Assembly (NCBI RefSeq): GCF_003236365.1
Contig: NZ_POTZ01000007.1
Location: forward strand, 1 to 40,815
Direction: 5' to 3'
Source: Streptomyces sp. NTH33
Lineage (GTDB): Bacteria > Actinomycetota > Actinomycetes > Streptomycetales > Streptomycetaceae
Length of the DNA: 40,815 nt
The position numbers were made by a program, and so were the translations under genes. The notes under the pieces were generated by a model that saw only the letters and a list, made by a program, of their open reading frames with translations, made no database searches and had not been told where the DNA came from. Shown here piece after piece: positions 1 through 40,815 of this stretch (its first letter is position 1; each line of letters begins with the position of its first letter).

Positions 1-220
1 GCGGGTGCCACATCGCTGCGCGATGTGCAAGCGAACACCTCCGCTGCGCGGAGGTGTTGCGCTCCCGCTCCGCGGGAGCGCTGGCGGGTGGCTGCGCCAC
101 CCGCGCAACCCCGATGCTACGCATCGGGGTTGACGCTCCGTCCGCTGCGCTCCCGGAGCGGCGAGACTGCGTCTCGCTACTGGGCTTCCGCTGCGCTGCA
201 GCCCGGGCCGGCGGATCCGC
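1..220. other. Streptomyces-type telomere (terminal palindromes)
   Basis: A run of perfect GC-rich hairpins, most with a 3-nt loop, fills this stretch: stems 9-16/20-27, 34-44/48-58, 59-68/72-81, 84-92/96-104, 106-117/121-132 and 161-167/171-177. A longer-looped hairpin pairs 134-140 with 154-160, and GCGGATCCGC at 211-220 is a perfect palindrome. The order, the TGC loops (GCA on the other strand) and the short spacers match what I know of archetypal Streptomyces chromosome and linear-plasmid ends. In replication the 3' overhang folds into such hairpins and is patched by terminal-protein priming. The window starts inside the outermost palindrome (only GCGGGT remains of the usual first element), so about 7-8 terminal bases seem to be missing. 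No gene is credible here; the short reading frames are composition artefacts. Confidence 0.93.
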
Positions 221-448
221 TGCACTCCCCCGCCTGACGGTCCTTCCGGCTGCGCCTCCAGGATTGTTGGGGCCCGCTGATGCAGGCCGGGCTGGCTGCG
301 AGGGTGAGGGGTTGCTCGTTCGTTTCGGGTGCCGGTGTAGTGGGTGCATCAGTTTGATGCAGCATGTAGTGTTGGTGGAAATACGGGACACCCCTCAACC
401 ACCCGATGTGGGCCCAGATGCCCGCGCCTTTCGGAAAAGGGAAAACGC
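221..448. other. Subtelomeric non-coding stretch
   Basis: This lies between the telomeric hairpins and the first gene. I see no convincing reading frame. It becomes less GC-rich toward its right end, as expected for a promoter region, and carries the inverted repeat at 345-361. Confidence 0.5.
345..361. promoter_or_regulatory. Inverted repeat, possible operator
   Basis: TGCATCA-GTT-TGATGCA is a perfect 7-3-7 inverted repeat in a locally AT-richer patch about 90 bases upstream of the start at 449. Its size suits a dimeric helix-turn-helix regulator. It is unlike the GC-rich telomeric hairpins. No binding protein can be named. Confidence 0.35.
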
Positions 449-982
449 ATGTGGAGTGCTCAGGACGTGGCGCGGGATCAGGTCCGGCGTCAGGCGAATG
501 GCCTGGACGTCGCCGCCGTTGCGGAAAAGGTCGCGGAGGCCGCTGTCCGTGAGCGGGAAACCGCGGATCAGTTGAGGGGAAACGGTTCCTTCTACGAGTT
601 CGAGATGGACCGGGAGCGGTTGGCTGTCATTTGGCTGGCCCAGCACGCTGAGTGGCGGCGCGTCAGGGACTTGATGGCTGCAGCCGGTTGGGGCGTGTAC
701 GAGCCGGAACGGGACGCTCAGGGCTCGGTGTGGGCTCGCGAGCGTGAGGAACGGCTTGCTGGTGCTCTTGCGGGACAGGCCGCCTTGGGGGAACGGCAGG
801 GGGAGGAAGCGGATGAGCTGCGGGCGGAGGTCTGGCTGTCCGCCGCGCCCGGTCGGCTGGTCCGGGCGGTGGCCTACCGGGCGGGGCTGCGCCCCTCTCA
901 GGTCCTGGCCGAGCTCGCCGAGCGGATCGTCGTGAGCGAGGACGGCACGGTGTCTGTGCCGCCTTTCACGCCGTCCCTGTGA
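449..982 (+). CDS. Subtelomeric protein of unknown function
   Basis: This encodes 177 residues; I do not recognise a family. The start at ATG 449 is chosen because a purine-rich GGAAAAGGGAAAA lies just upstream; an earlier in-frame ATG at 344 would run through the putative operator. The protein is highly charged and mostly helical in character (many E, R and A). Residues ~135-165 (AYRAGLRPSQVLAELAERIV) could form a small helix-turn-helix-like unit, but this is weak. There are no signal peptide or membrane segments, so it is probably cytoplasmic. It stands 43 bases before the helicase on the same strand and may be co-transcribed with it, which suggests a role linked to telomere or terminal transfer functions. 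That role is inferred from position only. Confidence 0.6.
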   Translation: MWSAQDVARDQVRRQANGLDVAAVAEKVAEAAVRERETADQLRGNGSFYEFEMDRERLAVIWLAQHAEWRRVRDLMAAAGWGVYEPERDAQGSVWAREREERLAGALAGQAALGERQGEEADELRAEVWLSAAPGRLVRAVAYRAGLRPSQVLAELAERIVVSEDGTVSVPPFTPSL

Positions 983-1025
983 TTTCCGAAGCGAGCGGAA
1001 AAGAAGGCAGAGGAGGAGCGGGGAG

Positions 1026-3686
1026 ATGCTGGGTATTCGGCTTCGGGAACACCAGGTGGCCCAGAAAGCGGCTTTCCGTCGGTGGGTGGGATTCCCTGCA
1101 AGATCATCTGTGTCCCCTCAGGGGGCCCGGGGCACGATCGTGTCCGCGACCGGATCGGGGAAGACGATCACCGCCGCTGCGTGTGCACTGGAGTGCTTCC
1201 CGGGCGGACGGATCCTGGTGACCGTTCCGACCCTGGACCTGCTCGTGCAGACCGCCCAGGCGTGGCGGCTGGTGGGCCACCGGGCGTCGATGGTGGCGGT
1301 GTGCTCGCTGGAGAACGACCCCGTGCTCAACTCGCTGGGGGTACGCACCACCACCAACCCCATCCAGCTCGCGCTGTGGGCCGGGAAGGGACCGATGGTC
1401 GTGTTCGCCACGTACGCCTCGCTGGTGGACCGCGAGGACATCGACGCACCCGAGGGCAAGGGCAAGGTTCGCGGGCCGCTGGAGGCCGCCCTGGCGGGCG
1501 GGGAGCGCCTGTACGGGCAGCAGATGAGCGGGTTCGACCTCGCGATCGTGGACGAAGCCCACGGTACGGCGGGTGATCTCGGGCGGCCGTGGGCGGCGAT
1601 CCACGACAACCAGCGGATCCCGGCGGATTTCCGGCTGTACCTGACCGCGACCCCGCGCATCCTCGCCGCGCCCCGCCCGCAGAAGGGCACGGACGGGAAG
1701 GAGCTGGAGATCGCGAGCATGGCCGACGACCCGGACGGGACGTACGGCGCGTGGCTGGCCGAGCTCGGGCTCTCGGAGGCGATCGAGCGGGGCATCCTCG
1801 CCGGATTCGAAATCGACGTCCTGGAGATCCACGACCCCTCCCCCGTCCTCGGGGAATCGGAGGAGGCGCAGCGGGGCCGACGCCTCGCCTTGCTGCAGAC
1901 CGCACTCTTGGAACACGCAGCGGCGTACAACCTGCGTACGGTCATGACGTTCCACCAGAAGGTGGAAGAAGCAGCCGCGTTCGCGGACAAGCTGCCCCAG
2001 ACCGCAGCCGAGCTGTACGCAGGCGACGCCACCGGCGACGACCTGGCGGCCGCGGACCGGCTCCCCGCCTCGTCGATCGATGCCGACTTCTACGAGCTGG
2101 AGGCCGGCCGCCACGTACCCCCGGACCGGGTGTGGTCGGCGTGGCTGTGCGGCGACCACCTCGTCACCGAACGGCGCGAGGTGCTGCGGCAGTTCGCAGG
2201 CGGCATCGACGTCGGCAACCGGCGCGTGCACCGGGCGTTCCTGGCGAGCTGCCGCGTGCTCGGGGAAGGCGTGGACATCACCGGCGAGCGGGGCGTGGAA
2301 GCCGTCTGCTTCGCCGACACCCGCACCTCCCAGGTCGAGATCGTGCAGAACATCGGCCGGGCGCTGCGGCCCAACCGGGACGGCACCACGAAGGTCGCCC
2401 GGATCATCGTGCCCGTCTTCCTCCAGCCCGGCGAGGACCCTACCGACATGGTCGCCTCTTCCTCGTATGCGGGACTGGTCGCTGTGCTCCAAGGCCTGCG
2501 CTCGCACGATGAACGACTCGTGGAACAGCTCGCCTCCCGCGCCCTCACCAGCGGACAGCGCACAGTGCACGTCCGGCGCGACAAGGACGGGCGGATCATC
2601 GGCGCCGGCGGCGACGGGGAGGACCAGGAACAGGACGACACCCAGGCCGCCGCCGAATCGGCCCTGCTGCACTTCTCCACACCGCGCGATGCGGCCACCA
2701 TCGCCGCGTTCCTGCGCACGCGGGTCTACCGGCCGGAGTCCCTGGTGTGGCTCGAGGGCTACCAGGCCCTCATCCGCTGGCGAGCCGAGAACGGCATCAC
2801 CGGCCTGCACGTCGTCCCGTATGACGTTGAGACCGAGGTCGGCGTCACGAAGGACTTTCCGCTGGGCAGGTGGGTGCACCAGCAGAGAAAGGCCCTGCGG
2901 GCGGGGGAGCTGGAACCGCGCCGCAAGGAGCTGCTGGACGCGCCGGAGGCCGGGATGGTGTGGGAGCCGGGCGAGGAGGCCTGGGAGACCAAGCTCGCCG
3001 CGCTGCGCTCCTACCGGCGGGCCACCGGGCACCTCGCCCCCCGGCAGGATGCGGTCTGGGGCGAGGACGGGGCGATGGTGCCCATCGGGCAGCACATGGC
3101 CAATCTGCGCCGCAAGGGCGGCCTTGGGAAGGGCCCGGAGCGGGCCCGGGTGCGCGCGCAGCAGCTGGCGGCGATCGACCCGGACTGGAACTGCCCCTGG
3201 CCCCTGGACTGGCAGCGCCACTACCGCGTGCTCGCGGACCTGGTCGACGCCGACGGCAGCCTGCCCGACATCGCCCCCGGCGTGCTGATGGACGGCGATG
3301 ACATCGGGCGGTGGCTTCAGCGGCAGAAGCAGCCGGGCACCTGGACGCAGTTGTCCACCGAGCAGCAGGAACGGTTGGAGAGGCTGGGCGTCAAGCCCGC
3401 CCCGGCGCCGCCTGGCGCCCCGGCAGCCGGGCGTGCGGCGAAAGGCACCAGCAAGGCGCAGCAGGCATTCCAGCGCGGCCTGGCAGCCCTCGCGCAGTGG
3501 GTGGAACGGGAGGGCTCGTACCGGCCGGTGCCAAGGGGTCACAGCGAACAGATCACGGTCGACGGCGAGACGGAGCCGGTGACCGTGAAGCTGGGCGTAT
3601 GGGTCTCGAACACCCGCGCGAGGCGCGACAAGCTCACCCAGGAGCAGCGGGCCGCACTCGCCGAGCTCGGGGTGGGGTGGACGTAG
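1026..3686 (+). CDS. ttrA: TtrA-like telomere-proximal DEAD/DEAH helicase
   Basis: An 886-residue superfamily 2 helicase. Motif I/Walker A is ATGSGKT at residues 41-47, motif II is DEAH at 175-178, motif III is TATPR at 206-210, and motif VI is in QNIGRALRPN. The C-terminal third carries helicase-associated repeats rich in W and R (for example EAWETKLAALRSYRRATGHL), as in subtelomeric helicases of Streptomyces. Such genes, called ttrA, lie next to many Streptomyces telomeres and have been tied to conjugal transfer of linear replicons. The start at ATG 1026 follows an AGGAGGAG-like ribosome site. Codon use is ordinary for Streptomyces. A second copy lacking its N-terminus lies at 8341-10737. 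The family assignment is strong; the ttrA name rests on position and domain make-up. Confidence 0.85.
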   Translation: MLGIRLREHQVAQKAAFRRWVGFPARSSVSPQGARGTIVSATGSGKTITAAACALECFPGGRILVTVPTLDLLVQTAQAWRLVGHRASMVAVCSLENDPVLNSLGVRTTTNPIQLALWAGKGPMVVFATYASLVDREDIDAPEGKGKVRGPLEAALAGGERLYGQQMSGFDLAIVDEAHGTAGDLGRPWAAIHDNQRIPADFRLYLTATPRILAAPRPQKGTDGKELEIASMADDPDGTYGAWLAELGLSEAIERGILAGFEIDVLEIHDPSPVLGESEEAQRGRRLALLQTALLEHAAAYNLRTVMTFHQKVEEAAAFADKLPQTAAELYAGDATGDDLAAADRLPASSIDADFYELEAGRHVPPDRVWSAWLCGDHLVTERREVLRQFAGGIDVGNRRVHRAFLASCRVLGEGVDITGERGVEAVCFADTRTSQVEIVQNIGRALRPNRDGTTKVARIIVPVFLQPGEDPTDMVASSSYAGLVAVLQGLRSHDERLVEQLASRALTSGQRTVHVRRDKDGRIIGAGGDGEDQEQDDTQAAAESALLHFSTPRDAATIAAFLRTRVYRPESLVWLEGYQALIRWRAENGITGLHVVPYDVETEVGVTKDFPLGRWVHQQRKALRAGELEPRRKELLDAPEAGMVWEPGEEAWETKLAALRSYRRATGHLAPRQDAVWGEDGAMVPIGQHMANLRRKGGLGKGPERARVRAQQLAAIDPDWNCPWPLDWQRHYRVLADLVDADGSLPDIAPGVLMDGDDIGRWLQRQKQPGTWTQLSTEQQERLERLGVKPAPAPPGAPAAGRAAKGTSKAQQAFQRGLAALAQWVEREGSYRPVPRGHSEQITVDGETEPVTVKLGVWVSNTRARRDKLTQEQRAALAELGVGWT

Positions 3687-3846
3687 CAGCCTTGTCGTCG
3701 GCGCTCCTCGGGCTCTCGTAGCCGACGCCGGCTGGTGCTGTCTCGCGAATACCGGAACCGGCGGTCAAGAGTGGGCAGCGTGGGAGAACTGACGCTATGG
3801 GCCGCAGGATGCCGGCCCTGTCGGCTGGCCGCTTGGGGAGGCGGAC

Positions 3847-4404
3847 GTGGGGCAGATCGAGCAAGGGCTGGAGCACGCGTTACGCACCCGGCCCGTTCCC
3901 TCAAGCACCGAGGCCCGTCTGCGGTTTCTGCTGGCGACACACCGGCATTCCACCCGGAGGGTGGCCGCCGTGCTGGGCGTGTCACAGCGCACCGTGCAGC
4001 GGTGGGTGACACAGAAGCCCGGAGCGCGGCGCCCGCCGGGCCCGCTGCAGGTGGGGGCGATCGAGGAAGCCGTCCTGGCCCGGTGGCAGCCCCGGATACG
4101 GGCCCGCCGGCGTGCCCAGGCCGAAGCGGAGGGCTTCGTCTTCCACACCAGGGCGCGGTTCGGGTTCGCCGCACCGGCAGGGTCCTCGGACGATCCGCGG
4201 GTGCGGTGGATCACCCAGTACCTGCCGGGAGAGGTCGCCCGGGAGTTGTTCGCCGCCCGGGACGCCGGCGCGGGCGAGCAGCAGCAGTTGGCGATCCTGG
4301 CCCGCGCGCTGGGGCACGCATATTTCCGCGACGGGGGCCGACGCGCCCACGGACTGCACATCGCCTTCAGTGACCTCGAGTTCGCCGACTTCTCGATCGG
4401 ATGA
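3847..4404 (+). CDS. tpg: Terminal protein Tpg
   Basis: This 185-residue protein matches the size and motif order of the terminal proteins that cap and prime Streptomyces telomeres. It begins MGQIEQGLEHA, has a helix-turn-helix at about 36-55 (VAAVLGVSQRTVQRWV), then RWQPRIRARRRAQ (79-91), TRARFGF (101-107), and ends with FRDGGRRAHGL (160-170). The GTG start follows GGGAGG at a good distance. Tpg is covalently attached to DNA 5' ends and normally works with Tap, whose gene usually lies directly upstream in an operon. Here the upstream gene is the helicase and no tap is visible. At the position I align with the priming Thr of the archetypal protein (about residue 114), this protein has Ser-Ser (113-114). 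Its place 4 kb from the telomere fits its function. Confidence 0.88.
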   Translation: MGQIEQGLEHALRTRPVPSSTEARLRFLLATHRHSTRRVAAVLGVSQRTVQRWVTQKPGARRPPGPLQVGAIEEAVLARWQPRIRARRRAQAEAEGFVFHTRARFGFAAPAGSSDDPRVRWITQYLPGEVARELFAARDAGAGEQQQLAILARALGHAYFRDGGRRAHGLHIAFSDLEFADFSIG

Positions 4405-4415
4405 GCCCGCCCTTT

Positions 4416-4437
4416 CGATCGGGCACATGGCCGATCG
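4416..4437. terminator. Possible bidirectional terminator between convergent genes
   Basis: CGATCGG at 4416-4422 pairs with CCGATCG at 4431-4437 across an 8-nt loop. It lies between the ends of tpg (+) and the third transposon gene (-). There is no U-run, which is common in Streptomyces. This is modest support only. Confidence 0.4.
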
Positions 4438-4452
4438 GACGCGTCAGGGCGT

Positions 4453-5553
4453 TCAGCGCCGCGAGGGCCTAGCGCGTACGGCCAGCATCGCTTCGTACCT
4501 GTTGGCCTCCTGCCGCTCGCGCCAGTCCCACTCCACACGGCCGGCCGGGCCTTGACGGCGGGCCGCGGGCGGCTGGGGCGGGCGCAGCCTGGCCGTCTCC
4601 GCCACGCGCAGCAGGAGTGCACGGTTGCCTGGCGTGGCGAGCAGTTCCTGGTCCTGCCCGGATACGAGTCGGGCGAAGCAGGCCGCGGCCCGCAGGAAGA
4701 CGCCCGCCCAGGGCGGTACGGGGTAGGCGGCGCAGCCGTCGGTGTAGCGGGCGCGGTCGTGCAGGGCGAGCGTGGCCGCGTCGTCGTCGTAGTCGCGGGG
4801 GCGGGCGGTAGCGAGTTGCTGGAGGGACGCGCCGGTGAACAATGCGGCGGCAATGGTCGCGGCCAGGCGAGGGTGCGCACTCGCCCCGTGAAGCCGGTGG
4901 GCGACTCGCTGGGCGGTGTGTGGGGTGAGAGGCGCGGGCGGCGGACGGTGCCGCCAGACGATCGGCGGCGGCGTGCACACGGCGGCGCAGGGGGCAGGGC
5001 TGTCGTAGGAGACGAGGCGGTCCAGTGCAGGCAGGGTGAGCCATCGGCTGGCTGGCCGGGCCGGTTGGTCCGCAGGCAGGGGTTCGGCGCAGGGCGTGCC
5101 GTAGTAGTGGCGGCGGGCGGCCTGGAAGTCGGTGGTGATGGTGTGGTCGGCCGTCTGCAGGGCCTGGTGCAGGGCGGCGGGCAGGTGGGGGCGGTGACAG
5201 ACCAGGGTCAGGTGGATCCCGGTGAGTGTGCGCAGTTTCAGGAGGCGCATCGCGCGGCGGGCGGTGAGGCGGTGCGCGCGCAGCACGGTCAGCCGAGTGA
5301 CGGGAAGGGCAGTGATCCAAGCGGTGGCGGCTTCCCAGGCAGGCTGACGACCGCTGGGGAAGCGGCCGGGGAGCAGGGACGGTTTGCCCAGGGCGGCGAG
5401 AAGGTCGTGGGCGAGGCCGGTCTCGCTGGTGGTACCCGGGCCGGGGTGCAGGGTGATCCGGCCGGACGGCAAGTGGTGGGCTGCCAGGGCGGTGTGCGTG
5501 TAGAGCGCGTCGTCGTGGCGGTCGATGACGACGGTGACGGGCGGCAATGGCAT
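4453..5553 (-). CDS. Third gene of the Mu/Tn7-like transposon, unknown function
   Basis: This encodes 366 residues. ATG 5553 lies 5 bases after the ATPase stop, so translation is probably coupled to it; I see no clear ribosome site. I recognise no named family. Residues ~45-150 resemble an AAA+ core that has lost its nucleotide motifs: RLTVLRAHRLTARRAMRLL (87-105) sits where ATPases of this kind have VDEAHRL, and GIHLTLVCHR (112-121) looks like a sensor-1 strand. Residues ~228-292 (LFTGASLQQLATARPRDYD...YPVPPWAGVFLRA) recall the core of tyrosine recombinases, but the catalytic Arg of the G-L-R motif is replaced (GAS). Both resemblances are by eye. No TniQ-type zinc cysteine pairs are seen. 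Position suggests a target-selection or regulatory role in transposition. Confidence 0.65.
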   Translation of the reverse strand: MPLPPVTVVIDRHDDALYTHTALAAHHLPSGRITLHPGPGTTSETGLAHDLLAALGKPSLLPGRFPSGRQPAWEAATAWITALPVTRLTVLRAHRLTARRAMRLLKLRTLTGIHLTLVCHRPHLPAALHQALQTADHTITTDFQAARRHYYGTPCAEPLPADQPARPASRWLTLPALDRLVSYDSPAPCAAVCTPPPIVWRHRPPPAPLTPHTAQRVAHRLHGASAHPRLAATIAAALFTGASLQQLATARPRDYDDDAATLALHDRARYTDGCAAYPVPPWAGVFLRAAACFARLVSGQDQELLATPGNRALLLRVAETARLRPPQPPAARRQGPAGRVEWDWRERQEANRYEAMLAVRARPSRR

Positions 5554-5558
5554 GGTGG

Positions 5559-6302
5559 TCAGGCGAGGCGGCTGAAGGCCCAGCGCAACAGCTCCTGGTC
5601 CACGCGGGCACGGCCGGTACGGGCCAGGGCGGTACGAGCGTGGGCGGTCAGCTGGGCCCAGGCGCGGAAGTTGCCGTGCGTGGCGTGGCTGTCGGCGAAC
5701 GTGATGTCGTCGGGGTCGGCGTCGGCCCAGACCGGGTGGAACAGCGGGATCACCTCGAGGACCTCGCTGGGGGTGAGGCGGGTGAACTGCTGCCAGATGA
5801 AGACGCGGGAGGAGAGCATCGGTTCGCGGCGCAGCACGGTGTGGCAGCCCGCGCCGCCGACGAAGATGATGGCGAGCTGGGTTGAGGGTTCGTCCCACAG
5901 GTAGCGGAAGTATTCGAACGCCTCCCCGTTGAGCCACTGGGCCTCGTCGACGAGGAAGGTGCGGGGACGTTCGGCCAGGGCGGTCTTCAGCAGGCGGTCG
6001 AACTCGCTGGGATGGCGCGGTGGTTCGCCGGCCAGGTCGAGCGCGGTGAACAGTTCGTAGCGCACCGCGCGGGCGGTGGGCCGGGCCCGGAAGGTGATCT
6101 TGCGGACGTCCTCGCCGGGTTCGAGTTCGCGCAGGCAGGTGTTGACGGCGAGGGTCTTGCCGAAGCCGGCACCACCGTGGATGCACATCATGGCCCGCGC
6201 GGCGACCGTGTCGGTAATGTTCTCCCGGGCCGCCAGCAGCGCGCGGGTGGTGACCACGCAGGCGTCGGGCAGGTCGACGTACTGGTAGGTGGCCGCGGTC
6301 AC
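5559..6302 (-). CDS. AAA+ transposition ATPase (TnsC/TniB-like)
   Basis: A 247-residue AAA+ ATPase. Walker A is GGAGFGKT (43-50), Walker B is TFLVDEAQ (115-122) and the sensor-1 strand is IIFVGGAG (about 145-152). Its length and motif order fit the ATP-dependent target-capture proteins of Mu-, Tn7- and Tn5053-type transposons (MuB, TnsC, TniB), which activate the partner DDE transposase and prevent self-insertion. The GTG start at 6302 overlaps the transposase stop (GTGA), so the two are translationally coupled and made in concert. It could equally be described as IstB-like, but the partner transposase has a Mu/TnsB layout rather than an IS21 one. No sign of inactivation is seen. Confidence 0.85.
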   Translation of the reverse strand: MTAATYQYVDLPDACVVTTRALLAARENITDTVAARAMMCIHGGAGFGKTLAVNTCLRELEPGEDVRKITFRARPTARAVRYELFTALDLAGEPPRHPSEFDRLLKTALAERPRTFLVDEAQWLNGEAFEYFRYLWDEPSTQLAIIFVGGAGCHTVLRREPMLSSRVFIWQQFTRLTPSEVLEVIPLFHPVWADADPDDITFADSHATHGNFRAWAQLTAHARTALARTGRARVDQELLRWAFSRLA

Positions 6303-8023
6303 GAGGCGCCTCCGTCTTCATCGGTGGTGAGACGTGTAGCCCGCCCGTCCGGGCCGTCCGGGGCAAAAGCGCCATCACTCCCGGACGGGACCGGGGCGGG
6401 CCGGCCTGGCGTGGTCAGCGCGGTCAGGGAAGCAGGGGTACGCCACCCGGCCGGAGGCGCGGCGGGCGGGATCAGATCGGGCAGCGCCCACTCGGCCGCA
6501 TCCTTCAGCCGCTCCTGATCGGCGGCCCGGTCGGCCTCGGCCGCGCTCAACGAGCCCAGCCGCTCGGGCGGCTTGGCCTCGGTGACCGCGGCGTACCGAG
6601 TGCGGGTGTGCTCGGAGGCGGCAGACAAGGCGCGGGCCAGGCGCCGCTTCTCGGCATCCTTGCGCCGCCGGTGTGCCCTGCGCTGCTCGGGCGTGGCCTC
6701 ATCCGAAGGGTGCGCCGGCCCCAGGTACTTTCCGGACGCAGCCTCGAACACCTCGATCTCGTGGTCGTGGTGCGGGATGTAGCGCAGGCGGACCTTCGTC
6801 CCCGCATCCGCGCCGCCGTGCATCCACTCCCCCACGTAATACCGATTCCTCCAGCGCACCCCGCTGGTGGTGAGCGTGCGCATACGTCCGTCGTCGGCGA
6901 GCGTGAACCGGTACAGCAGGCCCGGGTCCACATCCTCGATCGGAGTGGGATCGTCCCGCCACGCCTCAAGCGGCGTACGCCCGCCAAGGGCCTGCGAGGT
7001 GTGCTCTGCGTTCCACCACGTGACCCACTGAAGCAGCAGGCGGACGAACTCGGCGAACGGCAGCGGCTCCGCGGCGATGGCATGCTTGCCGCGGGCGCCG
7101 GGGCGCAGCCGGGTGGACGGGGCGTGGGTGTAGCGGGGCAGCGAGGCGAAGAGCATCTTCTCCGCGCACCTGTTCAAGTTCTCGATCGATCCCTTCAGAT
7201 CCGGCCGATACGGCGGGAGCGGCTGCACTGGCACGGCGAAGTGACCCAAAGCGTCGGCGACGGTGGCCGAGAGGAAATCGGCGCCGCGGTCGATGCGCAC
7301 CAGCGAGGGCAGGCCGCCGATCGGCCCGTACGGGCCGGTGGGGTCCTCATTGCGCGAGAGCGCAATCCGCAAGCTGGCGAGGATCGCGTCTCTGGAGGGC
7401 TGGTGCGGGGTGACCGCCGCGCCCGGAATCGTCTCGGTGGCACAGTCGATGAACCACGTCACCCACGGGAACACCAACTCGCCGTCCAGCAACACCTCGA
7501 CCGGCACATGCTTGTGATCCGCCTCCCAGCAGGCATTCCGCCACTGACGCGGACGCCGCAGATGCACATCATGACGGCGCCTGGCGCGCTCCCCACCGAC
7601 AAGGGCCGCACGCTGCCCGGCGTTCAGATCCAGACGAATCGCCCGGTGCAGCGTCGCCAACGACGGCACCGGATCCACCTCACGTCCCTCGGCGACGGCT
7701 GCGGCATACTCGCCCACCAGCTCCCGGTGCAGCGCGGCCGCGTTCCCGCACCACGCCGCAAGACGTCCATGCAACTCGTCCGTGATCCGAAACCGCTGGC
7801 GCCCGGCCGGCTCCATGCGCCCCTGGCGGCCATCGTCCAGCCATCGCCACACCGTCCGCAGCGACACCCCCGCCGACCTGGCGACCAGCTGCGCGTGCTC
7901 CGTGGTCAACTCCCCGCGCCCGTCCAGCGCCAGCAACCGTGCGAGCGCCTGCTCACGCCCCAGCGCCCGCGACACCAGCGAGACCTCCTCGGCCCCTGCC
8001 CCGTTCTCACCCGGCCCGGCCAT
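6299..8023 (-). CDS. DD35E transposase (Mu/TnsB-like integrase catalytic domain)
   Basis: A 574-residue transposase. The N-terminus (about 35-65) holds a helix-turn-helix (AQLVARSAGVSLRTVWRWL) expected to bind the transposon ends. The RNase H-like catalytic core has Asp169 in WEADHK, Asp245 in VRIDRGADF and Glu281 in KGSIENLNR, giving exact DD35E spacing, so the enzyme should be active. A Mu-type beta-barrel region follows (about 360-450), then a basic, poorly ordered tail (RRAHRRRKDAEKRR) that may contact the ATPase. ATG 8023 is preceded by GGGGG at a suitable distance. It is the first gene of a three-gene operon reading away from the repeats at 8217-8319, the expected layout of a Tn5053/Tn7-like element. 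Confidence 0.88.
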   Translation of the reverse strand: MAGPGENGAGAEEVSLVSRALGREQALARLLALDGRGELTTEHAQLVARSAGVSLRTVWRWLDDGRQGRMEPAGRQRFRITDELHGRLAAWCGNAAALHRELVGEYAAAVAEGREVDPVPSLATLHRAIRLDLNAGQRAALVGGERARRRHDVHLRRPRQWRNACWEADHKHVPVEVLLDGELVFPWVTWFIDCATETIPGAAVTPHQPSRDAILASLRIALSRNEDPTGPYGPIGGLPSLVRIDRGADFLSATVADALGHFAVPVQPLPPYRPDLKGSIENLNRCAEKMLFASLPRYTHAPSTRLRPGARGKHAIAAEPLPFAEFVRLLLQWVTWWNAEHTSQALGGRTPLEAWRDDPTPIEDVDPGLLYRFTLADDGRMRTLTTSGVRWRNRYYVGEWMHGGADAGTKVRLRYIPHHDHEIEVFEAASGKYLGPAHPSDEATPEQRRAHRRRKDAEKRRLARALSAASEHTRTRYAAVTEAKPPERLGSLSAAEADRAADQERLKDAAEWALPDLIPPAAPPAGWRTPASLTALTTPGRPAPVPSGSDGAFAPDGPDGRATRLTTDEDGGAS

Positions 8024-8216
8024 GACGTACCCCCTGGCACCGACGCCGCGTACCGGCGCACATCAAGCACGTTCCCCGTCAACCCCCAGACACAGTCCGG
8101 CAGTTCACACGATCCGGGACAGACAAACCAATCCTGGAAACACGCGGCAAGCCGAGCGCTATACTCCCCCACCGCTCCGGAATCTGCACCACACCGACCA
8201 GCGGACACTCATCCCC
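8024..8216. other. Upstream region of the transposase operon
   Basis: This stretch between the transposase start and the end repeats holds no credible gene. It is markedly less GC-rich than its surroundings and probably contains the transposase promoter, though I cannot place the -35 and -10 boxes with confidence. Confidence 0.4.
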
Positions 8217-8340
8217 GTGTCACCAACAGCGCATCACCCCGATGACACCACCCGCTGCATCACCCCAGACCAGACGCCCGCAGCCACCCAGTGACACCCA
8301 CCGCAGAACCAGTGACACCCTCATTCAGATTCGCACCCCC
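8217..8340. mobile_element. Right end of the Mu/Tn7-like transposon with transposase-binding repeats
   Basis: Short repeats of one core occur here: GTGTCACC at 8217, ATGACACC at 8242, GTGACACC at 8291 and GTGACACC at 8312, the last two within a repeated CCAGTGACACCC and 21 bases apart. GCATCACCCC also occurs twice (8231, 8257). Such arrays are the transposase-binding sites of Tn7- and Tn5053-like ends. Helicase-homologous sequence resumes exactly at 8341, so the element ends at or a few bases before that point (a CA dinucleotide at 8333-8334 followed by five C may be end plus flank). I found no matching left end near 3690-4450. Confidence 0.7.
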
Positions 8341-10737
8341 ATGGTGGCGGTGTGCTCGCTGGAGAACGACCCCGTGCTGAACGAGCTGGGGGTGCGCACC
8401 ACCACCAACCCGATCCAGCTCGCCCTGTGGGCCGGGCACGGGCCGGTCATCGTGTTCGCCACGTACGCCTCTCTCGTGGACCGCGAGGACTTCGATGACC
8501 CGATGGGTCAGGGGCGCGTTCGCGGGCCGCTGGAGGCCGCTCTGGCGGGTGGAGAGCGCCTGTACGGGCAGCGGATGGACGGTTTTTCGCTCGCCATCAT
8601 CGATGAGGCCCACTCAACCGCAGGCGATCTTGGCAGGCCATGGGCGGCGATCCACGACAACGCCCGCATCCCCGCCGACTTCCGGCTCTATCTCACTGCC
8701 ACCCCACGCATCCTGGCTTCCCCCCGGCCGCAGAAAGTCGCGGACAGCGAGGAACTCGAGATCGCGTCAATGGGCCAGGTCTCGGAAACCTACGGGCCCT
8801 GGCTTGCCGAGCTCGGGCTCTCGGAGGCGATCGAGCGCGAGATCCTCGCCGGGTTCGAGATCGACGTCCTGGAGATCCGCGACCCCTCCCCCGTCCTCGG
8901 GGAATCGGAGGAAGCACAGCGAGGCCGGCGCCTCGCTCTGCTGCAGACGGCGCTCCTGGAGCACGCCGCAAGGTGGAACCTGCGCACCGTCATGACGTTC
9001 CACCAGAAGGTGGAAGAGGCCGCCGTGTTCGCGGAGAAACTGCCCCAGACGGCTGCGGAGCTGTACATCAACGACGCCTCCCACGACGACCTGGCGGCCG
9101 CGGACCGGCTCCCCGCATCGTCAATCGACGCGGAGTTCTACGAGCTGGAGGCCGGACGCCACGTACCCCCGGACCGGGTGTGGTCGGCGTGGCTGTGCGG
9201 CGACCACCTCGTGTCCGAGCGGCGCGAGGTCCTGCGCCAGTTCGCCAACGGCATCGACGCGGCCGGCCGCCGAGTCCACCGCGCCTTCCTCGCCAGCGTT
9301 CGCGTCCTCGGGGAAGGCGTGGACATCACCGGCGAACGGGGAGTCGAGGCCGTCTGCTTCGCCGACACCCGCGGCTCGCAGGTAGAGATCGTGCAGAACA
9401 TCGGCCGCGCGCTCCGCCTCAACAAGGACGGCTCCACCAAAGTCGCGCGGATCATCGTGCCGGTGTTCCTGGAGCCCGGCGAGGACCCGACCGACATGGT
9501 CGCCAGCGCCTCGTTCCGCCCCCTTGTAGCCGTCCTCCAGGGCCTGCGCAGTCATGACGAACGACTCGTCGAGCAGCTCGCCTCCCGCGCGCTCACCAGC
9601 GGCAAGCGCAAGGTACACATCCGGCGCGATGAGGAAGGACGGATCGTCGAGGCCGGCGGCGCGGTGGGCGCGGACCAGGAGCAGGACGACACCGACGGTG
9701 CGGTCGAGTCGGCGCTGCTGCACTTCTCCTCCCCCAGGGACGCGGCGACCATCGCGGCCTTCCTGCGCACGCGGGTGTACCGGCCGGAGTCCCTGGTGTG
9801 GCTGGAGGGCTACCAGGCCCTGCTGCGCTGGCGTGCGGAGAACGAGATCACCGGGCTCTACGCCGTCCCCTACGACGTTGAGGTCGAAGTCGGGGCGACG
9901 AAGGCGTTTCCACTTGGGCGATGGGTCCACCAGCAGCGCAAAGCGCTGCGGGCGGGCGAGCTGGAGGAGCGGCGCAAGACCCTGCTGGACGCGCCGGAGG
10001 CCGGCATGGTCTGGGAGCCGGGCGAAGAGGCGTGGGAGACCAAGCTCGCCGCGCTGCGCTCCTACCGGCAGGCCACAGGCCACCTCGCCCCCCGGCAGGA
10101 CGCCGTCTGGGGTGAGAGCGAAGCCGAGGGCCTCGTCCCGGTCGGCCAGCACATGGCCAACCTCCGCCGGAAAGGCGGCCTCGGGAAGGACCCCGAGCGC
10201 GCCGCGGTGCGGTCCGCGCAGTTGACCGCCATCGATGAGGACTGGGACTGCCCGTGGCCGCTCGACTGGCAACGGCATTACCGCGTCCTCGCCGACCTCG
10301 TCGACGCCGACGGCCACCTTCCCGACATCGCACCTGGCGTGACCTTCGACGGCGACGACATCGGACGATGGCTCCAGCGGCAGACCCAGCCGACCGCCTG
10401 GGCGCAGCTGTCGAGCGAGCAGCAGGAGCGGCTGTCAAAGCTGGGCTTGAAGCCCGTTGAGGTTCCGTCTCCGGCCCCGAAGGCCAAGCGCTCGGCAAAG
10501 CCGAGCAAGGCGCAGCAGGCATTCCAGCGCGGCCTGGCGGCCCTCGCGCAGTGGGTCGAGAGGGAGGGCCAGCGGTCGGTCCCGCGTGGCCACAGCGAAG
10601 AGATCACGGTCGACGGCGAGGCGGAGCCGATGCTCGTGAAGCTGGGCGTATGGATCTCCAACACCAAGCAGCGCCGCGGCAAACTCACACAGGAACAGTG
10701 CGACGCACTGCGGAAGCTGGGCATCGACTGGATCTGA
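8341..10737 (+). pseudogene. 5'-truncated second TtrA-like helicase
   Basis: From ATG 8341 the product (798 codons) aligns with residues 89-886 of the helicase at 1026 and is similar along its whole length, with small substitutions and few indels. Motif II (DEAH in IIDEAHSTAG), TATPR and QNIGRALRLN are kept, as are the C-terminal helicase-associated repeats. The first 88 residues, including Walker A, are missing and replaced by the transposon end. An in-frame ATG at 8242 would add 33 unrelated residues read from the transposon. No ribosome site precedes 8341. A protein without Walker A cannot be a normal ATPase, so I call it a pseudogene. The rest of the frame is open, which suggests recent loss or selection on the remainder. 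Confidence 0.85.
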
Positions 10738-10784
10738 CGGTCGTCGGCGAGGACCCTCTCGTTTGGCAATGATCCGAGGCTGGG

Positions 10785-11363
10785 TCAGGGGCGCGGGGGC
10801 GGGGTGGTGAGGTACGGAGCGAGTTGGGCTTCAAGGTCGGCGATGCGTTTGTCCATGAAGCGGTTGTTCTGGCGGGCGCTGGTCAGTCGTTCTTGGATCT
10901 GCTGGTTGTCCTGGGTGAGTTGTCGTACGTGCTGCTTCAGCGTGGTGTTCTCCGTGACGATGCGCTGAAGTGAGCCTTCGGGGAGATCGTGTTCGAGGTC
11001 GCGGATCTTGCCGAGGAGTTCTGCGATGCGGGTGCGCTGGGTGCGGATTTCGCGCTGGGCTTGGGTGAGTGCGTCTTCGGCGTTGAGTGCACGTTCCTTC
11101 CAGGCGGACTGTGCGCGGCTGCCGCTGTTGGAGACTCCGGGATGGGGTCTGCTTGCTCGGTTGGCCTGCTCGATCAGGGCTCTGGCCTGCTGGTTTTGAT
11201 AGAGGAAGGTGCGTGAGACGCGGGCGGTACGGGCAAGGGCTGCGACGGTGACAGGCGTATGGTCGCGTGCTGCGCCCGCCAGGGCGGTCTGGAGGCGTTC
11301 GAGCATCTCCTGGGTGGCTTGGCGGCGGGCTTGGACGGCCGCGTCGGTGCGGGAACTGCTCAT
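10785..11363 (-). CDS. TnpC-like accessory protein of a Tn554-type module (DUF6262-like)
   Basis: A 192-residue protein. The N-terminal half has an HTH-like segment (VAALARTARVSRTFLYQN). A long coiled coil follows, with ALNAEDALTQAQREIRTQRT in its first part and DLEAQLAPYL near the C-terminus. This layout is that of the third protein of Tn554-like three-gene recombinase modules (TnpA, TnpB, TnpC), which assists two tyrosine recombinases in integration. ATG 11363 overlaps the stop of the preceding tnpB fragment (ATGA). Its partners are broken or absent, so it is probably a leftover. It ends 48 bases from the helicase pseudogene, convergent to it. Confidence 0.75.
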   Translation of the reverse strand: MSSSRTDAAVQARRQATQEMLERLQTALAGAARDHTPVTVAALARTARVSRTFLYQNQQARALIEQANRASRPHPGVSNSGSRAQSAWKERALNAEDALTQAQREIRTQRTRIAELLGKIRDLEHDLPEGSLQRIVTENTTLKQHVRQLTQDNQQIQERLTSARQNNRFMDKRIADLEAQLAPYLTTPPPRP

Positions 11364-11803
11364 GGCTGTCCTGTGGCGTGGTCGGGGGCCTGCAGTGCGG
11401 CAAGGTCTCGGGCGCGGAAGGCGGTGCTCCAGGTGCGGTGGAGGTAGTCCTGGGGGCGCCGCAGGTCCAGGGTGAGGGCTTCGTCGAGGATGCCGAGGGC
11501 GGCCAGGGCCTGCTCGAGTCCTTTGATGGCCTGGGCGGTGGGCTCGAAGACGGTGTGGAGGTAGTCGGCGGTTGCGTCGTCTGGGGCGTTCTCGGCGATG
11601 GAGCGCCACTGTTCGGCTTTGCGTCGCCAGTAGAGGAGGTCTGCGCCGGAGAGGACGAAGTTGTCGCAGTTCTCGCAGTCGAGTTTCCAGGGGCAGGATC
11701 CGCCGTCGACGACGGGTTGGTAGGTGCAGAATCCCCCGTCGGCGGGGGTACTGCGGCGGGAGAGGTCCAGGGCCAGGGCGAGGGCTGTCTCGCGGTCTAT
11801 GAA
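11360..11803 (-). pseudogene. C-terminal fragment of a Tn554-type TnpB recombinase
   Basis: About 147 codons remain, beginning FIDRETALALALDL at the boundary of the IS5-type element (11804). The fragment carries the cysteine-rich tail of these recombinases (GFCTYQPV, GGSCPWKLDCENCDNF) and the helix LLYWRRKAEQWRSIAEN. The catalytic R-H-R-Y part and the whole of tnpA are missing. They are not found on the far side of the IS element either, so insertion was accompanied or followed by deletion. The stop overlaps the tnpC start, so the original operon order is kept. Confidence 0.75.
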
Positions 11804-11826
11804 GCTGTTGTCTTTTCGATCTTGAG
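11804..11826 (+). repeat. Left inverted repeat of the IS5-type element
   Basis: This 23-bp repeat matches 13443-13465 in inverted orientation at 20 positions. It cuts into the tnpB recombinase frame. Confidence 0.75.
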
Positions 11827-11887
11827 CGGTGGCGGTCGAACGCGGGTTCCCGGTTGGGTGATCCTGCCGTGGCCAGCGCATGAAGAC

Positions 11888-11941
11888 GGGGCCTCCTGAA
11901 CAGCTCGTGGGTGTCGAATCCATAGAGCAACAGGAGGCCCC
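11888..11941 (+). promoter_or_regulatory. Hairpin sequestering the transposase ribosome-binding site
   Basis: GGGGCCTCCTG (11888-11898) pairs perfectly with CAGGAGGCCCC (11931-11941) across a 32-nt loop. The 3' arm contains the AGGAGG ribosome site of the transposase. Transcripts entering from outside would fold this way and block translation, while a start inside the loop would leave the site free. This is a known strategy of insertion sequences to stay silent when read through. Confidence 0.7.
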
Positions 11942-11942
11942 G

Positions 11943-12863
11943 ATGCCGCAGTCTTCCGTGCCGATGGCCGGGCAGTCCAACTCGGCTGCTCCATCGTGTG
12001 ATTGCCTCGCGCACGTGTACGGCAACGCGGCCGACGGGCCGCCCGAGCGGCAGCGCCGGTATCCGACGGACATGACGGACGCGGAGTGGGCCGAGGTCCG
12101 GCCGCTGCTGCCGGTGCCGGGCTGGATGCAAGGCCGGGGCGGCCGGCCCGAGGGGTACTGCCACCGGACGATGCTGGATGCGATCCGCTATCTCGTGGAC
12201 AACGGAATCAAATGGCGGGCCATGCCCGCCGACTTCCCGCCGTGGGACCGGGTGTACGCATTCTTCCGCCGCTGGCGCGACCACACCCTGATCAAGGAGT
12301 TCCACGACCGGCTGCGCGCGCAGGTCCGCACGATGCTGGGGCGGGATGCGGAGCCGACGGCCGGGGTGATCGACTCGCAGTCCGTCAAGGCGGACGCCGT
12401 CGTCGGCGCGGACAGCCGCGGCTTCGACGGCGGCAAACTGGTCAACGGCCGCAAGCGGCACGTCGTGGTCGACACCCTTGGCCTGCTGCTGGGCGTCATG
12501 GTCACCGCCGCGGACATCGGCGACCGCACCGCCGCCCAGGACCTGCTGCGGCAGGTCGCCGACACCCACCACCGCCTCGCCCTCATCTGGGCCGACGGCG
12601 GCTACACCGGCAACCTCGTCGAGCACTGCCTGGCCAGGCTCGCCCTGGTCCTGGCGATCGTCAAGCGCAGCGACGACGTCAAGGGGTTCGTGGTGCTGCC
12701 CAAGCGGTGGATCGTCGAGCGCCTCTTCGCCCACCTGATGCGCAGTCGCCGCCTGGTCCGCGACGTCGAACGCCGCACCACCAGCGCCGAGGCGATGGTC
12801 TACTGGTCGATGACCCTGCTCATGACCCGCCGCCTGGCCCGGACACGCCCGCAGCCAGCGTGA
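11943..12863 (+). CDS. IS5-family DDE transposase
   Basis: A 306-residue transposase. It opens the conserved core with YPTDMTDAEWAEVRPLLP (40-57), followed by GRPEGYCHRTMLDAIRYLV. The catalytic triad is Asp144 (GVIDSQSVK), Asp218 (IWADGGYTG) and Glu259 (RWIVERLFAHLMRSRRL); the Y-[12]-W-like tail SAEAMVYWSMTLLMTRRLA is also present. All key residues are kept, so it should be functional. ATG 11943 is chosen over upstream starts because AGGAGG (11932-11937) lies directly before it. Its last 44 bases overlap the end of the antisense gene at 12820. Confidence 0.88.
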   Translation: MPQSSVPMAGQSNSAAPSCDCLAHVYGNAADGPPERQRRYPTDMTDAEWAEVRPLLPVPGWMQGRGGRPEGYCHRTMLDAIRYLVDNGIKWRAMPADFPPWDRVYAFFRRWRDHTLIKEFHDRLRAQVRTMLGRDAEPTAGVIDSQSVKADAVVGADSRGFDGGKLVNGRKRHVVVDTLGLLLGVMVTAADIGDRTAAQDLLRQVADTHHRLALIWADGGYTGNLVEHCLARLALVLAIVKRSDDVKGFVVLPKRWIVERLFAHLMRSRRLVRDVERRTTSAEAMVYWSMTLLMTRRLARTRPQPA

Positions 12864-13356
12864 ACCGGCCCGGCGCCGGCTCGGCCAGCCAGCCGCGCGC
12901 GACCAGGCGCTTCGCCTTCGACCGCAGCGCCTCCACCCGCGCCGGCACCACGTCCATACCGAACGCGGCGGCCATCTCCTGGCAGGACAGCGGCCCTTGA
13001 TGGAGCCGGACCCGATCGGCGAGGACCTGCAGGATGCGCTGGTAGTCCACCGACAGCACCGACCAGGCCAGCCCCTCACGCCACACCGGCACCTGCGACT
13101 TCGGCTTCGCCGCATCCCCGGCCGCCGACCGCGTGTCCGCGTCCCGCAGACCCCCGGTGACCTCCATGTCGATGGTGTTGCCGCGGTCCGGGGCCAGCAC
13201 CGTATCGACCCGCCTGCGGGCGATCGCCCACTCCTGCCACTCCTGCTCGGCCGCGGCCAACTCGGCCTGGATGCGGTCGGCCTCCTCCCGCAGCTCGTCC
13301 ACACGACGACGGGCAGCGAGCTCGTGCTGTTCCAGCAACCCCACCACCGACGGCAT
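12820..13356 (-). CDS. IS-associated coiled-coil protein with a C-terminal winged-helix-like domain
   Basis: A 178-residue protein of a kind often seen beside Streptomyces IS5-type transposases; no function is known to me. The N-terminal half is a coiled coil (LLEQHELAARRRVDELREEA and following). The C-terminal half (about 105-170: YQRILQVLADRV..LSCQEMAAAFGMDV..VEALRSKAKRLVARGWL) reads like a winged helix. ATG 13356 is preferred over the ATG nine codons upstream because GGAGG lies 6 bases before it. It is inside the inverted repeats and tail-to-tail with the transposase, so it is part of the element. A DNA-binding accessory or regulator of transposition is a reasonable guess only. Confidence 0.7.
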   Translation of the reverse strand: MPSVVGLLEQHELAARRRVDELREEADRIQAELAAAEQEWQEWAIARRRVDTVLAPDRGNTIDMEVTGGLRDADTRSAAGDAAKPKSQVPVWREGLAWSVLSVDYQRILQVLADRVRLHQGPLSCQEMAAAFGMDVVPARVEALRSKAKRLVARGWLAEPAPGRFTLAAGVSGPGGGS

Positions 13357-13442
13357 CCACGACCTCCACGGGAACGACGACACGACAGGCCACCACTCCC
13401 ACCAGACCGCCGCCGCTATGCCCGACCAGCGAAAACGCCGTC

Positions 13443-13465
13443 CTCAAGCCCGGAAAGACAACAGC
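13443..13465 (-). repeat. Right inverted repeat of the IS5-type element
   Basis: The reverse complement of this stretch matches 11804-11826 at 20 of 23 positions. Confidence 0.75.
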
Positions 13466-13467
13466 CT

Positions 13468-13510
13468 CTCAGGAGTTCACGGCAGAGCCGGACTCAGGAG
13501 TTCACGGCAG
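13468..13510. repeat. 18-bp direct repeat at the IS/catabolic-region border
   Basis: CTCAGGAGTTCACGGCAG occurs at 13468-13485 and again at 13493-13510, 25 bases apart. The second copy is the 3' end of the solute-binding protein gene, so the first is a duplicated gene tail next to the IS end. It is probably a scar of insertion or rearrangement. Confidence 0.8.
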
Positions 13511-14423
13511 GGTCGAGCTCGGTCTCCTTCTCGGTGAGGGCGTCGCCCTCACCGCCGTACTTCTTGAGGATGTTCTGGTATTCTCCGGACGCTATCACCT
13601 TGCGCAGCGTGTCCCGCAGCAGGTTCGCCAGCTCGGTGTCGTTCTTGTCGACGCAGATGGTCAGCACGGACCGGTCGATCGCCTTGTCGACGAAGTCGAA
13701 GGTGGAACCTCCGTTCGCGGTCTCGGCGACGTGCTTGAGCTGAATGCCGATGCCAACAAAGGCGTCGATCTTGCCGCTCTGGAGCTGCAGCAGCCCGTCC
13801 GCGCTCTTGTCGTACAGCTTCGGCTTGATGGGCTTGAGGCCCTTGCTCTCACACACGTTCTTCTGGAAGGCGTTGAGTGCCATGTGGCTGTTGCCGCCCC
13901 GGACGATGCCCACGGATTTGCCGCACAGGTCGGTGGCGTCCTTGATGCCGGCCGGGTTCCCCTTCTGGACGATCGGTGCGCTGGCGGTGCGGATGAATGG
14001 CACCATGTGCACCGATTCCTCCCGCTCCTTGGTCGGGGTCATCGCGCTCCAGGTGACATCCACACGGTGGGACTTCAGTGCCGAGACCTGGTTAGCCATG
14101 GGCGACTCGACGAACTCCACCCGCACGCCCAGGCGTGCGGCCATTGCATGGGCGAGGTCCGGGATGAGACCCGTCACCTCACTGCCGGGCTTCTCGGTCA
14201 GCGGGGAGGTCGAGGTCACGGTTCCTATCTTCAGGACACCCGAGTCTTTGACGGACGAGGGCAGACGCTCGTGCAGTGCGGGGTCGGTCGCCTTGTCGGT
14301 CGACGCGCCCGCGGCTTCGCTGCTTCCGCCGCAGCCGGTCGCAAGGAGGGCGCAGGCTGCGAGCAGAGCGCCAAGGGCAAGGTGAGAACGTGCGGTGGCA
14401 CGACTCTTGGGGGCGGTGGTCAT
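13494..14423 (-). CDS. ABC transporter solute-binding lipoprotein (polar amino acid type, SBP family 3)
   Basis: A 309-residue exported lipoprotein. The signal peptide ends in the lipobox LATGC (lipid-modified Cys about residue 31). The mature part shows family-3 hallmarks: GVLKIGTVTSTSPL, GLIPDLAHAMAARLGV, TPTKEREESV and KIDAFVGIG. In amino acid binders of this family an Asp follows the D-A pair (D-A-x-x-x-D) and holds the substrate ammonium group; here that position is Ile. This suggests a ligand without an alpha-amino group, perhaps an aromatic acid. The gene closes the operon of gentisate dioxygenase and the FAH hydrolase. The matching permease and ATPase lie at 18892-20564 on the other strand. 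The start has GAGGAG upstream. Family is secure; ligand is inferred. Confidence 0.85.
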   Translation of the reverse strand: MTTAPKSRATARSHLALGALLAACALLATGCGGSSEAAGASTDKATDPALHERLPSSVKDSGVLKIGTVTSTSPLTEKPGSEVTGLIPDLAHAMAARLGVRVEFVESPMANQVSALKSHRVDVTWSAMTPTKEREESVHMVPFIRTASAPIVQKGNPAGIKDATDLCGKSVGIVRGGNSHMALNAFQKNVCESKGLKPIKPKLYDKSADGLLQLQSGKIDAFVGIGIQLKHVAETANGGSTFDFVDKAIDRSVLTICVDKNDTELANLLRDTLRKVIASGEYQNILKKYGGEGDALTEKETELDPAVNS

Positions 14424-14561
14424 TGCGGTGGCTCCTCGCCGTCGAAGAAGTCCGTCGACTCTTGGTGGGTGTGGTGTCCTGTGTTCGTAGAAGGACCAGC
14501 GGGCACAGTGCCCCCGCCGGACCCTGAGGCCCGTGCCTGCCCGGGCGGGCCTTGGCCTGCG

Positions 14562-15413
14562 TCAGCGGGCCTTGACCTCCATCGTCAGCTCGCCTATCGC
14601 CGGGATGGTGAGGACCACCGTGTCCCCGGGCACGATGGGGCCCACGCCCTCCGGGGTGCCGGTGGCGATGATGTCGCCGGGCTGGAGGGTCATGACCTCG
14701 GAATAGGCGGCGATGAGCTTGGCGATGGACCAGATCAGGTAGGAGGTGTTCGACTTCTGCCGGAGCTCTCCGTTGACGGTGAGCCAGAAGTCCAGGTCCT
14801 CCGGGTCCTCCACCTCGTCGGCGGTCAGGATGTACGGGCCGATCGGGGTGAAGGTGTCCATGGACTTGCGGAACGAGCGGTCCTCGTCGCCGCGCAGTGT
14901 GATGTCCATCAGGGGCGTGTAGCCGAAGACGTAGTCCAGGGCATCCTCCTCCAACACACCCTTCGCCTCCCGGCCGATAACCGCGCCGATCTCCGCCTCA
15001 TGGTCGAACCGCCGGTCCGGCCAGGGCAGTTCGATCGCTCCGTCCGGCCCCACAATGGAGGTCACCGCCTTCAGGAAGCCCTTGCGGACCTCGACGGTCA
15101 GGATCTTGCGGTCCTGGTAGACGCCCTTTTCGCCACCCATCTCCGCCTGGTGCTTGTGGTAGTTGACGGGAGCGGCGAACAGGTCGCGGGGCTGGGGCTG
15201 AGGGGCGCGGATCCTTGCGTCGGACAGCGGCGTGCCGCCGCCGGCGGCCGCGCGCCGTGCGGCCTCGCCCTTCACCTCGGGCCATGCCTCGATGAGGGCG
15301 TTCATCCGCTCCTTGGGCGCCGTGTGCTCGGAGACGAGGCCAGTGATGTCGACCAGGGTCTGGTCGTGTGCCTCGACCCCGAGACGGTAGTCATCGAATA
15401 CGTAGAGCTTCAC
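14562..15413 (-). CDS. FAH-family hydrolase (maleylpyruvate or fumarylpyruvate hydrolase)
   Basis: A 283-residue protein of the fumarylacetoacetate hydrolase family. Metal ligands are visible as Glu139 and Glu141 in FDHEAEIGAVIG and Asp170 in TPLMDITLRG. SFRKSMDTFTPIGPYI and GTPEGVGPI are the other family motifs. The GTG start at 15413 has GGAGG 7 bases upstream and overlaps the dioxygenase stop (GTGA). Next to gentisate dioxygenase the substrate should be maleylpyruvate or its fumaryl isomer, cleaved to pyruvate plus maleate or fumarate. No maleylpyruvate isomerase gene is in the window, which favours direct hydrolysis to maleate. Which isomer is used cannot be read from the sequence. Confidence 0.85.
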   Translation of the reverse strand: MKLYVFDDYRLGVEAHDQTLVDITGLVSEHTAPKERMNALIEAWPEVKGEAARRAAAGGGTPLSDARIRAPQPQPRDLFAAPVNYHKHQAEMGGEKGVYQDRKILTVEVRKGFLKAVTSIVGPDGAIELPWPDRRFDHEAEIGAVIGREAKGVLEEDALDYVFGYTPLMDITLRGDEDRSFRKSMDTFTPIGPYILTADEVEDPEDLDFWLTVNGELRQKSNTSYLIWSIAKLIAAYSEVMTLQPGDIIATGTPEGVGPIVPGDTVVLTIPAIGELTMEVKAR

Positions 15414-16459
15414 GCGCTCGCCTCCGTCCGCCCGAGGCCGAGCGCCTCGACAGCGGGCCTGTCTGTGTAGGAGAAGAGAAGGGCGTCCTCGCCCTCCGGG
15501 TTGTGATGGCTGTGCTCGCTCCAGAGCGGAACGGCGAAGGTGTCGCCCTTGGTCCATTCGTACCGCTCTCCGTCGATCACGGAGTGTCCCGAGCCGCGCA
15601 CCACGTGATACACGGTTCCGTGGGTGTGGCGGTGGGACTTGGTGTCGACCCTCGGGCGGATGAGCTGCAGGTAGGCCGCGATGTTCGTCATCACCGGCCC
15701 GTCGGTGCGGGGGTTGCGGTACTCGACGACAATGTCGTCGTACGGGTCGCCTGGGAGGGCGCGCAGGTGGTCGATGGCTTCGAGAGCGTCCCTGAGCTTG
15801 AACATCAGCGGCTGGGCGACGTCGGCCGGTGCCGCGTCCCAGGCGGGCGCGACGGTCCCGTTGAGGAGTTGCTCCGGCACCGGCCGCTGCACCGGCTGCA
15901 GGGTTTCGGTCTCCTGGATGGTGTAGAGGCTGAGCTTGTTCACCAGGGGTGAGTCCAGGCCGTCCAGCCAGATCATCGGACCCTCGCCGGTGTGACCGTG
16001 CTCGTGCCAGTGGCCGCCCGGCGTCAGGAGGAAGTCGCCCTCCTCCATGGGCACACGCTGCCCGTTGACCACGGTGTAAGCGCCTTCGCCTTCGATGATG
16101 AAGCGCAGGGCGGACGGAGTGTGGCGGTGCGGCGGCGCGATCTCTCCCGGCAGCACGAGCTGCAGGGCCGCCCAGAGGCTGTCCGTGGCGGCGGTGCGCT
16201 GCCCCGGCGGGCAGCCGGGGTTGCGGAAGCCGAGGACGCGGCGCGCGGCGTCCTCCATGGAGACGATCTCGCCAGCCTTCATGAGGTGGTCCCTGGCGTC
16301 GGCGTATCGCCACAGGTGAGGACGCATGGTGGTGCTGGGCTTCTCGCCGATTCCCCCCATGAGCTGCCAGAGGGGAGAGAGGTGGTTCTCCTTCAGTTCG
16401 GTATAGAAGCGCTCCTCCGGCGTGGCCGGTGACTCCGGCCCAACGGTATGGGTTGTCAC
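15410..16459 (-). CDS. Gentisate 1,2-dioxygenase
   Basis: A 349-residue bicupin Fe(II) dioxygenase that opens the gentisate ring to maleylpyruvate. The N-terminal cupin carries PPHRHTPSALRFIIEGEGAY and GDFLLTPGGHWHEHGH; the second cupin has SHRHTHGTVYHVVRGSG and SEHSHHN. HLWRYADARDHLMKAG and RRVLGFRNPG are also typical of this enzyme. I place the start at GTG 16459 because GGAG lies 5 bases before it; ATG 16474 has no ribosome site. It leads the operon dioxygenase, hydrolase, solute-binding protein and diverges from an IclR regulator. The assignment is strong, although 1-hydroxy-2-naphthoate and salicylate dioxygenases share the fold. Confidence 0.88.
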   Translation of the reverse strand: MTTHTVGPESPATPEERFYTELKENHLSPLWQLMGGIGEKPSTTMRPHLWRYADARDHLMKAGEIVSMEDAARRVLGFRNPGCPPGQRTAATDSLWAALQLVLPGEIAPPHRHTPSALRFIIEGEGAYTVVNGQRVPMEEGDFLLTPGGHWHEHGHTGEGPMIWLDGLDSPLVNKLSLYTIQETETLQPVQRPVPEQLLNGTVAPAWDAAPADVAQPLMFKLRDALEAIDHLRALPGDPYDDIVVEYRNPRTDGPVMTNIAAYLQLIRPRVDTKSHRHTHGTVYHVVRGSGHSVIDGERYEWTKGDTFAVPLWSEHSHHNPEGEDALLFSYTDRPAVEALGLGRTEASA

Positions 16460-16472
16460 AACCACTCCAAGC

Positions 16473-16499
16473 ATTCTGCGAAATGGCCTCGTGTTCTGG
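16473..16499 (-). promoter_or_regulatory. Paired 7-mer operator of the gentisate operon
   Basis: On the minus strand CCAGAAC (16499-16493) and GCAGAAT (16479-16473) are separated by 13 bases and begin 5 bases after the -10 box, so they cover the likely transcription start. The same two-site pattern with the same spacer stands at 17486-17512. It is probably the site of the adjacent IclR protein. Confidence 0.5.
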
Positions 16500-16504
16500 A
16501 GCGG

Positions 16505-16533
16505 AGAATTTCAGGCGCCTCGAGGTGTGTCAA
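16505..16533 (-). promoter_or_regulatory. Promoter of the gentisate dioxygenase operon
   Basis: On the minus strand a perfect -35 TTGACA (16533-16528) and AATTCT (16510-16505) as -10 are 17 bases apart. The region lies directly upstream of the dioxygenase and overlaps the divergent iclR promoter. Confidence 0.6.
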
Positions 16534-16550
16534 GAGGGTGCCGCGTCCTC

Positions 16551-16556
16551 TATAAA
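16551..16556 (+). promoter_or_regulatory. -10 box of a leaderless iclR transcript
   Basis: TATAAA ends 6 bases before the iclR ATG, so transcription should begin at or next to the start codon. No good ribosome site exists, which agrees with leaderless translation. The -35 region would overlap that of the divergent promoter. Confidence 0.45.
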
Positions 16557-16562
16557 GGTTCC

Positions 16563-17333
16563 ATGTCGCCTTCTCAGGACACGTCCCCCGCCGCCCCGGC
16601 CTATCCCATCGGTTCCGTGGACAAGGCCCTGCGCCTTCTCCTCCTCGTGAGCGCGCGCCCCACTGGCGTGCGGGTGAACGAGGCCAGCGCCGAACTGGGT
16701 GTGGCCCCCTCCACGGCGCACCGCCTGCTTCAGATGATCACCCACCACGGCCTGGCGGTTCAGGACCCGGACACCAAGGCCTACCTACCCGGGCCGGCCT
16801 TGTTGAAGATCGGCAATTCCCGCGAACAGTGTGTCGAACGCGCCCGCCCCGTGCTGCGCGACCTGGCCGACGAGACGCAGGAGACCGTGCACCTCTCCGT
16901 GCTCGAACAATCGTTCTCAGTCACCCTGTTCACCGCGGAAGGCCCCCACATGCTGCGCGTGGGCGACCGGTCCGGGCATGCGATTCCGGTATGGATGGGC
17001 GCCATGGGCCGCTGCCTGCTGTTCGACCACGACGACGCGGCCGTGCGGGAGCTGCTGCCAAGCGGCCTGAGAGGCCCTGGTGGCGCGCCCATGGCCGACG
17101 CGCTCATCGAACAGCTGCACTCCGACCGGGAGCACGGTTTCGCCCATCACGACGGGGTGGTCGAGCCGGGCGTGAGCGTCGCCGCGGTACCGGTGCGGGG
17201 AACGCTCGGCACGGTCGAGTACGCGATCGGCATGACCTATCCGACTTCTCGCGTCCCCGCTGAACTGCTGCCTTCTGCTGTGACGAAGCTGCAGGCCGCC
17301 TCCGCGGCGATCACCGCTTTGCTTCCCCGGTAG
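16563..17333 (+). CDS. IclR-family regulator of the gentisate region
   Basis: A 256-residue IclR protein. The N-terminal winged helix includes SVDKALRLLLLVS and the recognition helix in LGVAPSTAHRLLQMI. The effector domain runs from about residue 90 (RPVLRDLADETQETVHLSVL) and includes GHAIPVWMGAMGRCLLF and VEPGVSVAAVPVRG. IclR proteins bind small aromatic or oxo acids and repress or activate catabolic operons. It diverges from gentisate dioxygenase and precedes the hydroxybenzoate monooxygenase, both of whose promoters share a paired 7-mer, so it is the natural candidate controller of both. The start at ATG 16563 is placed by the TATAAA box; no upstream start has a ribosome site. Confidence 0.85.
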   Translation: MSPSQDTSPAAPAYPIGSVDKALRLLLLVSARPTGVRVNEASAELGVAPSTAHRLLQMITHHGLAVQDPDTKAYLPGPALLKIGNSREQCVERARPVLRDLADETQETVHLSVLEQSFSVTLFTAEGPHMLRVGDRSGHAIPVWMGAMGRCLLFDHDDAAVRELLPSGLRGPGGAPMADALIEQLHSDREHGFAHHDGVVEPGVSVAAVPVRGTLGTVEYAIGMTYPTSRVPAELLPSAVTKLQAASAAITALLPR

Positions 17334-17451
17334 CGGGCCGCCTTCTCCCCGGCAGCAGGACCGCGGGGCCTTTCGGCGCCAACTCGGCTCCGGGGGCCCC
17401 TTTTCCTGTGCTCTCGCCTCAAGGACTTGCAGGTCTCCGCCAACTTCACCG

Positions 17452-17481
17452 TTGACGACACGGGCCGCCCATGCTTAGCTC
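17452..17481 (+). promoter_or_regulatory. Promoter of the hydroxybenzoate monooxygenase operon
   Basis: TTGACG (17452-17457) and TAGCTC (17476-17481) are 18 bases apart, with the gene starting 81 bases further on. The -10 is weak, which suits a regulated promoter. Confidence 0.45.
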
Positions 17482-17485
17482 AGTT

Positions 17486-17512
17486 GCAGAATCAGCTTCC
17501 ACTATGCAGAAC
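17486..17512 (+). promoter_or_regulatory. Paired 7-mer operator of the monooxygenase operon
   Basis: GCAGAAT (17486-17492) and GCAGAAC (17506-17512) are separated by 13 bases and begin 4 bases after the -10 box. This is the same arrangement as in the gentisate promoter at 16473-16499. Confidence 0.5.
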
Positions 17513-17562
17513 GACCCTGAAACGCTCGTCCGAGCCCGGGGCCGTGGACGAGGAGTGTGCAA

Positions 17563-18780
17563 GTGAGTGAGGACGCAGCGGCCATCGAGGTCGAGACCCT
17601 GGTCGTCGGCGGGGGAATCGCCGGTCTGGCGGCCGCCCTGGGCCTGGGCCGGGCGGGCAAGGCCGTCCATGTGCTTGAGCGCGCCGCGGAGTTCGGGGAG
17701 GTCGGCGCCGGCATCCAGCTCGCTCCCAACGCGATGGCGGTTCTGGACCGGCTGGGTGTCCTGGACGCCGTGATGAAGGACGCCGTCTTCCCGCAGCGCA
17801 AGCTGTACATGGACGCAGTCACCGGGCAGCGGATCGCGTCGATCGACCTGGGCCCGCGGTTCGTCGAGCACTACGGATACCCGTACATCGTCACCCACCG
17901 CGCCGACCTGCACGGTTGCCTGCTGCAGGCCTGCCAGGAGCAACCTTCGGTGACGCTGGAAACGAACCGGGGCGTCGAGTCCGTGCACAAGGTGACGGAC
18001 GGCCGGGTGCGGGTGGTCTGCTCGGACGGCTCGACCTATCTGGCGAAGGCGCTGGTGGGCGCCGACGGGGTGCGCTCCGCGGTCCGGCCGTCCATCGTCC
18101 CCGACGAACTGGTTCCGTCGAAGTACGTCGCCTACCGCGGTACCGTGCCGATTGAGGTCGTGGGTGAGGAGGCCGCCGAGTCGCCGACAGTGCTCTGCTG
18201 GCTGGGGCCGGCGATGCACCTCATCCAGTACCCCTTGCGGGGCGGCAAGCTCTACAACAACGTCGCGGTCTTCCGTTCCGACCGTTACTCGCCGGACCAC
18301 GACGACTGGGGCACCGAGGAAGAGCTCGATGAGCGTTTCGGCGCATGCTGTGACCATGTCCGCGCGGCGGGCCAGTACCTCAACCGGTCCATCCGCTGGC
18401 CGATGTACGACCGTGAGCCCGCGGACCGCTGGGTCGACGGCAATGTGGCCCTGATCGGGGACGCGGCCCACGCGATGCTGCAGTACCTGGCACAGGGCGG
18501 CGCGCAGTCGCTGGACGACGCCCTGGTCATGGCCGAGGAGTACGTCCGGGCCGACACTCCCGAGGACGCCTTCGTGCGCTACGAGGAGCGTCGTCTGGCA
18601 CATGCCGGCAACGTGCAGCGACTGGCTCGTACGGCCGGTGAGCTGTTCCACTTCGAGGGCGTGGGACGCCACCTGCGCAACCACTTCTTCAAGGACCACG
18701 ACCCCGAGGACTACACCCACCTCGACTGGATGTTCATGCCGGTCGACCGGGCGCCCGCGACGCGCAGCTACCCCGTCTGA
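17563..18780 (+). CDS. FAD-dependent 3-hydroxybenzoate 6-monooxygenase
   Basis: A 405-residue class A flavoprotein hydroxylase. VVGGGIAGLAAALGLGRAGK near the N-terminus binds the ADP of FAD, GADGVRSAVR is the middle motif, and LIGDAAHAMLQYLAQGGAQS binds the flavin ribityl chain. The tail (RAPATRSYPV) has no membrane feature, so it is cytoplasmic. With gentisate dioxygenase encoded nearby, the likely reaction is 3-hydroxybenzoate + NADH + O2 to gentisate; close relatives act on salicylate. GTG 17563 is chosen because AGGAG stands 7 bases upstream; a GTG at 17557 would be only 1 base from it. The transporter genes follow on the same strand. Confidence 0.82.
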   Translation: MSEDAAAIEVETLVVGGGIAGLAAALGLGRAGKAVHVLERAAEFGEVGAGIQLAPNAMAVLDRLGVLDAVMKDAVFPQRKLYMDAVTGQRIASIDLGPRFVEHYGYPYIVTHRADLHGCLLQACQEQPSVTLETNRGVESVHKVTDGRVRVVCSDGSTYLAKALVGADGVRSAVRPSIVPDELVPSKYVAYRGTVPIEVVGEEAAESPTVLCWLGPAMHLIQYPLRGGKLYNNVAVFRSDRYSPDHDDWGTEEELDERFGACCDHVRAAGQYLNRSIRWPMYDREPADRWVDGNVALIGDAAHAMLQYLAQGGAQSLDDALVMAEEYVRADTPEDAFVRYEERRLAHAGNVQRLARTAGELFHFEGVGRHLRNHFFKDHDPEDYTHLDWMFMPVDRAPATRSYPV

Positions 18781-18891
18781 CCGCGCGCCTCCGTCGCCAT
18801 GGACCGACCGCCCGACGCGAACCGGTCGGCCGCCGCGCCTTCGAGACCCCCCGATTCCGCATCCACTCCATCTCCGAAACGGGACACAGTC

Positions 18892-19764
18892 TTGAGCACA
18901 CAAGTTCTCAAGTCGGTGCGGACACAGCCCGTGCCGCCTCGCAGCGAGTACAAACCGGTCCGGTCACCGGGCCAGATCGTCTTCGTCGTCGTCGGCCTCG
19001 TCGTCGCCGCCTGGATCCTCGCCCTGCTGGCAGACAACAAGAACATCGATTACGGGCTGATCGTCAAGAACATCTCCAACTCGATGATCCTGAAGGGCCT
19101 CCTCAAGACCTTCGAGCTGACCTTCGTCAGCATGGTGATCGGGACCGTGCTCGGCGTCGGCATCGCGATCGCCAAGATGTCCGGCAACCGCGTGCTGACG
19201 GCACTGGCGGAGTTCTACATCTGGTTCTTCCGCGGCGTTCCGCTGCTGGTCCAGATCATGATCTGGGGCAATTTCGCCCTTCTCTTCCCTCGGCTGGGCC
19301 TGGGTGTCCCGTTCACGGACGTCATGCTGTTCTCCGTGCCGACCAATTCGGCCATCACCGTGTTCACCGCCTCCGTCCTGGCACTGTCCCTGCACGAGGC
19401 GGCCTACATGGCGGAGGTCGTCCGGGGCGGCATCCAGGCTGTCGACAGCGGCCAGGAGGAAGCGGCCAAGGCCATCGGCATGACCCGTCGCCAGATCCTG
19501 CGGCGCGTCGTCCTCCCGCAGGCGCTCCGTACGATCATTCCGCCCACCGGCAACCAGCTCATCTCGCTGCTCAAGGCCAGCGCGATGGTGTCGGTGATCG
19601 CCGGCGGCGAGCTGATGACCGTGGCCAACGACATCGGCTCGGTCAGCTACAAGACCCTGGAGATGCTGACCGTCGCCACCTTCTGGTACCTGGTCATCGT
19701 CTCCGTCATGACCGTCCTGCAGCGCTACCTCGAGCGCCGCCTCGCGAAGGGAAGCCGTCGATGA
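18892..19764 (+). CDS. ABC transporter permease (polar amino acid type)
   Basis: A 290-residue membrane protein. An N-terminal cytoplasmic stretch precedes a first membrane helix (IVFVVVGLVVAAWILALLA), then the HisM/GlnP core: GLLKTFELTFVSMVIGTVLG, FFRGVPLLVQIMIWG, and the EAA loop EEAAKAIGMTRRQILRRVVLPQALR, which docks the ATPase. TTG 18892 is preferred because GGGAC lies 6 bases upstream; an in-frame ATG at 18799 would add 31 disordered residues and lacks a ribosome site. It overlaps the ATPase gene (ATGA). The partner binding protein is at 13494-14423. Probable cargo is the aromatic acid degraded here; this is inferred from context. Confidence 0.85.
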   Translation: MSTQVLKSVRTQPVPPRSEYKPVRSPGQIVFVVVGLVVAAWILALLADNKNIDYGLIVKNISNSMILKGLLKTFELTFVSMVIGTVLGVGIAIAKMSGNRVLTALAEFYIWFFRGVPLLVQIMIWGNFALLFPRLGLGVPFTDVMLFSVPTNSAITVFTASVLALSLHEAAYMAEVVRGGIQAVDSGQEEAAKAIGMTRRQILRRVVLPQALRTIIPPTGNQLISLLKASAMVSVIAGGELMTVANDIGSVSYKTLEMLTVATFWYLVIVSVMTVLQRYLERRLAKGSRR

Positions 19765-20564
19765 GCTCCACCACCACGTCCGACGCCCTTCCCAGAACCG
19801 AAGAGCCGCTGCTCGTCATGCGGGACGTCCACAAGCGCTACGAGCAGAACCACGTTCTCAAGGGCATCGACCTGGAGGTCCGTGCGGGCGAGGTGGTGTG
19901 CCTGCTCGGCCCGTCCGGCTCGGGCAAGTCCACCGTCCTGCGGTGCATCAACCAGCTCGAACTGGTCGACGAGGGATCGATCACCTACGAAGGCCAGTAC
20001 ATCGGCGTCAAGAAGACCAAGGGCGGCTGGAAGGCTCTCAAGGAGTCCGAACGTGCCGCTCAGCGGAGAGACATCGGTATGGTCTTCCAGCGCTTCAACC
20101 TCTTCCCCCACATGACCGTTCTGGAGAACGTGGTCGAAGGACCGGTGCGGGTTAAGAGGACGGCGCCCGACGAGGCCCGCCGGATCGCGGTCGACGTCCT
20201 GCAGCGTGTGGGAATGGACGGTTTCCAGGACCGCTACCCGTCCCAGCTTTCGGGCGGTCAGCAGCAGCGGGTGGCCATCGCACGGGCACTCGCCATGGAC
20301 CCGCCGCTCATGCTGTGCGACGAGCCCACTTCCGCGCTCGACCCCGAGCTGGTCGGCGAAGTCCTCGACGTCCTGAAGAAGCTGGCCCACACAGGCCGCG
20401 CCATGATGGTCGTCACCCACGAGATCGGCTTCGCCCGCGAGGTCGCCGACCGCATCGTCTTCATGGCCGACGGCGTCATCGTCGAGAGCGGTCCCGCCGA
20501 CCAGGTGATCGGCTCACCGCGTGAGGAGCGGACTCGTCAGTTCCTCTCGGCCGTCATCCACTGA
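19761..20564 (+). CDS. ABC transporter ATPase (polar amino acid type, GlnQ-like)
   Basis: A 267-residue ATPase energising the transporter. Walker A is GPSGSGKST (about residue 51-59), the Q loop is in MVFQRFNLFPHMTVLENV, the signature is LSGGQQQRVAIARALAM, Walker B is LMLCDEPTSALDPE and the switch His is in MVVTHEIGFA. The length is slightly above the usual ~245 because of an N-terminal extension and an insertion KKTKGGWKALKES before the Q loop, a known variant in this group. ATG 19761 overlaps the permease stop. Confidence 0.9.
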   Translation: MSSTTTSDALPRTEEPLLVMRDVHKRYEQNHVLKGIDLEVRAGEVVCLLGPSGSGKSTVLRCINQLELVDEGSITYEGQYIGVKKTKGGWKALKESERAAQRRDIGMVFQRFNLFPHMTVLENVVEGPVRVKRTAPDEARRIAVDVLQRVGMDGFQDRYPSQLSGGQQQRVAIARALAMDPPLMLCDEPTSALDPELVGEVLDVLKKLAHTGRAMMVVTHEIGFAREVADRIVFMADGVIVESGPADQVIGSPREERTRQFLSAVIH

Positions 20565-20616
20565 CGACCCGGGCCAGCACCAGAACCAACCATGCTTTGT
20601 GAGGAGTTGATCAGTC

Positions 20617-21846
20617 ATGGCCGAAGGGCTGCTCGCCGGCGTCACGGTACTTGACATGACGAACGTCCTGGCCGGTCCCTTCGCCGGTTATCAGCTGGCT
20701 CTGATGGGGGCCGACGTCATCAAGGTCGAGGTGCCCGGGACAGGTGACCTCGCCCGCCAGCTCGGCGCCGATCCGGACCTGAGCCGGGAGAACCTGGGTG
20801 TCTCCTTCCTCGCGCAGAACGCGGGCAAGCGCTCGGTCACCGTGAACCTCAAGAGCGAGGCCGGAAAGGAGGTCTTCACCCGCCTGCTCGACCGGGCGGA
20901 CGTCCTGCTTGAGAACTTCCGCCCCGGTGTGCTTGAGCGTCTCGGCTTCGGCAGGCAGCGGCTCCACGAGCTGAAGCCCGGTCTGGTCTACTGCGCCGTC
21001 TCCGGCTTCGGGGCGACCGGGCCCCTGGCCCAGCGTCCGGCCTACGACCAGGTCATCCAGGGCATGTCCGGGATCATGAGCATCACCGGGACACCGGAAT
21101 CCGCCCCCCTGCGGGTCGGGTTCCCGGTCTGCGACAGCTTCGGCGGGCTGGCCGCGGCGTTCGCGGTCGCCTCCGCACTGCTGCGGCAGCGCCGTACGGG
21201 AGAAGGTGCCTACCTCGACGTCTCCATGCTCGACGCCGCACTGACGGCAATGGGCTGGGTCGTCTCGGACCATCTCGTCGCGGGCCGGGAGCCTGGGCCG
21301 ATGGGCAACGAGAACGTCACGTCAGCCCCCTCAGGGACGTTCCGGACGGCGGACGGCGCCCTCAACATCGCGGCCAACAAGCAGGAACAGTTCGAGACCT
21401 TGTGCCGGGTCCTGGAGAGGGAGGAACTCCGCACCGACCCGCGGTTCGCTACCAGGGACGACCGTAAGCGCAACCGGCACGCCCTCCGCGCCGAACTGGA
21501 GATCACGCTCAAGAGCCGCACCGCCCAGGAATGGGACGAGATCCTGCTGCCCACCGGTGTGCCCGCCGCCCCGGTCGTCACCGTGCCCCAGGCGCTGCGC
21601 TCCGCGCAAATCGCCCACCGGGGTCTGGTCACCGAGCTCCCCCTGCCGCAGGCCGGCACAGAGGCCGACGAGCAGGCCCGCCAGGACCCGCTCAGGGTCG
21701 TCGGCCTGCCGACGCAGATCGACGGTGCCGCAGTCCGGCCGGCCGGACCACCTCCCCTGCTCGGCGAGCACACCGCCGAGGTGCTGCGCGACCTCGGCTA
21801 CGACGACGCGGGCATCGCCCGGCTCCGCGAGGAGAGGGCCGTATGA
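20617..21846 (+). CDS. CaiB/BaiF family CoA-transferase (class III)
   Basis: A 409-residue class III CoA-transferase. It shows the family opening LLAGVTVLDMTNVLAGPFAGYQL (interrupted here as LLAGVTVLDMTN and VLAGPFAGYQ), GADVIKVEVPG, NAGKRSVTVNLK, and the catalytic Asp173 in GFPVCDSFGG, which forms the acyl and CoA anhydride and thioester intermediates. It starts at ATG 20617 behind GAGGAG. Its stop overlaps the next start (ATGA), so it is coupled to a citrate-synthase-fold lyase and an aconitase. This suggests it activates a hydroxy-dicarboxylic or tricarboxylic acid (malate, citramalate or citrate) for cleavage by the lyase. The donor could be succinyl-CoA or acetyl-CoA; the substrate is inferred. 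Confidence 0.82.
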   Translation: MAEGLLAGVTVLDMTNVLAGPFAGYQLALMGADVIKVEVPGTGDLARQLGADPDLSRENLGVSFLAQNAGKRSVTVNLKSEAGKEVFTRLLDRADVLLENFRPGVLERLGFGRQRLHELKPGLVYCAVSGFGATGPLAQRPAYDQVIQGMSGIMSITGTPESAPLRVGFPVCDSFGGLAAAFAVASALLRQRRTGEGAYLDVSMLDAALTAMGWVVSDHLVAGREPGPMGNENVTSAPSGTFRTADGALNIAANKQEQFETLCRVLEREELRTDPRFATRDDRKRNRHALRAELEITLKSRTAQEWDEILLPTGVPAAPVVTVPQALRSAQIAHRGLVTELPLPQAGTEADEQARQDPLRVVGLPTQIDGAAVRPAGPPPLLGEHTAEVLRDLGYDDAGIARLREERAV

Positions 21847-22709
21847 ACGACGCACGCGCGACCGCCCGGGCCGCGGTCGACAGCCGGGCGGTGACCGACT
21901 GGTGGTCGACCTCCGTGTCCGACATCGAGCCGGGTGTCGTCCGCCTACGCGGCTACCCGGTCGAGTCGCTGATCGGCGAGGTCTCCTTCGCCGAAATGAT
22001 CTGGCTGATGCTCCGCGGCGAGCTGCCCGCTCCCCACCAGGCTCGGCTTCTCGAAATGACGCTGGTGGCCGCGGTCGACCACGGCCCGCAGGCCCCGTCC
22101 ATCGCCGCCGCCCGGATGGCGGCGACCTGCGGTGTCGGGCTGAACGGCGCGGTGGCCACCGGTGTCAACCTCCTCGGTGACGTGCACGGTGGTGCCGGCC
22201 AGCAGTGCCTGGAGATCCTGGTGTCACTGCGGCGGTCCTGCGACAGCGGCCGTACCAGCGTCCCCGAGGCGGTGGCGGAACTTCTCGCCGAGTACAAGGC
22301 GGCCGGCCGCTTCGTGCCGGGCTTCGGCCACCGCTTCCATCCGCGCGACCCCCGCCGGGACCCCCTCCTCGAGGCCGTACGGGCCGAGGCGGACGCGGGT
22401 ACGGTGGACGGCGGCCACCTGGAGGTCGCGCTGGAGCTGGAGGCACAACTCGCCACCGGACGGCCCCGCCCCGTCCCGATGAACATCGACGGAGCGACCG
22501 CTGTCGTCCACGCGGAGCTGGGCTTCGAACCCGAGCTCGCCCGCGGTCTGTTCGTCCTCTCCCGCTCGGTCGGTATCCTCGCGCACGCCTGGGAGGAACA
22601 CGGCGCCGGACGCCGTATCAAGGGCCCAATCCCGCCGCCGCTGCTGCCCACGTACACAGGCCCTGCGCCACGTGAACCGAAGTCCACCTCCAGGGAGCGG
22701 CACAAGTGA
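21843..22709 (+). CDS. Citrate-synthase-fold CoA lyase (citryl-CoA lyase-like)
   Basis: A 288-residue protein, far shorter than citrate synthase (~430) and of the size of the citryl-CoA lyase group. All three catalytic residues of the fold are visible: His115 in GDVHGGAG, His163 in PGFGHRFHPRDP and Asp216 in PMNIDGATAV. The C-terminus has SRSVGILAHAWEEHGAGRRI. It should catalyse condensation or, more likely here, retro-aldol cleavage of an acyl-CoA. Coupled by overlaps to a CoA-transferase before it and an aconitase after it, it could split malyl-, citramalyl- or citryl-CoA to acetyl-CoA plus an oxo acid. The family is clear; the substrate is not. Confidence 0.8.
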   Translation: MNDARATARAAVDSRAVTDWWSTSVSDIEPGVVRLRGYPVESLIGEVSFAEMIWLMLRGELPAPHQARLLEMTLVAAVDHGPQAPSIAAARMAATCGVGLNGAVATGVNLLGDVHGGAGQQCLEILVSLRRSCDSGRTSVPEAVAELLAEYKAAGRFVPGFGHRFHPRDPRRDPLLEAVRAEADAGTVDGGHLEVALELEAQLATGRPRPVPMNIDGATAVVHAELGFEPELARGLFVLSRSVGILAHAWEEHGAGRRIKGPIPPPLLPTYTGPAPREPKSTSRERHK

Positions 22710-25429
22710 ACGCTGACACCCGAACCGTCGGCCCGGTCGTGGACACCACCACTCTGCGCAGGCCGCTCCCCGGCCACCCGGAGGTGGACTTCGTCTCCCT
22801 GCCCGCCGCGCAGGAGGCCGGAGCCGGTCCGCTGAGCAAGCTGCCCTACTCGTCGCGGATCCTGGCGGAGCACATCCTGCGGACCGAGTCCCCCGCCGAA
22901 GCACGGGAACAACTACGCCACCTCGTCGCCGCCGCGACGGACATCACCACCCTGCCGGGCACCGTCGCGCTGCGCCCCCAGCGGGTGCTGTTGCAGGACG
23001 CCTCCGGCATACCGGTCCTCGCGGACCTTGTCGTCCTGCGAGAGACCGTCGCCGCGGCGGGAGGCGATCCGGCCCTGGTCGCACCCCGCATCGGCATGGA
23101 CCTGGTGGTTGACCACGCACTGGAGGTCGACGAGTACGGTCATGCCGGCGCCGCCGCGCGGAATCTGCGGCTCGAGCGGGAACGGCATGCCGACCGGTAC
23201 CAATTCCTCGACCAGGTCGCCGAACGGATTCCCCGCCTGCGGGTCGTCCCGCCCGGGCTCGGCATCTGCCATCAGCTCAATCTCGAGGTATTGGCGCAAG
23301 TGGTGTGCCTCGGCGAGCCGGCGAACGGGCGCCGGCTCGCCGGATTCGACTCCGTGCTCGGCACCGACAGCCACACCACCATGATCAACGCGCTGGGCGT
23401 GGCGGGCTGGGGCGTCGGGGGCATCGAGGCCACCGCCGCCGTGCTGGGTCAGCCGGTCACGTTCCCCGCCCCGCAGGTGGTGGGCGTACGTCTGTCGGGC
23501 CGGCTCGGTGAGGGGGCGCTCGCCACCGATATCGCGCTCCGCCTGGCCGAGATGCTACGCGCGATCGGCGTCGTGGGCCGTGTTGTAGAGTTCACCGGCC
23601 CCGCGGTCGGAACCCTCACCGTGGGCGACCGGGCGACCATCGCCAACATGGCGCCGGAATACGGTGCCACCATGGCGTTTTTTCCGTCCGACCGCGCGAC
23701 CCTGGCCTACCTCCGCGCGACCGGACGCCCCGAGCAACATGTCGCCTTGGCCGAGGCGTTCCTTACCGCGCAGGGCATGCTCGCCACGCCCGGCGCTCCG
23801 GAGCCGCGGTTCGCCACAACCGTCGACCTGGACCTGAGCTCGGTGGGCCGTTCCATGGCCGGCCCGGCCCGGCCCCATCAGCGGCTCCGCCTGGACCAGG
23901 TGCCGGCCGGTACGGGATCCCCGCGGACGGACGCAGCCAGGGCCCGCACGCGGCTGCGCGACGGCGACATCGTGATCGCCGCGATCACCAGTTGCACCAA
24001 CACGTCCAACCCCCGTGCCATGGCGGCCGCCGGGCTGCTGGCCCGCAACGCCGTGGCACGCGGAATGGCGGTGCCGCCATGGGTCAAGACCTCCCTGGCG
24101 CCCGGTTCGCACTCCGCTTCCCGCATGCTGGCCGGCACCGGGCTGCAGGAGGCCCTGGACCGGCTCGGCTTCCATGTGGTGGGGCACGGCTGCGCCACCT
24201 GCATGGGGAATTCCGGTCCCCTGTCCGGCGACACCGAGGAAGAGATCGTGGCACGGGACGTGGCCGTCGCCGCCGTCCTGTCCGGCAATCGGAACTTCCC
24301 CGGCCGCGTCCATCCCCGCGTGCCGGCAGCCTATCTGGCCTCACCACCGCTGGTGGTGGCCGCGGCGCTCGCCGGATCCGTCCTGGTCGACCTCGAGAGA
24401 GATCCTCTCGGATTCGACGCTGCCGGACGACCGGTCCACCTCCACGAACTGTGGCCCTCCGCCCAGGAGATCGACAGCCTCGTGGAAAGCCCCGTGGCGC
24501 GTGCGGCACTGGGCGCCGCCGCACGACTGCTGCCGGTCGCCCCACACGTCCCCACCGACTCCCCCCACTTCACCGAATCCCTGCACTCCGCCGACTCCAC
24601 CGGTGAGAGGGGCCGCCTCTGGGGCGACGTGAGCGGCAGCATCCGTCGCCCGCCGTTCGCCGACCTGGCGGCCGCGGGATTCGGGCAGGTCGGCACGGTC
24701 CACGGCGACCTGCTCGGCGCCCGGCAGCTGCTCCTGCTGGGCGACGGTGTGACGACGGACGACATCTCCCCCGTCTCACGCATCGCCCCCGACTCCGCGG
24801 CCGGACGCTGGCTGCTCGAGCGCAACGTGGCTCCGGACCAGCTCGGCAGCTTCAGCAGCCGGCGCCTCAACCATGACGTCATGCTCCGCGGCGGTTTCGC
24901 CAACCACCGGCTGAACAACAGACTCACACCCGGTCACCCCGGTGGACTCACCCGCGTCTTCCCCGAGGGAAACATCGTCCCGGTGCACGAGGCCGCCGCC
25001 CGCTACCGTCGTCGGGGCGAGCCCGTCGTGGTCGTGGCGGGCGCGTCCTACGGGGCGGGCTCCGCACGTGACTGGGCGGCGAAGGTCACCCGTCTCCTGG
25101 GCGTGCGCGCCGTGCTCGCCGCGGGCTTCGAGAGGATCCACCGCACCAACCTCGTGGCCCTGGGCGTCCTTCCCCTGCAGATCGACCCGCAGACGGTCAC
25201 GTCACTGAGCGGCTCCGAGACGCTCGATCTCATCGGCATGGACGCCGGTTCCGTCCCGGGCGGCACAGTAACGGTACGCATCCACCGGGGCAACGGTGTG
25301 GTGGACGAGGTGATCGCCCGAGCCCGGATCGACACACCCACGGAGGCCGGCTGGCTACGGTCCGGCGGCCTGATACCCGGCCTCGTCGCCGAGGCGGCAG
25401 ACCGCCCCGCGAAGGACAGCCGGCCCTGA
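22706..25429 (+). CDS. Aconitase-family hydratase (AcnA-like)
   Basis: A 907-residue protein, full length for the AcnA type. The 4Fe-4S ligands are Cys430 (ITSCTNTSNP), Cys496 and Cys499 (HGCATCMGNSG), with spacing like that of E. coli AcnA. GTDSHTTMINALGVAGWGVGG and the swivel-domain motif GASYGAGSARDWAAK are present. The GTG start overlaps the lyase stop. Aconitases isomerise citrate; relatives hydrate maleate, citraconate or isopropylmalate. Being the third gene of a CoA-transferase/lyase operon beside a gentisate pathway, it may hydrate maleate to D-malate, the step after maleylpyruvate hydrolysis. It could also be an ordinary aconitase feeding citrate to the lyase. A Pro/Ser/His-rich linker (about 610-640) is less conserved. 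Confidence 0.83.
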   Translation: MNADTRTVGPVVDTTTLRRPLPGHPEVDFVSLPAAQEAGAGPLSKLPYSSRILAEHILRTESPAEAREQLRHLVAAATDITTLPGTVALRPQRVLLQDASGIPVLADLVVLRETVAAAGGDPALVAPRIGMDLVVDHALEVDEYGHAGAAARNLRLERERHADRYQFLDQVAERIPRLRVVPPGLGICHQLNLEVLAQVVCLGEPANGRRLAGFDSVLGTDSHTTMINALGVAGWGVGGIEATAAVLGQPVTFPAPQVVGVRLSGRLGEGALATDIALRLAEMLRAIGVVGRVVEFTGPAVGTLTVGDRATIANMAPEYGATMAFFPSDRATLAYLRATGRPEQHVALAEAFLTAQGMLATPGAPEPRFATTVDLDLSSVGRSMAGPARPHQRLRLDQVPAGTGSPRTDAARARTRLRDGDIVIAAITSCTNTSNPRAMAAAGLLARNAVARGMAVPPWVKTSLAPGSHSASRMLAGTGLQEALDRLGFHVVGHGCATCMGNSGPLSGDTEEEIVARDVAVAAVLSGNRNFPGRVHPRVPAAYLASPPLVVAAALAGSVLVDLERDPLGFDAAGRPVHLHELWPSAQEIDSLVESPVARAALGAAARLLPVAPHVPTDSPHFTESLHSADSTGERGRLWGDVSGSIRRPPFADLAAAGFGQVGTVHGDLLGARQLLLLGDGVTTDDISPVSRIAPDSAAGRWLLERNVAPDQLGSFSSRRLNHDVMLRGGFANHRLNNRLTPGHPGGLTRVFPEGNIVPVHEAAARYRRRGEPVVVVAGASYGAGSARDWAAKVTRLLGVRAVLAAGFERIHRTNLVALGVLPLQIDPQTVTSLSGSETLDLIGMDAGSVPGGTVTVRIHRGNGVVDEVIARARIDTPTEAGWLRSGGLIPGLVAEAADRPAKDSRP

Positions 25430-25465
25430 CCCGCAGGACGGAACGTTCACCACAGGAGTGAGTTG

Positions 25466-26266
25466 ATGGCCCATCACGCAGTGGAACACGACGATGCCAA
25501 GCGGACCGTCCTCGGCCGCGCGTTCGAGATCCTGGACTGTCTTGCCGGCGGTCATGAGATGACGGTGGCGGGGATCTGCGCGGACACCGGGCTGCCTCCC
25601 GCGACCGTGCACCGGCTGCTGTCCGCTCTCGTGGAGTGGGAAGCCGCCGAGCGCGTGGCGCGCGGGCAATACCGCCTCGGGCCGCGTATCTGGCGGCTCG
25701 GCATCGGCGCCCCGCAACCGCGGCGGCTGCGGGAGCTCGCCCAGCCCTACCTCGTGGAATTGCACCTCGTGACGCGGGGCACCGCGTACCTCGGCGTGCG
25801 CGACGGAGCGAACGCGATGTTCGCCGACCGCATCACCCGGGTGAAATCCACGCCCGGCTCGTCCCGGGCGACCCGGAGGATGCCGCTGCAGGCAACCGGC
25901 TGCGGGCTGGTGCTGCTCGCCTACAGCGACGACGCCTGGGGGGAGTTGTGCGACGCGGCGGCGCACTCCGATCAGCTCGCCGCCACGCTGCCCGGCCTGC
26001 GGGGCCTCCTTGACGAGATCCGCCGTCAGGGCTTCGGTGTCTCCCGCGACGACGGCCTGCCCGGACGCACCTCGGTGGCAGCGCCGGTCTTCGGTGAAGA
26101 CGGCGGCGTCGCCGCCAGTGTTGCGGTCTCGTTCCCCGAGACGCGGATCCCGGACCCGCGGACGGTTGTGCCGCGCGTGCTCGGCGCCGCACGTGCCATC
26201 AGCGCGGACCTGGCGCATCGGTACGGCCACGCCGCGTCTCCCGGTGTCACCGCAACGCTTCGATGA
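25466..26266 (+). CDS. IclR-family transcriptional regulator
   Basis: A 266-residue IclR protein. The winged helix contains VLGRAFEILDCLAGGHEMTV and the recognition helix GLPPATVHRLLSALVEW. The effector domain starts near residue 90 (LRELAQPYLVELHLVTRG) and contains GCGLVLLAYSDD and SRDDGLPGRTSVAAPVFG. ATG 25466 is preferred over TTG 25463 because AGGAG lies 7 bases upstream. It follows the aconitase gene after 36 bases and may be transcribed with it, or control that operon. Its 3' end overlaps the convergent LysR gene by 20 bases. Its effector is unknown. Confidence 0.83.
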   Translation: MAHHAVEHDDAKRTVLGRAFEILDCLAGGHEMTVAGICADTGLPPATVHRLLSALVEWEAAERVARGQYRLGPRIWRLGIGAPQPRRLRELAQPYLVELHLVTRGTAYLGVRDGANAMFADRITRVKSTPGSSRATRRMPLQATGCGLVLLAYSDDAWGELCDAAAHSDQLAATLPGLRGLLDEIRRQGFGVSRDDGLPGRTSVAAPVFGEDGGVAASVAVSFPETRIPDPRTVVPRVLGAARAISADLAHRYGHAASPGVTATLR

Positions 26267-27137
26267 GCGACGTACGGAACCAGTCGAACTCCGCGGAGGG
26301 CAGTTGCCGGCGGACCGTGTAGAGCGCCGACTCGCTGATCGGCACGTCGAACGGAAGCTTGAACTTCCGTAGCAGGCCGTTGGACTCGAAGCGCTGCGCC
26401 ACGATCTCGGGTGCGAACGACAGCAGCTCGGTGTCGGCCAGGACGGCCGGCAGCCCGGGGAACGACGGCACGACGACCGAGACCGACCGGGCGATCCCGA
26501 GCTCACTGATCCGCAGGTCGTAGGAGCGATGGCCGGTTTCCGCGGCCACGCCGACGTGCTTCTCCGCCTCGAATTCCGCGAGGGTGGGGGCAGCGCTGAT
26601 CCGGGGGTGGTCGGGGGCGCAGACGCCGACGTAGGCCTGGGTGAACAGCGGTTCGCGCAGCAGGTCGGGGGCGTCGATCCGGGTGGCGCAGATGACCGCG
26701 TCGGCCTGTCCGGACCGTAGCTCCTGGACCACGGTCGAGATGGTCAGCGCTCCAACATCGATCACCACCTGCGGCGCCTCGGCCCGGATCCGGTGCAGGA
26801 TCCGCGGCAGAAGCCCGGTCACCCCCACATCGGTCAGGCGCAGGCGGAAGGTCCTCGTCGAGTTCTCGGGCCGGAAGCGGGACGCATGAGACATCACGTC
26901 GTCCATGGACTCGATGAGCTGCCGCAGCCGGGGGTAGAGGTCCTCGGCGACGGCGGTCGGTTCCAGCCGGTGTCCGCGCCGCAGGAACAACGGGTCATTG
27001 AACAGGTTCCTCAGCCGCCGCAGGGCGTAGCTCACCGACGGCTGACTGATGTACATGCGCTCGGCTGTGGCGGTGACGCTGGCGGTCTCATAGATGAGCA
27101 CGAAGGCGCGGACCATCCCGAGGTCGTAGCTGGCCAT
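26247..27137 (-). CDS. LysR-family transcriptional regulator of the benzoylformate region
   Basis: A 296-residue LysR protein. The N-terminal HTH is MVRAFVLIYETASVTATAER then MYISQPSVSYALRRLRNLF; the effector domain (about 90-290) follows with FRLRLTDVGVTGLLPRI and PDHPRISAAPTLAEFE. I start it at ATG 27137 because a good promoter (-35 TTGAAC, -10 TATGTT) places transcription at this codon, so the message would be leaderless. An upstream in-frame ATG at 27158 lies inside the operator. It is divergent from benzoylformate decarboxylase and likely controls it, with mandelate, benzoylformate or a related acid as possible inducer. Confidence 0.85.
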   Translation of the reverse strand: MASYDLGMVRAFVLIYETASVTATAERMYISQPSVSYALRRLRNLFNDPLFLRRGHRLEPTAVAEDLYPRLRQLIESMDDVMSHASRFRPENSTRTFRLRLTDVGVTGLLPRILHRIRAEAPQVVIDVGALTISTVVQELRSGQADAVICATRIDAPDLLREPLFTQAYVGVCAPDHPRISAAPTLAEFEAEKHVGVAAETGHRSYDLRISELGIARSVSVVVPSFPGLPAVLADTELLSFAPEIVAQRFESNGLLRKFKLPFDVPISESALYTVRRQLPSAEFDWFRTSLIEALR

Positions 27138-27144
27138 GGCATGC

Positions 27145-27173
27145 AACATAGATGTCATCTATGCAGGGTTCAA
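27145..27173 (-). promoter_or_regulatory. LysR gene promoter with embedded operator
   Basis: On the minus strand -35 TTGAAC (27173-27168) and -10 TATGTT (27150-27145) are exactly 17 bases apart. The perfect palindrome CATAGATG-T-CATCTATG (27147-27163) fills the spacer and covers most of the -10 box, so a bound protein would block RNA polymerase. This suits LysR autorepression. Confidence 0.65.
27147..27163. promoter_or_regulatory. Perfect 8-1-8 palindromic operator
   Basis: CATAGATG-T-CATCTATG lies between the divergent LysR gene and mdlC. It contains the T-N11-A spacing typical of LysR sites and is AT-rich in a very GC-rich window. Confidence 0.7.
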
Positions 27174-27254
27174 GATTTCGTTGTTGGGCCGGATATGACG
27201 CGCTCTTAACCTTGCCGAAACGAGGCGCACCAGGCCCGTGTGAGAGGGAGATCA

Positions 27255-28832
27255 ATGACGACCATTCGGGACGCGGCGTTCAGTCTGCTCCGCCGTCACG
27301 GCATGACCATGATGTTCGGTAACCCGGGCTCGAACGAGCTGCGCTTCCTCCAGGACTTCCCGAGCGACTTCCGCTACATCCTCGGTCTGCACGAAGGCGC
27401 CGTGATGGCGATGGCCGACGGCTACGCCCAGGCGAGCGGCCGGGCGCCCCTGGTGAGTCTGCACTCGGCTGCCGGCACGGGCAGTTCGATGGGCGTGCTG
27501 TCCAACACTGTCTATTCGAAGTCGCCGGTCGTGGTGCTGTCCGGGCAGCAGGTGCGGGACACGGTCGGCCAGGAGGTCATGGTCGCGAGTCATGACGCCG
27601 CCCAGTTGCCGAGGCCGCTGTCGAAGTGGAGCACCGAGCCGCTCAGTTCCGGCGATGTCGTCCGGTCCCTCGCCCAGGCGATTCACCTCGCCAACCTCGC
27701 TCCGAAGGGCCCAACTCACATCTCTGTTCCCTACGACGACTGGGACCAGGACGCCGGCGAGAACCCCGACTTCGTCGTCCGGCGCGCCGTCACCGACGCG
27801 ACGGCGCTCGCCGACCGGCACCTCGCCGAGATCACCGCGAGTCTCGACGCCGCCCGCAGTCCGGTGCTCGTCCTTGGGCCGGAGGTCGACGCGCGACATG
27901 CCAACGGTGACGCCGTGCGGCTGGCCGAGCGTCTTGGCGCGCCGGTCTGGATCGCGCCGTCCCCGGCGCGCTGCCCGTTCCCCACGACGCACCCACTGTT
28001 CCAGGGCGTCCTGCCGGCGAACGTCACCGGGATCGCGAAACTGCTGGCCGGCCACGACGTGGTGCTCGTCCTCGGCGCTCCGGTGTTCCGGTACCACCAC
28101 CAGCACCCGGGCCGGTATCTGGCCGACAGTTCGCGGCTGATCCACATCTCGGACGACCCGTCGGAGGTGACCCGCGCACCGTTCGGGGACGCCTACCTGG
28201 CCCCGGTCGACGATGCCGTGGCCCGCCTCGCCGACTCGGTCGCACCCCGGAGCACGCCTCCTCCGACGCGCGCCGACCGCACCGCCGGGCTCGACTGCCC
28301 GGACCGCATGCACCCGGACACGGTGTTCCGCACGATCTCCGCGCTGGCCCCCGAAGACGCGATCCACGTGGTCGAATCCACGTCGACGGCAGAAGCGTTC
28401 TGGTCCAACGTCGCGATACGGCACCAGGGCTCGTTCTACTCGGCGGCCGCCGGCGGCCTCGGGTTCGGGCTGCCGGCTGCTGTCGGTGTGCAGCTCGCAC
28501 AGCCCGGACGACACGTGGTCGCGTCCATCGGCGACGGCTCAGCGAACTTCGGGCTGGTCGGTCTGTGGACGGCGGCCCGGTACCGGATTCCGGTCACCTT
28601 CGTCATCCTCCGGAACGGCACGTACGGTGCCCTCGAGGGATTCGGACGACGGCTTTCAGCCACCGGACTCCCCGGCTTCGAGCTGCCCGACATCGACTTC
28701 GTCAGGCTCGCGAACGGCTACGGCGTCGCGGCCGAGTCCGTCTCCACGGAGGCGGACTTCCGCGACGCGCTGACGAAGGCGTTCGCCGCCGATGAGCCGG
28801 TGCTCATCGAAGCCCAGACGTTCTACGCGTAG
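27255..28832 (+). CDS. mdlC: Benzoylformate decarboxylase (ThDP-dependent)
   Basis: A 525-residue ThDP enzyme that decarboxylates benzoylformate to benzaldehyde. Active-site residues fall at the same numbers as in Pseudomonas putida MdlC: Ser26 (NPGSNE), Glu47 (LHEGAVMAMADGYAQ), His70 (SLHSAAGTG) and His281 (APVFRYHHQHPG). The cofactor motif is IGDGSANFGLVGLW followed by RNGTYG. ATG 27255 with GAGAGGGAGA upstream is preferred to GTG 27240. No mandelate dehydrogenase or racemase is in the window, so the cell either takes up benzoylformate or a related 2-oxo acid, or makes it elsewhere. The aldehyde dehydrogenase at 38872 could oxidise the product. Transporter genes follow directly. Confidence 0.9.
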   Translation: MTTIRDAAFSLLRRHGMTMMFGNPGSNELRFLQDFPSDFRYILGLHEGAVMAMADGYAQASGRAPLVSLHSAAGTGSSMGVLSNTVYSKSPVVVLSGQQVRDTVGQEVMVASHDAAQLPRPLSKWSTEPLSSGDVVRSLAQAIHLANLAPKGPTHISVPYDDWDQDAGENPDFVVRRAVTDATALADRHLAEITASLDAARSPVLVLGPEVDARHANGDAVRLAERLGAPVWIAPSPARCPFPTTHPLFQGVLPANVTGIAKLLAGHDVVLVLGAPVFRYHHQHPGRYLADSSRLIHISDDPSEVTRAPFGDAYLAPVDDAVARLADSVAPRSTPPPTRADRTAGLDCPDRMHPDTVFRTISALAPEDAIHVVESTSTAEAFWSNVAIRHQGSFYSAAAGGLGFGLPAAVGVQLAQPGRHVVASIGDGSANFGLVGLWTAARYRIPVTFVILRNGTYGALEGFGRRLSATGLPGFELPDIDFVRLANGYGVAAESVSTEADFRDALTKAFAADEPVLIEAQTFYA

Positions 28833-28850
28833 AGAGGCCTCCCCATCAGG

Positions 28851-29999
28851 ATGAAGATCACCATAGAGAACCTTCAGCTGCGGTACGGCGGCGTCGCTGC
28901 GATCAAGAACATGGATCTTGAGATCGGTGACCGTGAGTCCGTCGTGCTGCTCGGCAAGTCCGGCTGTGGCAAGACGAGCACGATGCGGTGCATCGCGGGG
29001 CTGGAGGAACCGACGGCGGGACGTATCACCATCGGCGACACCGTGGTGTTCGACGCCGAGGCCGGGATCAACCTCCCGCCGAACAAGCGCAACGTGGGCA
29101 TGGTCTTTCAGTCATACGCCGTCTGGCCGCACATGACGGTGTTCGAGAACGTCGCCTATTCCCTGAAACTGCAGAAGGTCGCCAAGGCCGAGATCAAGCA
29201 GCGGGTGGCCGAGGCCCTGGAGCTCGTCGGCCTGGAAAGCTTCGCGGACCGTGGGGCGAGCCTGCTGTCCGGTGGCCAGATGCAGCGGGTCGCGCTCGCC
29301 CGGAGCCTGGTCATGCGGCCTTCGGTGCTGCTGCTCGACGAGCCGTTGTCCAACCTGGACGCGCGGCTGCGCGATCGGCTCCGGGTCGAACTGCGCGAGA
29401 TCCAGCTCCGGCTGGGCCTGACCACTGTCTATGTGACCCACGACCAGCTCGAGGCGTTCGCACTGGCCGATCGCATCGCGCTCATGCAGGACGGCGTGAT
29501 CGTGCAGATGGACGCACCCGACGCGATGTACAACTCGCCGGCGAGCGCCTCCATCGCGCACTTCCTCGGTGTGGCGAACGTGCTCGACGTCGACGTCGCC
29601 AGCACCGGGACCGGGACCTGGACCCTGGCCGGCAGCGGCCTGCCGATCACGTCGACGGCTCCCGAACCCGGCCGCGGGAAGGGCGGGCTCAAGGCGTGCG
29701 TGCACAGCGAGGACGTGCGCCTGTCCGCGGAGCGGCCGGCCGGCCGCAACGTGTATCCCGCCACCGTCCTCGTGGCCGGCTTTCAGGGCGCGAGCACACG
29801 CTACGCGGTGAGCATCGATGGGAAGCTCGAGCTCGACGTACTCGCCTCGGCCCGCGGCAACACCCGGTTCGAGGTCGGAGCGCGGGTGTGGGTCTCGATC
29901 GATCCCGCCGCGGTCCAGGTCCTGCCGGAGACGGCTGTGGCTCCCGCGGCTCCCGGTGCGACGCGGCCCGCCGCGACCCTGGAAAGAGTGGGCTCATGA
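28851..29999 (+). CDS. ABC transporter ATPase (iron/putrescine type, FbpC-like)
   Basis: A 382-residue ATPase. Walker A is GKSGCGKT (35-42), the Q loop is VGMVFQSYAVWPHMTV, the signature is LLSGGQMQRVALARSLVM, Walker B is VLLLDEPLSNLD and the switch His is in VYVTHDQLEA. The C-terminal third is a TOBE/MOP-type regulatory domain (about 270-365). It begins 18 bases after mdlC and overlaps the permease start (ATGA). With the fused permease and lipoprotein it forms a complete importer. Family members carry Fe(III), thiamine, phosphonates or small carboxylates; the setting suggests the organic acid used by mdlC. Confidence 0.88.
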   Translation: MKITIENLQLRYGGVAAIKNMDLEIGDRESVVLLGKSGCGKTSTMRCIAGLEEPTAGRITIGDTVVFDAEAGINLPPNKRNVGMVFQSYAVWPHMTVFENVAYSLKLQKVAKAEIKQRVAEALELVGLESFADRGASLLSGGQMQRVALARSLVMRPSVLLLDEPLSNLDARLRDRLRVELREIQLRLGLTTVYVTHDQLEAFALADRIALMQDGVIVQMDAPDAMYNSPASASIAHFLGVANVLDVDVASTGTGTWTLAGSGLPITSTAPEPGRGKGGLKACVHSEDVRLSAERPAGRNVYPATVLVAGFQGASTRYAVSIDGKLELDVLASARGNTRFEVGARVWVSIDPAAVQVLPETAVAPAAPGATRPAATLERVGS

Positions 30000-31720
30000 C
30001 CTCGGCCCGCTCGGCGCTGACGCGCGCCCGTCGCGAGATCCCCGGCGGCATCATCGCCGTGGTGCTGGCGCTGCTGATCGTGCTGCCGGTGGCGTTCATC
30101 GTCGTCGCAGCCCTGACGACCGAGGTGCCCCGTCCCGGAAACGCGGGAATCGGCTCGTTCACGTCCGGCAACTTCGGGATCCTGGCGACGCAGAACGGGG
30201 TACGGAGCCTGCTGAACTCGGTGGGGATCGGCGCGGGCGCGGCGGTCGTGTCGCTCGTCATCGGCGCAAGCCTCGCGTTCATCGCGGCGCGCACCGACGC
30301 CCCGTGGCGGCGCTTCATCTTCATCGCGGGCATGGCGCCCATGTTCCTGCCGTCCATTGTCGGCTCGCTGGCGTGGTCCCTCCTGGCCAGTCCCACCGCT
30401 GGCTACCTCAACATCGCCCTGCGTGACCTCGGCGTCCCGGTCACGTTCGACGTCTACTCGTACGGCGGGCTCGTCTTCGTTCTCGGCGTCTACTACGCGC
30501 CGTACACGTTCATGCTCACGCACAGCTCGTTCTCCATGATGAACGCCGATCTGGAGGAAGCGTCCGCGGTCCACGGCGCGAGCCTGTGGAGCATGCTGCG
30601 CACCGTGACGCTGCCGCTGGCGGTCCCGGCCCTCGCTGGCGCGGCGATCCTGTCGTTCGCCCTGTCGTTGGAGAACTTCCCGGTCAACGCCATACTCGGG
30701 AACCCCGGTGGCATCGAGACCCTCCCGACGTACATCTACCACCTGATGGCCGCCTCACCCGTGCGGGCCAACGCCGCCGCGGGCATCGCCGTCGCGCTCA
30801 CGGCCGCCCTGCTGGTCGCGACCTACCTGCAGCAGCGGGTGGTCAACCGGAAGCGGTTCACCACGCTCTCCGGAAAGGGGAACCGGCCGCGTCCGGTGCC
30901 ACTGCGGTGGGGACGCCGGGTCGCGACGGGATTCGCGGTGCTGTATTTCGTGGTCTCCGTCGTGCTGCCGGTGCTCGCGCTGATCGTCACCTCGACATCG
31001 GGATCGGTGTACGTCAACCACATCGCCGACATGTTCAGCCGCGGGTTCACGCTGGAACGGCTGTCCGAGGCCATCGGCCAGCAGGACTTCCTCACGTCGA
31101 CCGTCAACTCGGTCGTGGTGGCCGTCGTCGCCGCGGTCCTGGGCACGACGATCGCGTTCTCCACATCGTACATCCGCTACCGGACGACATCGCGGCTCGG
31201 TCAACTGCTGGAACAGGTCAGCATGTCACCGCTGGCCATCCCTCAGGTCGTGCTCGGCATGGGCATCCTGTGGGCCTGGCTGATCCTCCCGGTCTCCTTG
31301 TACGGGACGATCGCGCTCCTGGCCGTCGCCACCGTCGCGGTGACGATGCCGCAGGCGTACCGGAGCGTGTCCTCGTCGATGCTGCAACTGGATCCCGACC
31401 TCGAGAACAGTGCCGTCCTCCTGGGCGCCCGCCGGTTCCGGGCCATCCGGAACGTCACCGTGCCGCTGATGCGCACCGGCATCGTGTCGACGCTTCTGCT
31501 CCTGCTCATGCTCGGCATGCGGGAGATGAGCGCCGTGCTGTTCCTCTACACCTCCGACACGCGGGTGCTGTCGATCCTTGTCTTCCAAAGTTTCGAGAAC
31601 GGCAGCCTCAGCTTCTCGGCGGCGATCAGTCTCGTCTTCGTCGTCGTCATCGCCGTGATCGCCGTCTCCGCACAGCTGGCCGCGGCCAGAGAGCGGCGCT
31701 TCAACGGTGCAGGCGCCTGA
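29996..31720 (+). CDS. ABC transporter permease, fused two-domain (FbpB-like)
   Basis: A 574-residue membrane protein with about 12 helices in two homologous halves. The first half starts with IIAVVLALLIVLPVAFIVVA and has the ATPase-docking loop EEASAVHGASLWSMLRTVTL. The second starts near ATGFAVLYFVVSVVLPVLAL and has ENSAVLLGARRFRAIRNVTV. One polypeptide thus supplies both permease subunits, as in FbpB and similar importers. ATG 29996 overlaps the ATPase stop. Confidence 0.88.
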   Translation: MTSARSALTRARREIPGGIIAVVLALLIVLPVAFIVVAALTTEVPRPGNAGIGSFTSGNFGILATQNGVRSLLNSVGIGAGAAVVSLVIGASLAFIAARTDAPWRRFIFIAGMAPMFLPSIVGSLAWSLLASPTAGYLNIALRDLGVPVTFDVYSYGGLVFVLGVYYAPYTFMLTHSSFSMMNADLEEASAVHGASLWSMLRTVTLPLAVPALAGAAILSFALSLENFPVNAILGNPGGIETLPTYIYHLMAASPVRANAAAGIAVALTAALLVATYLQQRVVNRKRFTTLSGKGNRPRPVPLRWGRRVATGFAVLYFVVSVVLPVLALIVTSTSGSVYVNHIADMFSRGFTLERLSEAIGQQDFLTSTVNSVVVAVVAAVLGTTIAFSTSYIRYRTTSRLGQLLEQVSMSPLAIPQVVLGMGILWAWLILPVSLYGTIALLAVATVAVTMPQAYRSVSSSMLQLDPDLENSAVLLGARRFRAIRNVTVPLMRTGIVSTLLLLLMLGMREMSAVLFLYTSDTRVLSILVFQSFENGSLSFSAAISLVFVVVIAVIAVSAQLAAARERRFNGAGA

Positions 31721-31769
31721 TCCGACGAATAGAGCATCCCCACCACCCAACCCGAAGAAAGGCAGATCC

Positions 31770-32879
31770 ATGCGAATCCGTAACGGTGCGCTCGCCTCTG
31801 CGATCACGCTCGCTCTGACAGCCGGGCTCGCCGCCTGCGGTGCCGGCGACGGCACCAGCGCTGTCGTCAGTGACGACGCCAAGGTCGACTCCAGCAACGG
31901 CCTCGTCATCGACGGAGAGACCATCGCCGACAAGAAGACCTACGAGGCGGCGAAGAAGCAGACACTCACCCTGTACACCTCCTACCAGGAGGCGAACCAG
32001 AAGGCGTTCAACGACGCCTTCACCGCCGACACCGGTATCGAGGTGAAGATCGTCCGCGACGTCACGAACAAGCTGTCCGAGCGCATACGCTCCGAGGCCG
32101 GCGCCGGCCGACTCCCGGCCGACGTCATCATCACCTCCGACTACGCGGTCGCCGACACCTTCGACAAGGAGGGCATCTGGGCGTCGTACACACCGGCGCC
32201 CGTTAAGGGCCAGGACGGTCTGCTGCTGAACGATGCCGCCTTCGTCAAGTTCGCCAACGTCGTGGTGACCTTCGCGTACAACACGCAACAGGTGGCGAAG
32301 AAGGACGCCCCGAGGTCCTGGAAGGACCTGCTGGACCCGAAGTACTCCGGCAAGGTCGGTCTCGTCACCGGCACCGCCGGCGGGTCGTCGATCGCGCTGA
32401 ACCGTTTCATCCAGGAGAAGGTCGACCCCGACTACTGGAAGAAGCTCGCGGAGCTGAAGCCCACGATCTTCGACAGCGGTGGTGAGCGCCAACAGGCGCT
32501 GGCCCGCGGTGAGCTGGCGGTGGCCACGGCCGGGACGGCGGCCGTCAACGTGGCGGTCACCAAGGACGGCGCGCCCATTCAGTACGTCGTGCCGAAGGAA
32601 GGCCTGGTCCTGTTCAGCTTCTTCGCCGGAAAGGCGGCGACGGCGAAGAACCCGGAGGCGGCGAAGGTGTTCCTCAACTACGCGCTCTCCAAGCGTGGCC
32701 AGAAGGTCATCAGCCAGGTCGGTGACTATTCCGTCCGTGCGGACGTCGCCCCGCCGGTGGCCACCGGACACAAACTGCCGGCTCTGGACTCCGACCAGGT
32801 GTGGCTCATGCCCGCCGAGGCGGAGGTCAAGCACGGTGAGGCCGACGCCGAGATCTGGAAGACCGCCTTCGGCCGCTGA
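31770..32879 (+). CDS. ABC transporter solute-binding lipoprotein (Fbp/AfuA-like)
   Basis: A 369-residue lipoprotein. The signal peptide ends LTAGLAAC with the lipid-modified Cys at residue 23. The mature protein has the periplasmic-binding-protein layout of the Fbp type: LTLYTSYQEANQKAFNDAF, ADVIITSDYAVADTFDKEG, KVGLVTGTAGGSSIALNRF and PEAAKVFLNYALSKRGQK. The C-terminal pair of adjacent Tyr that coordinates Fe(III) in many ferric-binding proteins is not seen (VGDYSVRADVAPP). This argues for an organic ligand rather than iron. A strong terminator follows. Confidence 0.85.
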   Translation: MRIRNGALASAITLALTAGLAACGAGDGTSAVVSDDAKVDSSNGLVIDGETIADKKTYEAAKKQTLTLYTSYQEANQKAFNDAFTADTGIEVKIVRDVTNKLSERIRSEAGAGRLPADVIITSDYAVADTFDKEGIWASYTPAPVKGQDGLLLNDAAFVKFANVVVTFAYNTQQVAKKDAPRSWKDLLDPKYSGKVGLVTGTAGGSSIALNRFIQEKVDPDYWKKLAELKPTIFDSGGERQQALARGELAVATAGTAAVNVAVTKDGAPIQYVVPKEGLVLFSFFAGKAATAKNPEAAKVFLNYALSKRGQKVISQVGDYSVRADVAPPVATGHKLPALDSDQVWLMPAEAEVKHGEADAEIWKTAFGR

Positions 32880-32890
32880 CCATTCCTGAC

Positions 32891-32935
32891 GCACGGCCCC
32901 GCCGGCCCGGCGCAACCGGGCCGGCGGGGCCGTGC
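32891..32935 (+). terminator. Strong intrinsic-type hairpin terminator
   Basis: A perfect 20-bp stem (32891-32910 with 32916-32935) closes on a 5-nt CGCAA loop 11 bases after the lipoprotein stop. It closes the mdlC-transporter operon and separates it from the next operon. No U-run follows, as is usual in Streptomyces. Confidence 0.8.
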
Positions 32936-33104
32936 CATGCCCGCTTCTCCACGGCCGGCGCGTTCGGGCCCGGGGATCACACCTTCCGCATGCGAGCGAC
33001 GGGTCCGGCCGCGGCCAAATTCCACTCGGTGAAAGCTTCGCTACCCCGCCCTCCCACGGTCCGGTTTGCTGACGAGCGGGACAACAGACCGGAAGGGGCG
33101 CCCC

Positions 33105-34292
33105 ATGACAGACCTCATCGAGTCCTCGGCGTTCAGCCTGACCGAGGAGCAGATCGCGATCCGCGAGGCGATCGACGCCCTGTGCAAGCCGTTCGACAAC
33201 GACTACTGGCGCACCCTGGACGAGGAACGCCGGTACCCGGAGGAGTTCGTCAACGCGCTCTACGAGGCCGGCTGGATGAGCATGCTGATCCCCGAGGAGC
33301 ACGGCGGCGGCGGCGCGGACATCCGCGACGCGGCGGTCGTGCTGGAACAGCTCGAACGGCGCGGCTGCCACGCCGGCGCCGCCCGCGCCGGCATGTACAC
33401 CATGGGGGCGATCCTTCGGCACGGATCCCCGGAGCAGAAGGCCGAGTGGCTCCCGCGGATCGCGTCCGGTGAGCTCCGCCTGCAGTCGTTCGGCGTGACC
33501 GAGCCCGACGCCGGCAGCGACACCACCCGCATCCGTACCTTCGCCCGCCGCGAGGGCGACGAGTACGTCGTGAACGGCAACAAGATCTTCATCTCCCGCG
33601 TGCAGCACTCGGACCTGCTGCTCCTGCTGACCCGCACCACCAGGCGCGAGGACGCCGCCAAGCCGACCGACGGCTTCACCGTGCTCCTCGTGGACCTCCG
33701 CAAGGCGCTGGCCGACGGCACGATCCGCGCCACCCCGATCAAGACCATGGTCAACCACGAGACCAACGAGCTCGCGATCGAGAACCTCCGGGTCCCAGTC
33801 GCCAACCGCATCGGTGAGGAGGGCAAGGGATTCCGCGTCATCCTCTCCGGGATGAACTCCGAACGGGTGATCGTCACCAGCGAGTACATCGGCGCCGGCT
33901 TCTACCTCATCGGGCGCGCCGTCGAATACGCCAACGAGCGTGAGGTGTTCGGCCGCAAGATCGGCATGAACCAGGGAGTGCAGTTCCCGATCGCCCAGGC
34001 CTACACCAACCTCCAGGCCGCGTCGCTGATGCGCTGGCGGGCGGCGGAGATGTACGCGGCCGGCGACAACCCCCGGTTCGAGGTCAACGCGGCCAAGCTG
34101 CTGGCCTCGCAGGCACTGTGGCAGGCCGCCAACGCCGCGTTCGACACCTTCGGCGGCTACGCGGCGGCGGAGGAGTACGGCATCGAGCGTAAGTTCCGTG
34201 AGGCCCGACTGCCGTCGACGGCGCCCATCAGCAACAACATCGTGCTGGCCGGCATCGCCCACGGCACGCTCGGCCTGCCGAAGTCCTTCTGA
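33105..34292 (+). CDS. Acyl-CoA dehydrogenase
   Basis: A 395-residue flavoprotein oxidising an acyl-CoA to the enoyl-CoA. The FAD-binding segment is QSFGVTEPDAGSDTTRIRT and then NGNKIFISRVQHSDLLLLL; the C-terminal part includes REVFGRKIGMNQGVQFPIAQ and DTFGGYAAAEEYGIERKFRE. The usual E-G-T segment that supplies the catalytic Glu in many members reads APISNN here, so the base must come from elsewhere. GGAAGGGG precedes ATG 33105. It is the first gene of a six-gene operon in which the next five genes start within a few bases of the previous stop or overlap it. The substrate is unknown. Confidence 0.85.
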   Translation: MTDLIESSAFSLTEEQIAIREAIDALCKPFDNDYWRTLDEERRYPEEFVNALYEAGWMSMLIPEEHGGGGADIRDAAVVLEQLERRGCHAGAARAGMYTMGAILRHGSPEQKAEWLPRIASGELRLQSFGVTEPDAGSDTTRIRTFARREGDEYVVNGNKIFISRVQHSDLLLLLTRTTRREDAAKPTDGFTVLLVDLRKALADGTIRATPIKTMVNHETNELAIENLRVPVANRIGEEGKGFRVILSGMNSERVIVTSEYIGAGFYLIGRAVEYANEREVFGRKIGMNQGVQFPIAQAYTNLQAASLMRWRAAEMYAAGDNPRFEVNAAKLLASQALWQAANAAFDTFGGYAAAEEYGIERKFREARLPSTAPISNNIVLAGIAHGTLGLPKSF

Positions 34293-34297
34293 CCGCC

Positions 34298-35710
34298 ATG
34301 ACACCGACACCTGCCATTTCCCATCGACTCGGGGAGACGGGCGTCACCGAGGTGCTGGCCGGCTTCGCCGTGGGCGCGGACACCGCCCGCGGCGACCACA
34401 CCGCCGAGGTGTCCCGGGCTCTCGTCGACACGGTTGCCGTGTCGATCGGGGCCGCGGGCACGGAGGGCGAGCGCATCCTCAGGACCTGGGCCGAGAACGA
34501 GGCCGGCACCGGACCCGCGACCCTCTGGACGTCCGGAACCGCCACATCGGTCTCCCTCGCGGCTCTGGTGAACGGCACCGCCGCGCACCTCCTCGACTAC
34601 GACGACATCTCGCCCAGCATGCCGCTGCACCCGAGTGCCGTGCTCCTGCCCGCTCTGGTCGCGGTGGCCGAGTCGCGCGCCGTGCCCGCCGACCGCTTCG
34701 TCGCGGCCTACGACGTCGGCGCCGCGACATTCCGCGCCGTCGCCGAGGTACTGCCCCAGCACGTGCATTACGCACGCGGATGGCACACCACCTCGACCGT
34801 CGGCCGGCTCGCCGTGGTGGCCGCCCTCGTACGGCTGACCGGCGCGCACGTGGATGTCGCCCGCAACGCGCTCGGCATCGCCGCGTCACTGGTGGCGGGC
34901 AGCCGCCCGAACTTCGGCTCGATGACCAAACCGCTGCACGCCGGCACGGCCGCCCGCGACGGTGTCATGGCCTTCGAACTCGCCGAGGCCGGATTCACCG
35001 CGAACACCTCCGAGCTCGAGGCCCCGGGCGGTTTCCTCGAGCGCTACGGCGACCCCGACCTCTCGCCGGTGGGCTCCGTGGCCGACACGCTCCTCGAGCG
35101 GCTCGAGTACTGGACGGACGCCTGGGTCGGCGACTGGGGAATCAAGCGGTACCCCAGCTGCTACGCGACCCATCGCGGCATCGACGCGATCCTGCAACTG
35201 CGGGAGCACTCGGCCGGACGGACGCCCGCACGGATCACCGCGACACTCCACCCACGCGGCACTAAGCCGCTGCGGGACAGCGCACCGACGACGCCGACGC
35301 AGGCGAAGTTCAGCCTCGAGTACACACTGGCGGCGGCCTGTCTGCGCGGCGACGTGACGCTCGGCGCCTTCACGGACGAGGGATTCAACGACCCCGCGGT
35401 ACGGGCGCTGATGGGCTCGGTGACCGTGCGGGAAAGCGCCGTGCCGCCGACGGGGCCGGCCGGATTCTCCACCGGATACACCGTCGTGGAACTCGCCTTC
35501 GACGACGGAACGACCACGTCGGAACGGGTCGACGTCACACACGGTCAGTCGGCTGACCCCCTCACCGACACCGAGATGCGCGCGAAGTTCGACGACTGCT
35601 GCGCGGCCGGCGCTCTGCGCGCCGCGGAAGCCGACCGACTGTTCGATGCGCTCGCCGGCCTGCCCGGTGCGGCGTTCACCGCATCCATCCCGAGGAAGGA
35701 GTACCGATGA
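34298..35710 (+). CDS. MmgE/PrpD family protein
   Basis: A 470-residue member of the family of 2-methylcitrate dehydratase and cis-aconitate decarboxylase. Typical motifs are LVDTVAVSIGAAGTEGER, NGTAAHLLDYDDISPSMPLH, GWHTTSTVGRLAVVAAL and MTKPLHAGTAARDGVMAFEL; the basic patch WGIKRYPSCYATHRGIDAIL is also present. Such enzymes dehydrate or decarboxylate branched tri- or dicarboxylic acids. ATG 34298 is 5 bases after the preceding stop, and the stop overlaps the next start. With an HMG-CoA-lyase-like neighbour, a branched hydroxy-acid substrate is likely. Confidence 0.82.
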   Translation: MTPTPAISHRLGETGVTEVLAGFAVGADTARGDHTAEVSRALVDTVAVSIGAAGTEGERILRTWAENEAGTGPATLWTSGTATSVSLAALVNGTAAHLLDYDDISPSMPLHPSAVLLPALVAVAESRAVPADRFVAAYDVGAATFRAVAEVLPQHVHYARGWHTTSTVGRLAVVAALVRLTGAHVDVARNALGIAASLVAGSRPNFGSMTKPLHAGTAARDGVMAFELAEAGFTANTSELEAPGGFLERYGDPDLSPVGSVADTLLERLEYWTDAWVGDWGIKRYPSCYATHRGIDAILQLREHSAGRTPARITATLHPRGTKPLRDSAPTTPTQAKFSLEYTLAAACLRGDVTLGAFTDEGFNDPAVRALMGSVTVRESAVPPTGPAGFSTGYTVVELAFDDGTTTSERVDVTHGQSADPLTDTEMRAKFDDCCAAGALRAAEADRLFDALAGLPGAAFTASIPRKEYR

Positions 35711-36852
35711 CCACCGGCCGACCGACCGTCGTCGTGCAGGAGGAGGGCATGCGCGAGGGCATGCAGATCGAGAGCGCGGACATTTCCGTCGCCGACAAGA
35801 TCCGCCTCCTCGACGCGCTGTCGAAAACCGGCCTCCGGCACATCGTCGTCGGCGCGTTCGTCAGCCCCAAGTGGGTCCCGCAGATGGCCCAGGTCGAGGA
35901 GGTCATCAAGGGATTCACCCCGGTCGACGGGGTGCGCTACACCGCGCTCGCGCTGAATCCCAAAGGCGCCGAACGCCGGGCGGCATACGCGGACAAGCTC
36001 ACCCTCCCGGACCCGTCGCTTGGCCGGACCAAGGTGCACCTGTGCGACGTCTTCGTGCGGCGGAATATCAATCGCAGCCAGGCCGACGAGATCGCCGCCA
36101 TCCCCAAGATGATCGAAGCGGCGCGGGCGGCCGGGGCGACCCACGCGGAGATCTCGATCAACGCGGCGTGGGGCTCCAACTGGCTCGGCGAGTTCGACGA
36201 GGACGAGCGGATGCGGCTCCTCCAGCTGCAGTACGACGCATGGTCGGCGGCCGGAGTCCCGGTCACCCGGATCCACCTCGGCGACCCGATGAGCTGGAAC
36301 ACCCCCGCAGCCGTCCGGTCGATGTTCCGCCGCATCCTCGCGACCTGGCCCGAGATCCGCGACTTCCACCTGCACCTGCACGACGCCCGGGGGATGGCCA
36401 TGCTCTCGGCCTACACCGCGATCCAGGAGCTGGACGACCGGCACACTGTGCTGGTCGACACCTCCGTCGGCGGCATGGGCGGCTGCCCTTACTGCGGCAA
36501 CGGCCGTGCCACCCGGATGATCCCGACCGAGGACTTCGCCCACCTCATGGAGGCCGAGGGCATCGAGACGGGCCTGTCCGTGCCCGCCCTGGTCGAGGCC
36601 GGCGTGATCGCGCAGGAAGTCGTCGGGCACGAACTGTGGTCGAAGGTGACGGCGGCGGGACCGCGCCCGACCGGCCGCGAAGTGTACCCCATGGACATGC
36701 CGTTCGTGGAGACGTTCGAACAGGCCCAGCACTTCCGGTGTGGGCCGTCGGTGTACGAGGGTGCGCTGTCACCGTGGCGGGAGCCGGTGCGGTCGGCGGC
36801 CCGGGACGAGTACGAGGCGCGGCTCACCGCGCGGGAAGGGGTGCGGGCGTGA
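35707..36852 (+). CDS. HMG-CoA-lyase-like DRE-TIM metallolyase
   Basis: A 381-residue TIM-barrel enzyme of the HMG-CoA lyase, citramalate synthase and isopropylmalate synthase superfamily. The metal-binding His pair is H223 and H225 in FHLHLHDARGM, and the catalytic-loop motif is SVGGMGGCPYCGNG (Cys260). The N-terminal signature, normally R-D-G-L-Q, reads REGMQ (16-20), so the metal-ligand Asp is replaced by Glu. It is longer than HMG-CoA lyase (~300) owing to a C-terminal extension (about 300-381). A cleavage of a 3-hydroxy-3-alkyl-glutaryl-CoA-like thioester would fit the operon; it could instead be a condensing enzyme. It is coupled to its neighbours by overlaps on both sides. Confidence 0.78.
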   Translation: MTTGRPTVVVQEEGMREGMQIESADISVADKIRLLDALSKTGLRHIVVGAFVSPKWVPQMAQVEEVIKGFTPVDGVRYTALALNPKGAERRAAYADKLTLPDPSLGRTKVHLCDVFVRRNINRSQADEIAAIPKMIEAARAAGATHAEISINAAWGSNWLGEFDEDERMRLLQLQYDAWSAAGVPVTRIHLGDPMSWNTPAAVRSMFRRILATWPEIRDFHLHLHDARGMAMLSAYTAIQELDDRHTVLVDTSVGGMGGCPYCGNGRATRMIPTEDFAHLMEAEGIETGLSVPALVEAGVIAQEVVGHELWSKVTAAGPRPTGREVYPMDMPFVETFEQAQHFRCGPSVYEGALSPWREPVRSAARDEYEARLTAREGVRA

Positions 36853-38063
36853 CCGCGCATTCGCTGGACGACATCCGCGTCGTCGAGATCGGGACCAGCA
36901 TCGCCGTACCGTACGGCTGCCAGATACTCGGCGACTTCGGCGCCGAGGTCATCAAGGTCGAGCGGCGGGGCGGCGGCGACGAGGCGCGGCGCTGGGCCCC
37001 GGTACGCGACGGCGTGTCGGTGACCTTCCTCGCGTTCAACCGGAACAAGAAGTCCGTCGTCGTCGACTACAAGGACACGCGGGGCAAGAAGGTCCTCGAG
37101 AACCTGATCGCGTCGGCCGACGTCCTCGTGCAGAACCTCCGGCCGGGCGCCCTCGCCGCCGCCGGGTTCGACTGGGACTGGCTCCACGAGCTCAACCCGC
37201 GGCTGATCTACGTCGAGATGACCGGCTACGGCCGGACCGGACCGCGCCACCTGCAGCCGGCCTACGACGCGATGCTGCAGGCCTACTCCGGCGTCGTGGC
37301 GATGACCGGCTCCGACGACGGACCGCCGGCCCGTGTGCCGTTGTCGATGATGGACATGAGCACGGGCATGTGGCTGGCGCTCGGCGTGTTCGAGGCGCTG
37401 CGCCGCCGGGAGCGGACCGGGGAGGGCGTGCACATCGAGGTGTCACTGCTGCAGTCCGCACTCGCCTGGGTAGCGGCCCCGCTGATGGGCGTGGCGGCCG
37501 GTGAGCCGGTGCCGGAGCGCCTGGGCTCGGGCTTCAGGGGAAACGTACCCAACGGGGCATTCCCGACGTCGGACGGCTACATCTTCCTGTCGGCGGGCAA
37601 CAACGACACCTTCCACCGGCTCCTCGACGCCATCGAGGCGACGGAACTCGTCGGCGAGCCAGACTTCGAGGACAACCTGGCCCGGGTGAAGAACCGGCGC
37701 CTGGTCAACGAGCGGCTGGGCGCCGCGACCTCGCGGTTCACGACGGACGAGCTGGTGAAGCGGCTCGAGGTGGCCGGTGTGCCGCACTCCGCGGTGCACA
37801 CGCTCGACCAGGTACTCACGGATCCTCAGGTCCAGGCCCTGGGCCAGGTCATGGCCGTCGAACACCCGGCACTGCGGAACATGACGGTGGTGAACACTCC
37901 CATCACGTTCGACGGCGAGTACCTCGCACACCGCAGCCACGCACCCGAGCTGGGCGCCGACACCGGGGACGTGCTCGGTTCGCTCGGCCTTGCCACTGAA
38001 GAGATCGACGCGCTGATCGAGGCCGGTGTCATCCAGGCCGCGCGGGAAGGAGACCGGCCATGA
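36849..38063 (+). CDS. CaiB/BaiF family CoA-transferase
   Basis: A 404-residue class III CoA-transferase. Motifs are VVEIGTSIAVPYGCQILGDF, GAEVIKVERRGGGDEARRWA, NRNKKSVVVDYK and NLRPGALAAAGF; the catalytic Asp169 is in PLSMMDMSTG. The GTG start overlaps the stop of the lyase-like gene, and its own stop overlaps the hydratase start. It presumably activates a carboxylic acid produced by the aldehyde dehydrogenase or taken up by the transporter. It is only distantly similar by eye to the CoA-transferase at 20617, so the two are not a recent duplication. Confidence 0.85.
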   Translation: MTAHSLDDIRVVEIGTSIAVPYGCQILGDFGAEVIKVERRGGGDEARRWAPVRDGVSVTFLAFNRNKKSVVVDYKDTRGKKVLENLIASADVLVQNLRPGALAAAGFDWDWLHELNPRLIYVEMTGYGRTGPRHLQPAYDAMLQAYSGVVAMTGSDDGPPARVPLSMMDMSTGMWLALGVFEALRRRERTGEGVHIEVSLLQSALAWVAAPLMGVAAGEPVPERLGSGFRGNVPNGAFPTSDGYIFLSAGNNDTFHRLLDAIEATELVGEPDFEDNLARVKNRRLVNERLGAATSRFTTDELVKRLEVAGVPHSAVHTLDQVLTDPQVQALGQVMAVEHPALRNMTVVNTPITFDGEYLAHRSHAPELGADTGDVLGSLGLATEEIDALIEAGVIQAAREGDRP

Positions 38064-38863
38064 CCGACGGACTCACACCGGCCGAGGAGAACGAGGTCCT
38101 CTACGAGGTGCGCGACCGGGTCGCCCGGATCACGATCAACCGGCCGCACCGCCGTAACGCGATGAGCCGGAACACGGTACGGCTGCTCACCGAGGCGTTC
38201 GTCGAAGCGGGGGAGGACCCTGACGTGTGGGCGGTCGTCATCACCGGCACCGGCGACAAGGCGTTCTGCGCCGGCGGCGACATGAAGGAGATGGACGACA
38301 TCGCGCGTGCGGGCCGCCAGGTCCACACGCCGATGACCGGCACCTACCGAGCCCTTCTGGAGGTGATGCTCGAGACCTACAAACCCGTGATCGCCGCCGT
38401 CAACGGCCATGCGATCGCCGGAGGGTGCGAGATCGTGCTCGCCTCCGACGTGCGGATCGCCGTGGAGGGAGCCACCATCGGGCTGACCGAGGCCCGGCGG
38501 GGCATGGGCGCCAACTTCGGCTCGGTCGTACTGCCCCGGCTTGTCCCGCGTGCCGTGGCGATGGACCTGCTGTACACGGCCCGCACGATTCCGGTGGAGG
38601 AGGCGCGGGACCTTGGGCTGATCAACCGGGTCGTGCCGCGTGAGACGTTCACCGACGCCGTCGAGGCGTATGTCCAGGAGATCGTCGCCAACTCCCCGGT
38701 GTCCCTGCGGCGTTACAAGGAGATGGCGACCAAGAGCTGGGGGCTTCCGATGCCGTCGGCCCTGCGGCTGAACGCCGGCCCGAATCCGTACACGAGCGAG
38801 GACCGCGCGGAGGGCGTCCGCGCATTCCTGGAGAAGCGCGCGCCCCAATGGAAGAACCGGTAG
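38060..38863 (+). CDS. Enoyl-CoA hydratase/isomerase (crotonase family)
   Basis: A 267-residue crotonase. ITINRPHRRNAMS, GTGDKAFCAGGDMKEM (oxyanion hole region) and GHAIAGGCEIVLASDVRIA with the first catalytic Glu are visible; the second Glu is in LTEARRGMGANFG. It should add water to the double bond made by the acyl-CoA dehydrogenase. The ATG overlaps the CoA-transferase stop. The segment RRGMGANFG is less usual than the common P-G-G-G, hinting at a special substrate. Confidence 0.85.
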   Translation: MTDGLTPAEENEVLYEVRDRVARITINRPHRRNAMSRNTVRLLTEAFVEAGEDPDVWAVVITGTGDKAFCAGGDMKEMDDIARAGRQVHTPMTGTYRALLEVMLETYKPVIAAVNGHAIAGGCEIVLASDVRIAVEGATIGLTEARRGMGANFGSVVLPRLVPRAVAMDLLYTARTIPVEEARDLGLINRVVPRETFTDAVEAYVQEIVANSPVSLRRYKEMATKSWGLPMPSALRLNAGPNPYTSEDRAEGVRAFLEKRAPQWKNR

Positions 38864-38871
38864 GAGGAACG

Positions 38872-40335
38872 GTGGACCTGCTCGACCCCGAGATGTGGAC
38901 TGGCCGGATCGGTGTGGACGGGTGGAAACCCGGCGAGGGTGCCGCCCTCGCCGCTCGCGAGGCCACGACCGGCGATCAACTCGGAACACTGGGCACCGCG
39001 TCCGTCGACCAGGTCGCGGCGGCGGCCACCGGGGCGCGGTCGGCGCAGCGCTCCTGGGCGGCGCTGCCGCCGGCGACGCGGTCGTCGGTCCTCCGGGCAG
39101 CGGCCGACGTGTTCGAGCGGGAGACCGAAAAGATCACCCCGTGGATCGTGCGTGAGTCCGGCGGATCCTGGACGAAGGCACGAAGCGAGATACTGGCCGC
39201 CGTCGCGGAATGCCGGGAGGCAGCGGCGCTGCCGAGTCACCCCCACGGTCAGGTGCTGCCGAGCAACAAGGAGCGGTGGTCTCTCGCGCGACGGGTGCCG
39301 GCCGGTGTGGTCGCGGTTATCTCGCCGTTCAACTACCCGTTGACGCTGGCCATCCGGTCCGTGGCGCCCGCGCTCGCACTCGGCAACGCAGTGCTGCTCA
39401 AGCCAGATCCCCGTACTTCGGTGTGCGGCGGGGTCGTCCTGCAGCGCGTCTTCGAGGAGGCGGGGCTGCCGGCCGGCGTTCTGCAGTTCCTTCCCGGCGG
39501 CGCGGAGGTCGGCGCGGCCGTCGTCGAGGCTCCCGAGGTCCGAGTCGTCTCCTTCACCGGCTCGACGGCGGCCGGACGCCGGGTGGGAGAGGCCGCCGCC
39601 CGGCTGCTGAAGCGGGCTCATCTCGAACTCGGCGGCAACAACGCGATCCTGGTCCTGCCCGGCGCCGACATCGAGCGGGCGGCCGCAGCAGGCGCGTACG
39701 CCTCGTTCCTCCACCAGGGCCAGATCTGTCAGACGGCCGGCCGCCATCTGGTGCACGAGTCGCAGTACGACGCCTACGTGACGGAGCTCGCCCGGATCGC
39801 GACGTCGCTCACGGTGGGAGATCCCTACCGCGAGGAGGTCCAGCTCGGCGCGATCATCGACGACACCCAGACAGCCCAGATCCGGTCGATCGTCGCCGAT
39901 GCGGTTCGGGACGGCGCCAGGGTTCTCGCCGGCGGCGACGTGACCGGGCGTTTCGTCCGGCCGACCGTACTCGGCGCGGTGTCGACCTCGATGCGTGCGT
40001 GGCGGGAGGAGATCTTCGGCCCGGTCGCGCCGGTGGTGCCGTACCGCACCCTCGACGAGGCGGTGGACCTGGTGAACTCCTCGAAGTACGGCCTGTCGGT
40101 CGGCCTGCTCGGTGATGTAGGCACCGCGCTCTCGATCGCGGACCGTATTGACAGCGGCAAGGTACACATCAACGAGCAGACGGTCAACGACGAGGCGAAC
40201 GCACCGTTCGGCGGCGTCGGCGCATCGGGAAACGGTGTCCGCTTCGGCGGTCCGGGCGCGAACATCGAGGCCTTCACCGAGACCCAGTGGGTGACAGTGC
40301 GGCCCGAGATCGAGGCCTACGCCATCCAGCCGTAG
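38872..40335 (+). CDS. Aldehyde dehydrogenase (benzaldehyde dehydrogenase-like)
   Basis: A 487-residue NAD(P)-dependent aldehyde dehydrogenase. Catalytic Glu252 is in LELGGNNAI and Cys286 in GQICQTAGRH, with the normal 34-residue gap; the cofactor region is GVVAVISPFNYPLTLAIRS and FTGSTAAGR, and EEIFGPVAPVV is present. GTG 38872 follows AGGAGG by 4 bases, while ATG 38848 lies inside the hydratase gene without a ribosome site. QICQT instead of QVCT-type and the sequence around FNYPL recall benzaldehyde and vanillin dehydrogenases. It is the last gene of the operon and could oxidise the benzaldehyde made by mdlC. Confidence 0.85.
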   Translation: MDLLDPEMWTGRIGVDGWKPGEGAALAAREATTGDQLGTLGTASVDQVAAAATGARSAQRSWAALPPATRSSVLRAAADVFERETEKITPWIVRESGGSWTKARSEILAAVAECREAAALPSHPHGQVLPSNKERWSLARRVPAGVVAVISPFNYPLTLAIRSVAPALALGNAVLLKPDPRTSVCGGVVLQRVFEEAGLPAGVLQFLPGGAEVGAAVVEAPEVRVVSFTGSTAAGRRVGEAAARLLKRAHLELGGNNAILVLPGADIERAAAAGAYASFLHQGQICQTAGRHLVHESQYDAYVTELARIATSLTVGDPYREEVQLGAIIDDTQTAQIRSIVADAVRDGARVLAGGDVTGRFVRPTVLGAVSTSMRAWREEIFGPVAPVVPYRTLDEAVDLVNSSKYGLSVGLLGDVGTALSIADRIDSGKVHINEQTVNDEANAPFGGVGASGNGVRFGGPGANIEAFTETQWVTVRPEIEAYAIQP

Positions 40336-40702
40336 CCCCGGCCGACAGACGCCGGCGACGCCGGAAGGTTGCGGCCAGCCTGGTGCCACCGAAGATCAAC
40401 CAGCTGAGGTGGAGAACGCTGCCCGGCTGAGGGACTGTACGGTCTTCGGTGAGCAGAGGTCGTGGAGAGCCCGGTACGTCGAGAGGCGTAGCCGGGTTCG
40501 GCGAGCGGCCCGGAGAAACGGACCGGTGGCAGCACCGGCGCCGCGCTCCGTGTCGGCTCAACCAGCGCATAGTCCAGCGTTTGCGGCCTGCCCCTGCCGA
40601 TAACCTCATCCATGCAGGTGGGAGTGGGTTTCGGCGCCGACCGTGGTCACCCGCGTCGGTGCTCTCGCTCGGGGGACGGTGGAGGCGGCATGATGATCGG
40701 CC
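40336..40702. other. Intergenic region with group II intron remnant
   Basis: There is no credible complete gene between the aldehyde dehydrogenase and the transposase start. The stretch 40467-40563 looks like the 3' end of a group II intron (domains V and VI). The reverse frames here are composition artefacts. Confidence 0.55.
40467..40499 (+). ncRNA. Group II intron domain V remnant
   Basis: GAGCCCGG (40467-40474) pairs with CCGGGTTC (40492-40499) with the G-U pairs typical of the AGC catalytic triad. A bulge (TAC) and a short upper stem close on a GAGA (GNRA) tetraloop. This is the conserved 34-nt domain V fold. A GC-rich segment to about 40563, ending CTCAACC, would be domain VI and the 3' splice border. 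No reverse transcriptase frame precedes it, so it is a fragment. Confidence 0.65.
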
Positions 40703-40815
40703 GTGCTGTTGAGACTGGTGTACCTGGGTATGACGAACGCCTTCGCGATGCTGCGACTGCTGCCGATGAGCGACCGGGAGAAGGATGTCGAGATCCTGGC
40801 CCTGCGTCATCAGAT
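40703..40815 (+). CDS. Integrase-type transposase, N-terminal part (cut by window end)
   Basis: The frame from GTG 40703 encodes LLRLVYLGMTNAFAMLRLLP followed by MSDREKDVEILALRHQ, the usual N-terminus of a widespread Streptomyces integrase-core (rve) transposase. It runs off the window, so completeness is unknown. Confidence 0.7.
   Translation, partial: MLLRLVYLGMTNAFAMLRLLPMSDREKDVEILALRHQ

Follow-up and report, generated by a model that had tools for sequence, protein, structure and literature searches.

A Streptomyces contig that begins in an archetypal telomere, 8 nt short of its probable end, and carries a lone Ser-114 Tpg homologue beside TniA/TniB-type genes

The stretch of DNA analysed here (hereafter the window) spans contig C978 (40815 bases) from end to end, and the two share the same base 1; the contig belongs to a draft assembly of 7.86 Mb in 1200 contigs. 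The window opens with an array of hairpins, followed on the plus strand by a small gene, a terminal helicase gene and a lone homologue of the terminal protein Tpg. Three genes on the minus strand, two of them resembling transposition genes, face this Tpg homologue and are followed by a second helicase copy (Table 1). Conservation extends beyond the palindromes in two blocks, block B (211-301, comprising most of hairpins B1 and B2) and block C. We found no Rfam families in 1-12000, no tRNAs in the window, and neither sigma-70 promoters nor terminators in 1-1100.

Table 1. Features of the window. Pairing is given as cells paired in aligned telomeres; "slid" is the paired fraction with displaced partners.
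Feature	Position	Strand	Loop or domains	Remarks
Palindrome I, final 5 nt (GCGGG)	1..5			first 8 nt (CCCGCGGA in relatives) absent
Palindrome II	9..27		TGC (3' strand GCA)	434/434 paired; TGC in 55/56 telomeres
Palindrome III	34..58		TGC (3' strand GCA)	610/615 paired; TGC in 54/56
Palindrome IV	59..81		TCC (3' strand GGA)	535/554 paired; TCC in 51/56
Palindrome V	84..104		TGC	474/483 paired
Palindrome VI	106..132		TAC here (TGC in 40/56 telomeres)	652/668 paired
Palindrome VII	134..160		long, TCC-GC-TGC-GC-TCC, exact in 36/56	351/388 paired
Palindrome VIII	161..177		TGC; commonest in relatives TTC	329/381 paired
Palindrome IX	182..204		long; cap right arm TGC not TCC	239/280 paired, slid 0.20
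Hairpin B1	209..235		long, TCC-GC-TGC-AC-TCC	outer stem 370/392 paired, 80 telomeres; slid 0.52
Hairpin B2	238..266		cap TCC-GGC-TGC-GCC-TCC	outer stem 409/508 paired, slid 0.20
Block C	309..402	+		no conserved fold found
177-aa protein	449..982	+	no Pfam match	between telomere and helicase
Terminal helicase, ttrA type	1026..3686	+	ResIII/DEAD and helicase-associated domains	
Lone Tpg-like terminal protein, 185 aa	3847..4404	+		Ser at T114 position; no tap adjacent
Conserved protein	4453..5562	-	no known family	convergent with Tpg-like gene
Putative TniB-type AAA ATPase	5559..6302	-	AAA_22	
Mu/TniA-type transposase	6299..8023	-	Mu-transpos_C, weak rve	
Second helicase copy	8242..10737	+		84% identical to first from residue 82 on

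An earlier note on this DNA had counted at least six perfect short-loop hairpins and a longer-looped one in the first 180 bases, and the count is exact: at arms of at least 7 bp and a loop of 3 nt there are six (arms of 8, 11, 10, 9, 12 and 7 bp), and a further hairpin at 134-160 has 7-bp arms and a 13-nt loop. Dinucleotide-preserving shuffles of 1-180 (n = 2000) contained no short-loop hairpin in 1920 cases, one in 80 and never two, and among 2011 overlapping 180-bp tiles from position 420 onward 1913 had none, 98 had one and none had more. Folding the 3' strand, a check that the note had suggested, gives -89.4 kcal/mol for 1-220 as opposed to -60.5 +/- 3.2 for 200 shuffles (z = -9.0), none of which folds as well. 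The range of 1-220 that the note assigned to the telomere includes a further hairpin at 182-204, which it left unnamed, and is too short, given that hairpins of the same kind at 209-235 and 238-266 carry the array to about 266. Another candidate, B3 (around 272-292), was unsupported in the register tested (199/543 cells paired, versus 0.31 for slid partners).

Are these stems conserved as structures? For palindromes II to VIII we counted pairing in 56 telomeres with the full palindromic block, after removal of identical sequences, and compared it with pairing when partners were slid by 1-3 columns. Stems pair in 86-100% of cells (90-100% for II-VII) and slid partners in 22-39%; note that helices were defined on the window sequence, which favours true over slid partners. 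Double-sided pair changes, from II to VIII, number 4/8, 6/11, 5/10, 7/9, 9/12, 5/7 and 7/7, compared to at most 1, 2 and 2 in slid versions of II-IV and up to 3, 6, 4 and 7 in slid versions of V-VIII. Since compensatory changes also turn up when V, VI, VIII and IX are slid, it is the pairing fraction rather than the number of changes that carries the argument there. For II-IV, stem structure is conserved beyond the slid-partner level by double changes too. The loops of the outer palindromes are near-invariant across the 56 telomeres.

The hairpins at 134-160, 182-204, 209-235 and 238-266 follow a common long-loop pattern, in which two TCC triplets enclose a stem of 2-3 bp with TGC or TTC between its arms, a design that reads GGA-GC-GCA-GC-GGA on the 3' strand; the copies at 182-204 and 209-235 each deviate at one position. 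A search that required both TCC arms to be exact and the outer stem to measure at least 4 detected this unit in 78 of 93 telomeres, a set freed of identical sequences, and neither in the other 40295 bases of the window nor in 180000 inner bases of Streptomyces loci. The GGA/GGA internal loop is a motif of centromeric DNA. We infer a compact closure of the long loops: the two GGA arms would face each other in a symmetric GGA/GGA internal loop, followed by 2-3 base pairs, and a GCA-type triloop containing a sheared G-A pair would cap the whole. The longer-looped hairpin of the earlier note is present at 134-160, but its loop is probably not open. The inner stems are almost invariant (156/160 and 236/240 cells), and covariation therefore neither supports nor refutes them. 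Sheared GCA loops are described for telomere palindromes in PMC4513846 and PMC7205883, as are loops of 3-4 nt in PMC8743542. For the long-loop unit itself the literature searched, with older papers on palindromes outside its scope, yielded no account, and we do not claim novelty.

Alignment to known Streptomyces telomeres, likewise proposed in the earlier note, indicates that the window very probably starts at the end of a replicon. Bases 4-1000 match positions 1-988 of the record of a linear plasmid (NZ_CP113912.1) at 91.2% identity, and identity to the start of S. leeuwenhoekii plasmid NZ_LN831789.1 is 80.1%. In all, 143 plasmid records match (142 from Streptomyces, one from Kitasatospora), and 38 of the 40 of these 143 matches that were listed lie no more than ~220 bases from the end of their record. 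In SLP2 of S. lividans, four pieces match window 1-10584 (34% covered), and 8 extra nt lie beyond base 1. Across the genus, 138 of 392 genomes, its own included, match bases 1-420 at E <= 0.001.

A scan with the palindrome II 19-mer returned at least 120 loci, the matches listed comprising 70 from Streptomycetaceae and 50 from outside the family, as judged from record titles. Of the 70 listed Streptomycetaceae matches, 65 sit at a contig end and extend beyond the window's base 1 by no more than 17 nt, so that the note's remark that assemblies often lack such ends needs correcting: they are common in drafts. Twenty-two of the 70 carry exactly CCCGCGGA and then end; 35 stop short of the outer 8 nt, 11 of those 35 at the window's own base. 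Note that some telomeres represent one end fetched twice (e.g. L004/L090, L008/L109, L014/L083), and that these duplicates were kept both in the contig-end count for the 70 matches and in the block C-helicase spacing count below. That relatives end exactly at CCCGCGGA implies that 8 nt are absent here, leaving 5 of the 13 nt of palindrome I in the window. In typical telomeres palindrome I pairs with part of palindrome IV, according to PMC4513846, and reverse-complementing window 64-76 (CCCGCTCCGCGGG) gives exactly CCCGCGGAGCGGG, a sequence that finishes in the five bases of window 1-5. The absent bases would hence read CCCGCGGA. Judged from the relatives' ends and the complement at 64-76, the note was right that only the outermost bases are gone.

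Several peculiarities of related ends deserve mention. Extra outer bases in L065, L068, L080, L091 and L122 (short) and in L119 and L123 (longer) are an inverted copy of the telomere and give the impression that the 3' end folded back during sequencing or assembly; L103 has 183 extra outer bases. At L151:781-848 (NZ_JAEAMR010000019.1) two telomere tips meet head to head within a contig, either through telomere fusion or as an assembly artefact. Outside the family, the palindrome II 19-mer occurs mostly in beta-proteobacteria (Ideonella, Rubrivivax, Acidovorax etc. among the 50 listed loci), often with AGC after it and TT before it, as an interspersed palindrome without other telomere blocks.

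Taken together, sequence, palindrome order, loops, position at the contig end and the presence of tap and tpg in the genome leave us almost certain that an archetypal Streptomyces telomere occupies window 1 to ~300 and lacks its outermost 8 nt. As such it is an ordinary telomere of a known kind. It shares with the SLP2/S. lividans/S. coelicolor type the order of the palindromes (as the note had expected of a Streptomyces end), GCA-type loops, complementarity of palindrome IV to the expected palindrome I, a ttrA-type helicase near the end, and tap and tpg in the genome. It differs by the 8 nt absent from the assembly, by its stem sequences, and by having G rather than A at position 7 (a state also seen in L118).

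A question compatible with the telomere reading is whether the end belongs to a linear plasmid rather than to the chromosome, which we regard as a real possibility without favouring it. The closest annotated relatives found are plasmid ends and similar arms are common on plasmids; however, the collection searched contained plasmids only, so that plasmid matches cannot discriminate, and chromosome-sized contigs carry such ends as well (G092, G228, G376, S. scabiei and S. coeruleorubidus). Moreover, the best plasmid match listed for 20-40.8 kb covers 15% of that region, where the genes are metabolic. Within it, bases 28000-31000 had no match at E <= 1e-50 in 40 other genomes. The right end of the contig falls in sequence with three other partial copies (72-83%) in the genome, a repeat that possibly caused the contig to break there. 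We did not find a second copy of the telomere end in the draft, and hence saw no terminal inverted repeat, although repeats may be collapsed; the next-best match (C622, E 8e-4) looks like coding sequence and was rejected as a second telomere.

Might the array instead be an internal fossil, that is, an old end that fusion or circularisation has moved into the interior of a replicon, with the contig broken at the hairpins? The head-to-head tips of L151 provide a precedent of sorts, and the truncated second helicase (8242-10737) shows that this arm has been rebuilt. We nevertheless consider a fossil very unlikely: no contig of the draft continues base 1, and the 65 listed relatives at contig ends mostly stop within a few bases of one place. 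An unrelated array of hairpins, for instance an intergenic palindromic repeat, can be dismissed as an explanation for practical purposes: the 19-mer alone is indeed unspecific, with 50 of 120 listed loci not from Streptomycetaceae, but block B or C accompanies it, among the matches listed, in 61 of 70 Streptomycetaceae loci and 0 of 50 others, and bases 1-1000 align to linear-plasmid ends.

Read as an archetypal telomere, the window fits the mechanism known as end patching, which PMC4513846 describes together with a 3' overhang of ~300 nt and binding of Tap to palindromes II and III. Once bidirectional replication has finished, ~300 nt of the 3' strand, which in the window is the minus strand, would remain single-stranded and fold into a chain of hairpins; Tap would bind palindromes II and III as well as Tpg; and Tpg, with Tap, would make a 13-nt protein-linked primer over palindrome I, to be extended by polymerase. 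That the hairpins stop near 266-300 agrees with the reported length of the overhang. A canonical tpg adjoins tap on another contig of the same genome (C724), each 88% identical to the SAP1 protein used as query (NCBIfam telomere_Tpg and telomere_Tap); the Tap match begins at residue 132, near the end of this 3798-base contig. This pair could serve the window's end in trans, and the window's copy of the telomere presumably works.

Further inward, block C is present in 78 of the telomeres compared, 61 of which show a helicase match (several others are too short to show one). In eight of these 61, block C is found 564-1040 bases inward and the helicase is shifted along with it, the distance from block C to the helicase start being 562-765 in seven and 1320 in one. 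For the other 53 the median distance is 766, with 37 within 483-910 and a range of 88 to 4524. Because block C shifts with the helicase, it appears to be tied more closely to the helicase than to the tip, and the wide spread makes this a tendency rather than a rule. We regard block C as the probable control region for the operon that contains the terminal helicase. As for its fold, the inverted repeat TGAGGGG/CCCCTCA was considered as a stem and rejected, RNAalifold predicting no pair across 67 telomeres. The gene for the 177-aa protein is found in eight of the 61 telomeres (window included, one end counted twice).

The helicase is 82% identical to the terminal helicase of SLP2; the name ttrA, suggested by its position and by PMC8743542, is putative. 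The second copy lacks the Walker A motif, adjoins the Tni module and is, by its sequence, best described as a remnant of another telomeric arm, so the window's arm seems to have been assembled from at least two such arms. Beside this truncated helicase, at 8213-8330, are repeats with GTGACACC/GTGTCACC that resemble transposon-end repeats.

The product of 3847-4404 is clearly a Tpg homologue (192.4 bits against the curated model NF047541, cut-off 90), but an unusual one: its deoxynucleotidylation site, residue 114, is Ser, and it sits downstream of the helicase rather than of tap, the tap match being on C724. Ser can replace Thr in S. lividans Tpg, possibly with lower efficiency, and linear replication has been examined with four lone Ser-114 tpg copies, of which pFRL1.6 worked, while the other three (SLP2.38, SAP1_11 and pSV2.102) did not and were termed pseudogenes (all from PMC3572947). 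A gene on the right arm of SLP2, probably tpg(SLP2.38), is 72% identical to 3847-4404 and shares Ser at 114. Some Tpg match at E <= 1e-20 occurs in 275 of the 392 genus genomes. Among the matches listed, 39 in 32 genomes are at least 72% identical and the others mostly 45-54%. In the 72% group, Ser occupies position 114 in every member that extends across it, as it does in three remoter copies (35-37%), one of them from SAP1; Thr is found in the genome's own copies on C724 and C789 and also in L157 and L160 (with tap), L135 and L130. A further tpg, 69% identical to SAP1 Tpg, lies at G000:C789:17682-18230, with partial tpg-like pieces near 20917-21225.

If the Ser-114 copies were pseudogenes, we would not expect them to be maintained. 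Median pairwise dN/dS is 0.185 among 29 full-length members, none with an internal stop (the window is included; partial L054, L186, L188, L199 and L200 and the broken copy L224 were left out). It is 0.164 within each of two subclades (18 and 11 members) and compares with 0.213 for six canonical tpg; the highest pair reached 1.03. Low dN/dS and the lack of internal stops thus argue that the clade is maintained: the SLP2.38 copy was reported as a pseudogene in PMC3572947, whereas the window's clade is under purifying selection. Codon use in the clade is atypical (median GC3 0.80 versus 0.935). The broken copy in L224 speaks against maintenance, and constraint does not tell function: the product may equally well be an accessory terminal protein.

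We also counted where the copies lie. Restricting the analysis to 35 of the 39 listed matches (two of G234:C1, one of G140:C3 and one fragment of G130 were left out) and then to contigs of at least 140 kb, we obtained 18 placements on 14 contigs, 13 of which (on 10 contigs) lie within 15 kb of an end and read inward, compared to 0.24 expected from random placement. Of the other five, three are at a distance of 43-72 kb from an end and two (G007 and G290) in the middle of their contigs, possibly in rotated assemblies. A helicase is directly upstream of the Tpg homologue in at least seven of 34 loci, window included and four at 31-33% identity, a lower bound given flanks of 1.5 kb in most loci.

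The genes that face the Tpg homologue are themselves recurrent neighbours. We compared 22 wide loci, with 20 relatives picked from the 32 genomes with listed matches of at least 72%. A homologue of 4453-5562(-) is convergent with tpg in 20 of the 22, broken in four of them (L206, L210, L218 and L219); TniA matches in 18; and TniB matches nearly in full and in one piece in 17, being partial in L205, interrupted in L213 and represented by its end only in L159 (SLP2). L211 and L224 had no TniB match, and L224 weakly matches the convergent gene. The convergent protein is 66-87% identical to that of the window in the 16 relatives aligned; it returned no convincing Pfam family and no solved-structure match, and its single-sequence structure prediction has a mean pLDDT of 40.9. 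The ATPase encoded at 5559-6302 is assigned to the TniB type by analogy, from gene order.

In 14 of the 22 loci a second TniB and a second TniA piece lie beyond, which the window seems to have lost. Four loci with different flanks (L207, L209, L220 and L221) all stop at one point after TGACAC repeats, a sharp shared stop of the kind that a transposon end would produce. The Tni genes resemble Tn5053/Tn7-like (TniA-TniB) transposons in that one operon encodes both a transposase of the Mu/TniA type and an AAA ATPase, and in the sharp outer end of these four relatives. They differ in that no left end, no convincing terminal inverted repeat and no target duplication were found, in a third gene without a Pfam family, and in the company of a terminal-protein homologue. 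In L157 (NZ_CP113912.1, linear plasmid pl_2; 6135-13009), a related TniA/TniB pair faces a Thr-114 tpg that adjoins a tap-sized helix-turn-helix gene.

What might bring these genes together? One scenario, which we put forward as a doubtful idea, is that the lone Ser-114 Tpg homologues are the live partner of an end-dwelling TniA/TniB-type element, either as its target selector or as part of a tamed system of telomere exchange. As a target selector, the terminal-protein homologue would bring the element to the telomere complex; in the other version, the transposition genes would have been tamed for telomere exchange. The scenario is weakened by the interruption of partner genes in several relatives and by the reported function of one lone Ser-114 Tpg (pFRL1.6) as a terminal protein (PMC3572947). 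A rival reading sees in the Tpg and Tni genes nothing more than a piece of a terminal arm, which arm exchange spreads.

The telomere, then, is ordinary, yet it marks the window as a very probable replicon end, seen here together with a probable control region and the genes that come first. The bolder lead may be the Ser-114 Tpg and the Tni-type genes beside it. If the partnership is real, a gene class with members reported as dead copies would be alive and tied to transposition genes, which may be relevant to the fast telomere turnover between Streptomyces replicons reported in PMC7205883.
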